NCBI RefSeq assembly: GCF_026230175.1
Contig: NZ_CP104208.1
Span: forward strand, 2,790,001-2,854,000
Length of the DNA stretch: 64,000 nt
DNA from: Desulfovibrio mangrovi
GTDB taxonomy: Bacteria > Desulfobacterota > Desulfovibrionia > Desulfovibrionales > Desulfovibrionaceae
Direction of reading: 5' to 3'
Position 1 is the stretch's first letter; the number at the start of each line of letters is the position of its first letter. Both the position numbers and the translations under genes were made by a program. The notes under the pieces are model-generated. The model saw only the letters and a list, made by a program, of their open reading frames with translations, searched no databases and was not told where the DNA came from. Of the stretch, positions 1 through 64,000 are shown piece after piece.

Positions 1-13
1 ACCTCCTAAGCGT

Positions 14-41
14 GCAGCCCGGTTCGAAAGAACCGGGCTGC
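14..41. terminator. Hairpin terminator of a gene lying before the window
   Basis: Two perfectly paired 12-base arms (14-25 and 30-41) close on a GAAA loop, followed by a short T-rich stretch. It probably ends a plus-strand transcript from outside the window. The T tract is weak, so its efficiency is uncertain. Confidence 0.55.
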
Positions 42-70
42 TGCGTTTGGAAGAACCGAAATGTACAAAG

Positions 71-102
71 AAAAGCGTCCCGCCCTGTTCAGGGCGGGAC
101 GC
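71..102 (-). terminator. Terminator of the coiled-coil protein gene
   Basis: Perfect 12-base arms at 75-86 and 91-102. On the minus strand the hairpin is followed by a T run (71-74 on the plus strand is AAAA). It lies just downstream of the minus-strand gene ending at 131, as expected for a rho-independent terminator. Confidence 0.75.
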
Positions 103-130
103 AGTATAGACTGTGTATCGCAGCAGAGTG

Positions 131-619
131 CTAGGTAAGCGAATTGCCGAAGCCCTGCGCACGGGTACCGCCGCCAAGGGAAAGGCCCTGTGACTTGAGC
201 AGCTCTTCCTGCGCCTTCTGCAACTGGGTCTGCAGCTGCATCAGCTCACTCTGTTTCATCTGAAGCTGCTTGGCCTTTTCTTCGTCTGACAGGGTCATAT
301 CATTCTGAAGCTCCTTGATTTCTTCCTGAAGCTTCTGAATCTGCTTCTTGATGCGCTCGATCATCTGTTCCTGAGATGTCTTGCCGGATTCCTCGGAACC
401 GCCTGCCCCCGTAGCCCCTCCGGGCTTCATGGAAGCCGCAAGACTGCGCCCTTCTTCGGATATCTTCACATTGTCGCCCGCAGCACCCTGCTGCACACCG
501 TCTTCACGTGCAGGTACACGATCTGCTGCGGCAGTGCGCGCGGCCTGCTCCGGATCATCAACGCGCATGGCGCTGCCCATCTGGCTATACTGTTTGAACA
601 TGGAACCGCTGATTTGCAT
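131..619 (-). CDS. FlxA-like coiled-coil protein of unknown function
   Basis: This 162-residue protein has no signal peptide or membrane segment. The first 75 residues are low in complexity and rich in Ala, Gly and Ser. Residues about 78-145 form a strongly charged, Gln/Glu/Lys/Leu-rich heptad region typical of a long coiled coil, and the tail is Gly-rich. Composition and layout resemble the small FlxA-like family, whose function is poorly defined. The ATG at 619 is preceded by a GGGGGG-type ribosome site. It is transcribed alone and has its own terminator. The coiled coil is visible directly; the family label is an inference. Confidence 0.7.
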   Translation of the reverse strand: MQISGSMFKQYSQMGSAMRVDDPEQAARTAAADRVPAREDGVQQGAAGDNVKISEEGRSLAASMKPGGATGAGGSEESGKTSQEQMIERIKKQIQKLQEEIKELQNDMTLSDEEKAKQLQMKQSELMQLQTQLQKAQEELLKSQGLSLGGGTRAQGFGNSLT

Positions 620-775
620 ATGCCCCCCTTTGATGAAGGTATACCGCTTTATCGGTAATGCTTAAGTCAGCTTTAGGTGAGCATACACTTCTTAACAATT
701 TACACGGTGACGTTGACAGGTAGACAACCTGCCCGTACCTTCTGCCCACTACCAAGCCCAATCAAGGAGACGCGC

Positions 776-949
776 ATGGCCAAGGAAATGCCTAACTTTC
801 TTGTTCGAGGAATACTCATAGGCGGTGCCATGGGCGCCTTTGCCAATCTGGCGGGACTGATGGACAATCTGCCGCGGGCCGTTGCCCTCGGCATGGTTGC
901 AGGCTTCTTTGCGGGCATCACGCTGGCCCGCAGACACAAGAACAAGTAG
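776..949 (+). CDS. Small membrane protein, 57 residues
   Basis: The ATG at 776 follows an AAGGAGA ribosome site by six bases, which favours it over the longer in-frame start at 677. The product is MAKEMPNF-initiated, with two short hydrophobic stretches (about residues 9-26 and 33-48) and a basic C-terminus ending RRHKNK. This suggests a two-pass inner-membrane protein with a hairpin topology. It sits alone between the coiled-coil gene and the flavoprotein gene and has its own terminator. No family is recognised. Confidence 0.6.
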   Translation: MAKEMPNFLVRGILIGGAMGAFANLAGLMDNLPRAVALGMVAGFFAGITLARRHKNK

Positions 950-972
950 CTCCCGCACCGGTTACACAAAAC

Positions 973-1011
973 AAAACCGCAGCCTGCGCATATGCAGACT
1001 GCGGTTTTTCT
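973..1011 (+). terminator. Terminator after the small membrane protein gene
   Basis: Arms at 973-982 and 999-1008 (AAAACCGCAG / CTGCGGTTTT) with a short inner stem, ending in a T run. It may act in both directions, since the minus-strand gene ending at 1053 is also nearby. Confidence 0.75.
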
Positions 1012-1052
1012 GTTTTCAGGCAGGCTCATGGCGGGCCCGCACCTGAAAGGTA

Positions 1053-1640
1053 CTATTCCGTAGGGGCTCCAGCAATGGCCTTCATCAGCCACGCCATGGT
1101 TTCGCCAAGGTTCTGCATGTTGCGCATGCCTTCCTCGTCGTCGGTGACCTGTCCGGGGGTCAGGCCGTAGCCCATGTTCCAATAGGTGGAACCGGGAATG
1201 ATCATCTGACTGATCTGAAAGAAATGGTTGATGGTATCAAACACGTGGGTCGCTCCGCCTCGGCGCACGGCCACGACACCTGCGCCCACCTTTCTGCGAA
1301 GCTCGGCCCCGTTGCTCAGTGTCACGTAGCCCGCACGGTCGATCAGGGCCTTCATCTCAGCGGTCACGTCTGTGAAGTAGGTCGGTGAGCCGAGAATGAT
1401 GCCATCTGCCTCACGCATTTTTTCCACATACTCGTTCAGCGCATCATTCTTGATGGCACACTTGCCGTCCTTGCGCTCCCGGCACTTCATGCAGGCAGTG
1501 CACCCACGCAGCGGCTTGCCGCCGATCCGGATCAATTCCGTCTCAATGCCCGCCGCTTCCAGCGGCACAAATACTCTGCGGATAAGGTGTTCTGTATTGC
1601 CGCCCTTGCGGGGGCTCCCGTTGAATGCAACAACTTTCAT
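1053..1640 (-). CDS. NADPH-dependent FMN reductase / iron-sulfur flavoprotein family
   Basis: A 195-residue flavodoxin-fold protein. It opens with a beta strand and the phosphate-binding loop FNGSPRKGGNT (residues about 6-16) and has the second flavin loop LGSPTYFTDV (about 84-93). A Cys cluster CTACMKC at about 47-53 is followed by another Cys near 62, as in iron-sulfur flavoproteins and related multimeric FMN reductases. It probably reduces a small molecule or passes electrons using FMN. The start follows GGAGGA with good spacing. It diverges from the nhaC-type gene across about 200 bases. The substrate cannot be told from sequence. Confidence 0.8.
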   Translation of the reverse strand: MKVVAFNGSPRKGGNTEHLIRRVFVPLEAAGIETELIRIGGKPLRGCTACMKCRERKDGKCAIKNDALNEYVEKMREADGIILGSPTYFTDVTAEMKALIDRAGYVTLSNGAELRRKVGAGVVAVRRGGATHVFDTINHFFQISQMIIPGSTYWNMGYGLTPGQVTDDEEGMRNMQNLGETMAWLMKAIAGAPTE

Positions 1641-1844
1641 CTGATTCCTCCGAATGTGTTATTCATACGACCATGGTATTCCATGCCACGCACAAACGCA
1701 CAAGTACCCACTTTTTTGTCGCGTAGGCACGGAATGCATACCAGGTTACCGGGAGCATTCTGACAGGTTGCAAAAAAAACGTATTTCCAATAGGAACCAC
1801 TGCGGCACCAATCAAAAAAACGCAGTGCCAAGGGAGTTTTCATC

Positions 1845-3554
1845 ATGAAATCGCGTTGTTGGGCAATTATCTTCGCCGTTATGGCGGTCCTGTGCACAAC
1901 CATTCCCGCATTTGCGGCGGATTCCAGCCTGGGTCCCGCCAATGCGGCACGTTTCGGATTCTGGACCCTGATTCCGCCGCTGGTGGCCATTACGCTGGCC
2001 TTCATGACACGTAACGTCGTTCTTTCCCTGTTCCTCGGCGTCTTCTCCGGTGCCCTGCTGCTGGAAACCAAGGGATTCAACCTCTATGACGGTGTGATCG
2101 ACTCGTTCCTGCGCGTCTCCAGAGAAGTGCTCGGTTCGCTGGCCGACCCGTGGAACGCCGGTATCGTCCTGCAGTGTCTTGCCATTGGCGGGCTCATCGC
2201 CATCGTTTCCAAGATGGGCGGTGCACGTGCCATTGCCGAGGCCCTTGCACGCAAGGCCAAGACCCCGCGCAGCTCGCAGTTCGTGACCTGGCTTATGGGC
2301 ATTTTCATCTTCTTCGACGACTATGCGAACTCGCTGACCATCGGCCCCATCATGCGCCCTGTTACCGACCGCATGCGCGTTTCCCGTGAAAAGCTGGCCT
2401 TCATCATCGACGCCACTGCCGCCCCCATTGCAGGCATTGCGCTCATCTCCACCTGGGTTGCCTATGAAGTGGGCCTGATCAAGGACGGCTTCTCCGCCAT
2501 CGGCCTTGAAGCCAACGCCTATACCTCCTTTGTGGAAACCATTCCGTACCGATTCTACAACATCTTCATCCTGCTCTTCGTGCTCGCCTGCATCATGTTC
2601 ATGCGCGAGTTCGGCCCCATGCTCAAAGCTGAACGCCGTGCCCGCAAGGAAGGCAAGGTGCTGGATGACAACGCCAAGCCCATGGTCGCGGATGAAGCAA
2701 CCGACCTTGAACCCGAGGCGCATGTTGTTCCCAGCGTGTGGAACGCAATCATCCCCATCGGCACGCTGATTGCCGCCGCGTTCCTCGGTTTCTACTTCAA
2801 CGGCTACCGCGCCATCTTCGGTGGTGACGACACCGTGCTGCAGGCGCTGGTGACCGACAGCCCCCTGAGCTTTACCGCCATCCGTGAATGCTTCGGCGCA
2901 TCCGACGCTTCCGTGGTTCTCTTCCAGGCTGCCCTCATCGCCGGCATCGTCGGCATGGCCATGGGCGTGCTCAAGCGCATCTTCACCGTGGAGCAGGCCA
3001 TCGGCACGTGGGTACAGGGCGTAAAGTCCCTGAACATCACTGCCGTCATTCTGCTGCTGGCGTGGTCCCTCTCCGGCATGATCAAGGAACTGGGCACCGC
3101 CGCATGGCTGGTAAGCGTGCTCTCCGACTCCATGCCCGCATACCTGCTGCCTTCCATCATCTTCATCATGGGCTCCATCATCTCCTTTGCAACGGGCACG
3201 TCCTACGGCACCATGGGCATTCTCATGCCGCTGGCCATTCCGTTGGCATGGGCCATTGCTCCGGAGCATGACTACCTCATCCTGAACATCGGTGCGGTGC
3301 TGACCGGAGCCATCTTCGGCGACCACTGTTCTCCCATATCGGATACGACCATTCTCTCGTCCATGGGTGCGGCGAGCGACCATATCGACCACACCCGCAC
3401 GCAGCTTCCGTATGCCGTTGTGATCGCCGCAGTTGCAGTGCTGTGCGGCTACCTTCCCGCCGGTCTCGGCCTGCCCGTTGCGCTCACCCTGCCTCTGGGT
3501 TGCGCAGCCGTCATCGGCCTGACTCTGGTCGTGGGCAAACGGGTGGAAGACTAA
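1845..3554 (+). CDS. NhaC-family Na+/H+ antiporter
   Basis: A 569-residue integral membrane protein with about a dozen hydrophobic segments. It begins with a signal-peptide-like segment (about 1-25, ending AFAA). Conserved features include the polar intramembrane stretch FFDDYANSLTIGPIMRPVTD near residue 165 and a second one, GAIFGDHCSPISDTTILSSMGA, near 490. Both are characteristic of NhaC-type transporters, which exchange sodium for protons or move organic substrates on an ion gradient. The ATG follows GGGAG by eight bases. It is monocistronic with a clear terminator. The exact substrate is not decidable, since the family includes antiporters and amino-acid or organic-acid carriers. Confidence 0.85.
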   Translation: MKSRCWAIIFAVMAVLCTTIPAFAADSSLGPANAARFGFWTLIPPLVAITLAFMTRNVVLSLFLGVFSGALLLETKGFNLYDGVIDSFLRVSREVLGSLADPWNAGIVLQCLAIGGLIAIVSKMGGARAIAEALARKAKTPRSSQFVTWLMGIFIFFDDYANSLTIGPIMRPVTDRMRVSREKLAFIIDATAAPIAGIALISTWVAYEVGLIKDGFSAIGLEANAYTSFVETIPYRFYNIFILLFVLACIMFMREFGPMLKAERRARKEGKVLDDNAKPMVADEATDLEPEAHVVPSVWNAIIPIGTLIAAAFLGFYFNGYRAIFGGDDTVLQALVTDSPLSFTAIRECFGASDASVVLFQAALIAGIVGMAMGVLKRIFTVEQAIGTWVQGVKSLNITAVILLLAWSLSGMIKELGTAAWLVSVLSDSMPAYLLPSIIFIMGSIISFATGTSYGTMGILMPLAIPLAWAIAPEHDYLILNIGAVLTGAIFGDHCSPISDTTILSSMGAASDHIDHTRTQLPYAVVIAAVAVLCGYLPAGLGLPVALTLPLGCAAVIGLTLVVGKRVED

Positions 3555-3586
3555 CAGTCCCCCCTTTTCTGCAGAAAACATTCACG

Positions 3587-3616
3587 GGCCGCAGTCTTCC
3601 GACTGCGGCCTTTTTT
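3587..3616 (+). terminator. Terminator of the NhaC-type gene
   Basis: Perfect 10-base arms (3587-3596 and 3601-3610) with a TTCC loop, followed directly by six T residues. Strong rho-independent terminator. Confidence 0.9.
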
Positions 3617-3736
3617 CTTTATCCATCCGGCATTATAATCATTTCATGCCCGTTTCAGTATGATCAATAATGCATTGGGTCTTTTGACGATGCGTGGCAT
3701 ACTTGCGCGCACGCCATCATCACTCTCGGGGATTCT

Positions 3737-5671
3737 ATGCACTCTCGTACCTGCGCCATATTAACCGGCCTTCCGGCCCTGCTGCCGTCTTCGGCATTCT
3801 CCGCCGTTGCCGACAGCACCGCCGTTTCAAGCCCGCCTGCAATCTCTTCAACGCTCCTGACCGGCATCATCATCCTGTGGGTTGTCTCCGTCCTGTTCGC
3901 ATGGCGCCATGGCAGAAAACACGCCACGCCACAAAACGAACCTGAAGCTGCCCCCTCTGCTGAAGCCCTCATCACCCTGCGTGATGAGCTTGAAGCGAAG
4001 GACAAGGCGTGCCTCAAGGCATCGCTGGAAGCACAGGAACTCAGGTCTCTGATCGACCTTGCACAGGTGGCCATTTTCCGCTCCTCGCTGGATGGATCCC
4101 GTTTCCTGTTCATCAACAAATCCTGTGCGCAGCTGCTCGGATATGACTCCGCCGAAAATCTGACCAGCACCACAACGCCCATCACCCTGCATGCCGACCC
4201 GGCCATACGTGACGCCATGATGGACGTGCTGGACAAGCATGGGCGCGTGGACAATCTTGAACTGGAGTTCGTGGATAAAAGAGGAAACATCCATCAGGCC
4301 CTTGTCACTGCCACCTTGCACAAAGAGGAGGGCTACATCCAGGGCGCGGTCATGGATATAAGCGAAAGCAAGGAAGCAGAACGACTGCTGCGCAACAGCC
4401 ATACCTTTTTACAGACCCTGCTCAACGCCTTGCCCACCGCGGTGTTTTTCAAGGATGCAGAAGCCCGCTACCAGCTGTTGAACAAAGCCTTTGAAGAACT
4501 GCTCGGACAGAAAGCCGAAGACCTGCTCGGCAAGAGCGTCTTTGACATAGCGCCCCGTCATCTGGCGGAGAAGTATCACGAAATGGACAAGACCCTGCTT
4601 GAGTCAAGGGGCCCCGCCATTCAGCAGTACGAATACCAGGTGCAGGGTGACGGAGGCTTACGGGATGTCATCTTCAACAAGGAATCCATGTTCGACGAGA
4701 ACGGCAATCTGCTCGGTCTGGTAGGTGTCATTTTCGACATCACCGACCGGAAACGCATCGAGAACTCGCTGCGCCGCGCCGAAGAACGGTACCGCGCCCT
4801 GTACATGAACGCGGCGGAAGGAATTTTCACCGCCACCGCCGATGGACGTTTTGTGGGAGTGAACCCTGCCATGTCGCAGATGTTCGGCTACGATTCCCCT
4901 GCCAATATGACCTATAAGGTCACCGACATGGGAACGCAGGTTTTTGCCGACCCGCAACAGCTTGAAATCCTCAAGAAGCGGCTTGTCGGTGAAAAGGTGG
5001 TCAACAGGTTTGAGGCGCAGGTTATCCGGCGTGACGGCCAACAATTCTGGGTTGCCATCAGCTCCCGAGGCATTTTCGGATTAGGAGACCGTCTGGAACG
5101 CTTTGAAGGGTTGGTCATGGACATCACGGCGCAGAAACGCTCCGAGGAAGAACTGGCCATGATGGTGGTAACAGACCCGCTTACCTCCATAGCAAACCGC
5201 ATAGGCATGGGCCAGCAGCTGGAAACCATGCTGCGGCAGGCGGAGCGATCGGACTGCCAGATAGGCCTGCTGTTTATCGATCTGGACGGATTCAAGCCCA
5301 TTAATGACAGCTTCGGGCACCAGACAGGCGACTTTCTGCTGCAACAGGTTGCGAAACGGTTGTCACAACGCCTTCGCGGCTCAGACGTTGCCGCCCGCGT
5401 TGGCGGCGACGAATTTGCCGTGCTGCTCTGGGACGTGGCGGGCCCCGCTGCGGTGGAGCGTTTGAGCCGCGAACTGCTTGCCACCCTGCTCGATCCGTAT
5501 GACTGCAAGGTAACGGTCTGTACCATCGGGGCAAGTATCGGCGGAAGCATCTATCCTCACCACGGCAGAACGGCCAACGAACTGCTCAGTGCGGCAGACA
5601 GCGCCATGTATGAGGCCAAACGCGAGGGCAGCCAGTTCAGCTTTGCCCCCCTGCCAGCCACGAAAGAATAA
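3737..5671 (+). CDS. Membrane-anchored triple-PAS diguanylate cyclase
   Basis: A 644-residue protein with one membrane segment near residues 38-57, then three PAS domains (roughly 100-215, 220-345 and 350-470) and a C-terminal GGDEF domain (about 475-640). The active-site motif GGDEF is at 556-560 and is intact. An RxxD inhibitory-site motif (RGSD) lies exactly five residues upstream, so product feedback inhibition by c-di-GMP is expected. There is no EAL domain. It should make c-di-GMP from GTP in response to signals read by the PAS domains. The start has a GGGGA ribosome site. It is monocistronic, between two terminators. Confidence 0.93.
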   Translation: MHSRTCAILTGLPALLPSSAFSAVADSTAVSSPPAISSTLLTGIIILWVVSVLFAWRHGRKHATPQNEPEAAPSAEALITLRDELEAKDKACLKASLEAQELRSLIDLAQVAIFRSSLDGSRFLFINKSCAQLLGYDSAENLTSTTTPITLHADPAIRDAMMDVLDKHGRVDNLELEFVDKRGNIHQALVTATLHKEEGYIQGAVMDISESKEAERLLRNSHTFLQTLLNALPTAVFFKDAEARYQLLNKAFEELLGQKAEDLLGKSVFDIAPRHLAEKYHEMDKTLLESRGPAIQQYEYQVQGDGGLRDVIFNKESMFDENGNLLGLVGVIFDITDRKRIENSLRRAEERYRALYMNAAEGIFTATADGRFVGVNPAMSQMFGYDSPANMTYKVTDMGTQVFADPQQLEILKKRLVGEKVVNRFEAQVIRRDGQQFWVAISSRGIFGLGDRLERFEGLVMDITAQKRSEEELAMMVVTDPLTSIANRIGMGQQLETMLRQAERSDCQIGLLFIDLDGFKPINDSFGHQTGDFLLQQVAKRLSQRLRGSDVAARVGGDEFAVLLWDVAGPAAVERLSRELLATLLDPYDCKVTVCTIGASIGGSIYPHHGRTANELLSAADSAMYEAKREGSQFSFAPLPATKE

Positions 5672-5698
5672 CAGGCTCAGGCTATTATCCATAAACAA

Positions 5699-5728
5699 GG
5701 GCCGACGGGTAAACCCCGTCGGCCCTTT
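5699..5728. terminator. Terminator between the cyclase gene and trpS
   Basis: An 11-base GC-rich inverted repeat (about 5699-5709 and 5715-5725) followed by TTT on the plus strand. It lies between two convergent genes, so it may serve both. Confidence 0.75.
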
Positions 5729-5757
5729 GCATTCTCAAACAACAGAAAGAACTGCGG

Positions 5758-6750
5758 CTAAAAATCAAAATGGAAATGCTTGCGAACACCTTCCATGGTT
5801 GCAGCAGCCTCTGCGCGTGCACGTTCGGTGCCGTGCTTGATGATATCCCACACCATGTCGGGGCGGGCTTCCAGTTCGCGACGGCGTTCCTGAATAGGGG
5901 CAAGGAAACGCTCCATGGATGCCAGCAGGATCTTCTTGCAGTCCACGCAGCCGAGGGTGGCGGTGGTACAGCCCTGACAGATTTCCGCCTGCGTGGCCTC
6001 ATCGGTCATGAGAACATGGTAGGGGAAAAGGTTGCACACCTTGGGATCGCCGGCATCAGTCTTGCGCAGGCGGTTCTGGTCGGTGAGCATACCGCGAACC
6101 TTCGGAATGATGTCTTCCATGGATTCGCGCAGATAGATGGAGTTGTTGTAACTCTTGGACATCTTGCGACCGTCCAGACCGGGCAGCTTGGCTTCCGGCG
6201 TCAGACGGGCCTGCGGCTCGGGGAAGAACTCGGTGCTGTACAGGTAGTTGAAACGGCGCGCGATTTCGCGGGTCATTTCAACGTGCGGCAGCTGGTCCTG
6301 ACCAACCGGCACCCACTGGGGACGGTACATGAGAATATCGGTCGCCATGAGCACGGGGTAGCCGAGGAACCCGTAGTTGCCGAGATCCTTGTTGGTGATC
6401 TGGTCACGCTGCTCCTTGTAGGTGGGGCAACGTTCCAGCCAACCGAGAGGCGTAATCATGCCGAAGAGCAAGTTCAGTTCGGCGTGTTCCTTGACGAGAG
6501 ACTGCTGGAAAATGACGCACTCTTCAGGATTGAGGCCGGATGCCACCCAGTCCTTCACCAGTTCGGGAACAAATTCCTTGATGCGGGCGGGATCGGCGTA
6601 ATCGCTGGTCAGGGCATGCCAGTCGGCCACGAAGAAGAAGCAATCCATCTCCTTCTGCATTTCCACCCAGTTCTTGATAACGCCGAAATAGTGGCCGAGG
6701 TGCAGGGGGCCCGTGGGCCTCATGCCGGAAACCGTGCGATGTCTAGTCAT
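5758..6750 (-). CDS. trpS: Tryptophanyl-tRNA synthetase
   Basis: This class I synthetase charges tRNA-Trp. The 330-residue product has the HIGH-type signature PTGPLHLGH near residue 12-20 and the KMSKS signature GRKMSKSYNN in the C-terminal half, and its length is normal for bacterial TrpRS. I place the start at the ATG at 6750 because a TCCTCC complement (GGAGGA) lies six bases upstream and the protein then begins just before the HIGH region. A longer in-frame extension to 6840 overlaps the upstream protease gene and looks non-coding. It is the second gene of a two-gene unit with the M50 protease. Confidence 0.96.
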   Translation of the reverse strand: MTRHRTVSGMRPTGPLHLGHYFGVIKNWVEMQKEMDCFFFVADWHALTSDYADPARIKEFVPELVKDWVASGLNPEECVIFQQSLVKEHAELNLLFGMITPLGWLERCPTYKEQRDQITNKDLGNYGFLGYPVLMATDILMYRPQWVPVGQDQLPHVEMTREIARRFNYLYSTEFFPEPQARLTPEAKLPGLDGRKMSKSYNNSIYLRESMEDIIPKVRGMLTDQNRLRKTDAGDPKVCNLFPYHVLMTDEATQAEICQGCTTATLGCVDCKKILLASMERFLAPIQERRRELEARPDMVWDIIKHGTERARAEAAATMEGVRKHFHFDF

Positions 6751-6778
6751 CAAAGTCCTCCAGAAAGAAATGTCGGCG

Positions 6779-7441
6779 TCAGCGGATGCCGATGAGAGCG
6801 GATATGAGATCTGCGGAACCGTCCACAAGGGGCCAGACAACCTTGCCCAGCAAGCCGGAAGCCAGCAGAATCATGACGACGATAAGTCCGTAGCGTTCGA
6901 TTTGCAGATACTTGTACGCCACGCGGGGCGGCATGAAACCGGCTGCAATCTTGCTGCCGTCCAGCGGCGGGATGGGCATGAGATTGAACCAGCAGAGCGT
7001 CAGGTTGATCCACACGCCCGTAGCGCACATGGCCATCAGGAACTCTTCCACACCGCCGGGGAGCGCCATGCCGGAACCGGCAAGGCGGTAGCCCATGCCA
7101 AAAAGGATGGCCAGCAGGAAGTTGGCTGCGGGTCCGGCTACGGACACAAGCATCATGCCCTTGCGCGGATTCCTGAAATAGCGGGCGTTCACCGGCACGG
7201 GTCTGGCCCAGCCGATGACAAAGGGGCTGGTCAGCGCCGTAAGAATGAACACCATGGTCCCCATGGGATCAATATGCGGCAGCGGGTTCAAGGTAAGACG
7301 GCCCTGACTCTTTGCCGTGGGATCGCCATGTTTCCAGGCGACCCAGCCGTGGGCCACTTCATGGCAGACCATGCCCAAGAGCATGGGAACCAGTGCGACG
7401 GATATCTTCCTGACGCTGAGTGCGAGATCGAAATCGAACAT
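6779..7441 (-). CDS. M50 (site-2-protease family) membrane metallopeptidase
   Basis: A 220-residue membrane protein with the zinc motif HEVAHG near residue 27 and the second conserved motif PIPPLDGSKI (an NPxPxLDG variant) near 175, with several transmembrane segments between. This is the compact SpoIVFB/rhomboid-sized class of M50 peptidase that cleaves substrates within the membrane. The start is uncertain. The ATG at 7441 gives a protein beginning just before the first membrane region; a TTG at 7495 is an in-frame alternative and neither has a strong ribosome site. It lies 28 bases upstream of trpS and is probably co-transcribed with it. The substrate is unknown. Confidence 0.88.
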   Translation of the reverse strand: MFDFDLALSVRKISVALVPMLLGMVCHEVAHGWVAWKHGDPTAKSQGRLTLNPLPHIDPMGTMVFILTALTSPFVIGWARPVPVNARYFRNPRKGMMLVSVAGPAANFLLAILFGMGYRLAGSGMALPGGVEEFLMAMCATGVWINLTLCWFNLMPIPPLDGSKIAAGFMPPRVAYKYLQIERYGLIVVMILLASGLLGKVVWPLVDGSADLISALIGIR

Positions 7442-7638
7442 GCTTGCGGCTACCACGAAGACACGGGCAGGGCAAGAAAAAGCCTTCGACGTCAACAGAT
7501 CGCAAGCCCCCTCAGGGACTGCCGCTGTTTCAACCGGTCATTGCTCAGGGGACACGCCGAACTACGCAACGACGAGGCAGCAGCCCCCCGGCCAGGGCAT
7601 CTTGACCTTTATGGAGCCTACGACTATCTGACTGTATC

Positions 7639-8151
7639 ATGAAGCACAAAACCCTACCCCCCATACAGATCGACGAGAAAAACCGGAGAATCCTGACAAT
7701 TCTTCAGGAGAATGCCCGCACTTCCAACGCTGAAATCGCCCGCCGTCTCGGCATGACCACCTCCGCGGTCTTTGAGCGCATCCGCAAGATGGAAGAACGC
7801 GGCATCATCCGCGGTTATTCCGTGCAGGTGGAACCCGCAGCACTGGGCCTGCCCCTTTCGGCCTTTGTGAGCGTGAAGATCACCCCGCACAGGCTGGCCC
7901 CGGAGGTCGGTCAGGCCATCGCTGCCATCGAAGGGGTTGAGGAAGCCTACCACATGACCGGCGAGGAATGCTTTATTGCCCGCATCCGATGCAGCGATAC
8001 GGACTCGCTGGAACGCATTCTGATGCAAATCAATGACATTGAACCGGTGTTTGCCACACGCACGCTGATCATTCTGCGCAGTGCCAAGGAAATTTCCGGC
8101 GCCCTGCTCTCCTCAGTAGTGGGTGAACTGGCACCGGACGAAGGCATTTAA
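7639..8151 (+). CDS. Lrp/AsnC-family transcriptional regulator
   Basis: A 170-residue protein with an N-terminal winged helix-turn-helix (residues about 12-60, including NAEIARRLGMTTSAVFERI) and a C-terminal RAM-type ligand-binding domain (about 70-150). Lrp/AsnC proteins form dimers to octamers and control amino-acid metabolism genes in response to amino acids. The intact HTH and linear layout argue against the related siroheme decarboxylases AhbA/AhbB. It diverges from the M50/trpS unit, so those genes or itself are possible targets. No strong ribosome site precedes the ATG. Confidence 0.9.
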   Translation: MKHKTLPPIQIDEKNRRILTILQENARTSNAEIARRLGMTTSAVFERIRKMEERGIIRGYSVQVEPAALGLPLSAFVSVKITPHRLAPEVGQAIAAIEGVEEAYHMTGEECFIARIRCSDTDSLERILMQINDIEPVFATRTLIILRSAKEISGALLSSVVGELAPDEGI

Positions 8152-8176
8152 TTACATTCCGGATAATAAATGAGCC

Positions 8177-8210
8177 GAAGCCCCCGCCAGAAAATTCTGA
8201 CGGGGGCTTC
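8177..8210. terminator. Bidirectional terminator between the Lrp gene and the M23 peptidase gene
   Basis: Perfect 10-base arms GAAGCCCCCG / CGGGGGCTTC (8177-8186 and 8201-8210) with a further CAG/CTG inner stem. It lies between two convergent genes. Confidence 0.7.
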
Positions 8211-8234
8211 AACATGCCTAGGAAGAAAAATATC

Positions 8235-9140
8235 TTAGTTGAGGATGTAGCGCATGGGGTTCACACACACCCCGCTCACCCGTACTTCATAATGCAGGTG
8301 GGGACCGGTTGAACGGCCGGAGTTCCCCATGTAACCGATCAACTCGCCCCGGGTAACGGTCTGTCCGGCCTTGACCACAAAGCGCTGCATATGGGCAAAT
8401 CTGGTATCAATGCCGTCGCCATGGCTGATGACCACGGAATTGCCGTAGCCGCCGTCCACACCGGCAAAGGAAACCGTGCCCTTGGCTGCGGAGTAGATCG
8501 GGGTGCCCTTGCGGTTGGTAATGTCGATACCTTTGTGGAATTCACGACGACCGGTAAAGGGAGACCGGCGCATCCCGAAGGGAGAGGATACCCATCCCTC
8601 GGTAGGCCAGATGGAGGGCGTGGAAGCAAGCAGTTCGCGGTTCTCGCGGAAGCGCTGCATCAGTTCCTGCTGCTGCACTTCCTCCAGCCGCACTTCCGTA
8701 TTCAGCTGATTGAGGAAACTGTGCATCTTGCGGGCCAGCAGCTCCTGACGATGGATGGGAAGATAGCTTTCCGAAAAATCCTTGGAACGGGAGCCGCCCA
8801 TGGCGGAAGCCGTGTCGCCCTGATCCTTGTCCAGATTGATCATGACGCGCAGCTTGGAGTCGAACTGCTGAATGCGTTGCAGGTCGCTCTGCACGTTCTT
8901 CAGCTTGTTGGCCATGCTGAGAATCTGGTTGTTCTGTTCCTCGACAGTCTTCTCGGCGGCGACGAATTCCTGCTTGAGCTTCTGATAGCTGGAATAATAT
9001 TGCCAGAAAACAACATTTCCTGCGGCAAAGGTAAGGAAGATGCCCAGCATCGCCACACATAGCCAGCCACGCAAGAACAGCTTCTTGCAATGGCCTTCTT
9101 TTTCTTTAAATATTACTATGTGATACTTGCTGAACAGCAT
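8235..9140 (-). CDS. M23 (LytM) family murein peptidase, membrane-anchored
   Basis: A 301-residue protein with one membrane segment (about 24-46), a periplasmic coiled coil (about 50-95) and a C-terminal LytM domain (about 195-300). The zinc ligands are visible: HKGIDI (HxxxD) near residue 203 and HLHYEV (HxH) near 283. M23 enzymes cut peptide cross-links in peptidoglycan, or activate amidases when degenerate. Here the catalytic residues are intact, so it is probably an active endopeptidase acting in the periplasm, with the coiled coil mediating assembly. The start codon choice is only moderately supported. Confidence 0.9.
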   Translation of the reverse strand: MLFSKYHIVIFKEKEGHCKKLFLRGWLCVAMLGIFLTFAAGNVVFWQYYSSYQKLKQEFVAAEKTVEEQNNQILSMANKLKNVQSDLQRIQQFDSKLRVMINLDKDQGDTASAMGGSRSKDFSESYLPIHRQELLARKMHSFLNQLNTEVRLEEVQQQELMQRFRENRELLASTPSIWPTEGWVSSPFGMRRSPFTGRREFHKGIDITNRKGTPIYSAAKGTVSFAGVDGGYGNSVVISHGDGIDTRFAHMQRFVVKAGQTVTRGELIGYMGNSGRSTGPHLHYEVRVSGVCVNPMRYILN

Positions 9141-9225
9141 TTTTCCGCGTCGCTTTTCACCAGAATTCTATCAGGAAATACAACACACTATATCAAGGGC
9201 AATCCTCAAGCAATTCTCCGCCTCT

Positions 9226-9978
9226 TTACTTTGATTTGCTATCCAGTGTCAAGTCCAGCTGCCAGCGAGTTAACGCATTGAATACATTCTGCCTTAGTCC
9301 CTTGTTGCGGGAAGCGAGTTCCCAGAAGTCATCCATGACCTCCTTGCGGCGGGAATCGAATGCAGAGGGACAGGGATTGCTCCACAACGGAAGCTCCCAC
9401 TGCCTGACGCAGCGGTTGATGACGGACTTCTCGACCAGCATGAGCGGACGGATGACCATGAGACGACCGCCGAAGAAGGCTTCCTTCATGGACATGCCCC
9501 GCACGCTGCCGCCTTCATACAGATTCATGAAGAACGTCCCCACAAGGTCGTCCGCATTATGCCCGAAAGCAAGGTGGGTCAGATTGTAGTCGCGGCACAG
9601 CTCGAACAGACGGGTGCGGCGCAACATGGCGCAGTAAAAGCAGGGGGAGTTGTTCCTGTTCTCGGGAGAATGCCCGCGCGCACCGTGATCGGTCACTTCC
9701 ACATGATAGGGAATACCGCGCTCCTGCAGCCATGGCACCATCGGGGCATGACTTTCTGGGTCGAAACCGGGATTCAGATGCAGGGCCATTATTTCAAAAG
9801 AGAACGGCACAATCCTGCGTCTGTGCAACAGCGTCTGCATGAGCACCCAGCTATCCATACCGCCGGACATGGCCACGCCCACGCGTGCGCCGGGGTAGAT
9901 CATCTGCGTGGATTGCATGAGCTTGCCCGCACTGCCAATGCACTGCTTCTGGGCGTATGAAAGTTTCTCTCGTGCCAT
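9226..9978 (-). CDS. TtcA-like PP-loop tRNA-thiolating ATPase
   Basis: A 250-residue protein with the PP-loop motif SGGMDS near residue 38 and a CFYC pair near 112, matching the TtcA branch of tRNA sulfur-transfer ATPases. These adenylate a cytidine or uridine in tRNA and insert sulfur, using an iron-sulfur cluster held by the cysteines. The GHNADD motif near 138 is also typical. TtcA proper makes 2-thiocytidine at position 32; the exact target here is an inference. The ATG at 9978 follows GAGGG with normal spacing. A second, different PP-loop thiolase lies at about 17.3-18.2 kb. Confidence 0.85.
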   Translation of the reverse strand: MAREKLSYAQKQCIGSAGKLMQSTQMIYPGARVGVAMSGGMDSWVLMQTLLHRRRIVPFSFEIMALHLNPGFDPESHAPMVPWLQERGIPYHVEVTDHGARGHSPENRNNSPCFYCAMLRRTRLFELCRDYNLTHLAFGHNADDLVGTFFMNLYEGGSVRGMSMKEAFFGGRLMVIRPLMLVEKSVINRCVRQWELPLWSNPCPSAFDSRRKEVMDDFWELASRNKGLRQNVFNALTRWQLDLTLDSKSK

Positions 9979-10481
9979 TTCCGTCCCTCTTCAAGACAAC
10001 AGGATCTGCAAACGACGCCCTGCCCGGAGCATCATCAAGGATATGCCGAATCGGACGGAGCGGTCTGCCGTTGCGGTCGCATACCCTTCTTCCACATGGT
10101 ACGCAACCGCTCACGCAGGAAGTAACGGCACATTTCTTGACAGCAGACCGTCACAAGAGTATGCTGCGCAGCTTGGCATATTGCGTCCTTTTATCTGTTG
10201 TTTTTTCAACCCGTTGCCTCCGGCAGTCAAGAGACACCGGAAGCGGAACCTTCTTCCCGCAGGCGTGAGGCTTTGCCGGAAGCAAAGCGAATTTCGCCCG
10301 CACAACGGTTCAGACGCATTATGATTATTGCTGCCTTGCCTATCAGGAGACGTTCCCTTCGGACCAAGGCTCTTTTTGTTTTTTTACGGCAGATGCGACA
10401 CACGACCATCAGCGTACCGGCAACGGCCCCTCGCCACGTTCCGTGCCATGGCACCGGAAACGGCAGCGGTGGAAGGCCTGC
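9979..10481. other. Gene-free intergenic stretch
   Basis: About 500 bases between divergent genes. Short open frames exist, but none has a convincing ribosome site, composition or recognisable protein. I see no clear RNA gene or strong terminator. It presumably carries promoters for the flanking genes. Confidence 0.5.
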
Positions 10482-11819
10482 ATGACATATATGAAGCGAC
10501 GCATTGTTATCTTTCTGGCCCTGCTGATTCTGGCAACCGGATTGGGGCTGGGAATCCATCAATGGACGCAGCGCGGAGTCATCCTGCTGGGCGACCCATC
10601 ATGGCCCAATCTGGCCTTGAAATCGCTGACGCGCATTGAACTGAAATCACCCGAGAGTAACTCGCATTTCTATCGCAGCGCTGACGGCTGGTTCATCAAG
10701 CCCCCCACGGGCGGCACCGCAGTCCGTGCCAGCGAGGCAAGACTGCAGAGCCTGCTCGACACCATAGGGCACACGCCGCCCACAGCCCATGTAGGCCGCT
10801 TTACGCGACGCGAAAAGAGCATTTTCGGTCTGGACAATGACGCCACCGGCATTACCCTAGAGGGCAATGGAATATGGGGCATTGCACTTGGTGCGGACGG
10901 CCCGGCGGAAGGCACCGTGTATGCCCGCAGTTCGTTGCAAGGCGATCAGGTTGTGTTGGTGAGCAACCAGTATCGGAATCTTTTTTCCAAACCCGAATCC
11001 TTCTTTCACGATCTGCGCCTCGTAAGCACCACCGAGCCCGAGGCGATTACACGCATCAGCGCAGAAGGACCGGGCGTAGGCGTATGGGAGATAAGCCGCA
11101 AGGGTGACATGTTTGCCTTCACGGCACCGGAGCAGCTCACGCGGCACTCCGTGGCACAGGCCAAGGCGGCCCTCTACCTGCATATGCTGGTGAACGCACG
11201 GGCACGGAAAATTACTGCCGACCCGCAGACCGCGCTGCCGCCCCTGTCGCTCAAGCTTTCCGTATGGACCAAAAAGTCATCGACGCCGGAAACCATTGAG
11301 CTGTATCATGACGGATCGGACGGAAAGACATTTTTCTGCCGTCTCTCGCGGCAGACCGTTCCCGTTGAGGTGGAAGCCGAGCTTGTGGACAAGCTCACCG
11401 CTTCCGCCTTTGCACTGCGTGAAAAGCCCGTGCTGGAAGTGGACCTGAGCCAGACCGAGGAACAACGCTTCACCGTGCGCCGGAACGGCAACGTCCGCAC
11501 ATATGCGGCGCTGCGCACACCGGACGGCTGGCATGAAAGCGCTTCGGGCAAGGAACTGACCGGACTCGATGTGATCATGTGGCGACTTGGCTCGCTGCAG
11601 TTCATAGAGGCACCACGCAAGGAACTGCCGGACGGAGCGCGCAGTCTGCTGACCTGGGCCCTGCGGGGACAGAACAAGCAGTTACTGGCGACCGTGCATT
11701 TTTATTCGGATCCGGCTTCGGCCGGACGATGCTGGGTACAGGTAGAAGGTGAAGACATCTGGTTCCCGGCGGAAAGACTGCTGCTCGACGACCTCATGAG
11801 CAGACTGCCCACCCTGTAA
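10482..11819 (+). CDS. DUF4340-type membrane-anchored protein
   Basis: A 445-residue protein with an N-terminal membrane anchor (about residues 4-24) and a long periplasmic or exported portion matching the DUF4340 layout, with a repeated beta-rich fold. The ATG at 10482 follows GGAAGG by five bases; an upstream ATG at 10443 lacks a site. In other bacteria DUF4340 genes usually follow ABC-type export genes of the GldF/GldG kind. Here no such genes lie upstream, so this copy is an orphan next to rpoZ. The molecular function is unknown. Confidence 0.7.
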
Positions 11820-11877
11820 CGGGAAAAACGAGAACAACGGAACCTCGTTCCGTGCATTTCAATACAAGGAGTCAAAC

Positions 11878-12102
11878 ATGGCCCGTATTACCGTAGAAGA
11901 TTGCCAGAAGCGTATCGGCAACCGCTTCCTGCTGGTTCAGATGGCTATCAAGCGCGTTCAGCAGTTCCGCGAAGGCTACAAGCCCCTCGTGGACAGCAAG
12001 AACAAGGAAGTTGTGACCGCTCTGCGCGAAATCGCCGCAGGCAAGGTCATGCCCGACAACATGGACTGGTACACTCACGAAGAAACCAAGACTGCCGAGT
12101 AA
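11878..12102 (+). CDS. rpoZ: RNA polymerase omega subunit
   Basis: A 74-residue protein beginning MARITVEDC, with the [11 protein letters not shown] segment that binds the C-terminal part of beta-prime. Omega helps RNA polymerase assembly and can form part of the ppGpp site. Length and sequence are normal for the family. A clear AAGGAGT ribosome site precedes the ATG. It is followed nine bases later by dnaJ. Confidence 0.95.
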
Positions 12103-12111
12103 CAGGGAACC

Positions 12112-13236
12112 ATGAGCCAGCGTGACTACTACGAAGTGCTTGGCGTAAGCCGAAGCGCCTCGCAAGACGAGATCAAGAAAGCCTACCGCAAGAAAGCCAT
12201 GGAGTTCCATCCGGACCGCAATCCGGACAACCCCGAGGCAGAAGCTTTGTTCAAGGAAGCGGCGGAAGCGTATGATGTCCTGCGCGACGCCGACAAGCGC
12301 CAACGCTACGACAAGTTCGGACACGCGGGAGTCAGCAGCAACGGCTTCGGCGGTGGCGGCTTCCATAGTGCGGAAGATATCTTCAGCCAGTTCGGCGATA
12401 TCTTCGGCGACCTGTTCGGCTTTTCCATGGGTGGCGCATCCCGCGGGCCTCGCGCCCAGACGGGTGCGGACCTGCGTTACAACCTGACCATCAACTTCCG
12501 GCAGGCTGCCAAGGGCGACGAAGTCACCCTGAAGATCCCCAAGCGGGTCTCCTGCCCGGAATGTGAAGGTTCCGGCGCAGCCCCCGGCACCACTGCGGAA
12601 ACCTGCTCGCGTTGTAACGGACGCGGCCAGGTGCGCCAGAGTCAGGGCCCCTTCTCCATCTCCATGCCCTGCCACGCCTGCAGCGGCACCGGCCAGATAA
12701 TCTCCACCCCTTGCCCCCGCTGTCGCGGCGCGGGCATCGTGCAGGAGGTCAAGGAGCTTTCGGTGCGCATTCCTGCCGGAGTGGACTCCGGCAACAGGCT
12801 GCGCCTGCGTGGTGAAGGAGAACCCGGCATCCACGGCGGCCCTCCCGGCGACCTTTACGTGGTCATCTCCGTGGAGCAGGACAAGACCTTCCGCCGCCAT
12901 GGACAGGACCTCATCGTGACCCGCGAAATCTCCTTCGTGCAGGCAGCCCTTGGCGACCGCATCGAAGTGCCCACCCTTGACGATCCCATCACCGTGGAGA
13001 TCCCCAAGGGCACCCAGAACGGCGAGATATTCCGCATGCACGACTACGGCCTGCCCTCTCTGGGCTACGGCTCAAACGGCGACCTGCTCGTGGAGATCGT
13101 GGTCAAGACGCCCACCAAGCTGAGCAAGCGTCAGGAAGAACTCCTGCGCGAGTTCGCGCAGCTTGAGGAAGAAAAGCCCATGACCAAGGCAAAGAACCTG
13201 TTCAAGAAAGTCGGCAAGGCCATGGGAGTGGACTAG
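12112..13236 (+). CDS. dnaJ: Chaperone DnaJ (Hsp40)
   Basis: A 374-residue class I J-protein that delivers unfolded proteins to DnaK and stimulates its ATPase. The J domain has HPD at residues 33-35, followed by a Gly/Phe-rich segment (about 70-105). The zinc-finger region holds four CxxCxGxG repeats ([32 protein letters not shown]), and then the two C-terminal substrate-binding beta domains. The gene follows rpoZ closely and precedes moaC by one base pair, with the moaC ribosome site inside its end. No dnaK or grpE lies nearby. Confidence 0.97.
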
Positions 13237-13237
13237 C

Positions 13238-13720
13238 ATGAGCGATCAGGATTTTTCCCACATGAGTGCGGACGGCTCCATCACCATGGTGGATGTGGGC
13301 CACAAGAACGACACCCGCCGCGTGGCCATTGTGCGCACGGTAGTTGAAGTTTCTCCCAACACGCTGGACCTGCTCAAACGGCAGGCCCTGCCCAAGGGAG
13401 ACGTGCTCACCACCGCAAAGGTCGCAGGCATACTTGCGGCCAAGCGCACGTGGGAACTCATCCCCCTCTGCCATCCCCTGTTCCTCAGCTATGTGGATGT
13501 GCGGTTTTCCATCGAAGATGAAACCTGCCAGATTCACATAGAGGCCGAAGCACGCACCACCGGCCAGACCGGTGTGGAAATGGAAGCGCTTGTCGCTGCC
13601 CAGACAGCCGCCATGACCATTTACGACATGTGCAAAGCCGTACAGAAAGATATTGTCATCCGCGACTGCCGCCTCGTCTACAAGGCGGGCGGCAAGAGCG
13701 GAGAATTCCGCGCGGAATAG
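13238..13720 (+). CDS. moaC: Cyclic pyranopterin monophosphate synthase
   Basis: A 160-residue MoaC, which converts the MoaA product to cyclic pyranopterin monophosphate, the first intermediate of molybdenum-cofactor synthesis. Typical motifs are MVDVGHKND near residue 14, LIPLCHPLFLS near 73-83 and MEALVAAQTAAMTIYDMCKA near 110-130. The cofactor would serve tungsten or molybdenum formate dehydrogenases common in this group. It is translationally linked to dnaJ, with its start two bases after the dnaJ stop and a GGGAG site within dnaJ. Confidence 0.96.
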   Translation: MSDQDFSHMSADGSITMVDVGHKNDTRRVAIVRTVVEVSPNTLDLLKRQALPKGDVLTTAKVAGILAAKRTWELIPLCHPLFLSYVDVRFSIEDETCQIHIEAEARTTGQTGVEMEALVAAQTAAMTIYDMCKAVQKDIVIRDCRLVYKAGGKSGEFRAE

Positions 13721-13757
13721 CCATTCCGTTTCGGAACCGGACAAGGGCAAAGTGCTG

Positions 13758-13796
13758 AGGGCTCGCTCCGCAAGGGGCGGGCCCTTGGTATTTTTT
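13758..13796 (+). terminator. Probable terminator after moaC
   Basis: A GC-rich imperfect hairpin (GGGCTCGCTCC / GGGGCGGGCCC around a GCAA loop), followed by a TATTTTTT stretch. Mismatches lower confidence. Confidence 0.6.
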
Positions 13797-13968
13797 GTCT
13801 TATTCACACTTTTGACAATTCCCGCCGGTTGGACTATGCAGTGCTGTTTCTGCGCGATGCTGCGGCGACATGCCTGACAGCACGCAACAACCGCCCGCCG
13901 GACCGCCTTCATCCCCAGCATTTCGCCGGATGAACGCGGCGGCAGACCAAGCTTCGAGATTAAGCGAC

Positions 13969-15207
13969 ATGAGCAGCGTACAAAAGATCAAAGGCTTTGC
14001 CGACATGTTCTCGCCCGACAGCGACGCCTTCACCTTCATGGAAGGCATCGGCCGCGAGGTTTTCGGCAGCTTCGGCTATACCGAACTGCGCACTCCCATT
14101 CTGGAGCGCACCGAACTCTTCAAGCGCTCCATCGGTGACGAAACCGACGTAGTGCAGAAGGAAATGTACACCTTTGACGACCGCAAGGGCCGCTCCCTGA
14201 CCATGCGTCCGGAAGCCACCGCCGGCGTCATGCGCGCCTACATCGAAGCCAACGTGCATGCGCAGGAACAGGTTGCCAAGCTGTTCACCTTCGGCCCCAT
14301 GTTCCGTTACGAGCGTCCCCAGAAGGGACGCATGCGCCAGTTCCACCAGATCAACTGCGAATGTCTGGGCCCCAACGAGCCCTATGCGGACGCGGAAGTC
14401 ATCCTCATGCTGATGACCTTCCTCACCCGCATCGGCCTCACCGATCTTTCCCTTGAGATCAACTCCCTTGGCTGCCGCGAGTGCCGTCCCAAGTACAACG
14501 AAGCGCTCAAGCAGTTCTTCGCCAAGCTGGACACCTCCGCCCTGTGCGAAGACTGCCGCCGCCGCATGGAGACCAATCCCCTGCGCGTGCTGGACTGCAA
14601 GGTTCCGGCCTGCAAGGAGCTGACCAAGGACGCGCCCACCATTCTGGAACACAACTGCCCCGAATGCGCCGACCACCACGCCAAGGTGCTCGCCGTGCTC
14701 GACCGCGCAGGCATCAAGTATATTGAGAACGTGCGCCTCGTGCGCGGTCTGGACTATTACAACCGCACCACCTTCGAAGTGGTTTCCGGTTCCATCGGCG
14801 CTCAGGCTTCCGTTGCCGGTGGCGGCCGTTACGACGGTCTCATCAAGCAGCTCGGCGGCCCCGATGTGCCCGGTGTGGGCTTTGCCTGCGGCATGGAACG
14901 CCTCGCCCTCATGCTGGGCGAACGCTCCGCTGCACAGCCCGACTTCTTCATCGCCGTGCTGGATGAAAACGGCCTTGAAGTCGCGCTTATGCTGGCACAG
15001 GCACTGCGCGAAGCCGGCAAGGTCGGCGAACTCGCCTTTGCCGCCAAGTCCATGAAGGCCCAGATGCGTCAGGCCAGCCGCAAGAACGCCCGCAAGGTAC
15101 TCATCCTCGGCGGCGACGAACTGGCGAACAACACCGTTGTCGTCAAGGACATGGCCTCCGGCGAACAGATCTCCGTGCCCATGGCCGAGATTGTTGAACA
15201 TATTTAA
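13969..15207 (+). CDS. hisS: Histidyl-tRNA synthetase
   Basis: A class II synthetase of 412 residues that charges tRNA-His. It shows the class II motif 2 region (FRYERPQKGRMRQFHQ), the HisRS signature GLDYYNRTTFEVV, the GGGRYDGL loop and the C-terminal anticodon-binding domain. The start at 13969 (MSSVQKIKGF) gives the usual N-terminus; a 33-residue extension from 13870 looks non-coding. It is followed by aspS 62 bases later, so the two are likely co-transcribed. The cognate tRNA-His gene lies about 8.5 kb away. Confidence 0.96.
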   Translation: MSSVQKIKGFADMFSPDSDAFTFMEGIGREVFGSFGYTELRTPILERTELFKRSIGDETDVVQKEMYTFDDRKGRSLTMRPEATAGVMRAYIEANVHAQEQVAKLFTFGPMFRYERPQKGRMRQFHQINCECLGPNEPYADAEVILMLMTFLTRIGLTDLSLEINSLGCRECRPKYNEALKQFFAKLDTSALCEDCRRRMETNPLRVLDCKVPACKELTKDAPTILEHNCPECADHHAKVLAVLDRAGIKYIENVRLVRGLDYYNRTTFEVVSGSIGAQASVAGGGRYDGLIKQLGGPDVPGVGFACGMERLALMLGERSAAQPDFFIAVLDENGLEVALMLAQALREAGKVGELAFAAKSMKAQMRQASRKNARKVLILGGDELANNTVVVKDMASGEQISVPMAEIVEHI

Positions 15208-15269
15208 ATAATCACACCACCATAAACATCTTACAGGACAGACTGTCCGCACGTCATGAGGATATGACA

Positions 15270-17090
<1,821 letters not shown>

Positions 17091-17118
17091 CGCAACGCGT
17101 TATTACGAGAGAATACGA

Positions 17119-17148
17119 AGCCCCCGTCCGCAAGGACGGGGGCTTTTT
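17119..17148 (+). terminator. Terminator of hisS-aspS
   Basis: Perfect 11-base arms (17119-17129 and 17134-17144) with a GCAA loop and a TTTTT tail. Strong. Confidence 0.93.
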
Positions 17149-17225
17149 GCATGTGGCCTCAATAGAAACAGATAGCCAGCCTATTTACCCTTGAAAGAGC
17201 GCCTCTCTTTACTCTCTCTTGCCAA

Positions 17226-17257
17226 CAAAAAAAGCAGGACTGCTTGCGCAGCCCTGC
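17226..17257 (-). terminator. Terminator of the TtuA-like gene
   Basis: On the minus strand, near-perfect 10-base arms (17248-17257 and 17234-17243) with a GCAA-type loop are followed by a run of seven T residues (17227-17233 on the plus strand is AAAAAAA). Confidence 0.85.
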
Positions 17258-17288
17258 CCTTCTATTTGTCGTGTAACAGTCCGTCCGG

Positions 17289-18194
17289 CTACTTCCGCTC
17301 CGCCACGGCATCCTTGATGCGGCAAACACCGCATACTTCGGCGGAGGTGGGATAGCCACAGGAGGTGCAAGGGGCGAGGGTGTCGCCGGTAAGGGCCTCC
17401 TGACGCTGGAAGGGGGCCTTACCCTTCTCGAGGAAGCCGAGGTAGAAGGCGAGCTTGCGGCCGGGCATTTCTTCTTCCAGATCGGCCCACAGCTTCTTGT
17501 AGGAGGTGAAGCTTGCGCCCTTGGAATAGGGGCACGGCGCGTAGTGGTAGGGAATGCCCTGCAGGAAGGACCAGTTGGCGGTCTCAAACTCGGAAAGACG
17601 GAACAGGGGCTTCACCTTGCGGGCAAAACCGTTTTCCGCTTCCAGCATGGGGCCCTGATCGCTCAGGTAGCCCACGTCCCAACGCAGCACGTTGGAGAAC
17701 AGGCGGGCGATTTCGTCATCAAGGTTGTGGCCGGTAGCCAGCACGGTGTACTTTTCGTCCAGCGCCACCTTGTTGAAGAAATACCGCTTGATCTTGCCGC
17801 AGGCGGAACAGATGGGACGGTTCAGGCGCGCCTTCACATCGGGGATGGCAAGACCTTCCTTGGCCATTTCCTTCACGATGAGCGGAATGTCGTGCTCCTC
17901 GCAGAAGCGTTCCACGGTGCCCCGCGCAAATTCGGAGCTGTTGGGAATGCTGAGGTCGATATGCAGGCCGGTCACGTCGTAACCGAGGCGCTTGAGCACG
18001 AGAATGCAGGCCAGCGAATCCTTGCCGCCGGAAAGGGCGACGAGAATGCGGTCTTCCTTGGTGAACAGCTTTTCGGAATGAATGCCGCGTTCAACCTGAC
18101 GGATGAAGAACAGATCGAAGCATTCGGCGCAGAAGCCCGTGTTATGGCTGGGCAGTGCGACGACTGCGGGCACTTTGCAGCGTTTGCATTTCAT
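17289..18194 (-). CDS. TtuA/Ncs6-type tRNA 2-thiolation enzyme
   Basis: A 301-residue PP-loop ATPase with SGGKDS near residue 55. An N-terminal zinc ribbon (CKRCK... and CAECF) and a C-terminal zinc ribbon (CTSCGY... CGVCR) flank the core, and a central CSAC provides iron-sulfur cluster ligands. This is the TtuA/Ncs6/CTU1 layout, unlike TtcA. These proteins thiolate U54 or the wobble uridine of tRNA, using sulfur handed over by a ubiquitin-like carrier protein. The small MoaD/ThiS-like gene 65 bases upstream on the same strand fits that carrier. The exact tRNA position modified is an inference. Confidence 0.88.
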   Translation of the reverse strand: MKCKRCKVPAVVALPSHNTGFCAECFDLFFIRQVERGIHSEKLFTKEDRILVALSGGKDSLACILVLKRLGYDVTGLHIDLSIPNSSEFARGTVERFCEEHDIPLIVKEMAKEGLAIPDVKARLNRPICSACGKIKRYFFNKVALDEKYTVLATGHNLDDEIARLFSNVLRWDVGYLSDQGPMLEAENGFARKVKPLFRLSEFETANWSFLQGIPYHYAPCPYSKGASFTSYKKLWADLEEEMPGRKLAFYLGFLEKGKAPFQRQEALTGDTLAPCTSCGYPTSAEVCGVCRIKDAVAERK

Positions 18195-18259
18195 GAAAAT
18201 ATCCTTGGGTGTTTGATCATGCGGCTCCCGTGGTGATGGGAAGCCGATCCGGTGCGCTT

Positions 18260-18487
18260 CTAGCCGCTGGAAACCACAGTGCGTACGATGACCTTGTCAC
18301 CGTGCTGCAGCTTCAGGTCCGGAGTGAGCAGGCCGCCGTCACGGATAACGAGTACCGTGGTGGGCCGAATCTGCAGCTGATTCAGCATCTGCAGCACGGT
18401 CTTCACCTGCATCACGCGGGTCTCGTTGGCCGGTTCGAGGGTTACGGTCACCCCGTACGGGGCTGGTTCATAGGTCTGTTCAGACAT
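18260..18487 (-). CDS. MoaD/ThiS-family small sulfur-carrier-like protein (TtuB-type)
   Basis: A 75-residue beta-grasp protein beginning MSEQTYEPAPYG. It contains the ThiS/MoaD-like core VLQMLNQLQIRPTTVLVIRDG and LQHGDKVIVRTVVSSG. It sits directly upstream of the TtuA-type thiolase on the same strand, as expected for its sulfur donor. Such carriers normally end in Gly-Gly, which is adenylated and thiocarboxylated. This one ends Ser-Ser-Gly, so only the terminal Gly is kept. Either the activating enzyme tolerates this or the protein acts differently. The start at 18487 is preferred over 18577. Confidence 0.8.
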   Translation of the reverse strand: MSEQTYEPAPYGVTVTLEPANETRVMQVKTVLQMLNQLQIRPTTVLVIRDGGLLTPDLKLQHGDKVIVRTVVSSG

Positions 18488-18834
18488 GATGCGTCCATTA
18501 TCGCTAAAAGGTGATGGAACGAGCCAAACCGCATTCTGAAACGGGTTGGTGTGCCATTGCCGCGTTCGTGAGGGCAACTTACGCGAATCCCCGCAATTGG
18601 CAACCCGAAGGGCCGCAGGGCACCCCGCAGGCTGACCCGGGAGCGTTTCAGATACGCAAGAAGCGTGTTGCTGTTAAAATTATTCCCTGCTTCACACAGC
18701 TAGCGACAGCCAAAACAGCACGCCTCACCTGAAGAATGAACACGCCTCTGCTGTACCTCTGCAGGGCTGCGCAGCATATGAAAAGCGGATACAACAGACA
18801 GGCCCAATTTTTTCAAGGATTTGTTCACACCTGC
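18488..18834. other. Intergenic stretch without a recognised gene
   Basis: Between the divergent sulfur-carrier gene and the response-regulator promoter. Short open frames here lack ribosome sites and family resemblance. No RNA gene is recognised. Confidence 0.45.
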
Positions 18835-18863
18835 TTGTCACGGACCTTATCCTGTAATACTAT
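18835..18863 (+). promoter_or_regulatory. Sigma-70-type promoter of the response-regulator gene
   Basis: TTGTCA (18835-18840), a 17-base spacer, then TACTAT (18858-18863). Both boxes are close to consensus with ideal spacing, about 95 bases before the response-regulator start. Confidence 0.7.
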
Positions 18864-18959
18864 AAGGGTATCCAGCAAAATAATTGCCCGGATCACTCTG
18901 TGCTGTTGTTATACTCACTGCAGACGCTCATGCTGAAACGGGTTCCCATGGAGGTGTCC

Positions 18960-19331
18960 ATGTCCAGCAAGAAGATCCTCGTTGTCGATGACGAAAAGCA
19001 TATCCGCATGCTCTATCAGGAAGAGCTTGAGGCGGAAGGATATATTGTCGCCACCTCCGACGGTCAGGAAGCCATTCTTGCTGTCATCGCCCGCGAAACG
19101 CCCCGCGTTGTGATCCTCGACATCAAACTCGGACCGGACGTTTCCGGCCTTGACCTGCTGCAGCAGATTCGCAGCAAGGATCAGGACCTGCCCGTCATTC
19201 TCAGCACGGCGTACGACAGCTTCCAGCATGACCTGAAATCCATTGCGGCTGACTTTTATGTGGTGAAATCCGTGGACCTGACCGAGCTCAAGCTCCGCGT
19301 CTCGCAGGCCATGCTTAAGAATCCCCACTAA
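18960..19331 (+). CDS. Single-domain (CheY-like) response regulator
   Basis: A 123-residue stand-alone receiver domain. Acidic pocket Asp10/Asp11, phospho-acceptor Asp54 (VVILDIKLG), the Thr of LSTAYD and the conserved Lys of VVKSVD are all present, so phosphorylation should occur. There is no output domain, so it probably acts by protein contact or within a phosphorelay. The ATG at 18960 follows GGAGGT by four bases and is preferred over longer forms. No kinase is adjacent; the hybrid kinase with an Hpt domain at about 24-27 kb is a possible but unproven partner. Confidence 0.93.
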   Translation: MSSKKILVVDDEKHIRMLYQEELEAEGYIVATSDGQEAILAVIARETPRVVILDIKLGPDVSGLDLLQQIRSKDQDLPVILSTAYDSFQHDLKSIAADFYVVKSVDLTELKLRVSQAMLKNPH

Positions 19332-19377
19332 AACATATTGCTATCTCTCTACGGGGTGTCTGATGGTTGGGATCCGG

Positions 19378-19410
19378 GCGGCGTCGAAAAGACGCCGCTC
19401 CTGTTTTCGG
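19378..19410 (+). terminator. Probable terminator of the response-regulator gene
   Basis: Perfect 8-base arms GCGGCGTC / GACGCCGC (19378-19385 and 19391-19398) with an A-rich loop, followed by TCCTGTTTT. The T tract is interrupted. Confidence 0.6.
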
Positions 19411-19490
19411 CGTCCGGAACAGTGCGAGCAGAACAGAATCTTCCAAGCCGCGGTCAGGCTAAGCCGTTCAAAGCCCAGCTCCCACCACGC

Positions 19491-22307
19491 TTACTCTCCG
19501 GCCACCCCGGGACCGGCCCGATACGTCTCCACTGCCGCCGCAGCCCCTTTGCACCACAGCACCCGCACCTGCCCGTCAGCCGCCGTGTGATACAAAGAAA
19601 TCCCTTCTTCCTTCAGGGCATCCTGCACAGCCTGAGAGGGGAATTTCCACTGATTCAAATAGCCCGTGCCGGCAAGGGCGAAACGGGGACGCACGGCATC
19701 ATACAGGGCCGGAGCAAGGCTTGAACGGGCACCGTGGTGCGGCAGCACAAGAACCTCTGCGCTCAGCTCCTGCCCGGATGCCAGCAAGGTCCGAATGCCC
19801 TCCTTCTCAAGGTCTCCCATGAGCAACGCAAGCCCGTGCCCGTCACGCACAAGGCGCAGCACCAACGCAGCGTTGTTGGAAGACGCCCTCCCCTTCTCGC
19901 GCGGGGGATGCAGCACCTCAAGGCGCAGCCCGTTCTTCTCATACAGCACGTCGCCTGCTGCCAGCGTCGCCGGTTCAATCCCGGTCTCATCCCGCAGCCT
20001 GCGCAGTTGCGCGGCGTTGGAACGCGTGGCTTTATCGCCATTTCCCGCAAACGAAGCCACGGAGAAATGCCGCAACGGATACAGCAGCCCCTGCAGGTGG
20101 TCCGTATCAGGATGCGTATTGGCAACGACATCCAGACGGGGCGGCATACCGCGTGTGACCACCGGCGTGACGATGGACTTGCCGGTATCGAATCCGGAAA
20201 GGCCGAATCCGCCGCCGTCCACGAGGATGCGCTCCTCATGTGGCAAAGCCAGCAGAATGGACTGCCCCTGCCCCACATCAAGCAGGGTCAGGCTCACGTT
20301 GTCCTGCATGGCTGCAACCATGCGCCCCGCCGGAGCAAGGCACAGCAGCAGCGCCCCCACCGCCATACCGGTTCTGATACGTCGCGCTGCCTCAGCTCCC
20401 GCAGTTTGCATATGCAGCGCGCAGCCAACCAGCAACAGCCAGTACCCCGCCATACTCAACCAGTGCGGCCGCATGGCCACATGGGGCACCAGCCATCCGG
20501 CCTGCTGCAGCCAATCCAGCCCGTCAAACAACCACGTTACAGGCCACAGCGCAGCGTGAAAGCCCACCGCAGCCGCAGCACCCCAGAGGAAACTTAACAG
20601 CAAACCTGACAGGCAGAGAGGCAGCACCCACAGCCCCAGAACGGGCAACCAGATGAGATTGAGCAGGAACCATGGACTGGTCGTGTTGAAATTCCAGATA
20701 ACCACGGGCAGCATGCCCAGCTGAATGCTCACGTTGGCTGCCAGCAGTCCCGCCGCTCCCATACGGAAACGGGCCATCATGCGGGTCATGCGCGGAGCCT
20801 GCGCCCCAGCATCTAATAAGTCCGCATCCACAGAACTCCGGCGGGTAAGGAGCCGGTCTGCCCACGCAGAAAAGATGGGCAACAGCAGGGGCAGAAACAA
20901 CGCCAGAGAGAGCACGGCCAGCGCAGAAAGCTGCAGGCGCAGATCAAACAGGGCCAGCGGATCCCAGAGCGAGATCAGCCCCACCGCCATGAACACGCCG
21001 TCCAGCAGCACACGGGGCCGGTTGCGCCACAGAAGCACACCCCAGCAGGCAAACATCAGCGCGGCGCGCAACAAGGAAGGAGATGAGCCCCCAAGCCATA
21101 CATAGCCAGCCACCAGCGGCGTTGCGCAGAGCACTGCCAGCTTGGGCCTCGGTATGCGCAGGTACAGGGCCGGGTACACAAGGCCGGCCAGCCACGCCAG
21201 ACACCAGCCAATACCGCCCATGACACCGAGATGCATGCCGGAAAGGGCAAGGGAATGCGACACCGCCGCCAGCGAAAGCTGGTCCATGCGCGCATAGGTA
21301 AGATGGAACCTGTCGCCGAACAGCAGGGCCGGAATTACCGAGGCAGGGTTGCCGTTCTCGGGCACCAGCGACTGCCAGCCGTCAGCCCCGTCCGCATTGC
21401 CACGCCCCGCCTTGCCGTTAAGACTGTCTGCGCCACCTGTTTCATCGCCGTCCTGATCAGTTCCGCCAGCAGCATCCGCGTTACCGCTCCGGCCATGAAC
21501 GGATTTCGACGGAGCGACCAGCTCAGCACCGGAGACGGGCATGAGCACGGACATGACCCGCGTGCGCACAGCCTCGCGCCACTGCCAGAAACGATCCGGC
21601 TCGCCGGATACCACAAGGCCCTTACCGTCGCCACGGGACCACATGCGCCAGAGAACGCCCCTGTCACGCCAGTATTGCCCGCTATCCCACGTGCCCTCAT
21701 TCAGGAAACCGCGCACGGTCTTTACGCGCTGCTGCAGCGTCACCTGCTGCCCGGGTCCGATGCGTACACCCTCCGGCGCACCACCAACGGAAGCGGGCGA
21801 GTCCCATGTCCAGACCATACGGCCGGACAACGGAATGCGTTCGTTGCCGTCCTCGCACCACAGGTCATCCAGAATGACCTGCAAACGGTTCTGCAGGGCC
21901 GGTTGCACAGCCACGACTGTTCCCGTCACGATTACGGGCTTGCGCTCCTCCACAAAGACGGGCAGCACCTGCACCGCATCAGGCGTGCGGAGCGTGGCTG
22001 CACCATATCCCGCCGCTACGGCAAGCAAGGCCAGCACAGGCAGGGTAAAGCGCACGAAACGCCCCAAGACTCCGAGCCGTTGCAGCCTTTCCCGCACACC
22101 GGCGTCCGGAGCCTGAGGCGGTGTCTTCATGCCCTCCAGCACCAGAATGAGCAGCACAGCCAGAATGCCCGGCACAGCCGGTTCAGGATGCCGCGTGGCC
22201 CATATTCCGGCAAACCAGCACAGAGCCAGCCACTGCCAGGGCAATAAAAAAGCCCCCGCAACAACGGTGGTTGCGGAGGCTTTGGCGTAATCGGAAAAAC
22301 GGCGCAC
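19491..22307 (-). CDS. comEC: ComEC/Rec2-type DNA-uptake channel protein
   Basis: A protein of up to 938 residues with N-terminal membrane helices and a DUF4131-type extracellular region, a central multi-span competence domain (about 320-610) and a C-terminal metallo-beta-lactamase-like domain carrying NTHPDTDHLQG near 750. ComEC carries single-stranded DNA across the inner membrane in natural transformation. The extent of the N-terminus is uncertain. The first 22 codons after the ATG at 22307 coincide with a strong terminator for murA, so the true start may be a downstream TTG (22244) or GTG/CTG. An acidic/Gly-rich insertion near 270-310 is unusual. Confidence 0.9.
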   Translation of the reverse strand: MRRFSDYAKASATTVVAGAFLLPWQWLALCWFAGIWATRHPEPAVPGILAVLLILVLEGMKTPPQAPDAGVRERLQRLGVLGRFVRFTLPVLALLAVAAGYGAATLRTPDAVQVLPVFVEERKPVIVTGTVVAVQPALQNRLQVILDDLWCEDGNERIPLSGRMVWTWDSPASVGGAPEGVRIGPGQQVTLQQRVKTVRGFLNEGTWDSGQYWRDRGVLWRMWSRGDGKGLVVSGEPDRFWQWREAVRTRVMSVLMPVSGAELVAPSKSVHGRSGNADAAGGTDQDGDETGGADSLNGKAGRGNADGADGWQSLVPENGNPASVIPALLFGDRFHLTYARMDQLSLAAVSHSLALSGMHLGVMGGIGWCLAWLAGLVYPALYLRIPRPKLAVLCATPLVAGYVWLGGSSPSLLRAALMFACWGVLLWRNRPRVLLDGVFMAVGLISLWDPLALFDLRLQLSALAVLSLALFLPLLLPIFSAWADRLLTRRSSVDADLLDAGAQAPRMTRMMARFRMGAAGLLAANVSIQLGMLPVVIWNFNTTSPWFLLNLIWLPVLGLWVLPLCLSGLLLSFLWGAAAAVGFHAALWPVTWLFDGLDWLQQAGWLVPHVAMRPHWLSMAGYWLLLVGCALHMQTAGAEAARRIRTGMAVGALLLCLAPAGRMVAAMQDNVSLTLLDVGQGQSILLALPHEERILVDGGGFGLSGFDTGKSIVTPVVTRGMPPRLDVVANTHPDTDHLQGLLYPLRHFSVASFAGNGDKATRSNAAQLRRLRDETGIEPATLAAGDVLYEKNGLRLEVLHPPREKGRASSNNAALVLRLVRDGHGLALLMGDLEKEGIRTLLASGQELSAEVLVLPHHGARSSLAPALYDAVRPRFALAGTGYLNQWKFPSQAVQDALKEEGISLYHTAADGQVRVLWCKGAAAAVETYRAGPGVAGE
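22242..22286 (-). terminator. Terminator of murA, embedded in the 5' part of comEC
   Basis: On the minus strand, AAAGCCTCCGCAACC pairs with the complementary arm GTTGTTGCGGGGGCTTT (about 22284-22251), followed by a TTTTTTATTG tract. It is 35-80 bases downstream of the murA stop at 22320 and lies within the open comEC frame. Confidence 0.75.
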
Positions 22308-22319
22308 TGCGGCTCCGTA

Positions 22320-23579
22320 TTATTCTTCGATTTCCTGCATGCGGACGATGCTGGCACCCACGGGATTGAGCTTCTCTTCGATACGCTCATAACCGCGGTC
22401 CAGATGGTAAATGCGCTGTACATGGGTGGTGCCTTCCGCGGCAAGGCCGGCGAGCACCAGCGAGGCGCTGGCACGCAGGTCGGATGCCATGACAGGGGCT
22501 CCATTGAGATCGCGGCCGCCCTTGATACGGGCAGTGCGGCCCACGAGGCGTACGTCCGCACCCATGCGCACCAGTTCCAGCACGTGCATGAAGCGGTTTT
22601 CGAAAATGGTTTCTTCCACCATGCCGGAACCTTCCGCAACACACATCAGCGCCATGAACTGCGCCTGCATGTCGGTGGGGAAACCGGGATAAGGCTGGGT
22701 GGTGATGTCCACGGACTCAAGCTTGCCGGTGTGGCGCACACGTACGCCGCCTTCTTCCTTGGTAACTTCCACGCCCATTTCGCGCAGCTTGGAAATAACG
22801 GCGTCCAGTGCCTCGTAGGGGCAGTGTTCCAGCAGCAGATCGCCCTTGGTAATGGCCGCAGCCACCATGAACGTGCCCGCCTCGATGCGGTCCGCCATGA
22901 TGGGATATTCGCAACCGTGCAGACGCGGCACGCCCTGAATACGAATCACGCTGGTACCGTGGCCTTCAATCTTGGCACCGCAGGCGATAAGGAAATTGGC
23001 AAGGTCCACCACTTCCGGTTCGCGTGCAGCGTTTTCCAGAATGGTTTCACCCTCGGCAAGTGCGGCTGCCATGAGCAGGTTTTCCGTCCCGCCAACAGTG
23101 ATCTTTTCGAACACGATATGAGCACCGCGCAGCGTATCCACCTTGCCGACGATGTAACCGGAATCAAGGTCGAACTCCACGCCCATCTGCTCCAATGCGG
23201 AAAGGTGCAGGTTCACCGGACGTGCGCCGATGGCACAGCCGCCGGGATAGGCGACCTTGGCATAGCCAAGACGGGCCAGCAGCGGGCCGAGACACAGCAC
23301 GGAGGCGCGCATGGTCTTCACCAGTTCATACGGCGCTTCAGGCTTCAGCTCGCAGGGACGGGTGCGTACCACACCGTTTTCGAACGATGCGGGGCAGCCG
23401 AGAATCTCCAGCAGCTTGATGGTGGTGCGAATGTCCTTGAGGTTGGGGACATTGGTAAACGTAATGGGCTCATCCAGAAGGATGGATCCCATGAGAATGG
23501 GCAGTGCGGCATTCTTGGCGCCGCTTATCCTGATCGTTCCCTTGAGCGGTTTCCCGCCTTCGATGACGAGTTTTTCCAT
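22320..23579 (-). CDS. murA: UDP-N-acetylglucosamine 1-carboxyvinyltransferase
   Basis: A 419-residue enzyme that transfers enolpyruvate from PEP to UDP-GlcNAc, the first committed step of peptidoglycan synthesis. The active-site Cys of the loop [13 protein letters not shown] is at residue 115, the same number as in E. coli, and this is the residue alkylated by fosfomycin. The Lys/Asn motif SGAKNAALP is near 20-27. I use the ATG at 23579, which has GGGAG five bases upstream; the longer frame to 23780 runs across the divergent tRNA promoter region. Confidence 0.97.
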
Positions 23580-23708
23580 GTTACTCCCTTTTTGGGTGTT
23601 ATATGCCCGGCAGCTCGGATCCCAAGGGGGATCCTCCGTTACCGGCACACTCTTGTACGCTGCACGGAAAAAGGGGGCAAATCTTTTTTGAAGAGACAGA
23701 AAATATGC

Positions 23709-23737
23709 TTGACCACCACCACAGGTCCATGTATAGA
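23709..23737 (+). promoter_or_regulatory. Promoter of tRNA-His
   Basis: TTGACC (23709-23714), a 17-base spacer, then TATAGA (23732-23737). It lies 15 bases before the mature tRNA 5' end, as is usual for stable RNA genes. Confidence 0.75.
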
Positions 23738-23752
23738 GCCGTTCTTGCCTGT

Positions 23753-23829
23753 GGCGGATGTAGCTCAGTTGGCAGAGCACACGGTTGTGGCCCGTGTTGT
23801 CGTGGGTTCAATCCCCATCATTCGCCCCA
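23753..23829 (+). tRNA. tRNA-His (anticodon GTG)
   Basis: A complete cloverleaf. The acceptor GCGGATG pairs with CATTCGC, with the His-specific extra 5' G (23753) opposite discriminator C. The D arm contains AGCTCAGTTGGCAGAGC. The anticodon loop is TTGTGGC with anticodon GTG, and the T arm is GTGGG TTCAATC CCCAT. The CCA end is encoded in the DNA. It has its own promoter and terminator. Confidence 0.97.
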
Positions 23830-23840
23830 TCCAAAAAGAT

Positions 23841-23870
23841 AGCCCCGTGTTAGCGGGGCTTTTCTTTTTT
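23841..23870 (+). terminator. Terminator of tRNA-His
   Basis: AGCCCCG / CGGGGCT arms (23841-23847 and 23854-23860), followed by TTTTCTTTTTT. Confidence 0.92.
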
Positions 23871-23891
23871 CCAAGAGTGGCAACTAGTAAT

Positions 23892-26735
23892 TTACGCCTG
23901 GGGACCCACAACGCTGCGCATGGATGCGCAGGCCACCACCAGCGCCTCATCCATATCGTCCAGCAGTTCCGGCAGGTTTTCGCCTTCCCTGCCTGCAGCC
24001 TGTTCCACGGCCAACGCCTTCAGGCGCAGTTCATTGGCAGAGACATTCCCTGCCGCTCCTGCAATGGTGTGAGCCTTGCGAGAAAGCCCGTCCCTGTCGT
24101 TCACCGAATGCAGGGCGCGCAAATCTTCCATGACGTTGCCATACGCACCAAGAAAACCTTCCAGAATCTTCAGGTAGAGCCATGTCTTGCCGCTCACCCG
24201 CTGCACGCCCTCGGCGATATCCAGTCCGGGCAGCTCTTCAGGCAGCTTGCCTTCTTCAATATCCGGCATTTCGCTTGCGGGCATAGCCATCACCTCAGCC
24301 AACGGCTGGGAAGCTACGGGCACACCGGAACGCGGCTCTGCTGCCGCGGCAGAAACCACCTCAGCGGGCGCGACAACTTCCGACACGGCATCCGGTGCCT
24401 CCGGTGCCTGCTTGCGGCTTGGCCCCACCCACTTGCGCAACGCGCCGAAGAGCAATATGCGGTCTATTGGCTTGGTAATATAGTCGTTCATGCCTGCGCT
24501 CTGGGCCAGTGCCTTGTCTTCGGTCATGACATGGGCAGTCATGGCAAGAATGGGTACGGCATCAAACCGGGGCATGGAGCGGATGATGCGTGTCGCTTCA
24601 AACCCGTCCATGACCGGCATCTGCAGGTCCATGAAGATCACGTCATAGGACTGGGTCTCCAACATGGAAAGCGCATGCTTGCCCGTCTCGGCCACATCCA
24701 CCCGCACCCCTTCGCTCTCGAGAACCTCGCGGGCCACATGCTGGTTGATGATGTTGTCCTCAACCAGAAGCGCCTTGATCCCTTTGAATTCCTTCATATC
24801 CATGCCCTCGGCAGCCGGTTCGGGCTTCTGCTCTGTGAAGCCGAAAGTTTCCAGTATGATACGATGAAGAGAAGCAATCTTCACCGGCTTGAGCAAGAAG
24901 GCGCGAATACCAAGCGTTTCTGCGCGCTCCACCTCTGACTCACGCCCGAAAGCAGTCATGAGCATGACAGGCGGCAGCTTCACTCCCTTGGCCAGCAGAG
25001 ATTCCACCACCTGCAATCCGTCCATGCCGGGAAGACGCCAATCCAGCAACAACAGGCCGTAGCGGGAGGCGTCCTTTTCCAGCAGGGCCAGTGCTGATGA
25101 ACCATCTTCCAGCGAATCACACTGCATGCCCATGGATGCGAACATCCGTTCAATGACGGAGCGGTTACTGAGATTGTCTTCTACCAGCAGCACCCTGTGC
25201 TTCCAGACTTCCGACGGCAGCTCGTACTGGCGCGACTCCTGACGCTCGGCAAGCTGCAGGCGCACGGAGAAGTGGAAGACGCTGCCCTTGCCCACTTCAC
25301 TTTCCACGTTGATGCTCCCGCCCATGAGAGTAACCAGTTCACGGGCGATGGCCAGCCCAAGCCCCGTTCCGCCATACTTGCGTGTTGTGGAGCCATCTGC
25401 CTGCGTGAACATTTCGAACAGGTTACGCTGGCGGTCCTTGGGAATGCCGATGCCGGTGTCGCGGACAAAGAAATCCAGCACGGCGTTTCCGCGATCAAGT
25501 GAAGCAAGGGAGATGGAGACGTACACCTCACCCCTGTCCGTGAACTTGAAGGCGTTGGTCACCAGATTGATGAGCACCTGCTTGAGCCGGAGCGGGTCGC
25601 CGAGGAAGGAATTGGGCACATCGGAATCGATGTCCGCCACAAGCTCCACCCCCTTCTCGGAAACACGGTCACCGAAAAGGTCTGTCACTTCATCCAGCAG
25701 TTTGCGCAGATCAAAGGGAATCACTTCCAGTTCAAGCCGCTGGGCCTCTATTTTGGATATGTCGAGAATATCGTTGACAATACCCAGCAACGAACGGGCA
25801 GAAGCCTTGATAATCTTCAGATATTCCTGCTGCTTGGCCGTCAGCTTGGTTTTTTCGGTAATATCTATCATCCCGATGATGGCATTCATGGGCGTACGCA
25901 ACTCGTGGCTCATGTTGGCCACGAATTCGCTCTTGGCCTTGCTGGCGTCTTCCGACTTGCGCCGTGCTTCCTCAAGCTCGGCAGTGCGCTCGGTGACCAG
26001 TGCCTCCAGATGCTTTCTGCGATTATTCAGCATCTGGTCGCGCGCCTCTATGCGCTCAAGCATTTCGTTGAAGCTGTCCACCAGCGAGCCTATCTCGTCG
26101 TCATGGGTCTTCTCGGCCCGCACCATGTAAATCTTGTCTTCGGCAATGCTGCGGGTGGTGTCGGAAAGACGCTGAATGGGCCGGATAACGGTCTTGCGGG
26201 CCACGTAAAGAATGAGGCAACCGAGCACGGTTACCAGAGCGATGGTACGGGCACCCGTGGCGATGACCTGATCCAGAAGCTCCTTGCGGACATGCTCCAC
26301 AGTCACCATGACAAGGACGGAACCGATATATTGCCCGTCCATGCCCAGCTCTTCAGAGTAGAGCAGCATATCGCGGGTCTCGTCCACGGGAATGGAAGTA
26401 AGGCGGGTGCCATCGTTACGCACACCGAAAAAGACGGTACGCCCGTCATCTTCCAGCACGAACATGGCGTAGACGCGACGGTCGTCCAGTTCTGAAGCTA
26501 TGATGGATTCTACAGCCTTGATATCGACGTTCCAGACAGGGCGCAGCAGCGTCCGTGCAGTACGCGCCGCCAGATGCTGGGTGAAATTCTCCAGCTCGAC
26601 ATACTTTTGATGCCGCACGGCCACATAGTCGAACGCACTGAAGAGCAGCAGCACCAATGTGGAAACCGCCACCACAAGTGTCGCCAGTCTTGCCTGCAGG
26701 CTATTGAATCCCAATCCTGTCGATCTTTTTATCAT
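23892..26735 (-). CDS. Hybrid sensor histidine kinase with two receivers and an Hpt domain
   Basis: A 947-residue phosphorelay protein. It has two membrane segments (about 18-36 and 162-179) around a periplasmic sensor region, HAMP (about 180-232), a coiled coil, HisKA with His277 in SHELRTPMN, and a HATPase domain (about 380-495, with DTGIGIP and GGTGLGLAI). Receiver 1 (about 513-630) has Asp565, receiver 2 (about 653-770) has Asp703, and the C-terminal Hpt domain has His889 ([12 protein letters not shown]). All phospho-sites are intact, so a His-Asp-His-Asp relay to a separate regulator is expected. The Ala/Pro-rich linker at 772-825 joins receiver 2 to Hpt. The signal and output are unknown. 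Confidence 0.95.
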
Positions 26736-26898
26736 GCACCGTATCTTCCAAAATACATTACCGTCAGTAGCGGACCATTACCGCACAGCAACGTTCTTCA
26801 ACAGCAGGCATTCCGAAGCTCAGCACAATACCGTCGCAGAAGGCCGCACCACTTCTTCTAGCACAGCACGCCGCCCACCGGAAGAGGACGACGGCATT

Positions 26899-28506
26899 TC
26901 ATCGACGCAACAGCAGTTTTACATCAGGACTTCCGCACAGCATAGCACTTCCGGCGTAGAACACAATGATAACAGGTATTCCTGTAAGACTCCAAAGGCC
27001 GAAACGGGCTGCACAGAAATCCGCTCCCGCAAACACCCCCGCGCTGAGAGCAAAGTATACCACCGCCCAGCCCAACCGGAACGGATGCCCGCCTTCTCTT
27101 CTCAGGAACAGGCGGTACAACAGGATGACGTTGGTCCATGAGCCGAGCGACACCGCAAGGGCAAGCCCTGCCGCACCCATGAACTGCATGAGCACGGCTC
27201 CGCCGCCCACAGTGACCACAAGCCCGCCCACAGCCGCCGCAACAGGCGTTGCGGCATCCCTGCGGGCATGAAAGGCCGCAATCAACGGGCGCGTCGCCGC
27301 AAAGGCCGGAAGCCCCGGCGCATAGCCCCACAAGGCATACACGGTCTGCTCCACCGCCGCTGCGTCGAAGGCACCGCGTCCGAACAGGGTATCCACGATG
27401 GGCGCTGCCATACCGGCAAGTCCGGCAGCGGCAGGCAGACTGATGAACAGGGTAAGGCGCAGCGCCTCTTCAAGTGCCGCATGAAAACGCGCATGATCTC
27501 CGCGTGCAGCCAGCGTTGCCAGCGCAGGCAGTGCCGCGGTGCCGACAGCCACACCGAACACCCCCAGCGGGAACTGCACCAACCTGTCCGCATAGTACAA
27601 ATGGGAGATACTGCCTTCGGGCAGCAGAGAGGCGAGCATGGTGGTCAGCACGATGCCGATCTGATACACGGCGGCCCCGAAAACGGAGGGCAGCATGAGC
27701 CGCCCCACCCTGCGGGCTGCCTCGTCCTTCAAGGAACAAAGCCCATGCCAGCGAAAGCCCGTGCGGGCCAGAAAAGGCTGCTGCAGCGCAATCTGCAACC
27801 CACCTGCCACCAGCAGGCTGACGCCCAGCGTCTCGGGCACGGGCCAGCCCGCCATCCATGCGACGGCAGCCCCGCCGATGAGCGAACAGTTGAACAGACT
27901 CGGAGCCAGAGCGGGGGCGAGAAAGTGCCCCTGCGCCTGCAAGGTGGCCCCGCACAGGGCCGTAATGCAGATAAGCAGGGCATAGGGGAAACACAGACGG
28001 ACAAGCTCCGCCGTGCGGGCAAAAACCTCAGGCGTTTTCATCAGCCCGGGAGCCAGCATGGCCGTAACGGGCTCGGGCCAGTACATGGCCGCCAGACACA
28101 CCGCACCCAGAATGAGCAGCAGCCAGACAAAGCAGGCTCTGACCATGGAAAAGGCGGCTTCAAGGCCAGAGGCTTGGCGGGTATGGGCAAATTCGCCGAT
28201 AAGGGCGAGAGAAAGAGAGCCTTCACCAAAGAGCCTGCGCATGAGGTTGGGCAGGCGCAGGGCTACGAAAAAGGCATCGGCCAACGGCCCGGCCCCAAGC
28301 ACAGATGCCACAACACAGTCACGCACAAATCCCAGCAGCCGCGACAACAACGTAGCACCGGAAACCACCGCGGCGTCACGGGCCACGGTTCTGTCCATGC
28401 CGCCGTCAGAGGCAGCCCCCAAGCCGTCATGCCCCCTCCCTTCCTTTACGGAAGGAGCCTCGGGCTGGTGGGCCGCAGAGCGGTCGCGGTCGGCTTCAGG
28501 CTTCAT
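26899..28506 (-). CDS. murJ: Lipid II flippase MurJ (MviN)
   Basis: A 535-residue membrane protein with about 14 hydrophobic segments and the MurJ/MviN signature near the start (SRLLGFVRDCVVASVLGAG, then ADAFFVALRLPNLMRRLFGEG). It moves lipid II across the inner membrane for peptidoglycan assembly. The N-terminal 36 residues before a second in-frame Met (28398) are charged and unlike the family, so the real start may be there. It lies directly downstream of the thioesterase gene on the same strand. Confidence 0.93.
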   Translation of the reverse strand: MKPEADRDRSAAHQPEAPSVKEGRGHDGLGAASDGGMDRTVARDAAVVSGATLLSRLLGFVRDCVVASVLGAGPLADAFFVALRLPNLMRRLFGEGSLSLALIGEFAHTRQASGLEAAFSMVRACFVWLLLILGAVCLAAMYWPEPVTAMLAPGLMKTPEVFARTAELVRLCFPYALLICITALCGATLQAQGHFLAPALAPSLFNCSLIGGAAVAWMAGWPVPETLGVSLLVAGGLQIALQQPFLARTGFRWHGLCSLKDEAARRVGRLMLPSVFGAAVYQIGIVLTTMLASLLPEGSISHLYYADRLVQFPLGVFGVAVGTAALPALATLAARGDHARFHAALEEALRLTLFISLPAAAGLAGMAAPIVDTLFGRGAFDAAAVEQTVYALWGYAPGLPAFAATRPLIAAFHARRDAATPVAAAVGGLVVTVGGGAVLMQFMGAAGLALAVSLGSWTNVILLYRLFLRREGGHPFRLGWAVVYFALSAGVFAGADFCAARFGLWSLTGIPVIIVFYAGSAMLCGSPDVKLLLRR

Positions 28507-28521
28507 GTTCCAGTCGCACCG

Positions 28522-29079
28522 TTAATAGAGTTCCTTGGTTTTCGCAGGTTCCGGAGATTCCGCGCTGGCCATGCGCTCCTGCGCCAGCTTCTCGCGGCGA
28601 CGTTCTTCCTGCCGCAACTCACGGCGACGCATGGCCTCTTCGTTCCGGCGGATATGGGTCTGGCTTTCAAAAACAAGGGGCGGAGCGGGCGTGGGCTTGC
28701 GGTTCTCATCCATGGCCACAAAGGTCAGGTAGGCAGAGGCCACATGGCGCACATCGCCGGTCAGCAGATTCTCCGACTCCACACGCACCCCAACCTCCAT
28801 GGATTTGGAACTGACCATATTCACGCTGGCCTTGAGGATGAGCAGTTCGCCCACATGCGCGGGGGCCTTGAATTCCATGCGGTCGATGGAGGCCGTAACC
28901 ACCGTGCAGCCACGGGCATGACGCATGGCGCACACCGCGCCCGCCAGATCGATATGCTTGAGTATGACCCCGCCGTGCACGTTGCCTGCGGGGTTGGCAT
29001 CACTGGGCAATGCGCGGTGCGTTGCCACGGTTTCACTGTCACTGACCTTGCGCGCTTCCATTCCCACTCCCTGATTCAT
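28522..29079 (-). CDS. Acyl-CoA thioesterase (hotdog fold)
   Basis: A 185-residue protein with the YciA/BACH-type hotdog domain: MHRALPSDANPAGNVHGG-like motif near residues 20-38 (ATHRALPSDANPAG...HGGV) and DRMEFKAPAHVGELL. These enzymes hydrolyse acyl-CoA thioesters in the cytoplasm. The last 50 residues form a highly charged Arg/Glu helix not needed for the fold. The ATG at 29079 follows GGAGGA closely; an upstream start at 29127 has no such site. It ends 15 bases before murJ. Confidence 0.88.
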   Translation of the reverse strand: MNQGVGMEARKVSDSETVATHRALPSDANPAGNVHGGVILKHIDLAGAVCAMRHARGCTVVTASIDRMEFKAPAHVGELLILKASVNMVSSKSMEVGVRVESENLLTGDVRHVASAYLTFVAMDENRKPTPAPPLVFESQTHIRRNEEAMRRRELRQEERRREKLAQERMASAESPEPAKTKELY

Positions 29080-29408
29080 ATTTCCTCCGGCAAAACGGGC
29101 GGCTGCCCATGCCGTTACATTCACCAATACATCCCTTTACGATACGCCCCTTTGTCCGCATCGGCAACATGCCTGAAACGCACGCGGAGCAACCATAGCT
29201 CCTCCCTCGGGCAAGGAGCCGTCGTCACCGGCCAAACGGCACACGACCGGACACAAGGCGTGCTAACGCCTCCGTGGGATCGGTACAATGCAAAAGGATG
29301 ATCATCAGCCAGACAGCCTCTGCGTTGCAGACAGCCACGGGCTCAAGGATATTCGAGAAGAAGGACCCGCCCGGGGCGACTCACATCGCCCCTGTCCCCG
29401 GCATGCAT
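29080..29408. other. Intergenic stretch between ion-channel and thioesterase genes
   Basis: No gene recognised. It contains one perfect 7-base hairpin (GGGGCGA / TCGCCCC, 29373-29392) just downstream of the minus-strand channel gene. The T tract is poor, so a terminator role is only possible. Confidence 0.45.
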
Positions 29409-30332
29409 CTAGGCAACGGCCTTCCTGTCCACGCCTTCGGAAAGTTCCGCCAGCTCCATGAGCAGTTCCATGACCAGCCGAATCTGGTCCCGCAGGATGA
29501 ACACGGGGGTCACCACCGTGCGCAGGGGAATGGTATCGGGGTCCTTGCGGATACGGCTCAGATAGAGCCGTATGACATCCGCCTCGCGCCTGCCGTCGCC
29601 CAGCTTCCGGGCATACCCTTCGCGTATGGCGGGTTCCACGTCCGTGGATTCAATCTTGCGCAGCAGGTTCACTATGCGCCGCGCACGTTCCCGCTCCAGC
29701 GACATATCGTCCTGCGCCACCAGCAGATCCACCTTGGCGACGAATTTGCGCAGGCAGTCAAAATAGAAGAACACGGAAGGCGTGGACATGCCGGCCCTGT
29801 AGAACAGGCTGGGCGCAAACAGCTCTTTCAGGTCCCCCACGTGAAACGACATGGTGCGCAGTTCTGCGGAGGAGAACTTCTTCACCTTCTTGGCCATCAT
29901 GCTGTTGATCGCAATCAGCAGAATGACGGCTGCAGGTTCGATAAGATCAAGGCGCTTGGTGATATTCCACAACCGCTTCAATCTTGTTTCGTCCTTTTCC
30001 ATTTCCTCACGTACACGGGCGTAAAAGCTTGCCAGCGAATTGAGGAACATGCCTATGACAATCACGCCCAGAGTGGCTTCTGAAGCCACTATGCACTTGG
30101 CCAGCTGCGAGGCTGGCGTAATATCGCCATAGCCGAGCGTGGTGATGGTGATCATGGAAAAGTAGAAGGCGTCGAGCAGGCTGTGGCTCAGCTGCCTGAA
30201 TTCCCGGTAGTGCAAAAAGTAGACGAGAGAATAGAAGCAGGCCGTGAACAGGTAGCAGAAGAGGATGAAATAGGGGCGCTGCCACAACCGCATGTCGGCA
30301 TAGGCCTGCCGTTTAGCCTTGGCGAAGTCCAT
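29409..30332 (-). CDS. Two-transmembrane potassium-channel-like protein
   Basis: A 307-residue protein with two membrane helices (about 22-42 and 78-100) around a pore loop carrying the selectivity filter TLGYGD (about 65-70), the hallmark of K+ channels. The C-terminal 200 residues are soluble, helical and charged, and lack a clear RCK/TrkA nucleotide-binding motif. The start at 30332 (MDFAKAKRQ) follows GGGAG by eight bases; a start at 30404 is possible. Potassium selectivity is inferred from the filter. The gating ligand is unknown. Confidence 0.88.
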   Translation of the reverse strand: MDFAKAKRQAYADMRLWQRPYFILFCYLFTACFYSLVYFLHYREFRQLSHSLLDAFYFSMITITTLGYGDITPASQLAKCIVASEATLGVIVIGMFLNSLASFYARVREEMEKDETRLKRLWNITKRLDLIEPAAVILLIAINSMMAKKVKKFSSAELRTMSFHVGDLKELFAPSLFYRAGMSTPSVFFYFDCLRKFVAKVDLLVAQDDMSLERERARRIVNLLRKIESTDVEPAIREGYARKLGDGRREADVIRLYLSRIRKDPDTIPLRTVVTPVFILRDQIRLVMELLMELAELSEGVDRKAVA

Positions 30333-30576
30333 GGAAGATGCTCCCGCTCCCCTCTTTTCCCGCCCGAACAATTCGGCGGACCGGTACCGGAGAGCTGCCC
30401 TCATGGGGGCGTGAAGCGCAGGTATCCCACTTGCAGGGTTTCAGCAATCATCCCTCAGGATCTTTTCCACAACCATCCGCCTTTCCGGGACATTTTCTTC
30501 TGACCCGGACCGGAGACACTGCCTGTTATCGATAAGCGCCGGACCACTCCTGCCCGCCCCCGCATCCGCGGATATG

Positions 30577-30603
30577 AAAAAGCCCCCGTCTTTCAACGGG
30601 GGC
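30577..30603 (-). terminator. Terminator of the 63-residue protein gene
   Basis: GCCCCCGT / ACGGGGGC arms (30582-30589 and 30596-30603). On the minus strand they are followed by TTTTT. It is 95 bases downstream of the small gene, which supports that gene being expressed. Confidence 0.8.
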
Positions 30604-30697
30604 CACGTATTCGGCAGGTTGCAACAATCCATGCCGCCCGACACATGCGCCTGGCAGCCTCAATGACGGAACCATGGGTTCCGCGAACAGAGGAACC

Positions 30698-30889
30698 CTA
30701 GGCGCCTACGGCTTTGTCGGTATCGCGGATATTACCCAGAATATGGTTGAGCGCCTCGGCGATCTCATCCGTAAGAATGGGCATGGTGCTCAACAGCTGC
30801 ACCACTTCGGTCACGGTGGCATCTTCGGAAACGGGCAGGCCCGATTCGCGTGCAATGCGGATCAATTCATCTCTGTTGGCTTGGGTCAT
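30698..30889 (-). CDS. Small soluble protein of unknown function, 63 residues
   Basis: An acidic, mostly helical 63-residue protein (MTQANRDELIRIARESG...) with no membrane segment or cysteine. The ribosome site is weak. A strong terminator downstream and protein-like composition favour a real gene. No family is recognised. It lies between the channel gene and a large gene-free stretch. Confidence 0.55.
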   Translation of the reverse strand: MTQANRDELIRIARESGLPVSEDATVTEVVQLLSTMPILTDEIAEALNHILGNIRDTDKAVGA

Positions 30890-32054
30890 GGCAACAAACT
30901 CGCTTCTTCATGTGATCCCCGGTCCGGCATTCCTCTGCCAGACTGAAGATCCGTAATCCTTGCCGGAACTCATACGGCACGGGCATTGCCCGCCCTGCTG
31001 ACTATTCCCGCAAAAATCCCCCTTACAATCGCACAACCGATACGTCAAGCCTCGGCGAAACGTCCGTAAACAGCGCTAACCGCCTGAAAAACTGATCATA
31101 TAAACAGTCTCAACCGAATTGACATGATTGTGTGCATCTGACAGAACTGAAATGATTGTATGGGTTTTTCATGGTCGGGGCGTGTTTCCCGCCCGAGCTT
31201 GCCGAATGGAGACCGGCCAGCTCACGGTTCGGCGTCCCCGTCGACACAATTCGGCATTCTCCGGTCGCATATGCGCACCGCAGACGTTGCCGGATCAACG
31301 GGCAGCGGACTTTGCTCCGCGTCGCCGGGATTCCGCGATCAACCCGACACCCGCTCCTGCCTGCTGATAGAGGTATCGGCGGGGGGTAACAGGAACGGCG
31401 GGAGAATTGCATTCTCCCGTGTCAGTGGCTTTTCTGGAATCAATGAACCGAGACGGAGGATGTATCATTTTTTCTTGGCCTGCAGCGGCAATGTCTGATC
31501 GGTGGCACTCCCGCACGCAAGGTCGGTTCCGGCAGCGTTTCGCGCACGACGCCGGAATGGAAAAGCTCAATGAGGGCATCCGGTGGGGCCGGATGTTCGA
31601 CGGTAACGGCGGCTTGCCGCCCGTGCCACGCACGGAGGACCGGTGCGAAAGGTCCCCGGGCTATTGTGGAGGAGTTTTCCCGACGCGTATGCGAAGGGAC
31701 TGTTACTGTACATGCGGGACCGCAAGGAGTATCGGCCCGCATAAACGCGAAAGATATGCTTTTGGCATGAAAGGCCTCCCCCTGTTGGCGCTAGGGGAGG
31801 CCTTTTCTTTTATCCCACCTGCATTAACGCCTGCGCAGGCCATTCCACCGTATCCCCGAAGGGGTTTTCATGATACGAACACTCCGCAGGCGATTTATTG
31901 CGCGGACGGGCAAAATCTGTTGACCGGCCCCGCGCATTGCGCCTATCCCAAGGCAGCGGCCAGAGTGCCATGGCGCACGCACAGCCGCGATACCGGCAGA
32001 AAGAAGGTCACTGGCATGGCCTTATCATATTCAGGGATTGCAAGGAGATAGTGT
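30890..32054. other. 1.1 kb gene-free stretch before asnS
   Basis: No convincing protein-coding frame. The longest plus-strand frame (31407-32051) has no ribosome site, runs through a terminator and resembles no family. Visible features are a perfect 9-base hairpin (CGGGAGAAT / ATTCTCCCG, 31399-31419) and a very strong terminator at 31770-31810, which implies transcription of the segment before it. No known RNA (RNase P, tmRNA, SRP, 6S) could be matched by eye. The asnS ribosome site AAGGAGAT is at the end. Confidence 0.5.
31770..31810 (+). terminator. Strong terminator in a gene-free region
   Basis: Perfect 12-base arms AAAGGCCTCCCC / GGGGAGGCCTTT (31770-31781 and 31794-31805), followed by TTTTCTTT. 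No protein gene ends just upstream, so it may end a non-coding RNA. Confidence 0.85.
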
Positions 32055-33440
<1,386 letters not shown>

Positions 33441-33461
33441 GGTCTGGTTAACAAGACAAAT

Positions 33462-33497
33462 AGAGAGCCGGAAGCGGAAACGCTTCCGGCTCTCTTC
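33462..33497 (+). terminator. Terminator of asnS
   Basis: Perfect 15-base arms (33462-33476 and 33481-33495) with a GAAA loop. The T tract is short, but the stem is very stable. Confidence 0.85.
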
Positions 33498-33746
33498 ACA
33501 TTTAGGGGACCGTGTTCACGAATCACGCGTGAAGCAAGAAGCTTCTTCCTCCGGAACGGATAGTCAAACCGAAGCCCTTGGTGTCGCAGGTGTGGATAAG
33601 GAGGCTGCATTGCATGATGGTACCCCCAGTCGCACCCCATCACTCAAAAAACGCCGCCCCCACCGGATGCCCATTCCGGCAGGGACGGTCTCGACCGGGG
33701 CATACGCACAGCTAATTTTCCGCCCCATACGCAGTAAAGGTCGTCC

Positions 33747-36305
33747 CTACGCCACTTGCTTTTCGCGATACATCTCCCACTGGTGCATGAAGCAGGCTTC
33801 AAAGCTGCGGCTTTCGGTATAGGCGCGGGCAGCCTTGCGCATCTCGTCCAGCATTTCCGGGGCATCCGCAAACTGCAGCATGGCATCGGCCAATGCGATG
33901 GGATCGCCCTCCGGCACGATGAAGCCGGTCTTGCCGGGAATGAGATTCTCCTTGGGGCCGCCCATATCCGAAACAATCACCGGCAGGCCGGAAGCCTGCG
34001 CCTCCAGCACCACGTTGCCGAAGGTATCTGTGCCGGAAGGAAATACGAACACATCCGATGAGGCGTAGGCCGCCGCAAGATCTTCGCCCGTGAGGTATCC
34101 GGTAAAGGTGACGGGAAGGCCTTTCAGGTCCAGCTCCATCTCTTCGCGGTAGGGACCGTCTCCCACCACAACAAGCCGAATACCCCGCAATCTGTGGGCC
34201 ATCAGCCGGAAGGCCTCCGTCAGTACATGGATGTTCTTTTCAAGCGAGATGCGGCCCACGTACACAAACTTCAGTTCACCCTGCCGTTCTCCCGCATCCT
34301 TCACTCCTTCTTCCGGCACATATCGCTTGAAAAAGCCGTTGCGGTAACGGGGATGAAACTGCTCCGTATCTATGCCACGCTGATAGAACACCACCTTTTC
34401 GCGGGGCAGGCCTCTGGCGACAAGCTCTTCGCCTGTTGCGCGCGAAGGCACGTATACCCTGTCCATCTGGTTGTAATACCAGATCATGTACCGCCACATG
34501 GCCTCTTCCAGCGCCGCATCGTCGGTAAGCATGCTCACATACTGCGGGAATGCGGTGTGGTAGGTGCCGTGAATGGGTATTTGCAGAATGCGCGAAACGG
34601 CCAGCGCCACCAGACCGATGGGGCCGGGTGTGGCGGAATGGATGTGCGTGAAATTCTGATCGTAGGCATACTGCAGCATGCGCAGTACCGGCGGATAATA
34701 CAGCGCCAGTTCGGGATATTCCGGCATGGTAAAGGTGCCTATGGGGTCGAAGTTGACCACACCGGGGCGGTTGTCCGTTACGGAAGACGGCCCGCAGGTG
34801 ATAACCTTGAGCCGCTTCCCCACCCTGTGGGCTATGTCCAGCTGCATTTGCAGGGTCCGCGCCACGCCGTTCACATCATGGTAGGTGTCCGAGAAGTGAC
34901 CGATGTGCAGCCGCTGCCGCTCATGACTGCGCTCTATGAAATGGTCCCGGCTTTCTGCGCAGAAGGTGCGGTCCTTGGTAAACAGGGTGTAGGCCACGAA
35001 ATAGGGGGCCAGCATGGCATACAGCGACCCTGCGGAGCCGATGGTGTTGAAGACGCTGAACAGGTTCGCGCCCAGTGCGTGCCCCATGAGCGAATCGGCC
35101 AGATTGCGCATTACGGTTTCCGAGGCGTGATTCACAAACCGGAACCATGCCTGTTCCGAGGCCAGTCCGCTGTTTTCCATGGTGTTGATGAGGGTGCGCA
35201 ACTCATCATCGTTCCAGATGATGTCTTCTGCCTCCTTCTGCAACAGCCCCTGCACACTGCGCGGCGGTCTGGCAAACACATGCTTGGCGCGCCTGAAACC
35301 GATAAGGCTGTGCAGACGGGTCAGCAGGCCTCCTTCCGGTTCCGGCGACGAGGTCAGGGCGCGGTCTGCAAAGCGCAGCAGCAGGTCGCGGTTCACGTGG
35401 CGGTTCAGGGCAAACTTGTTCTTATAGAACTGGTAGGCAATGGAATACAGGTTGTGGGCCATGGTTTCCGGCTGCGCCGCCTCACCGCAGACCTCCGAAC
35501 GGCCATCACTGATGCCGCGCAGAAAGTCTGCAATGCGTTCGCCCTCCGTGTGCCCATGCGCCACATCCTGCACAACGGTGTGCGTGCGGGCAATATTCAG
35601 GGACGAGTGGTCGTCGGACCCGCCTATCAGATACTTGCGCCATGGCTCGTGCATTCGGGGCAGCATGTTGTGTTCATCAGCCATGCGTTCGACGCGCGCC
35701 TTGTCCAGCGAGCCCAGAATCTCGCACAGGGTGCTGTTCAGCACCTCATTACGCGCGCCGTTCAACTCAAAGGTACGGAACAGCAGGATAAGGCGCTCAA
35801 TATGCTGCTGGGTGAGCTTGCCGTTCAGGGAATACATGGCATGCGCCATGGCGTGCGGAATACCCTGCTGAAGAAAGTAGTCCACCAGCTCATACACGTT
35901 GGTACGCAGGCCTTGTATTTCCTCATGTTGGGCTTCAGTGATGTTGTAACAGAGCACATGCAGCTTGCAGCGGTCTTCGGGGAAATAGGCGGTGACTTCT
36001 TCGGAGATGAAGGTGTGCGGCAGGTGCGCAATCTGCAATGCCCCCTCGATGGTGTTGTGATCCGTAATGGTCACAAAATCCATGCCCTGTCGTCTGGCGG
36101 TGTGGTAGAGCGCCACTGGATCGGTGTAGCTTTCCGCGCAGCCTATCTTCTGCAGAATCCATTCGGACGGTCTGGTGGAAAAACGCGAATGCACGTGCAG
36201 GTCTGCCTTTCTGCTGCGCACAGAACCGCGCTTGCGCGTCTCCGTATCGAGCGACAGTGTGTTCTCCTGCTCCTCCGCTGCCAGTGGGTTCTGTACCGAA
36301 CGCAT
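33747..36305 (-). CDS. PHP-domain / GT4 glycosyltransferase fusion protein
   Basis: An 852-residue fusion. The N-terminal part holds a PHP metal-dependent phosphoesterase domain (ADLHVHSRFSTRP near 33, TITDHNTIEG near 75, and GGSDDHSS further on). A linker of about 170 residues follows. Then comes a GT-B fold glycosyltransferase: acceptor domain from HIGHFSDTYHDVNGVARTL near 483, and donor domain with YVGRISLEKNIHVL and SGTDTFGNVVLEAQASGLPV near the end. The GT4 part resembles GDP-mannose or mannosyl-diacylglycerol transferases. The ATG at 36305 follows GGAGGAGG; longer frames are non-coding. The product is probably a glycolipid or capsule-type glycan, but acceptor and donor are not evident. 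Confidence 0.87.
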   Translation of the reverse strand: MRSVQNPLAAEEQENTLSLDTETRKRGSVRSRKADLHVHSRFSTRPSEWILQKIGCAESYTDPVALYHTARRQGMDFVTITDHNTIEGALQIAHLPHTFISEEVTAYFPEDRCKLHVLCYNITEAQHEEIQGLRTNVYELVDYFLQQGIPHAMAHAMYSLNGKLTQQHIERLILLFRTFELNGARNEVLNSTLCEILGSLDKARVERMADEHNMLPRMHEPWRKYLIGGSDDHSSLNIARTHTVVQDVAHGHTEGERIADFLRGISDGRSEVCGEAAQPETMAHNLYSIAYQFYKNKFALNRHVNRDLLLRFADRALTSSPEPEGGLLTRLHSLIGFRRAKHVFARPPRSVQGLLQKEAEDIIWNDDELRTLINTMENSGLASEQAWFRFVNHASETVMRNLADSLMGHALGANLFSVFNTIGSAGSLYAMLAPYFVAYTLFTKDRTFCAESRDHFIERSHERQRLHIGHFSDTYHDVNGVARTLQMQLDIAHRVGKRLKVITCGPSSVTDNRPGVVNFDPIGTFTMPEYPELALYYPPVLRMLQYAYDQNFTHIHSATPGPIGLVALAVSRILQIPIHGTYHTAFPQYVSMLTDDAALEEAMWRYMIWYYNQMDRVYVPSRATGEELVARGLPREKVVFYQRGIDTEQFHPRYRNGFFKRYVPEEGVKDAGERQGELKFVYVGRISLEKNIHVLTEAFRLMAHRLRGIRLVVVGDGPYREEMELDLKGLPVTFTGYLTGEDLAAAYASSDVFVFPSGTDTFGNVVLEAQASGLPVIVSDMGGPKENLIPGKTGFIVPEGDPIALADAMLQFADAPEMLDEMRKAARAYTESRSFEACFMHQWEMYREKQVA

Positions 36306-36574
36306 GACGACCTCCTCCTGTTCACGGTTTCGGGTGCTGCCCGCTCCATGCCCTTTCAGTATCCCTGAGATGCTCCCCCTGCGTGAACACGACATGTCGG
36401 CTGCGTTACGGAAGCCGCAAAGTGCGGTGAAATGGCGGTGACCGACGGGCGACAACAGCGTTACACGGGTCCAATGGCTCCCGATGAAAGCATCAGGAAT
36501 GGCAGAAAATGCCTGTTCTTTGTCATTGCAGACAAGACGCGATGCGCTATGCTGCATTCAAAGGGAGGCCCCGC

Positions 36575-37558
36575 ATGAAACAAGACGTTGTCGTACTGCT
36601 CTTTGAACAGGCCCTGAGTCTGGACTTTTCCGGCCCCGTTGAGGTGCTGGAGGCAGCCACGCGCCTGCTTGACGCACAAGGCCGCGGGAACAAGGGCTAT
36701 ACCCTGCGCTATGCCGGTCTGCAGACCGGCCCCGTGCGCCTGAGCTGCGGTTTGCGCGTGCATGCCGACATCACGCCGGAGGACGCCGCAGGCTGCGGCA
36801 TGCTGCTCATACCGGGCGGTTTCGGCGTAGACAGCTTGTGCAAGGACAAGGTGGCCCTGTCCCGTCTGACAACGCTGGCACACAGTGCAGGCAGGGTGGT
36901 CTCAGTATGCAACGGAGCCTTCATTCTTGCACAAACCGGCCTGTTGCAGGGCAGGCAGGCCACCACGCACTGGTACATGGCAGAGGACTTTGCCGCACAG
37001 CACCCTGCCGTGCGCCTGCACACGCAGGCCCTGTATGTGCAGGATGGCCACATATACACCAGCGCAGGAGTCACGGCAGGTATAGACCTCGCCCTGAGCC
37101 TTGTTGAAGCAGATTTCGGCCATGCCCTTGCCATGCAGGTTGCCCGCATGCTGGTGCTCTACCTGCGGCGCCCCGGCACGCAGCAGCAGTTCAGTGACCC
37201 GCTGGAAGCACAGGGCAATGCGGGCACACGATTCCGCCATGTATACGAATGGGCCCAGGCCCATCTGCAACACGCACTCACCGTGGAAGAACTGGCTGAT
37301 GTGGCTGGCATGAGTCCGAGAAATTTCGCGCGCGTATTCACCAGAACAACCGGAAGGACTCCCGCTAAATTCGTGGAAGAACTGCGACTCATGCGGGCCC
37401 GTGAACTGCTGGAAGCCGGAGAAAGCAACCTTGATCACGTTGCGGAACGTGCCGGTTTCGGGCGGGAGGAACGGCTGCGCAGAGCCTTTGCGCGGAGCCT
37501 CGGCATCTCACCCAAACAGTATCTGTCGCATTTTGCGGCAAAGGAGCGCTCATCATGA
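36575..37558 (+). CDS. GlxA-type transcriptional regulator (DJ-1/PfpI + AraC HTH)
   Basis: A 327-residue protein with an N-terminal DJ-1/PfpI amidotransferase-like domain (about 1-185, nucleophile-position Cys112 in VCNGAFILAQ) and a C-terminal AraC/XylS double helix-turn-helix (about 215-320, ending in LGISPKQYLSHFA). Family members activate catabolic or stress genes, with the PfpI domain sensing a ligand. The ATG follows GGGAGG by six bases. Its stop overlaps the ATG of the next gene (ATGA), so the two are co-translated. Confidence 0.92.
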   Translation: MKQDVVVLLFEQALSLDFSGPVEVLEAATRLLDAQGRGNKGYTLRYAGLQTGPVRLSCGLRVHADITPEDAAGCGMLLIPGGFGVDSLCKDKVALSRLTTLAHSAGRVVSVCNGAFILAQTGLLQGRQATTHWYMAEDFAAQHPAVRLHTQALYVQDGHIYTSAGVTAGIDLALSLVEADFGHALAMQVARMLVLYLRRPGTQQQFSDPLEAQGNAGTRFRHVYEWAQAHLQHALTVEELADVAGMSPRNFARVFTRTTGRTPAKFVEELRLMRARELLEAGESNLDHVAERAGFGREERLRRAFARSLGISPKQYLSHFAAKERSS

Positions 37559-38148
37559 CGCTGACATACGGACTGTATATCTTTGACGACGTGGCCAAGC
37601 TGGACTTTGTTGGTCCGCACGAAGTGTTCTGCGCCTCGGCCCACCTGTTGCAATCCGGCAGGGTAATCACTGTTGCGGAATCCGCCGCCCCCGTTACCAC
37701 GGCCTTCGGCATGCGGGTTATTCCCGACCACGCCTTTGACGACGCGCCCCCCGTTGACGTGCTGCTCATCCCCGGCGTGGTGACGCCGGAGGCGGCCCGC
37801 CGCAGCGAACGCGCCATGCAGTGGATACGGGATACGGCAGCCAAGGCACGCTTTACCACTGCGGTCTGCACGGGTGCCCTCATACTGCAGCGGGCCGGCC
37901 TGCTCGCAGGGAAACGGGCCACCACCCACTGGCAGTTGGTGCCTGAACTGGAAAAAGCCGCAGACGTGACCGTGCTGCCGGATATGCGCTACGTACGCGA
38001 CGGCAACATCGTCACCTCGCAGGGTGTTTCCGCAGGCATAGACATGGCCCTGTGGCTGGTGGGCCAGCTGCACAGTCCCGACCATGCCCGCGAGGTGCGC
38101 AAACTGCTGCAATACGATCCTGCCCCGCCCTATACTGCGGAAGTATAG
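37555..38148 (+). CDS. DJ-1/PfpI family protein
   Basis: A 197-residue stand-alone DJ-1/PfpI domain with Cys105 in the nucleophile elbow AVCTGALILQ and the acidic residue near 17-22 (LDFVGPHEVF). It is the same domain type as in the upstream regulator but without a DNA-binding part. Proteins like this include isonitrile hydratases, glyoxalase III/deglycases and chaperones; sequence alone does not decide. The four-base overlap with the regulator gene suggests a shared ligand or pathway. Confidence 0.88.
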   Translation: MTLTYGLYIFDDVAKLDFVGPHEVFCASAHLLQSGRVITVAESAAPVTTAFGMRVIPDHAFDDAPPVDVLLIPGVVTPEAARRSERAMQWIRDTAAKARFTTAVCTGALILQRAGLLAGKRATTHWQLVPELEKAADVTVLPDMRYVRDGNIVTSQGVSAGIDMALWLVGQLHSPDHAREVRKLLQYDPAPPYTAEV

Positions 38149-38185
38149 AACCAACCGCATCCCGCTCTTCACCATAGCTTTTGAA

Positions 38186-38227
38186 AACGCATGGGCAGTA
38201 CAACCTGCGTTGCACTGCCCATGCGTT
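38186..38227. terminator. Bidirectional terminator between convergent genes
   Basis: Perfect 14-base arms AACGCATGGGCAGT / ACTGCCCATGCGTT (38186-38199 and 38214-38227). On the minus strand TTTT follows. Confidence 0.75.
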
Positions 38228-38254
38228 ACCCACACAATGGCATGTTCTCTACCG

Positions 38255-38977
38255 TTACAGCAGGTTCCCCGCAGCGCCCCTGTCCCTGAGAAAGGAACGC
38301 AGAAACATGATGTGCTGCACCATGTACCGTCTGGCACCGTTGGCATCCCTGCTGACAATGGCGTCCAGAATTTTGTAATGGTGCTGCTCAATGATGAGAT
38401 GGACATCCCGATCCTCATAGAGCTTGTCGTGCAGGCTGCTGATACTCTCGAACATGTAGCTGTAGAAATGACGGATCAGGTCGATGTACACGGAGTTATG
38501 CGTGGCCAGCGCTATGCCGATGTGGAACCTGATGTCGGAATCCCGTGAACGCGCGCTGTCCGGCTCCCCGTCCATGAGGTCGGCAAGGGCATCCCGCAGA
38601 TAGGCTATGTCGCGCTCATCGGCCTTTTGTGCGGCAAGAGCCACACCGTGGCTCTCCAGCCCGATACGCACTTCCATAAGCTCATCCAGAGACGCGCTTG
38701 AAGGCAGCATGATATGAGGGAACGGATTGTGCGGTGCCTGCGCATGGGGAAGCGCCACAACGCAGCCTTTCCCTCTGCGGCGGTCCACGTAGCCCTGTCT
38801 TGCGAGCGTGACCACAGCCTTTTCCGCGGCGTATCTGCTGACATTCATCAACTCGGCAAGCCGTCTGACAGAGGGAAGCTGTTCACCGGGCTTCAGATCG
38901 CCACGAAAGATGCTGTCCCGCAACTGCGCAAAGACCACTTCGGCCCCGCAAGGGCTCACCCGTCCTCCGCAAGACAT
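38255..38977 (-). CDS. FadR/GntR-family transcriptional regulator
   Basis: A 240-residue regulator with an N-terminal GntR winged helix (about 15-80; QLPSVRRLAELMNVSRYAAEKAV) and a C-terminal FCD ligand-binding domain (about 98-225) with the metal-binding His/Asp pattern. FCD regulators respond to carboxylic acids such as lactate, pyruvate or glycolate, which fits sulfate-reducer metabolism. The ATG at 38977 follows GGAGGT by seven bases; an upstream extension is non-coding. The neighbouring genes do not reveal its target. Confidence 0.9.
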   Translation of the reverse strand: MSCGGRVSPCGAEVVFAQLRDSIFRGDLKPGEQLPSVRRLAELMNVSRYAAEKAVVTLARQGYVDRRRGKGCVVALPHAQAPHNPFPHIMLPSSASLDELMEVRIGLESHGVALAAQKADERDIAYLRDALADLMDGEPDSARSRDSDIRFHIGIALATHNSVYIDLIRHFYSYMFESISSLHDKLYEDRDVHLIIEQHHYKILDAIVSRDANGARRYMVQHIMFLRSFLRDRGAAGNLL

Positions 38978-39183
38978 AACCTCACCTCCAGCTTCCCTCT
39001 TCCATATCGGAATTCCCGATGCTGCTTCTTGGCAAAGGCCAAACAGCACGGGGGCCACACAAGCCTTTCCGCTCTGCCTACACTGCCGTCACCAGATTGT
39101 ACAGTCAAACAGCACTTTTTCTAACGGACTCGGGGTGTTACCCCGGAACAAGGCAACATGAAGAAAACCTTGGCAACCGCAGA

Positions 39184-40200
39184 TCAGGACGCCAGCAGGT
39201 AATCCCGCCCAGCCACGTATCCTATGGAATGCAGAAAGGCCTCAAGGTCATCGGCGGCACCGTGACCGGCCAGATAGGCGAGGGAGAATCCGGCCTCCGG
39301 CGCGGGCAGGCAGTCGCGGCCGCACACACGCACGCCGTCCACCACGTTGCCTATCTTGCGCGGGTCCACGTCTATCCAGCGGTCGATGACAATGCCGTGG
39401 TCACGCAGCAGCATTGCCCTGCGCCGACTCATCCTGCCTGCCCCGATAACCGAGATGTGGGGGTGAAAAGGGTTGTTGGCCGCCAGCCAACGGGCGAGAT
39501 AGCCCGTCTTCATGGCATAGAACACATCCGTGCCGTAGCGGGCATCCGTGCGGGAAAGGCGCGTGGGCGGATCATCCCAGCGCAACAGGGTCTGCGGCAG
39601 CTTGGCCAGCCGCACGCCCGCCTCCATCCAGCGCAGCCAGAGTTCGTAGTCTTCGGGGAAGGGGCCGTCCCTGTACGGGCCGTGCTGCTGTATGAGCGAA
39701 GCGCGAAACATGACCGAAGGGTGCGCGAAGGGCGACTCTCGGAACCGCTCCACGGCAATCCGGTCGGGATCAAGCAGCGTGTTGGTCCAATCCACATACC
39801 GGGCATAGCCGCCTGCATCCTCACCGCCGCCAAAGGCCACACGGCACCCGGCCATCCCAACACAGGGGTGGCACTCCAAAAAATCATACTGTAATTTCAG
39901 GCGCTCGGGCAAACTGTAATCATCAGCATCCATGCGCGCGATATAGTTTCCACGGGCAGCGGCAAGCCCCGCGTTCAGGGCGGAGACGATGCCGCCATGC
40001 GGCACACGCAGCACACGCACCCGGGCATCACGCGCAGCAAGGGCCTCCAGAACGACGGCCGTGTCATCCGTGGAACCATCGTCCACGGCAAGACACTCGA
40101 AGTCCGTGAAGGACTGGGCAAGGATGCTTTCTAGGGCATCGGCAACGGTGCCTGCCGCGTTATATGCGGGCATGAGAACGGAAATGCAGGGTGCGTTCAT
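39184..40200 (-). CDS. GT2 glycosyltransferase with C-terminal Rossmann-like domain
   Basis: A 338-residue protein. Residues 1-220 form a GT-A family 2 glycosyltransferase (VLMPAYNAAGTV, VDDGSTDD, metal-binding DADD in ARMDADDYSLPERL). The last 110 residues add a nucleotide-binding-like fold (ISVIGAGRMSRRRAMLL, then DVDPRKIG), as in CoA-binding/Rossmann modules attached to some glycan enzymes. It likely adds a sugar to a surface glycan. The ATG at 40200 has an AAGG site five bases upstream; upstream in-frame sequence is non-coding and overlaps the divergent promoter region. Confidence 0.85.
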   Translation of the reverse strand: MNAPCISVLMPAYNAAGTVADALESILAQSFTDFECLAVDDGSTDDTAVVLEALAARDARVRVLRVPHGGIVSALNAGLAAARGNYIARMDADDYSLPERLKLQYDFLECHPCVGMAGCRVAFGGGEDAGGYARYVDWTNTLLDPDRIAVERFRESPFAHPSVMFRASLIQQHGPYRDGPFPEDYELWLRWMEAGVRLAKLPQTLLRWDDPPTRLSRTDARYGTDVFYAMKTGYLARWLAANNPFHPHISVIGAGRMSRRRAMLLRDHGIVIDRWIDVDPRKIGNVVDGVRVCGRDCLPAPEAGFSLAYLAGHGAADDLEAFLHSIGYVAGRDYLLAS

Positions 40201-40289
40201 GCGGCCTTGGTAGGACATTTGAGACAGCGAGGCAAGAGGATGGCAGGGGCCCCGGAACAGCCTTGCGGAAGCAGGCTTTTCTACTGATT

Positions 40290-40338
40290 CAGGAATTTTC
40301 CTGCCGGACAGGAAAAACATTCTTGCCGGACAGGAAAA
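40290..40338 (+). promoter_or_regulatory. Array of CAGGAA/TTCCTG half-sites upstream of frdC
   Basis: Five alternating half-sites: CAGGAA (40290), TTCCTG (40298), CAGGAA (40309), TTCTTG (40320), CAGGAA (40331). The last four are spaced 11 bases apart, one helical turn. The block CCGGACAGGAAAA is directly repeated 22 bases apart. The array lies about 100-145 bases before the predicted sigma-54 start site, the usual place for activator binding. Confidence 0.6.
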
Positions 40339-40408
40339 AAAGTGATCAATCAACCAGAAATCTGCCGGAAAGCTAGATTTTTCGGGGATCGATGAGCTTG
40401 AGACTATT

Positions 40409-40424
40409 TGGCACAAACTGTGCT
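40409..40424 (+). promoter_or_regulatory. Candidate sigma-54 promoter of the frd-fum-malic operon
   Basis: TGGCAC-N5-GTGCT: the GG at 40410-40411 and GC at 40422-40423 are separated by exactly ten bases, as required at -24/-12. One mismatch to the consensus in the -12 box. Predicted start near 40435, giving a leader of about 165 bases. Confidence 0.6.
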
Positions 40425-40465
40425 TTCTTAGATCCGCGTCCACTGGGATTGTTGTTGCGTGAGCC

Positions 40466-40489
40466 CCCGGAGTAACGGACGTCTCCGGG
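40466..40489 (+). other. Hairpin in the frdC leader
   Basis: Perfect 7-base arms CCCGGAG / CTCCGGG (40466-40472 and 40483-40489) with a 10-base loop in the long 5' leader. There is no T tract, so it is not a terminator. It could affect mRNA stability or leader folding. Confidence 0.4.
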
Positions 40490-40600
40490 ATCACATATGG
40501 AGACTGGTTGTTTGTTGCCGTCCGGAGTCGGAGTGCCCCGAAGCCGGATTCAATCGGTTGGTCATGTTGACCCATCACCCGATATGGAGGAGTCGTTCAA

Positions 40601-41254
40601 ATGAGTTTACACAACGTGACGCTTCATGTGCCCCCGAAGAACAAGCTTTCGGGCCAACTGGATGTCCTGATGATGGTTTCCGGCTTTCTGCTTGCCGTAT
40701 TCGTCGGCATGCACATGCTGTTCGTGGGCAGCGTCATCCTCAGCCCCTCGCTGATGAACGGGCTGGCATGGTTCTTTGAAGAGCTGTACCTCGTGCAGAT
40801 CGGCGGCCCGATCATCCTGCTGGTCATGGTTGCCCATTTCATCCTCGGCGCCCGCAAGATGCCCTTCCGCCAGAAGGAATTCATCGCTTTCCGCGCCCAT
40901 TCCAAGATGATGCACCACACCGACACCACCCTGTGGCTGGTGCAGGTTGCCTCCGCCATCATCATTCTGGTCATGGCGAGCATCCACATCTACACCATGC
41001 TCGACACCCTGCCCATCACGGCGGCCAAGAGTGCCGCCCGCATCCAGCATGGCAGCTGGATGCCCTTCTACATCGTTCTGCTTGCCGCTGCGGCCATCCA
41101 CATCGTGATCGGCCTGTACCGCATCGGTGCCAAGATCGGCTTCATCACCCGCGACAACCGCCCCGTATACCGCAAGTACATGGTCTACCTGCTCATCGCG
41201 GCTGCGGCTGTCAGCTTCCTGACCCACGTTCGCCTTTCCCTTCTGACCATCTAA
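40601..41254 (+). CDS. frdC: Fumarate reductase / succinate dehydrogenase cytochrome b subunit
   Basis: A 217-residue membrane anchor with five hydrophobic helices, like the di-haem subunit of Wolinella-type quinol:fumarate reductase. Candidate axial haem ligands are His38, His79, His129 and His167. Their spacing (41, 50 and 38) is close to that of Wolinella FrdC. It would connect menaquinol oxidation to fumarate reduction, or the reverse. The ATG follows GGAGGAG. It is the first gene of an apparent six-gene unit, and the frdC-A-B order also matches Wolinella. Confidence 0.93.
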   Translation: MSLHNVTLHVPPKNKLSGQLDVLMMVSGFLLAVFVGMHMLFVGSVILSPSLMNGLAWFFEELYLVQIGGPIILLVMVAHFILGARKMPFRQKEFIAFRAHSKMMHHTDTTLWLVQVASAIIILVMASIHIYTMLDTLPITAAKSAARIQHGSWMPFYIVLLAAAAIHIVIGLYRIGAKIGFITRDNRPVYRKYMVYLLIAAAAVSFLTHVRLSLLTI

Positions 41255-41266
41255 GAGGAGTACCAC

Positions 41267-43186
41267 ATGCAGACCATATATACTGATCTTCTCTGCATCG
41301 GCGCCGGCCTTGCAGGTGAACGTGTGGCTGTGGAAGCAGCCATGGCAGGATTCAACGTCATATGTCTTTCCATCGTACCTCCCCGCCGCTCCCACTCCTC
41401 CGCCGCACAGGGCGGCATGCAGGCTGCCCTCGGCAACGCGGTGATGGGCAAGGGCGATAGCCCCGACGTGCACTTTGCCGACACCGTCAAGGGCTCTGAC
41501 TGGGGCTGTGACCAGGAAGTGGCCCGTATCTTTGCCGACACCGCACCCATCGTCATGCGCGAAATGGCCCACTGGGGCGTTCCGTGGAACCGCGTTGTTG
41601 CCGGTACCCATACCTATTACAAGGGTGGTAAGCCGTTCGAGGCGGAGGAAGCCGCCGACAAGCACGGCCTTATCCATGCCCGCGCCTTTGGCGGCACTGC
41701 CAAATGGCGCACATGCTACACCGCGGACGGCACCGGCCGCTCCGTTCTGAATACGCTGGACACCAAGTGTCTGCAGTACGGCGTGGAAATCCATGACCGC
41801 ACCCAGGCAGAAGCCCTCATTCACGACGGCGAACGCTGCCTCGGCGCCATCGTGCGCTGCCTGAAGACCGGCGAACTGCGTGCCTACCTCGCCAAGGCGA
41901 CCCTTATCGCCACCGGCGGTTACGGCCGCATCTACCGCGCCACCACCAACGCCATCATCTGCGACGGCGGCGGTCAGATCATCGCACTGGATACCGGCCT
42001 CGTGCCCATGGGCAACATGGAAGCCGTTCAGTTCCACCCCACCGGCACCGTGCCCACCGACATTCTAGTGACCGAAGGCTGCCGCGGCGACGGCGGCACC
42101 CTGCTGGACGTGAACGAATACCGCTTCATGCCCGACTACGAGCCGGAAAAGGCCGAACTGGCCTCCCGCGACGTTGTGTCCCGCCGCATGATCGAACACA
42201 TCCGCAAGGGCTTCGGCGTACAGAGCCCCTACGGCGAGCACCTCTGGCTGGATATCCGCCACCTCGGCGTGAAGCACATCACCACCAAGCTGCGTGAAGT
42301 ATACGACATCTGCACCAACTTCCTCGGTGTTGACCCCATTCACCAGCTCATCCCCGTACGTCCCACCCATCACTACTCCATGGGCGGCGTCCGCGTGGAC
42401 AAGACCGGTGCCGCATACGGCCTGAAGGGCCTGTTCTCCGCCGGCGAATCCGCCTGCTGGGACATGCACGGCTTCAACCGTCTGGGCGGCAACTCCCTTG
42501 CGGAAACCGTTGTGGCCGGTTCCTACATCGGCAAGCAGGTGGCCCAGTTCCTGAAGGGCTACGAAGTGGACTTCAAGTCTTCCGCCATCCGCGATGCCGA
42601 AGCCAAGATCGCCGAACGCATCAAGAACATCACCACCAGCGCCAAGGGCCGTGAAAACTGCTTCCAGCTGCGTAACGAGATGCAGGATGTGATGATGGAG
42701 CACGTGGGCATCTTCCGTAACGGCAAGGATCTTCAGGCCGGTGTGGACAAGCTGCAGGCCCTGTACGAACGCTCCATGAACATCGGGCTGCAGGCCCCCA
42801 CCAAGGGCTTCACCCCTGAAATGTCCATGGCCCTGCGCGTTCCCGGCATGCTCAAGCTGGCCCTGTGCACCGCCTACGGCGCGCTGCAGCGTACAGAGTC
42901 CCGCGGCGCGCATACCCGCGAAGACTACCCCGAACGTAACGACCGCGACTGGCTGAACCGTACTCTCGCCTACTGGAAGGATGGAGACACCCTGCCCACC
43001 CTGAAGTACGAAGAAGCCTCCCCCTACTACGAACTGCCCCCCGGCGACCGCGGCTACGGCGGCGGCAAGATCATTCCTGCCGAACTGCCCGCAGAAAAGT
43101 TCGTGGTGCCCGGCAAGAGTGCACCTACTGAAGCGCCCTCTGAAGCACCCGCGGCCAAGCCCGCCAAATCCGAGAAGAAGAAGTAA
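41267..43186 (+). CDS. frdA: Fumarate reductase flavoprotein subunit
   Basis: A 639-residue catalytic subunit that reduces fumarate to succinate or the reverse. FAD is bound by IGAGLAGE near residue 11 and covalently by His43 in HSSAAQGG. Substrate-site motifs include FHPTGTVPTDILVTEGCRGDGG near 250 and RPTHHYSMGGVRVD near 365, and RLGGNSLAE near 405. The last 20 residues form an Ala/Pro/Lys-rich tail that is not part of the family fold. GAGGAG site upstream; 12 bases after frdC. Confidence 0.96.
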   Translation: MQTIYTDLLCIGAGLAGERVAVEAAMAGFNVICLSIVPPRRSHSSAAQGGMQAALGNAVMGKGDSPDVHFADTVKGSDWGCDQEVARIFADTAPIVMREMAHWGVPWNRVVAGTHTYYKGGKPFEAEEAADKHGLIHARAFGGTAKWRTCYTADGTGRSVLNTLDTKCLQYGVEIHDRTQAEALIHDGERCLGAIVRCLKTGELRAYLAKATLIATGGYGRIYRATTNAIICDGGGQIIALDTGLVPMGNMEAVQFHPTGTVPTDILVTEGCRGDGGTLLDVNEYRFMPDYEPEKAELASRDVVSRRMIEHIRKGFGVQSPYGEHLWLDIRHLGVKHITTKLREVYDICTNFLGVDPIHQLIPVRPTHHYSMGGVRVDKTGAAYGLKGLFSAGESACWDMHGFNRLGGNSLAETVVAGSYIGKQVAQFLKGYEVDFKSSAIRDAEAKIAERIKNITTSAKGRENCFQLRNEMQDVMMEHVGIFRNGKDLQAGVDKLQALYERSMNIGLQAPTKGFTPEMSMALRVPGMLKLALCTAYGALQRTESRGAHTREDYPERNDRDWLNRTLAYWKDGDTLPTLKYEEASPYYELPPGDRGYGGGKIIPAELPAEKFVVPGKSAPTEAPSEAPAAKPAKSEKKK

Positions 43187-43198
43187 GGGGAGGTCAAC

Positions 43199-43987
43199 AT
43201 GTCTCGCAGACTCCATATCGAAGTATTCCGCTACAATCCGCTGGATCCCGATTCCGTACCCCACATGCAGTCGTTCTACGTGAACGAGTACGACTCCATG
43301 ACCCTGTTCATCGCCCTGAACATCATCCGCGAAGAACAGGACCCCAGCCTGCAGTTCGACTTCTGCTGCCGTGCAGGCATCTGCGGTTCCTGCGGCATGG
43401 TCATCAACGGCCGTCCCGGCCTTGCCTGCCATACCCAGACCCGCGACCTGCCCGAACACATCGTGCTGCACCCGCTGCCGGTGTTCAAGCTCATCGGCGA
43501 CCTCTCCGTGGACACCGGCACCTGGTTCCGCGAAGTGGGCAAGAAGATCGAGGCATGGGTGCATTCCGATGACACCGCCTTCGACTCCAAGGCCGAAGAA
43601 TCCCGCATGGAAAACGCCCTTGCCGAACAGATCTTCGAACTCGACCGCTGCGTGGAATGCGGCTGCTGTATCGCAGCCTGCGGCACCGCCCGCATGCGTG
43701 AGGACTTCCTCGGCGCAGCCACCATCAACCGCGTGGCCCGCTTCTACATCGACCCCCGCGACCAGCGTTCCGAAGACGACTACTACGACGTCATCGGCAA
43801 CGATCAGGGCGTGTTCGGCTGCATGGGCCTGCTGGGTTGTGAAGACGTCTGCCCCAAGAAGATCCCGCTGCAGGACCAGCTCGGCATCATGCGCCGCATG
43901 CTCGCCATCAACTCCGTCAAGGGCATCCTGCCCAAGGGCATTCTGGACAAACTGAAGCACAAGGGTTGCTGCCATGAAAAGCATTAA
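43199..43987 (+). CDS. frdB: Fumarate reductase iron-sulfur subunit
   Basis: A 262-residue electron-transfer subunit linking the haem subunit to FrdA. It carries the [2Fe-2S] motif CRAGICGSCGM followed by a distal Cys (near 60-80), the [4Fe-4S] motif CVECGCCIAAC (near 158) and a third set CMGLLGCEDVCPKKIP (near 208). The extra Cys in the second motif is also found in Wolinella FrdB. It overlaps the fumarase alpha gene by 14 bases, implying translational coupling. Confidence 0.95.
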   Translation: MSRRLHIEVFRYNPLDPDSVPHMQSFYVNEYDSMTLFIALNIIREEQDPSLQFDFCCRAGICGSCGMVINGRPGLACHTQTRDLPEHIVLHPLPVFKLIGDLSVDTGTWFREVGKKIEAWVHSDDTAFDSKAEESRMENALAEQIFELDRCVECGCCIAACGTARMREDFLGAATINRVARFYIDPRDQRSEDDYYDVIGNDQGVFGCMGLLGCEDVCPKKIPLQDQLGIMRRMLAINSVKGILPKGILDKLKHKGCCHEKH

Positions 43988-44810
43988 GGCGCAGGACATA
44001 CATGACGCCGTGGTCGGCATCGTCATGTCCGCCGCCCGCTATCTGCCCGAAGATGTACGCAAGGCGCTGAAGACCTCGCTGGACGGCGAGACTTCCGACT
44101 CCGCCCGCGAGATTCTCGGCCAGCTGCTGGAAAACGCCGACCTCGCCGCCGAAAGCGGCCTGCCGCTCTGTCAGGACACCGGCGTGGGCGTCTTCTTCGT
44201 GGAACTCGGCGACGAAGTGCACGTGGAAGGCAATCTGGTGGAGATCATCAATGGCGCCATGGTGGAAGGGTATCAGAAGGGACTGCTGCGCAAGTCGCTG
44301 TGCCACCCGCTGACCCGCAAGAACACCGGCGACAACAGCCCTGCCGTGATCCACGTGGACATCGTGCCCGGCGACAAGCTGAAGATCAAACACATGGCCA
44401 AGGGCGGCGGTTCCGAAAACATGTCCCGCTGCACCATGCTCACCCCCGCACAGGGCTGGGCAGGCATCAAGGAATTCGTGGTACGCCGCATGGCCGAAGC
44501 CGGTCCCAACCCCTGCCCCCCCACCATCGTGGGCGTGGGCATCGGCGGCACCTTCGACCTGGCTCCCACGCTGGCAAAGAAGGCCCTGTTCCGTCCCGTG
44601 GGCGTACGTAATCCCGATCCGGAAATCGCCACCATGGAACAGGAACTGCTCGACGCCATCAACGATCTGGGCATCGGCCCCATGGGCCTCGGCGGCAAGA
44701 CTACCAGTCTGGACGTGAAGATCGAGATGCGCCCCTGCCATATCGCCAGCCTGCCGCTGGCCGTGAACGTGCAGTGTCATTCTTCCCGCATCAAGGAGGT
44801 TGTTCTGTAA
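43974..44810 (+). CDS. Class I fumarate hydratase, alpha subunit
   Basis: A 278-residue subunit of the iron-sulfur (class I, two-subunit) fumarase, which interconverts fumarate and malate. Motifs seen are LPLCQDTGVGVFFV near residue 63, GGGSENMSR near 140-150 and GVGIGGTFDLA near 183. The [4Fe-4S] ligand cysteines lie in these regions. The gene starts inside frdB and its stop overlaps the beta-subunit ATG by one base, so stoichiometric synthesis is likely. L(+)-tartrate dehydratase is the related alternative; the frd and malic-enzyme context favours fumarase. Confidence 0.93.
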   Translation: MKSIKAQDIHDAVVGIVMSAARYLPEDVRKALKTSLDGETSDSAREILGQLLENADLAAESGLPLCQDTGVGVFFVELGDEVHVEGNLVEIINGAMVEGYQKGLLRKSLCHPLTRKNTGDNSPAVIHVDIVPGDKLKIKHMAKGGGSENMSRCTMLTPAQGWAGIKEFVVRRMAEAGPNPCPPTIVGVGIGGTFDLAPTLAKKALFRPVGVRNPDPEIATMEQELLDAINDLGIGPMGLGGKTTSLDVKIEMRPCHIASLPLAVNVQCHSSRIKEVVL

Positions 44811-45355
44811 TGGCTACCTACAACCTGACCACCCCCCTGCGCGATGAAGACCTGCTCAAGCTGAAGGCCGGCGACGTGGTCAAACTCTCGGGCACCATCT
44901 ATACCGCCCGCGACGCAGCCCACAAGCGCCTGTGCGATCAGCTGGACAAGAGCGAGAAGCTTCCCTTCGAGCTGCAGGGTGCCGTGATCTACTACGTAGG
45001 CCCGAGCCCCGCTCCCGAAGGCAGACCCATCGGTTCCGCCGGTCCCACGACCAGCTACCGCATGGATACCTACGCCCCACGTCTGCACAGCCTGGGCGTG
45101 AAGGCGAGCATAGGCAAAGGCAAGCGCAACGCGGCTGTCCGCGAGGCTCTGCAGAAATACGTGGGCGTGTATTTCGGCGCCACCGGCGGTGCGGGAGCCC
45201 TGCTCTCCCAGTGCATCACCGCGGCCGAAGTGATTGCCTACGATGATCTCGGGCCGGAAGCGGTGCGCAAACTCACCGTAAAGGACTTTCCGTTGCTGGT
45301 GGTGAATGACGCCCACGGCAACGAGCAATACGCAAAACCCAACTACGATTTGTAG
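44810..45355 (+). CDS. Class I fumarate hydratase, beta subunit
   Basis: A 181-residue C-terminal-type fumarase subunit with GPTTSYRMDTYAPRLHSLGV near 77-96, the GGAGALLSQCI segment near 124 and NDAHGNEQY near the end. It completes the active site with the alpha subunit. The ATG at 44810 follows AAGGAGG; the longer frame upstream is non-coding in the alpha gene. Malic enzyme follows 31 bases later. Confidence 0.93.
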   Translation: MATYNLTTPLRDEDLLKLKAGDVVKLSGTIYTARDAAHKRLCDQLDKSEKLPFELQGAVIYYVGPSPAPEGRPIGSAGPTTSYRMDTYAPRLHSLGVKASIGKGKRNAAVREALQKYVGVYFGATGGAGALLSQCITAAEVIAYDDLGPEAVRKLTVKDFPLLVVNDAHGNEQYAKPNYDL

Positions 45356-45386
45356 AAGGGAACTCGTCACAACAGAGGAGATTCAT

Positions 45387-46709
45387 ATGGCTCTGTATAC
45401 CAAGCAAGAAGCGCTCGACTATCACGAACTGCCCCGCCGCGGTAAGGTGGAAGTCGTCCCGGTCAAGCCCTGCAATACCCAGAAGGACCTTTCCGTCGCC
45501 TACTCCCCGGGTGTGGCGGAAGCCTGCATGGCCATTCACGCCGACCCCTCGATGGTTGACGTGTACACCGGTCGCGCCAACCTCGTGGCCGTTGTCTCCG
45601 ACGGCACCGCGGTGCTCGGTCTCGGCAACATCGGCCCCAAGGCCGGCAAGCCGGTTATGGAAGGCAAGGGCATTCTGTTCAAGACCTTCTGCGATATCGA
45701 CGTATTCGACATCAACCTTGACGTGAAGAGCGCTGACCAGCTCATCGACATCGTCAAGGCCATGGAGCCCACCTTCGGCGGTATCAACCTTGAAGACATC
45801 AAGGCCCCCGAATGCTTCTACATTGAAGAAACTCTCAAGCGTGAAATGAACATTCCCGTGTTCCACGATGACCAGCACGGAACCGCGGTCATCTCCGGCG
45901 CGGGTCTGATCAACGCCTGCGAGATCACCAACCGCAAGATCGAAGATCTGAAGGTTGTCGTTGTAGGCGCCGGCGCAGCCGGTATCGCCTGCGCCAACTT
46001 CTACGTCCAGCTCGGCGTGGACCGGAAGAACGTCTTCATGTTCGACTCCCGCGGTCTCATCCACAAGGGACGCGGCGGCATGAACAAGTACAAGGAAGCC
46101 TTCGCTCAGGACAAGGACTACGGCTCTCTCGCAGAATGCCTGAAGGGTGCCGACTGCTTCCTCGGTCTTTCCGTGAAGGATCTCCTGAACAAGGAAATGG
46201 TTCAGGCCATGGCCAAGGACCCGATCATTTACGCCATGGCCAACCCCGATCCGGAAATTCCGTATCCCCTTGCCAAGGAAGCCAGCCCCAACTGCATCAT
46301 GGGTACCGGGCGCTCTGACTTCCCCAACCAGGTGAACAACGTTTCCGGCTTCCCGTACATCTTCCGCGGTGCTCTGGACGTACAGGCCACCGAGATCAAC
46401 GAGGCCATGAAGGTTGCCGCCGCACGGTCCCTCGCTGCTCTCGCCAAGGAACCCGTACCGAGCGAAATCTGCGACGCCTACGGCGTGAAGGAACTGAAGT
46501 ACGGTGTGGACTATGTAATTCCCAAGCCCCTGGATTCCCGAATCCTGGAATGGGAAGTACCCGCCGTTGCCAAGGCCGCCATGGAAACCGGCGTTGCCCG
46601 GGCTCCCATTGCCGACCTCGACGCATACACCAAGCAGCTTAAGGAACGTGTTGCCGCGTCCCGCAAGCGCATCAATGCATACGTCAAGAGCTACGGCTTC
46701 GAGTTCTAG
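45387..46709 (+). CDS. Malic enzyme (NAD(P)-dependent malate dehydrogenase, decarboxylating)
   Basis: A 440-residue short-form malic enzyme converting malate to pyruvate and CO2 with NAD(P)H formation, or the reverse. It has [13 protein letters not shown] near residue 37, [14 protein letters not shown] near 72, the metal/substrate motif [11 protein letters not shown] near 160 and the nucleotide fold [12 protein letters not shown] near 192. No phosphotransacetylase domain is attached. Coenzyme preference is not certain. The ATG at 45387 follows GAGGAG. It closes the succinate-fumarate-malate-pyruvate route of this operon. Confidence 0.95.
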
Positions 46710-46722
46710 TTTGTAGAAACCC

Positions 46723-46749
46723 CGCCCGCCGGTGCTGCACCGGCGGGCG
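46723..46749 (+). terminator. GC-rich hairpin after the malic-enzyme gene
   Basis: Perfect 12-base arms CGCCCGCCGGTG / CACCGGCGGGCG with a three-base loop. No T tract follows, so it may be an mRNA-end stabiliser or a weak terminator. Confidence 0.55.
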
Positions 46750-46855
46750 TCCCCTCCCCCTCAACCCCTGCAACCTGTGGTCCGTGAGGGACCGTCACCC
46801 CCCGCTGGCCTGTGACCGATCAACGTGTTTAACGTGTTAAATGAGGATACAACAC

Positions 46856-48196
46856 ATGAAACGATTGATTCCGATTCTCGGTCTGGCTCTCATGCTGGTG
46901 CTTGTTGTTGCCGGAGTATGCTTCGCTGCAGATGCTCCGCCAGACCCCACCAAAGCTTATCTGACTCTCGGTATTCTCGCTGTTGCCGCAGTGCTGTTTT
47001 TCACCGAAGTCGTTCCGCTGCCCGTTACCGCCATGCTGGTACCCATTGCTCTCAGCATATTCAAGATCGTGGATGCCAAAGCCGCGTTCTCGAACTTTGG
47101 TAACGTCTGGGTAATCATCTTCATGGCCATGTTCATCGTGGGTGAAGCCACCTTCATCACCGGCTTTGCCGACAAGGTGGGCAAGGCGACCGTAAAGATG
47201 GCCGGTGGTAGCGAGAAGCGCCTGCTGGTGCTCTCCGTCGCCGTTATCGGCATCCTTTCCGCCTTCCTGTCCAACACCGGCACCACCGTTGTGGCAATTC
47301 CCATGATCATGGGCATGTGCGCCACCGCGGGCATCCGCCCCAGCAAGATCCTGATGCCCGTGGCCTTTGCCTCGTCGCTGGGCGGCACGATCACCCTGGT
47401 GGGCACCCCGCCCAACGGCATCATCAACTCCATGCTGCAGAAGATGGGCCCTGCGGGCATTCAGCCCTTCGGCTTCTTTGAATTCGGCTACTTCGGCGTT
47501 CCGCTGCTGCTCGTGGGCATTCTCTTCTACGCCACCATCGGCGCAAAGTTCCTGCCCAACACCCATGCGGAGTGCACCCTTGAGGAACAGGCCGCTCCCA
47601 AGCCGCAGCGTCCCGAAAAGATGTGGTGGGCCCTCGGCATCTTCGTCTTCGTTGTTGCCGCCATGGCCTCCAACTTCCTGCCGCTGGTCACCGCCGCCAT
47701 GCTGGGCGCCTGCCTTGTGGTCATCACCGGCTGTATGACCATGAAGGAAGCCTTCAAGGCCATTGACTGGACCACCATCTTCCTGTTTGCGGGCATGCTC
47801 TCCATGAGCACCGCCATGGACAAGTCCGGCGCCGCTTCCCTGATCGCCAAGAGCGTGGTAAGCCATGTGACCGACCCGTACATGCTGCTGGCGGTTTGCT
47901 GCGCCCTGACTGCAGTCATCACCAACTTCATGTCCAACACCGCCACTGCCGCCCTCATGGCTCCGCTGGCTATTCCGATTGCCGTACAAAGCGGCATCAG
48001 CCCGCTTCCGCTCGCCATGGGTATTGCAATGTCGGCTTCGGCATGTTTCCTTACGCCCGTGGCTACCCCGCCCAACACCATCGTGCTTGGGCCCGGTAAT
48101 TATAACTTCATGCATTATGTAAAGGCAGGCTGGCCTTTGCAGATCATAACCTTTATCATGTGTGTTGTATTAATCCCCATGATCTGGCCCTTCTAG
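46856..48196 (+). CDS. DASS/SLC13-type sodium-coupled anion transporter
   Basis: A 446-residue membrane protein starting with a signal-anchor-like helix (about 3-24), then about eleven hydrophobic segments. Family features are the two SNTxT-like motifs: LSNTGTTVVAIPM near 140 and MSNTATAALMAPLAIPIA near 360, plus TPPNTIVLGPG near the end. The family moves di- and tricarboxylates or sulfate with sodium. Its position after the C4-dicarboxylate genes suggests succinate, fumarate or malate uptake; sulfate is the alternative in a sulfate reducer. Start chosen after GAGGA. Confidence 0.88.
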   Translation: MKRLIPILGLALMLVLVVAGVCFAADAPPDPTKAYLTLGILAVAAVLFFTEVVPLPVTAMLVPIALSIFKIVDAKAAFSNFGNVWVIIFMAMFIVGEATFITGFADKVGKATVKMAGGSEKRLLVLSVAVIGILSAFLSNTGTTVVAIPMIMGMCATAGIRPSKILMPVAFASSLGGTITLVGTPPNGIINSMLQKMGPAGIQPFGFFEFGYFGVPLLLVGILFYATIGAKFLPNTHAECTLEEQAAPKPQRPEKMWWALGIFVFVVAAMASNFLPLVTAAMLGACLVVITGCMTMKEAFKAIDWTTIFLFAGMLSMSTAMDKSGAASLIAKSVVSHVTDPYMLLAVCCALTAVITNFMSNTATAALMAPLAIPIAVQSGISPLPLAMGIAMSASACFLTPVATPPNTIVLGPGNYNFMHYVKAGWPLQIITFIMCVVLIPMIWPF

Positions 48197-48242
48197 GTAC
48201 TTCCGGTAGGCGTCAGGTTGCGAACCTGAACAGGATACTCTC

Positions 48243-49091
48243 ATGGCGAACACAATTCTCAAGAAAGAGCAGTTGATTCCCGGGCAGACCAGCAAGCTGG
48301 TTATTGATGCGCCGCATATCGCCGCCAAGGCGAAACCGGGGAACTTCGTTATCCTCCGCGTTTGCGAGAAGGGTGAACGAATTCCGCTGACCATTGCGGA
48401 CACGGATCCTGAAAACGGCACCATCACCATCGTGTATCTGGTTCTGGGCAAGAGTACGGCTCTGCTGGAAGAACTGAACGAAGGAGACGACATCCTCGAC
48501 CTGTGCGGACCTCTGGGTAAAGCTACCCATATCCACAAGGGCGGAACTGTCATCTGCGTAGGCGGCGGCACCGGCATTGCAGCCATGCATCACATCGCCA
48601 AGGGACACCATGAGGCCGGCAACCATGTTGTGGCCATCATCGGTGCACGCAACAAGGATCTGCTGCTCTTTGAAAAGGAATTGAAGAGCTTCTGTCCCGA
48701 AGTGCTGATCTCCACCGACGACGGCAGTTACGGCCGCAAGGGCCTTGTGACGGAACTGCTGAAGGAACGGCTGGAGCAGGACAAGTCCGTCATCGAAGTG
48801 GTGGCCGTTGGCCCCGTTCCGATGATGGCCGCAGTTTCCAAGACCACCGAACCCTTCGGTGTTCCCACCACGGTCAGCCTCAACTCCATCATGGTGGATG
48901 GTGTGGGCATGTGCGGCGCCTGCCGCGTGACCGTTGGCGGCAAGACCAAGTTCGCCTGCGTGGACGGCCCCGAATTCGACGGCCACCAGGTGGACTTCAT
49001 GGAACTGCGGCAGAGGCTGGCGGCCTTCTCGTCCATGGAAAAGGAATCCTACGAACATCACTGCAGGTGTAAGTGCAATGACAAAAAGTAA
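48243..49091 (+). CDS. nfnA: NADH-dependent ferredoxin:NADP+ oxidoreductase, small subunit
   Basis: A 282-residue FAD/NAD(P)-binding protein of the dihydroorotate dehydrogenase electron-transfer type. It has an N-terminal FAD barrel, the nucleotide motif VGGGTGIAAMH near 103 and a C-terminal [2Fe-2S] region GMCGACRVTVGGKTKFAC. With NfnB it forms the bifurcating transhydrogenase linking NADPH, NADH and ferredoxin; older annotations call it sulfide dehydrogenase beta. Its end overlaps nfnB by 14 bases. Confidence 0.9.
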   Translation: MANTILKKEQLIPGQTSKLVIDAPHIAAKAKPGNFVILRVCEKGERIPLTIADTDPENGTITIVYLVLGKSTALLEELNEGDDILDLCGPLGKATHIHKGGTVICVGGGTGIAAMHHIAKGHHEAGNHVVAIIGARNKDLLLFEKELKSFCPEVLISTDDGSYGRKGLVTELLKERLEQDKSVIEVVAVGPVPMMAAVSKTTEPFGVPTTVSLNSIMVDGVGMCGACRVTVGGKTKFACVDGPEFDGHQVDFMELRQRLAAFSSMEKESYEHHCRCKCNDKK

Positions 49092-50502
49092 AAAAGAAAT
49101 TGCCGCCCGCGTTCCCATGCCCAACCAGCCGCCGGATGTGCGCAGGAACAACTTTGAAGAAGTTGCGTTGGGCTACACCAAGGAAATGGCAATCGAAGAG
49201 GCCAAGCGCTGCCTTCAGTGCAAGAAGCCCAAATGCGTGAAAGGCTGCCCTGTTGAGGTGCCCATTCCCGACTTCATCTCCCATCTGGCAAAAGGCGACG
49301 TGGAAAAGGCCTACGCGGTCATCAAGTCCACCAACAGCCTGCCCGCCGTATGCGGTCGCGTCTGTCCGCAGGAGATCCAGTGCGAGGGAGCGTGCATTCT
49401 CAACGCCAAGGAACAGCCCGTAGCCATCGGCCGTCTCGAACGCTACGTTGCGGACGAGTACATGTACATGGACGCGTGCGATCTCATCTCCGCTAAACCT
49501 GAATGTCCGTTCATCGACCCCGAAAGAAAGGTCGCATGTATCGGTTCCGGTCCCTCCAGCCTTACGGTAGCCGGCTATCTGGCCTCCCGCGGCTGCAAGG
49601 TGACCGTTTTTGAGGCTCTGCACGAGGTAGGCGGAGTTCTGGTATATGGCATTCCGGAATTCCGCCTGCCCAAAGAAAAAATCGTAGCCAAGGAAGTAGG
49701 CGCCCTGAAGGAACTTGAAGTGGAGTTCGTCACCAACTACGTTGGCGGCAAGACCTTCAACATCAAGGAACTGTTCGATCAGGGCTACAAGGCCGTGTTC
49801 ATCGGCGTGGGCGCAGGCTTGCCCAGATTCCTGCGCATCCCCGGCGAGAACTTCATCGGCGTATTCTCCGCCAACGAGTATCTCACCCGCGTGAACCTCG
49901 GTCGTGCCTACGATTTCCCCAACTACGACACCCCGATTATACGAGGTCGCAAGGTCACCGTATACGGTGGCGGAAACGTGGCCATGGACGCGGCGCGCAC
50001 AGCGCAGCGCCTTGGTGCCGAATCCGTTCACATCGTCTACCGCCGCACCGCGGACGCTATGCCTGCGCGTCATGAAGAGATCGAACATGCCGTGGAAGAA
50101 GGCATCCATCTCGAGTGTCTGGCCAACCCCATCGAGTTCCGTGGAGACGAAAAGGGTAACCTTACGTCTGTCCTCCTCCAGCGCATGGAACTCGGAGAGC
50201 CCGACGCATCCGGTCGTCGTTCCCCCAAGCCCGTGGAGGGCGACACCTACGAGCTGGAAACCGATCTCGCAGTCATTGCCGTTGGCACCAACCCCAACCC
50301 GGTGCTGCTGGAAAACGAGCCCGATCTGAAGCTCAACAAATGGGGCTACATCGAAGTGGATGAAGCCACCGGCGAGACCTCCATTCCCAATACCTATGCC
50401 GGCGGTGACATCGTCACCGGTGCGGCAACGGTCATCCTTGCCATGGGCGCGGGCCGCCGCGCCGCCAAGGAGATAGCCCGCCGTTTTGGTATTGAGGAAT
50501 AA
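49078..50502 (+). CDS. nfnB: NADH-dependent ferredoxin:NADP+ oxidoreductase, large subunit
   Basis: A 474-residue glutamate-synthase-small-subunit-like flavoprotein. N-terminal iron-sulfur motifs are CLQCKKPKCVKGCP and CGRVCPQEIQCEGAC. The bifurcating FAD motif GSGPSSLTVAGYLASRG follows near 155, and the NADPH motif GGGNVAMDAARTAQRLG near 302. Paired with nfnA this identifies NfnAB rather than glutamate synthase, since no large GltB subunit lies nearby. Such an enzyme would balance NADPH from malic enzyme with NADH and ferredoxin used by the Flx-Hdr complex downstream. Confidence 0.9.
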   Translation: MTKSKKEIAARVPMPNQPPDVRRNNFEEVALGYTKEMAIEEAKRCLQCKKPKCVKGCPVEVPIPDFISHLAKGDVEKAYAVIKSTNSLPAVCGRVCPQEIQCEGACILNAKEQPVAIGRLERYVADEYMYMDACDLISAKPECPFIDPERKVACIGSGPSSLTVAGYLASRGCKVTVFEALHEVGGVLVYGIPEFRLPKEKIVAKEVGALKELEVEFVTNYVGGKTFNIKELFDQGYKAVFIGVGAGLPRFLRIPGENFIGVFSANEYLTRVNLGRAYDFPNYDTPIIRGRKVTVYGGGNVAMDAARTAQRLGAESVHIVYRRTADAMPARHEEIEHAVEEGIHLECLANPIEFRGDEKGNLTSVLLQRMELGEPDASGRRSPKPVEGDTYELETDLAVIAVGTNPNPVLLENEPDLKLNKWGYIEVDEATGETSIPNTYAGGDIVTGAATVILAMGAGRRAAKEIARRFGIEE

Positions 50503-50541
50503 CGCGACCTGTCCCTAAGGCCTTTCGGCCTGTATCCCACC

Positions 50542-50569
50542 GCTCGCCCGCTGCCCACGGGCGGGCGGA
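50542..50569 (+). terminator. Possible terminator of nfnAB
   Basis: A GC-rich imperfect inverted repeat (CGCCCGC / GCGGGCG type) about 40 bases after nfnB. No T tract, so low confidence. Confidence 0.4.
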
Positions 50570-50739
50570 ATGGATGCAGGACGGCTGCTCCCCCGCTCCC
50601 CTCTGCGCGCCGCACTTGCCGGCGGACTTGTGACGTCTTCCAATCCTGCGGGGAATAGCGTATTCTGGACCCGATTCTGCGTTTCCATTCAGTTTATTTA
50701 TGAAAAAGCGGCCAATACGCCGCTCCGGAGAAGTCAACT

Positions 50740-52065
50740 ATGCCCGATACCCCCGCACACGAGCCCAAGAAGCTGCCCCGGCAGTCAGGCTCAACCTTCA
50801 AGGACAAGGTAGCGGAACTCCTGCCCGAGGGCGGAAACCTTAACCTGTGCCTCACCTGTGGCGCCTGTTCCGCGGGATGCCCCGCCACGGGTCTGGAAGG
50901 CATGGACCCCAGAAAGTTCCTGCGTATGGCCGCTCTCGGCATGGATGAGGAACTGACCACCACCCCGTGGGTATGGATGTGCACCATGTGCACCCGCTGT
51001 GTGCATGTTTGCCCCATGCGCATCAACATTCCCCAACTTGTGTATCAGGCCCGCAAAAGCTGGCCCGAGGACAAGAAGCCTCGCGGCATCGTGAACTCCT
51101 GCCATCAGGCCCTGAAGACCGAAGGCTTCAGCGCCATGGGCGCAAGCTCCGAAGACTTCCGCTTCGTGGTGGAAGACATGGTGGAGGAAGTGCGCGAATC
51201 ACAGCCCGGTCAGGAAAACCTTGAAGCGCCCGTGGACAAGCATGGTGCCGAGTACTTCCTGAACCAGAACTCCCGCGAGCCGGTGACCGAACCCGATGAA
51301 ATGGTTCCGCTCTGGAAGATCCTGAACAAGGCCGGATGCGACTGGACCTACGGCTCCGTCGGCTGGGCGGCAGAAAACTACTGCCTCTTTGCTGCGGACG
51401 ACGAAAACTGGGAACGGATTGTCCGGACCAAGATCAAGGCAGTGGAGGATCTTGGCTGCAAGTACTGGCTGAACACGGAGTGAGGCCACGAACTTTACGC
51501 AGTCCGGTTCGGATTGCAGAAATTCAACATCAAGACCGACGTCCAGATCGAATCCATCATCCGTCTCTACGCAAAGTGGGTACGCGAGGGCAAACTGCCC
51601 GTGAATTCCGACTGGAACAAGGATGGCATCAAGTTCACCGTGCAGGACCCCTGCCAGCTGGTCCGCAAGACCTATGGCGATCCTGTTGCGGATGACTTGC
51701 GATATGTGGTGAAGGCCGTTGTAGGTGAAGAAAACTTCATCGACATGTGGCCCAACAAGTCCAACAACTATTGTTGCGGCGGCGGTGGCGGTTTCCTCCA
51801 GTCCGGCTTCCCGGACGCGCGCCGGTACTACGGCAAGCGCAAGGATGAGCAGATAAAGAATACCGGTGCGCCGTATGTAATCGCACCCTGCCACAACTGC
51901 CACTCACAGATTCACGATCTCTCCGAATACTATGGCGGCGGGTACCACGTGGTGCACCTGTGGACCCTCATTGCGCTTTCGCTGGGCATGCTCGGTGAAA
52001 ACGAACGCGAGTATCTCGGTGCAGATCTGTGCGACTGCGGTATGTGCAGCATGGATGACGAATAA
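50740..52065 (+). CDS. HdrC-HdrB fusion, heterodisulfide-reductase-type subunit, selenoprotein
   Basis: A 441-residue protein read through an in-frame TGA (51481-51483, residue 248). The N-terminal part is HdrC-like with two [4Fe-4S] motifs (Cys37/40/43/47 and Cys81/84/87/91). The C-terminal part is HdrB-like with a full CCG motif (Cys305-X39-Cys345-Cys346-X37-Cys384-X2-Cys387). The TGA falls where related proteins have the Cys of an E-C-G-H motif, and the text continues U-G-H-E-L-Y in frame. A SECIS-like hairpin follows. Role: passes or uses electrons at the non-cubane cluster site, reducing a disulfide or partner protein. Fusion of C and B and Sec use are both notable. Confidence 0.87.
51481..51517 (+). 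promoter_or_regulatory. Sec codon and SECIS-like element in hdrCB
   Basis: TGA (51481-51483) followed by a 7-base stem GCAGTCC / GGATTGC (51499-51505 and 51511-51517) closed by a GGTTC loop. The loop is 22 bases after the TGA, within the distance used by bacterial SelB. The loop holds the GU expected for SelB binding. Confidence 0.8.
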
Positions 52066-52112
52066 CGTTCCGCCGTCCGGAAAACGGCGGAAGGCACACC
52101 AGAGAGGAAGCT

Positions 52113-55100
52113 ATGAACGCAGCGACCACGTCGAAACTGTCTGATGCCCCTCCCGGTACTTCCGGCCCTTCCCAAGGTGCCGTTATGGTGGTTGGTGGCG
52201 GTATTGCTGGCATGCAATCCGCCATTGACCTCGCCAATTCGGGATTCAAGGTATATCTGGTTGAAAACAAGTCCGGCATCGGCGGGGTCATGGCCCAGCT
52301 GGCCAAAACCTACCCAACAAACGACTGCGCACTCTGAATACTCTCACCCAAGTTGGTAGAGTGCGGTCGGCACTTGAACATCGAACTCCTGCCCCTCACC
52401 GAGGTGCAGAAGGTGGAAGGCGAAGAAGGCAACTTCACGGTGCACCTGCGTCAGGCTCCGCGATTCATTGATCCGGAAAAATGCATAGCCTGCGGCGAGT
52501 GTTCCAGAAAATGCCCCAAGAAGATTTCCAACCCCTTCAACGCCGGTCTGGACACACGCAAATCTGTCCACATCATCTACGACCAGACCGTCCCCCTGAA
52601 GTACGCCATTGACGAGGAAAGCTGCATCTACCTGCAAAAGGGCAAATGCGGTGCCTGCGCCAAGATCTGTCCCGCCGATGCGGTGAACTTCAATGACAAG
52701 CCCCGCGAGTTCAGCGTGAACGTGGGTTCCGTGGTGCTCGCCCCCGGCATCAAGACCTTCGACCCCACGTCCTTTGACAGCTACGCCTATTCCCGCATTC
52801 CGGACGTCATCACCAGTCTGGAATACGAACGCCTCCTTTCCGCATCCGGCCCCTGTCAGGGCCATGTGCTGCGCCCCTCAGACAGCACGGAACCCAAGCG
52901 CATAGCATGGCTGCAGTGCGTGGGTTCACGCGGCAACAACAAATGCGACAACGACTACTGTTCCAACGTCTGCTGCATGTACGCGCTCAAGCAGGCGCTG
53001 GTCACGGCGGACCACGCCCACGGCGAGGGCCACGATCAGGCCATCTTCTTCATGGACGTGCGCGCCCATAACAAGAGCTTTGAACAGTATTACAATCAGG
53101 CCATGCACAAGGGCGTGCGCATCCTGCGTGCCCGCCCCCACTCCTTCCTGCCCGGCGAGGGCAACAAGGGCGTGCGGGTGGAATACGTGGGCGAAGCGGG
53201 CGATCCGCACTCGGAACACTTCGACATGGTCGTGCTCTCCGTGGCGCTTGAAGCCCCTGCGGAGGCAAAGAAGCTCGCGGAAACCTTCTCCATTGATCTG
53301 GACAAGTGGAACTTCGCGGACACCGACCCCTTCGACCCCGTGCGCACCTCGCGCAAGGGCGTGTACGTCTGCGGCGGGTTCCAGGAACCCAAGGACATTC
53401 CCCGCTCGGTCATGGAAGCCAGCGCCGCAGCCAGCGCCGCCACGGCCTCACTCGCACCGGCGCGCGGCACCCGCACCGTGGACCGACAGGTGCCGGAAGC
53501 CATCAACGTGTTCGGCGAAGCGCCCCGCATAGGCGTGTTCGTCTGCGCCTGCGGTATCAACATCTCCAGCGTCATCGACGTGCATGGGGTTGCCGACTAT
53601 GCCCGCACCCTGCCCGGCGTGGTGCATGTGGAAAACAACATGTTCTCCTGTTCGCAGGACACGCAGGTGGCCATTGCGGAAGTCATCCGCAAACACAACC
53701 TCAACCGCGTTGTGGTTGCGGCCTGCACGCCCCGCACGCACGAACCGCTGTTCCGCGAAACGCTGGAAGCGGCCGGTCTGAACAAATACCTCTTCGCCAT
53801 GGCGAACATCCGCAACCACGGTTCGTGGGTACACGCCACCGATCCGGAAGGCGCCACCCGCAAGGCCAAGGATCAGGTCCGCATGGCCGTGGCCAGCGCC
53901 CGCCATCTTGCCCCGCTCAAGGAAGTGACGCTCGGCGTCACCCCCTCTGCCCTCGTGGTAGGCGGCGGCGTCTCCGGCATGACCGCCGCGCTGGGCATCG
54001 CCGAACAGGGCTTTGAGGTGCATCTGGTGGAAAAGGAAGCGGAACTCGGCGGCAACGCCCGCAAACTGCGCGTGGCGCAGGGCCGTTTCGCGGTAGCTCC
54101 CTACCTTGACGAGCTTGAAAAGAAGGTACGCGCACACGACCGCATCTCCCTGCATACGCAGACCGCCATTGAGGATGTGGACGGCTTTGTGGGCAACTTT
54201 GTCACCCGCCTGAAGGAAAACGGCGCGGAACAGGAAATCCGACATGGCGCCGTGGTGCTGGCCACCGGCGGCGTGGGCCACAAGCCTGAAGGTCGCTACG
54301 GTTTCGGCTCGCACCCCATGATCATGACGCACCAGCAGATAGACGCCGGATTCATGGATGGTTCCATCAAGCCGGAAGCCCTGCAAAGCGTGGTGTTCAT
54401 CCAGTGCGTCGGCTCCCGCGAGCCGGAACGCCCGTACTGTTCGCGCGTGTGCTGCACGCACACCGTGGAAAGCGCCCTGCACATCAAGCGCGCCAATCCC
54501 GACGCCCGCGTGACCGTGCTCTACCGCGACATGCGCACCTACGGCCAGCGCGAGCTGCTCTACAAGGAAGCCCGCGCCGCAGGCGTCATCTTCTCCCGCT
54601 TCCGCCTGAGCGAACGCCCCCGGGTGAGCGTGGTTGACGGCGTAATCAACGTGACCTTCAAGGATCATGTCCTTCAGGAAGAGCTGACCGTGGAAGCCGA
54701 CATGCTGGGTCTTGCCTCGGCCATTGTCGCGCCGGACGTGAACGATCTGGCGCAGATGGTCAAGGCCACCCTCAGCGACGAAGGCTGGTACGTGGAAGCC
54801 CACTCCAAGCTGCGCCCCGTGGACTTTGTCACGGACGGCGTGTTCATGGCCGGTCTGGGGCACTATCCCAAGCCGCTTGAAGAATCCGTGACACAGGCGC
54901 GTGCCGCCGTCTCGCGCGTTGCCACCGTGCTCAGCCGCACGGAGATGACGCTGGCGGGCACCGTGGCCACCATCAACAAGGCCAAGTGCGTCGGTTGCGC
55001 GGTGTGCTGGAATGTATGCCCGTACAACGCCATCAGCCCCGACGAGAAGGGGTTCGCCGAAGTGAACGAGGCACTCTGCAAGGGTTGCGGCTTATGCGCC

Positions 55101-55184
55101 GCGGCCTGCCGTTCCGGCGCGCCGGATCTTCGCGGCTTCACCACCAGCGACATCATGGCGCAGGTTTCCGCCATGCTCGGTTAG
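52113..55184 (+). CDS. hdrA: HdrA, tandem two-FAD form, selenoprotein
   Basis: A 1023-residue protein read through an in-frame TGA (52335-52337, residue 75). The first half has FAD motif GGGIAG near 29, then the HdrA motif TNDC-A-L-U-I-L-S-P-K-L with Cys72 and Sec75, and [4Fe-4S] motifs at Cys124/127/130/134 and around Cys171-186. From about residue 470 a second HdrA unit begins ([13 protein letters not shown]), with another FAD motif GGGVSG near 615 but no TNDC-type cluster. Two ferredoxin motifs end the protein (near 959 and 989). HdrA carries the electron-bifurcating flavin. Normal HdrA is about 650 residues, so this is a duplicated form. Confidence 0.88.
52335..52362 (+). promoter_or_regulatory. 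Sec codon and SECIS-like element in hdrA
   Basis: TGA (52335-52337) followed by ACTCT-C-ACC pairing with GGT-AGAGT (52340-52348 and 52355-52362), one bulged C, and a CAAGTT loop. The loop starts 11 bases after the TGA, slightly closer than usual, and contains GU. Confidence 0.68.
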
Positions 55185-55211
55185 CCACGAGCTGACGCAA
55201 GGAGAGTTTGC

Positions 55212-55760
55212 ATGAAAGAGTTGGAACTGTACGAACCCCGCATCGTGGCATTCTTCTGTCACTGGTGCTCCTACGGTGCAGCCGACCTCGCAGGCGTGAG
55301 CCGCATGGAGTATCCCGCAAGCTTCCGCGCCGTGCGCATTCCCTGCACGGGCCGCATGAGCCCCAAGTTCATCCTCCATGCCCTGCGCCAGGGCGCGGAC
55401 GGCATATGGGTTTCCGGCTGCCACCCCGGCGACTGCCACTACGGCACCGGCAACTACCATTCCCGCCGCAGGCTTGAGCTGTTCAAGAACATGCTGGAAT
55501 ACATCGGCATCGAAAAGGACCGCATCCACTTCTCGTGGATATCCTCCGCAGAGGCCGAAAAATTCCAGCAGATGGCCATCAGCGTTGTGGAATCCGTGCG
55601 CAAGCTCGGCCCCAACACCAAGCTGGTCAAGGACCTGTGCAACGACTGCATACCGCCCGTTCCCACCTGCAACTACATGAACGAGTGCTACGAAGATCTT
55701 GAAGCAATCGCGGAAGCAGGGGGCCTCAACAAGCCGATCGGCGGGAGGGACGCAATATGA
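55212..55760 (+). CDS. flxD: MvhD/FlxD-type [2Fe-2S] electron-transfer protein
   Basis: A 182-residue MvhD-family protein with the cysteine sets FFCHWCSYGAADLAG (near 15-20), PCTGRM and GCHPGDCHYGTGNYHSRRR (near 70-88). MvhD normally connects a hydrogenase to HdrA. Here no hydrogenase genes are present, and the linked flxCBA genes make it FlxD, passing electrons from the NADH-oxidising Flx subunits to HdrA. A clear AAGGAGAG site precedes the ATG. It overlaps flxC by four bases. Confidence 0.9.
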   Translation: MKELELYEPRIVAFFCHWCSYGAADLAGVSRMEYPASFRAVRIPCTGRMSPKFILHALRQGADGIWVSGCHPGDCHYGTGNYHSRRRLELFKNMLEYIGIEKDRIHFSWISSAEAEKFQQMAISVVESVRKLGPNTKLVKDLCNDCIPPVPTCNYMNECYEDLEAIAEAGGLNKPIGGRDAI

Positions 55761-56737
55761 TGCCCGCACGCACCGAAGCAATCCGCGCGGCCGCCCGCAG
55801 GCTTCTCGAAGCAGGCAGGGTGGACGCGGTTATCGGCTACACGCAGGGCACCATTCCCCTGCGCGCCCAGCCCTTCATCGCCTACACGCCGGAAGAATGC
55901 GACAAGCTCATCTGGAGCAGCTTCTGCGGCGGCAACCTCGCCTCCATCGCCTCCGGTCGCACCGACCGCGTGGCCGTGGTGGCGCAGGGCTGCGTTTCGC
56001 GCAACCTGAACGGGCTGGTGCACGAAAAGCGCATCAAGCGCGAAAACCTCTACATCATCGGCGTGCCCTGCCTCGGCATGCTGGACCAGCGCAAGGTTGA
56101 GGCCAAGCTCATGGGCCGCAACATAGAGACGCTGAAAAGCGACCCCGAGGAAGATCTGGGCGGTATCGTCATAACCGGCTGCAACTCCACGCGCGAATGC
56201 TTCGTGGAGTTCATCAAGCGCCGCGACGTTAAGCGCGACAACTGCTACACCTGCATGCACCGCAACCCAGTGGGTGCGGACGAAGTGGTGGCTGAACCCG
56301 TTTCCGAAACCGCAGGCGGCGATATAGATGCCGTGGCCGCCCCCTGGGCACGCTTTGACGCCGACCGCCGCTGGGACGAGTTCACCAAGAACTTCGAGGA
56401 CTGCATCCGCTGTCACGCTTGCCGCGATGTCTGCCCGCTGTGCTACTGCACCACCTGCTTCGTGGACGAATCCAATCCCCAGTGGTGCGGCAAGACGCAG
56501 GACCCGGCAGACGTGCAGACCTTCCACATCCTGCGCGCCTTCCACTGCGCCGGACGCTGCACCGACTGCGGTGCCTGCGAAACGGCCTGCCCGCAAGGCA
56601 TCAAGATGCGCCGTCTGACCAGCATGCTGGAGAAGGACGTGCGCGCCAAGTGGGGCCACGAACCGGGTATGGATTGCGACACCAAGCCGCCCCTTTCCAC
56701 CTACAGGCCGGACGACCCGGAAGACCACTTCAAGTAG
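55757..56737 (+). CDS. flxC: FlxC-type iron-sulfur protein
   Basis: A 326-residue protein. The first 190 residues resemble the beta subunit of coenzyme F420 hydrogenase/dehydrogenase, with several Cys. The C-terminal part has two [4Fe-4S] ferredoxin motifs, CIRCHACRDVCPLCYC (near 216) and CAGRCTDCGACETACPQG (near 265). Position between the MvhD-like gene and the dicluster gene matches flxC of Desulfovibrio vulgaris. The B/C naming rests on gene order. Confidence 0.8.
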   Translation: MMPARTEAIRAAARRLLEAGRVDAVIGYTQGTIPLRAQPFIAYTPEECDKLIWSSFCGGNLASIASGRTDRVAVVAQGCVSRNLNGLVHEKRIKRENLYIIGVPCLGMLDQRKVEAKLMGRNIETLKSDPEEDLGGIVITGCNSTRECFVEFIKRRDVKRDNCYTCMHRNPVGADEVVAEPVSETAGGDIDAVAAPWARFDADRRWDEFTKNFEDCIRCHACRDVCPLCYCTTCFVDESNPQWCGKTQDPADVQTFHILRAFHCAGRCTDCGACETACPQGIKMRRLTSMLEKDVRAKWGHEPGMDCDTKPPLSTYRPDDPEDHFK

Positions 56738-56746
56738 GAGGCCGCC

Positions 56747-57814
56747 GTGCAATACAAGATACTGAGCAAGGACAGCCTCGCCGGATTTGTCGAGGCGCTG
56801 AGCAAGGAATATACGGTCTACGCCCCCAAGCGGGACAAGAAGGTGCCCAACAAGATGGTCTGGAAGGTGCTGGAAGCGGACGAGACGCCCACCTTCGAGT
56901 TCGTCAACACCGAGATGTCGCCCAAGGACTTCGTGTTCCCGCAGAGCGAGTGCATGATGCGCTTCAAGGCCGAGGGCAAAGAGGCCATGGTGCTCAAGCC
57001 CGTGGAGATGGACACGGAGCGGCGGGTGCTGCTGAACGTGCGCCCCTGCGACGCCAAGGGTCTCTCCTTCATGGACATGATCTTCTGTCAGGACGAGCAG
57101 ACCAACGACGTATACTGGCGCGACAAGCGCGAGCGCACCGTCATGATCGGCCTCGCCTGCAACAACCCGTGTCCCAGCTGCTTCTGCCTTGAGGCCAACT
57201 GCGGCCCGCACCATGAGGCCGGACTGGACATCCTGATGGTGGACCTTGGCGTGAATCTGCTCGTCAAGCCGCTCACCGAACGCGGCAAGAGCATTGCCGC
57301 CTCGCTGCCCGACGCCGAAGCCGGTGAACCGGAGCGCGCGGCGATCATAAAGCGCCATGCCGAAGACGCCATGAAAAAGACCTTCAGCACAGAGCGCGTG
57401 GAGCAGCGCAGCCTGATGGAGCTGTACAACCTGCCCTACTGGGAACGGGTGTGCGAGACCTGCATCAACTGCGGCACCTGCACCTTTGTCTGCCCCACCT
57501 GCCACTGCTTCGACATTCAGGACGAAATGCCCGCCAACGGGGACACCGGACGCCGCGTGCGCAACTGGGACTACTGCATGGCCCCGCTGTTCACCCTGCA
57601 CACCTCGGGGCACAACCCCAGAGGCAAGAAGGTGGCCCGCGTACGCCAGCGCTTCATGCACAAGTACAAATACATCCCCATGAAGCGTGGCGGCGAGGTG
57701 GGCTGCGTGGGCTGTGGACGCTGCGTGCGCCTGTGCCCCGTGAACATCGACATCCGCGACGTGATCAACGCCATGAATGCCCCTGACGCCACGGCAGAAG
57801 GGCGGGAGGTGTAG
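56747..57814 (+). CDS. flxB: FlxB-type 4Fe-4S dicluster protein
   Basis: A 355-residue protein of the anaerobic sulfite reductase A / sulfhydrogenase beta family. It has a conserved N-terminal domain including RPCDAKGL, a middle set CNNPCPSCFC, and two ferredoxin motifs, CETCINCGTCTFVCPTCHC (near 229) and CVGCGRCVRLCPVNI (near 322). The start is GTG at 56747, supported by AGGAG overlapping the flxC stop. It carries electrons between the FlxA flavin and the rest of the complex. Confidence 0.86.
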   Translation: MQYKILSKDSLAGFVEALSKEYTVYAPKRDKKVPNKMVWKVLEADETPTFEFVNTEMSPKDFVFPQSECMMRFKAEGKEAMVLKPVEMDTERRVLLNVRPCDAKGLSFMDMIFCQDEQTNDVYWRDKRERTVMIGLACNNPCPSCFCLEANCGPHHEAGLDILMVDLGVNLLVKPLTERGKSIAASLPDAEAGEPERAAIIKRHAEDAMKKTFSTERVEQRSLMELYNLPYWERVCETCINCGTCTFVCPTCHCFDIQDEMPANGDTGRRVRNWDYCMAPLFTLHTSGHNPRGKKVARVRQRFMHKYKYIPMKRGGEVGCVGCGRCVRLCPVNIDIRDVINAMNAPDATAEGREV

Positions 57815-57816
57815 CC

Positions 57817-58656
57817 ATGCTGAATCCCTATCTGCCCTACCCCGTGCGCATCTCGGATGTGCGCGTGGAGACCGAGGACAAGACCCTGCGGACCTTCGAG
57901 TTCGAGTTTCTGCATGAAAAGGACGCCAAGGCCTTTGCATACCATCCCGGCCAGTTTGCGGAGCTTTCCATCCCCGGGGTTGGTGAGAGTCCCATCGGCA
58001 TCGCTTCGAGCCCCACAGAGGGAAATAAGCTGCTTTTCACGGTATTCCGTGCGGGCAGCGTAACGAGCAAGCTGCACGGCATGAAGGTGGGCGACGTCAT
58101 GGGCGTGCGCGGCCCCATGGGCAACTGGTATCCGCTCGACCAGAACGAGGGCAAGAACCTCGTCATCATCGCCGGCGGCTATGCCGTTACCACCCTGCGT
58201 TCGACCATGGTGTGGCTGCAGGACCCCAAGAACCGTTCCCGCTTCGGCGAGATCGACTTCATCTACGGTGCCCGCACCCCCGGCATGTTGCTGTATCGTG
58301 ACGAGATGGAGGCATGGCAGAACAAGGGTGGCGTGCGTTGCCACGTTACCGTGGACCGCGAGTTCCCCGACTGGAACGGCCTTACCGGCTTTGTGCCCGC
58401 CGTGGTGGAACGCCTCGCCCCCAAGCCGGACAACGCCATAGCCCTTGTCTGCGGCCCGCCCGTGATGATCAAGTTCACCCAGCCCGTGCTGGATAAATGC
58501 GGCTGGAAGAGCGACCAGATTTTCCTGTCGCTGGAAAACCGCATGAAGTGTGGCATAGGCATCTGCGGCCGCTGCAATGTGGGGCATCAATACGTCTGCA
58601 AGGACGGCCCCGTGTTCAGCAAGGCCGAGCTGGATGAGTTGCCGGTGGAGTATTAG
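57817..58656 (+). CDS. flxA: FlxA, NAD(P)H-oxidising FAD/[2Fe-2S] subunit
   Basis: A 279-residue protein of the AsrB/ferredoxin-NADP reductase family. It has an FAD barrel (about 1-100), the nucleotide domain starting IAGGYAVTTLR, and a C-terminal [2Fe-2S] set CGIGICGRCNVGHQYVC. It would take electrons from NADH and feed them to FlxBCD and HdrA, allowing bifurcation between ferredoxin and the HdrB-type site. Starts two bases after the flxB stop with a GGGAGGTG site. Last gene of the operon. Confidence 0.9.
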   Translation: MLNPYLPYPVRISDVRVETEDKTLRTFEFEFLHEKDAKAFAYHPGQFAELSIPGVGESPIGIASSPTEGNKLLFTVFRAGSVTSKLHGMKVGDVMGVRGPMGNWYPLDQNEGKNLVIIAGGYAVTTLRSTMVWLQDPKNRSRFGEIDFIYGARTPGMLLYRDEMEAWQNKGGVRCHVTVDREFPDWNGLTGFVPAVVERLAPKPDNAIALVCGPPVMIKFTQPVLDKCGWKSDQIFLSLENRMKCGIGICGRCNVGHQYVCKDGPVFSKAELDELPVEY

Positions 58657-58690
58657 CGGCGAAAGCCGAAAGGCTTAACGAGATGAAATG

Positions 58691-58724
58691 AAAACGGGCA
58701 GGTGAAAACCTGCCCGTTTTATTA
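58691..58724 (+). terminator. Terminator of the hdr-flx operon
   Basis: Perfect 13-base arms AAAACGGGCAGGT / ACCTGCCCGTTTT (58691-58703 and 58708-58720) with a GAAA loop and T-rich tail. Strong. Confidence 0.95.
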
Positions 58725-58751
58725 TACAACAGACTACAATCAAGTTAACTT

Positions 58752-59315
58752 TTATTGGGAGATCAATAGCTCAAGAATTTCTTTAAGAGGCTTGGCAACC
58801 TTTTCAGAACTTTTACAAAACAGAGGAACAACATTAATCTTTAGATCCTCTATATCTCTATGCAATTGATTCGACACACCAACCTTATCGTCAACGATTA
58901 TTAAAACAAGTACGTCAATCCTATTTGTTTCTATAATATGTAAATATTTTTCTAGAATATTCCGACCTAAATTAGCCGAACTTCCCTTGATTTCAATAGC
59001 TATTGACTTACTAACTCCTCTTAATTCAAAATCAAAACTATTATCCAATAACAACCCACACCCATAGTCCTCAGCAAACTTAGCAACAAGTGAATTTACC
59101 GCTTCTGACATCGATATAGCTCTTGAAATTCTAACTGTTAAATCAGATGCACTGATCTCTTTATCAACATGCAGACTGTGCTTCTTACCCTTATCATCTA
59201 GAATCAACAATTCACTTGTCTTATCATCATATGAAAATGATATAATTTTTTTTACTAACTCAACAGCGACAGGGAACAAAAGCCCTATTAACAAAATTCT
59301 GAGCAGCTCACCCAT
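58752..59315 (-). CDS. Membrane-anchored PD-(D/E)XK-like protein of unknown function
   Basis: A 187-residue protein, much more AT-rich than its neighbours. One hydrophobic helix (about 3-26) precedes a soluble domain. Residues about 93-115 read D-F-E-L-R-G then A-I-E-I-K-G, which matches the D...(E)xK core of the PD-(D/E)XK nuclease-like fold. Later segments (LEKYLHIIETNRIDVLVLIIVD) fit the usual following helix and strand. Nuclease activity is an inference. The ATG at 59315 overlaps the TGA of the upstream gene (TGATG), so the two are coupled. No known family recognised. Confidence 0.62.
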   Translation of the reverse strand: MGELLRILLIGLLFPVAVELVKKIISFSYDDKTSELLILDDKGKKHSLHVDKEISASDLTVRISRAISMSEAVNSLVAKFAEDYGCGLLLDNSFDFELRGVSKSIAIEIKGSSANLGRNILEKYLHIIETNRIDVLVLIIVDDKVGVSNQLHRDIEDLKINVVPLFCKSSEKVAKPLKEILELLISQ

Positions 59316-59710
59316 CACAACTTACCTTTTACGTAAGACATTACAAGACTAATCATATATACAACCATACCAATCACCTGATGAGCTGGAAAACTAAAAA
59401 AAGCTGGCCCTATAAGCTTTATAGACAAGTAGCAAGCCGAACTCCATGCAAACAGAGACACTAATATAAAAAACCAAACAAAAGGTATAAAATGCATATC
59501 CTTTTTTGTTGTCACAAAAACATCATTACGTCCTTCGATTGGTATCTTAAGCTCTTTTGGCTGCACAAGAGGTAACAAAAAGGTAAGCCCGGCAGCAGAT
59601 AGAGTTGGCCCTATAAACCCTCCAGAATCAACATCAAGCGCACTCCGAAGCCCCCACTCGAACAGAAGCAACGTCAACGGAAACAAATAAATAAGAATTT
59701 TATACCACAA
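59315..59710 (-). CDS. AT-rich multi-span membrane protein of unknown function
   Basis: A 131-residue protein with four hydrophobic segments (about 4-22, 32-50, 74-97 and 104-126) and a short hydrophilic loop in the middle (about 51-72). The start is TTG at 59710, supported by GGGGAG eight bases upstream; no better ATG exists. It is the first gene of a two-gene AT-rich cassette with the PD-(D/E)XK-like gene, sharing one base. No family recognised. Confidence 0.58.
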   Translation of the reverse strand: MWYKILIYLFPLTLLLFEWGLRSALDVDSGGFIGPTLSAAGLTFLLPLVQPKELKIPIEGRNDVFVTTKKDMHFIPFVWFFILVSLFAWSSACYLSIKLIGPAFFSFPAHQVIGMVVYMISLVMSYVKGKL

Positions 59711-60096
59711 AGCAATTACTCCCCACTGCGGACATAACGAATAGCAATTATTGCATAAGCCTTTTTGCTGTTATTTTAACCAGACGCCTTTTGTCAACAG
59801 ACCAATAGCAAGGAGGACTAGGTAATGATCCAAATCATCCTTTGGCTGACTTTTTCAAACTTTCTTTCCTCCCCCCTTTACAAAACAGGATTGAGCGCTC
59901 AACTTATATCCAACGACGAAGAACCAGAGCGACAACGGTTCATCAGGGGATGTAAACATCCCTACGGGAAACCTCCAGACTCCATCTGAAGCAGTCCTCC
60001 GCTCAACGCTCCGCGCTCCTCGCTGAAACGGTTACGGCTCGCACGGCAACAGCCCTGCAATCTGTCTCTCAACATTCAGACGATGAGGATGCCATC
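59711..60096. other. Intergenic region between the AT-rich cassette and the repeat protein
   Basis: Base composition shifts back from AT-rich to GC-rich at about 59.85-59.95 kb. It contains the palindrome GCAATTATTGC (59744-59754) with a further GCAATTA half-site at 59712, possibly an operator of the cassette, and a small hairpin GGGATG / CATCCC (59947-59962). No gene or RNA recognised. Confidence 0.45.
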
Positions 60097-60330
60097 ATGA
60101 ACAACAACGTTCAGAACTCCCCCTCCTTTGCGTCCGCGCTGGACGCATTCGGCAACGGCCTTCACCACGCACATGCAGACAACGCACACGCTCCGCAGCC
60201 TGCCTTTGCTTCCGCACTGGATGCCTTCGGTTCCGGCTTGCACATCAGCCACTCGGCCCCGCCTTATGCGCAGCGCGCACGCAAGGCAGGCCAGCATGCC
60301 TGCGATCTGAACGGGCTCTGCTACTACTAG
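60097..60330 (+). CDS. Small repeat-containing protein, 77 residues
   Basis: A 77-residue protein with a 26-residue internal repeat: FASALDAFGNGLH (11-23) and FASALDAFGSGLH (37-49). It is rich in His, Ala and Asn and ends with a short Cys-containing tail, CDLNGLCYY. No signal peptide or membrane helix is obvious. GAGGAT precedes the ATG, and a strong terminator follows. Synonymous differences between the two repeats show that the repeat is kept at protein level. It may be a structural, metal-binding or processed-peptide precursor; no family is recognised. Confidence 0.6.
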   Translation: MNNNVQNSPSFASALDAFGNGLHHAHADNAHAPQPAFASALDAFGSGLHISHSAPPYAQRARKAGQHACDLNGLCYY

Positions 60331-60385
60331 AATCAACCACTCTGCCCCTCGACCTCACTACTACGTAACTACGGCTGGAACATAA

Positions 60386-60427
60386 AAAACCGCACCGGAT
60401 GCTCAGCGGCTTCCGGTGCGGTTTTCG
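60386..60427. terminator. Bidirectional terminator between the repeat protein and exonuclease III genes
   Basis: Perfect 14-base arms AAAACCGCACCGGA / TCCGGTGCGGTTTT (60386-60399 and 60412-60425), T-rich on either strand. Confidence 0.88.
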
Positions 60428-60462
60428 TTTTGAAATGCAAATCAGCTGCGACGCAAGCGCCG

Positions 60463-61230
60463 CTAGATATCCAGATCAAGCCATACAGGACAATGGTCCG
60501 AACCCTGCTGGTCCATCTCTATCCATGCATCGCGCACAGCGCCATCCAGCTCATTGGACACGAAGAAATAGTCTATGCGCCAGCCCACGTTCTTTTCACG
60601 GGCCTTGAACCGGAACGACCACCACGAATACATGTCGGCTTCGCCGGGATGCTTGAGGCGGAAGGTATCCGTGTAGCCGTGGGCCACGAGCTTATCCATC
60701 CATGCCCGTTCAATGGGCAGAAAACCGGACGTGTTCTCGTTCTGCTTGGGGCGGGCAAGGTCTATGGGGTGATGCGCCGTATTGAAGTCGCCGCACACCA
60801 CAATGGGCTTGGCCTTGCGCAGCGCCTCCGCATGCTCGAGAAAGGCGTCGTAGAAGCCGAGCTTGTATTGCAGGCGGTCTTCGCCGGACTGGCCGTTGGG
60901 GAAATAGATATTGAAGTAGTGGAAGCGTTCGAATTCCAGATGAATGACACGCCCTTCGCCGCGATAGTCCGCATGCGGCAGGTCATAGTTCACGGCCAGC
61001 GGCTCGATGCGGGAAAACACCGCCGTGCCGGAGTAGCCCTTCTTCACCTCGGCGGCATGCCAGTAGCTGTGAAATCCTTCAGGATTCCTGACGGCTTCCT
61101 CAACCTGTTCAGGCGTTGCCTTGGTTTCCTGCAGGCCTACGACATCGGCACCGCAGGTATCGAACCAGCTCCATTCGGGCTTCTTGCTCACGGCACGAAC
61201 CCCGTTCACGTTCCAGGAGACCAACCGCAT
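60463..61230 (-). CDS. xth: Exodeoxyribonuclease III
   Basis: A 255-residue AP endonuclease / 3'-5' exonuclease of the EEP fold, used in base-excision repair. Motifs: SWNVNGVRA near residue 5, LQETKA near 33, Asn/Asp pairs in VCGDFNTAHHPIDL near 145, and the C-terminal SDHCPVWLDLDI with the catalytic Asp-His. The start lies two bases after the hemerythrin stop, with its ribosome site (GGGAGCGG) within that gene, so the pair is co-translated. Confidence 0.96.
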   Translation of the reverse strand: MRLVSWNVNGVRAVSKKPEWSWFDTCGADVVGLQETKATPEQVEEAVRNPEGFHSYWHAAEVKKGYSGTAVFSRIEPLAVNYDLPHADYRGEGRVIHLEFERFHYFNIYFPNGQSGEDRLQYKLGFYDAFLEHAEALRKAKPIVVCGDFNTAHHPIDLARPKQNENTSGFLPIERAWMDKLVAHGYTDTFRLKHPGEADMYSWWSFRFKAREKNVGWRIDYFFVSNELDGAVRDAWIEMDQQGSDHCPVWLDLDI

Positions 61231-61232
61231 TC

Positions 61233-61649
61233 CTACACCGCTCCCTCATGAGCCTTGCAATAGACTCCGTAATCTTTGTCCAAGCGCATTATGTGCTCCG
61301 TAAGCCACGATTGCAGGAAGTGGAACATCTCCATGGGCAGCATGCCCGAGGAATGCCCCTCTTCCAGCACCAGCATGAAATCGCGGATTCGCTCCATGAA
61401 ACGGATGTGTTCCTGCTGGTGTTCCGCAAGACCGGGGTACCCGCAGCTCCGCATCAACGCCTCCTCATCCTCGAAGTGAGACTGGGCGTATTCCATAAGC
61501 TCCATGCCGACCAGCGCCATGGATGCCCAGGCTCCCCCTTGGGCGACCGCGTTGAACAATTCATTGATGATTTCCAGCATCTTCTTGTGCTGGGCGTCCA
61601 ATTCCTCATAGCCCACACTCAGGCTGTCGGACCATTCGATATACGACAT
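61233..61649 (-). CDS. Bacteriohemerythrin
   Basis: A 138-residue four-helix O2-binding protein with the canonical di-iron ligands: His in AQHKKM (near 21), HFEDEE (near 58-63), HQQEH (near 77-81) and HIMRLDKDY (near 118-126). In anaerobes such proteins bind oxygen to protect enzymes or to deliver it to a sensor or oxidase. It is linked to exonuclease III, hinting at a joint response to oxygen damage. Confidence 0.95.
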   Translation of the reverse strand: MSYIEWSDSLSVGYEELDAQHKKMLEIINELFNAVAQGGAWASMALVGMELMEYAQSHFEDEEALMRSCGYPGLAEHQQEHIRFMERIRDFMLVLEEGHSSGMLPMEMFHFLQSWLTEHIMRLDKDYGVYCKAHEGAV

Positions 61650-61756
61650 CGCACCACCGTCGTAAGCAATTTCAGAGTGAGCCCCCGCCCATCATACCGA
61701 CCCGCACGGTATCAACCTATAAAAACAAGAGATTGTACCTTACAGCACCTGTGCAG

Positions 61757-63460
61757 TTACTGCAACACGGGCGCTCTGGGTATGCGGAAGAGCACCTGCG
61801 TTCCCTGCCCCGGCAGGCTGTCGATCTGCAGGCCGTAATCCGGCCCGAACATCTGCGCCAGACGCTGATGGCAGTTCATCACGCCGATGCCTTCGGAAGC
61901 GGATTCCACAGCCCGCGGCGTGAACAGGTGTTGCACCTGCTCCGGCGGCATGCCCACCCCGTTGTCCTGCACGGCCACGCAGAGTTCATCACCCTCGCGC
62001 GAGATGGCCAGCTTGATCAGGCCCCCTTCCTCGCGGCGGGCAATGCCATGCTTCACGCCGTTTTCCACTATGGGTTGGATCAGAAGCGGCGGCACGGGCC
62101 AGCTTTCGCAACCGGGAGCCACGTCCATCTGCACGCGAATACGGTCGCCGAAGCGCGCCTGCTCGATGGCGAGGTACGACTGCACCTGCTCCAGTTCATC
62201 GGAAAGCGGAATGAACCCGCGGCTGGAATCAAGGTTGCGGCGCATGTAGCGCGAGAGGTCCAGCAGAAGCTCGCGCGCCTTGTCCGAGTTGGTGCGGCAG
62301 AAGGCCGCAATGGTGTTCAACGAGTTGAACAGGAAGTGCGGATTGATCTGGGCTTGCAGACGGCGGATCTCCGCATGGGCGAGCATGCGGGTCTGCAGAT
62401 GCAGGTCTTCCAGCTCCAGCTGCGTGGAGAAGAGGCTTGCCAGCCCCTTGGCAAGCTCGAAGCGTATGCGGTCCAGCGGATCATCCTTGGAACCGTAGAA
62501 CTTGAGCGTTCCCACAATGCGGTCGCGCTTGCGCAGCGGCACCACGATGCCGGAATACAGCGGGCATGACTTGAATTCGCAGCCGATGTCCTCCGGCCCG
62601 CTCAGAAAAAGAGGTTCGCCCGTTTCCAGAACGCGGCGCGTGCCGAGGGTGCTGATGTCGCACCCGACGGTATGATGGTCGCCGCCGATGCCGATATGGG
62701 CCAGCACGGTGGTGTCATCCGTGATGGACACGGCGGAAACGGGAATACGGTCATAGATGATGCGCGCGGTTTCGCGTGCGGAGTCCGCGTTCAGGCCGCC
62801 ACGCAAATGCGCCACGGACTGGTTGGCAATGGAAAGGATCTGCTCCGCCATGTCCGAGTCGCGCTTTTCACGGTCCTTGAAGACAAGGCTGATGACCTGC
62901 ACAAAGAGCACCGCGCCCAGCGAGTTGACCACAACCATGGGCATGCCGATGATCTTGACCAGATGCAGGGCGTCCTCAAAGGGACGCGAGAGCAGAAGCA
63001 CCAGCCCCATATGCAGGGTTTCGCCCAGAATGCCGATTGCGGCGGCGGCGCGCCAGTCCAGACCGTCGCCCAGCTTGCGGGCCACAAGACCGGCCACAAG
63101 ACCCTCTATAAAGGTGGCAAGGCCGCATGGCAGGGCCGAAAAACCGCCAAGATCGATGAGGTTTCTGTGCAGGCCCGCAATAAGCCCCGCACCGGCGCCG
63201 ACAACGGGACCGCCGAACAGCCCGCCCGTAATGACGGCCATGGCGCGCAGGTTGGCAACGGACTGATGGATGTCGTTGCCGCTGTAGGTGCCCAGAATGC
63301 CGAAGATGCCGAAAAAGGCCATATAAAAGACGGTCTGCACCGATGAGGTGTGCTTGCCGCCAAAACGCTCCAACGGGCGCAGCGAAAGCAGCAGAAACGC
63401 CGCCGCCACAATAAGCCCGAACCGCTCAATGAGCACACGGAGCAAGACTTCTGTCGTCAT
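61757..63460 (-). CDS. LytS-type sensor histidine kinase
   Basis: A 567-residue kinase with an N-terminal 5TM-LYT sensor (about 1-195; GAGAGLIAGLHRNLIDLGGFSALP loop), a GAF domain (about 215-350), a His_kinase domain with the phospho-His375 in NPHFLFNSLNTI, and a HATPase C-terminus (VENGVKHG and DNGVGMP near 465-505). LytS family kinases sense cell-wall or metabolite signals, such as pyruvate in YpdA/BtsS. It follows the LytTR regulator gene by 44 bases. Confidence 0.93.
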   Translation of the reverse strand: MTTEVLLRVLIERFGLIVAAAFLLLSLRPLERFGGKHTSSVQTVFYMAFFGIFGILGTYSGNDIHQSVANLRAMAVITGGLFGGPVVGAGAGLIAGLHRNLIDLGGFSALPCGLATFIEGLVAGLVARKLGDGLDWRAAAAIGILGETLHMGLVLLLSRPFEDALHLVKIIGMPMVVVNSLGAVLFVQVISLVFKDREKRDSDMAEQILSIANQSVAHLRGGLNADSARETARIIYDRIPVSAVSITDDTTVLAHIGIGGDHHTVGCDISTLGTRRVLETGEPLFLSGPEDIGCEFKSCPLYSGIVVPLRKRDRIVGTLKFYGSKDDPLDRIRFELAKGLASLFSTQLELEDLHLQTRMLAHAEIRRLQAQINPHFLFNSLNTIAAFCRTNSDKARELLLDLSRYMRRNLDSSRGFIPLSDELEQVQSYLAIEQARFGDRIRVQMDVAPGCESWPVPPLLIQPIVENGVKHGIARREEGGLIKLAISREGDELCVAVQDNGVGMPPEQVQHLFTPRAVESASEGIGVMNCHQRLAQMFGPDYGLQIDSLPGQGTQVLFRIPRAPVLQ

Positions 63461-63504
63461 GTTGAATCCTGATTGGTGATACGCAGAGAACGCGCTTTTG
63501 CCGC

Positions 63505-64000
63505 CTACAGTCCGAGGCGGTCCTTGAAATCCTTAACCCTGCTGCGGTTGACCACGATTTCCGTGCCCACGGCGTCGTCCATGATAACGGTGTACTTGCC
63601 GTTAAACCATGGAGCGAACTCCCTGACCTTGGCAAGATTCACCAGATCGGCCCTGTTGGCGCGGAAAAAGGCATGTGCGCCCAGCCGCTCTTCCAGTCTG
63701 CCGAGGTTGACCATGCCGTGGCCCAGATACTGTTCGTCGCGGGTGTGCACCCACACCTTCTTGTCGTCGGCACGGCAGAAATACACATCCTGCGGCTGCA
63801 GCAGCAGAACGCGCCCCCTGCTTTCCACGGAAATGCGGGTGAACGAATCGCGCTGCCCTATCCGTTCCAGCAGCTGCGTCAGTTCCATATGCGGCTTTTC
63901 ACCGGCCTCCTGGGCCGTATCCCGCGCCAGACGCTGACGCACCTTGTCCAGTCCCTTGCGAACGCGCTGCTCTTCAAGCGGCTTCAGAATGTAGTCGATG
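63505..64000 (-). CDS. LytTR-family response regulator (partial, 5' end outside window)
   Basis: The C-terminal part only. The visible sequence starts at the end of a receiver domain (DYILKPLEEQRVRKGLDK, holding the conserved Lys). A LytTR DNA-binding domain fills the last 105 residues (VYFCRADDKKVWVHT, FFRANRADLVNLAKV, VNRSRVKDFKDRLGL). It pairs with the downstream LytS kinase as a two-component system. Targets are unknown. Confidence 0.93.
   Translation of the reverse strand, partial: IDYILKPLEEQRVRKGLDKVRQRLARDTAQEAGEKPHMELTQLLERIGQRDSFTRISVESRGRVLLLQPQDVYFCRADDKKVWVHTRDEQYLGHGMVNLGRLEERLGAHAFFRANRADLVNLAKVREFAPWFNGKYTVIMDDAVGTEIVVNRSRVKDFKDRLGL

Follow-up and report, generated by a model that had tools for sequence, protein, structure and literature searches.

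The 64,000-nucleotide stretch of Desulfovibrio mangrovi DNA analyzed here (the window) holds a set of genes for C4-dicarboxylate metabolism, and the region before the first of them, frdC, raises the question of what switches them on and through which sites. The first-pass annotation had described five CAGGAA/TTCCTG-type half-sites, four of them at 11-base intervals, ahead of a -24/-12 element, and had taken this layout for the target of an enhancer-binding protein. The genes concerned are as follows.

40601..41254, + strand: frdC, fumarate reductase cytochrome b subunit
41267..43186, + strand: frdA, fumarate reductase flavoprotein
43199..43987, + strand: frdB, fumarate reductase iron-sulfur subunit
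43974..44810, + strand: fumarase alpha (PF05681)
44810..45355, + strand: fumarase beta (PF05683)
45387..46709, + strand: malic enzyme
46841..48196, + strand: DASS-family dicarboxylate/anion symporter
48243..49091, + strand: nfnA-like transhydrogenase subunit, starting 46 bp past the transporter gene
48934..50502, + strand: nfnB-like subunit, open frame (true start probably further in)

The nfnA-like gene probably belongs to the same transcription unit as the transporter gene, and an Hdr/Flx-type electron-transfer cluster (50740-58656) lies downstream of nfnAB. Elsewhere in the window, at 36509-38148, are two neighboring DJ-1/PfpI genes, one of them fused to an AraC-type HTH.

Predicted operators and promoter before frdC

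The half-sites are where they had been reported, starting at 40290 (CAGGAA), 40298 (TTCCTG), 40309 (CAGGAA), 40320 (TTCTTG, degenerate) and 40331 (CAGGAA), with exact 11-base steps between the last four. As successive half-sites point in opposite directions, they are most simply described as two 17-bp dyads (inverted repeats) 22 bp apart. NtrC sites are 6+5+6-bp dyads some 100 bp ahead of a -24/-12 promoter, and the five-membered array, whose sites are real, is better read as two dyads in this style plus a weak third. Strict helical phasing on one face of the DNA, the accompanying idea, is not conserved, as the spacing of the dyads varies from 21 to 24 bp across genomes.

40279..40295, + strand: weak third dyad, uncertain, TTCTACTGATTCAGGAA (9/12), containing the fifth half-site (40290)
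40298..40314, + strand: predicted activator dyad 1, TTCCTGCCGGACAGGAA (TTCCTG-CCGGA-CAGGAA; 12/12), a dyad being present here in 17 frd promoters
40320..40336, + strand: predicted activator dyad 2, TTCTTGCCGGACAGGAA (TTCTTG-CCGGA-CAGGAA; 11/12), a second dyad being present at 21-24 bp in 17/17 frd promoters
40341..40356, + strand: AGTGATCAATCAACCA, possible IHF-type bending site, identical in the three closest genomes
40407..40425, + strand: sigma-54 -24/-12 promoter, TTTGGCACAAACTGTGCTT (GG at 40410-40411, GC at 40422-40423), with boxes invariant in orthologues

The starts of the two dyads lie 111 and 89 bp ahead of the -24/-12 element, whose exact GG-N10-GC spacing was confirmed (core element 40409-40424; TGG and TGC boxes present). 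Transcription would be expected to start near 40435, and the GGAGGAG ribosome-binding site of frdC is at 40586-40592. The genome carries one rpoN gene (PF04552) and encodes about 37 sigma-54 activators. The weak third dyad scores equally in G006 (G000 being the window's own genome and the other G-numbers the genomes compared), was not recovered in G003 and is poorly conserved. Downstream of the dyads, AGTGATCAATCAACCA shares with the IHF consensus (from PMC3897727) only its WATCAA half, and a bend protein at the conserved ATCAATCAA element is plausible. Directly before frdC, the 5' leader (40531-40600) is strongly conserved in the three closest genomes, with up to 20/20 identical columns; an Rfam search of the region gave no RNA family above threshold, and the leader folded no better than shuffles.

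Dyads scoring at least 11/12 occur in the 64-kb window at these two places only, and simulated windows of the same dinucleotide make-up contain 0.2 of them per 64 kb. Across the 3.95-Mb genome, the pattern TTCYTGN5CARGAA is found in four places, two of them in the frd promoter, and its reversed control is also found in four, so that the rare feature is the close pair and not the single dyad. A genome-wide dyad scan for other targets yielded two further dyads only, at control level, and the 11-mer CCGGACAGGAA, put forward earlier as the motif for a genome search, proved uninformative (14 hits versus 8 for the reversed control). Pairs of dyads 19-26 bp apart were absent from 60 simulated windows of 64 kb, and a strict double-dyad pattern searched in 247 genomes found three frd promoters only, with 0 control hits, all of which argues against chance repeats. 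Terminator hairpins would be in line with the ability of TTTTCCTG-N5-CAGGAAAA to form a hairpin and with the activator gene of congeners, which ends just upstream, yet no gene ends into the region in G000 and the upstream gene points away; we consider it extremely improbable that the inverted repeats are either terminators or chance repeats.

Conservation of the layout and the predicted activator

Conservation upstream of orthologous frdC, on which the first-pass annotation had made its reading depend, extends to 17 genomes in five genera, where two dyads 21-24 bp apart stand at a fixed distance from TTGGYAY-N6-TGCT. Across these promoters the dyads start at -109 to -113 and -87 to -91 from TGG; TTGG, A and TGCT are invariant in 17/17, and each upstream region outscores all 2000 shuffles of itself. 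Over the 34 sites together, T2, G15 and A16 never vary, and C3 and A13 hardly do. In an alignment of the three closest genomes (G000, G003 and G006), the dyads, AGTGATCAATCAACCA and the promoter stand out as better conserved than the sequence around them, with 16-19/20 identical columns over 40291-40350 and 13/20 at 40411-40430, against 0-10/20 in most neighboring blocks. Six further congeners have two frdC genes each, one of which carries a dyad pair at 21-bp spacing together with a TTGGCAT-N6-TGCT promoter, and the remaining promoters of the 17 are those of G019, G233, G062, G231, G232, G054, G059 and G060. Several congeners have a weak second dyad (8-9/12), and one congener, G004, with an orthologous frd operon and an FrdC that is 79% identical, has neither the dyads nor the sigma-54 element.

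Palindromes are common as repressor sites, and a GntR-family gene lies 1.2 kb away, which would suit a repressor or one-component operator (e.g., of the GntR/FCD protein encoded at 38258-39058) unrelated to sigma-54; equally, the dyads might serve the divergent glycosyltransferase gene upstream of frd, which adjoins frd in G006. Both proposals have to contend with the fixed distance between the dyads and the -24/-12 element in 17 promoters. Moreover, the GntR and glycosyltransferase genes were not found in the fetched frd neighborhoods of G003 (for the latter gene, the fetched part of the contig) and of other genera, and the dyads persist there, which makes an operator of this kind very improbable.

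A candidate activator comes from the gene neighborhood of the operon. In 13 of the 17 genomes, genes for an NtrC-family sigma-54 activator and a single-Cache hybrid histidine kinase adjoin the operon or lie a few kilobases off, and such a pair is found beside or a few kilobases from a dyad-bearing operon in six congeners and four other genera. Where congeners have a second frd operon, and likewise in G019, this operon is immediately preceded by a gene for an NtrC-family regulator with a Fis-like HTH end, which follows a gene for a hybrid histidine kinase with an sCache_2 sensor. Full-length kinase orthologues, sensor included, with the regulator alongside are present away from the operon in G000, G003 (where the regulator gene is cut by the contig end) and G006. 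In G000 the regulator, of 483 aa, is encoded at C1 2665483-2666934 on the minus strand, with the kinase gene directly upstream at 2666912-2668846 on the same strand, and the pair is unlinked to the frd operon, about 160 kb from it. No operators were found near the kinase and activator genes of G000, G003 and G006.

The pair and the dyads also occur together genome by genome. A first sample had dyads in 10/10 genomes with the pair and in 0/11 genomes of the same family without it (p = 3e-6 if independent, related genomes not being independent events), and further genomes with the pair had dyads in 6/6. The kinase sensor was searched in 288 genomes of the family, and gave a group of strong hits; on inspection, a full kinase with a linked regulator was found in 16 genomes, 16/16 with dyads before frd. 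The pair was not found in G004, which also lacks the dyads and promoter, and no kinase orthologue was detected in G232, where promoter and dyads are present (assembly 87% complete). We rejected G149, G238, G246, G252, G256 and G270 as carriers of orthologues, since they have a sensor-like domain only, with no linked activator match or dyads. Pattern hits in other genomes (e.g., G018, G041 and G174) were treated as chance because the pair is absent and they look coding.

The regulator has a receiver domain and a sigma-54 AAA+ domain, with GAFTGA or close variants in every activator orthologue. All complete orthologues share the helix S-G-[LV]-SQSR-[LF]-YALLKK, and none of the 36 other activators in this genome contains the recognition helix SQSR-[LF]-YALLKK. 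The Fis-type HTH (PF02954) is barely above cut-off in the G005 orthologue and is not reported for the window genome's own protein, their C-termini aligning closely. It is not NtrC proper (NR-I), given an NCBIfam ntrC score of 345 against a cut-off of 558.6. The kinase has sCache_2 as its best sensor match and a receiver domain of its own; we rejected DctB as its identity, since the Cache domain is single and not double, a receiver is present and the DctB fold match is far lower. Among solved folds, the kinase sensor model (pLDDT 86.5) comes closest to single-Cache domains of chemoreceptors, including one whose structure was solved for carboxylic-acid recognition. Single-Cache receptors are known to bind L-malate and related C4 acids in P. 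aeruginosa and C2-C3 acids in P. putida (PMC5795001). An external C4-dicarboxylate is the likely signal of the kinase.

The arrangement is typical of a sigma-54 enhancer, its tandem dyads lying within the 80-150 bp or so before the promoter that are usual for an NtrC-type activator. We conclude with high confidence that a C4-dicarboxylate disproportionation regulon (frdCAB-fumAB-malic enzyme-DASS transporter and nfnAB) has its upstream activating sequence and sigma-54 promoter in this region and would be activated by the NtrC-family regulator of this pair; at the level of sequence, this is supported by the sites, their conserved geometry, the association with the activator pair, GAFTGA and the recurrence before nfnAB. 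The first-pass proposal of an enhancer-binding-protein target governing C4-dicarboxylate genes thereby gains a 17-genome record and a matching two-component activator. Alternatively, the sigma-54 promoter might be real and the dyads bound by another of the roughly 36 enhancer-binding proteins, as could be argued from the number of activators encoded and from the distance between the assigned one and frd in G000. We regard this as improbable, however: the assigned pair neighbors the dyad-bearing operon in five genera and accompanies it from genome to genome, its recognition helix was seen in no other activator examined, and the dyads are found again at nfnAB, next to the kinase gene.

We infer binding, activation, looping, start site and signal for the NtrC-family regulator and its kinase as follows. 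The periplasmic Cache domain of the kinase would most likely answer malate, fumarate or another external carboxylate. Regulator dimers would bind the two 17-bp dyads, and the phosphorylated regulator on the dyads would nucleate an AAA+ oligomer. A DNA loop (about 75-110 bp, with 68-72 bp intervening), possibly aided by a bend at ATCAATCAA, might then bring the oligomer to sigma-54 polymerase at -24/-12, where its ATP hydrolysis would open the promoter.

nfnAB and the reach of the proposed regulon

In six genomes (G019, G233, G054, G059, G060 and G231), nfnAB is divergent from the kinase gene and, as a separate unit, has its own dyads (at about -110 and -88) and sigma-54 element, the dyads being weak in G019 (10/12 and 9/12). 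In G000, G003 and G006, nfnAB instead follows directly behind the transporter gene. Since nfnAB has dyads of its own when separate and lies behind the operon otherwise, it appears to be linked to the one activator either way. The nfnAB promoter of G231 (L200, about 16530-16680) is a longer array, with four dyad-like sites in 21-23 bp steps. A dyad and sigma-54 element also precede the kinase gene of G233, which suggests autoregulation of the kinase in that genome.

A diverged, paralogous activator/kinase pair stands beside a fumarase and an FrdA-like gene in G262 (C31:15000-30000; L210 3751-9552). Its activator is 47% identical, with the helix SGLSQSRLYALLKT and GSFTGA. Of the two dyads at the locus, 22 bp apart, one is strong and one weak, and a consensus sigma-54 element is also present. 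The operator code is seemingly reused by this pair.

We lean, by a little, toward an undescribed regulon of sulfate reducers in which a single-Cache kinase sensing external C4-dicarboxylate acts on one activator and so couples fumarate reduction, malate oxidation and NfnAB. By the same tentative account, nfnAB would have switched between a unit of its own under dyad control and the frd operon, never leaving the regulon, and the G262 paralogue would reuse helix and double-dyad layout for another fumarase operon. That nfnAB has been shuffled within the regulon speaks for a physiological connection between malic enzyme and Nfn transhydrogenase, and the pairing of helix and operator may allow other regulons of this activator group to be read from sequence.

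Relation to known sigma-54 systems

No prior report of this regulon was found in the open-access literature searched. For fumarate/malate disproportionation in sulfate-reducing bacteria (cf. alaskensis G20; PMC4215793), our analysis names a regulator, an operator and a promoter that can be tested. The sigma-54 map published for D. vulgaris Hildenborough, from the same bacterial order, comprises 36 regulons in which likewise one activator serves one to few target operons (PMC4641369); sigma-54 control of frd is absent from it, no fumarate reductase, fumarase or malic enzyme being among its listed target functions. The text of a response-regulator survey (PMC3333781) does not mention frd or malate.

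The orp promoters of D. vulgaris, which need IHF between the activator site and the sigma-54 site, have their orp1 activator site near -131 and the needed IHF site near -79 (PMC3897727). The layout here is similar, with dyads near -130 and -108 and ATCAATCAA near -81, except that the IHF-like site is half of the consensus only and thus a candidate.

With the NtrC family, the assigned activator has in common the receiver, the AAA+ domain with GAFTGA, a probable C-terminal HTH and the 17-bp dyad geometry, and from NtrC itself it differs in operator sequence and targets. DctB/DctD is a membrane kinase with a Cache-type sensor and a sigma-54 activator acting on dicarboxylate genes, and the pair described here would work alike. 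In contrast to DctB/DctD, it has a single Cache_2 sensor and a hybrid kinase with its own receiver, and its predicted targets are fumarate reductase, fumarase, malic enzyme, the DASS symporter and nfnAB in place of dctA. The regulator pair is a new example of a well-known sigma-54 switch, distinct both from NtrC itself and from DctB/DctD.
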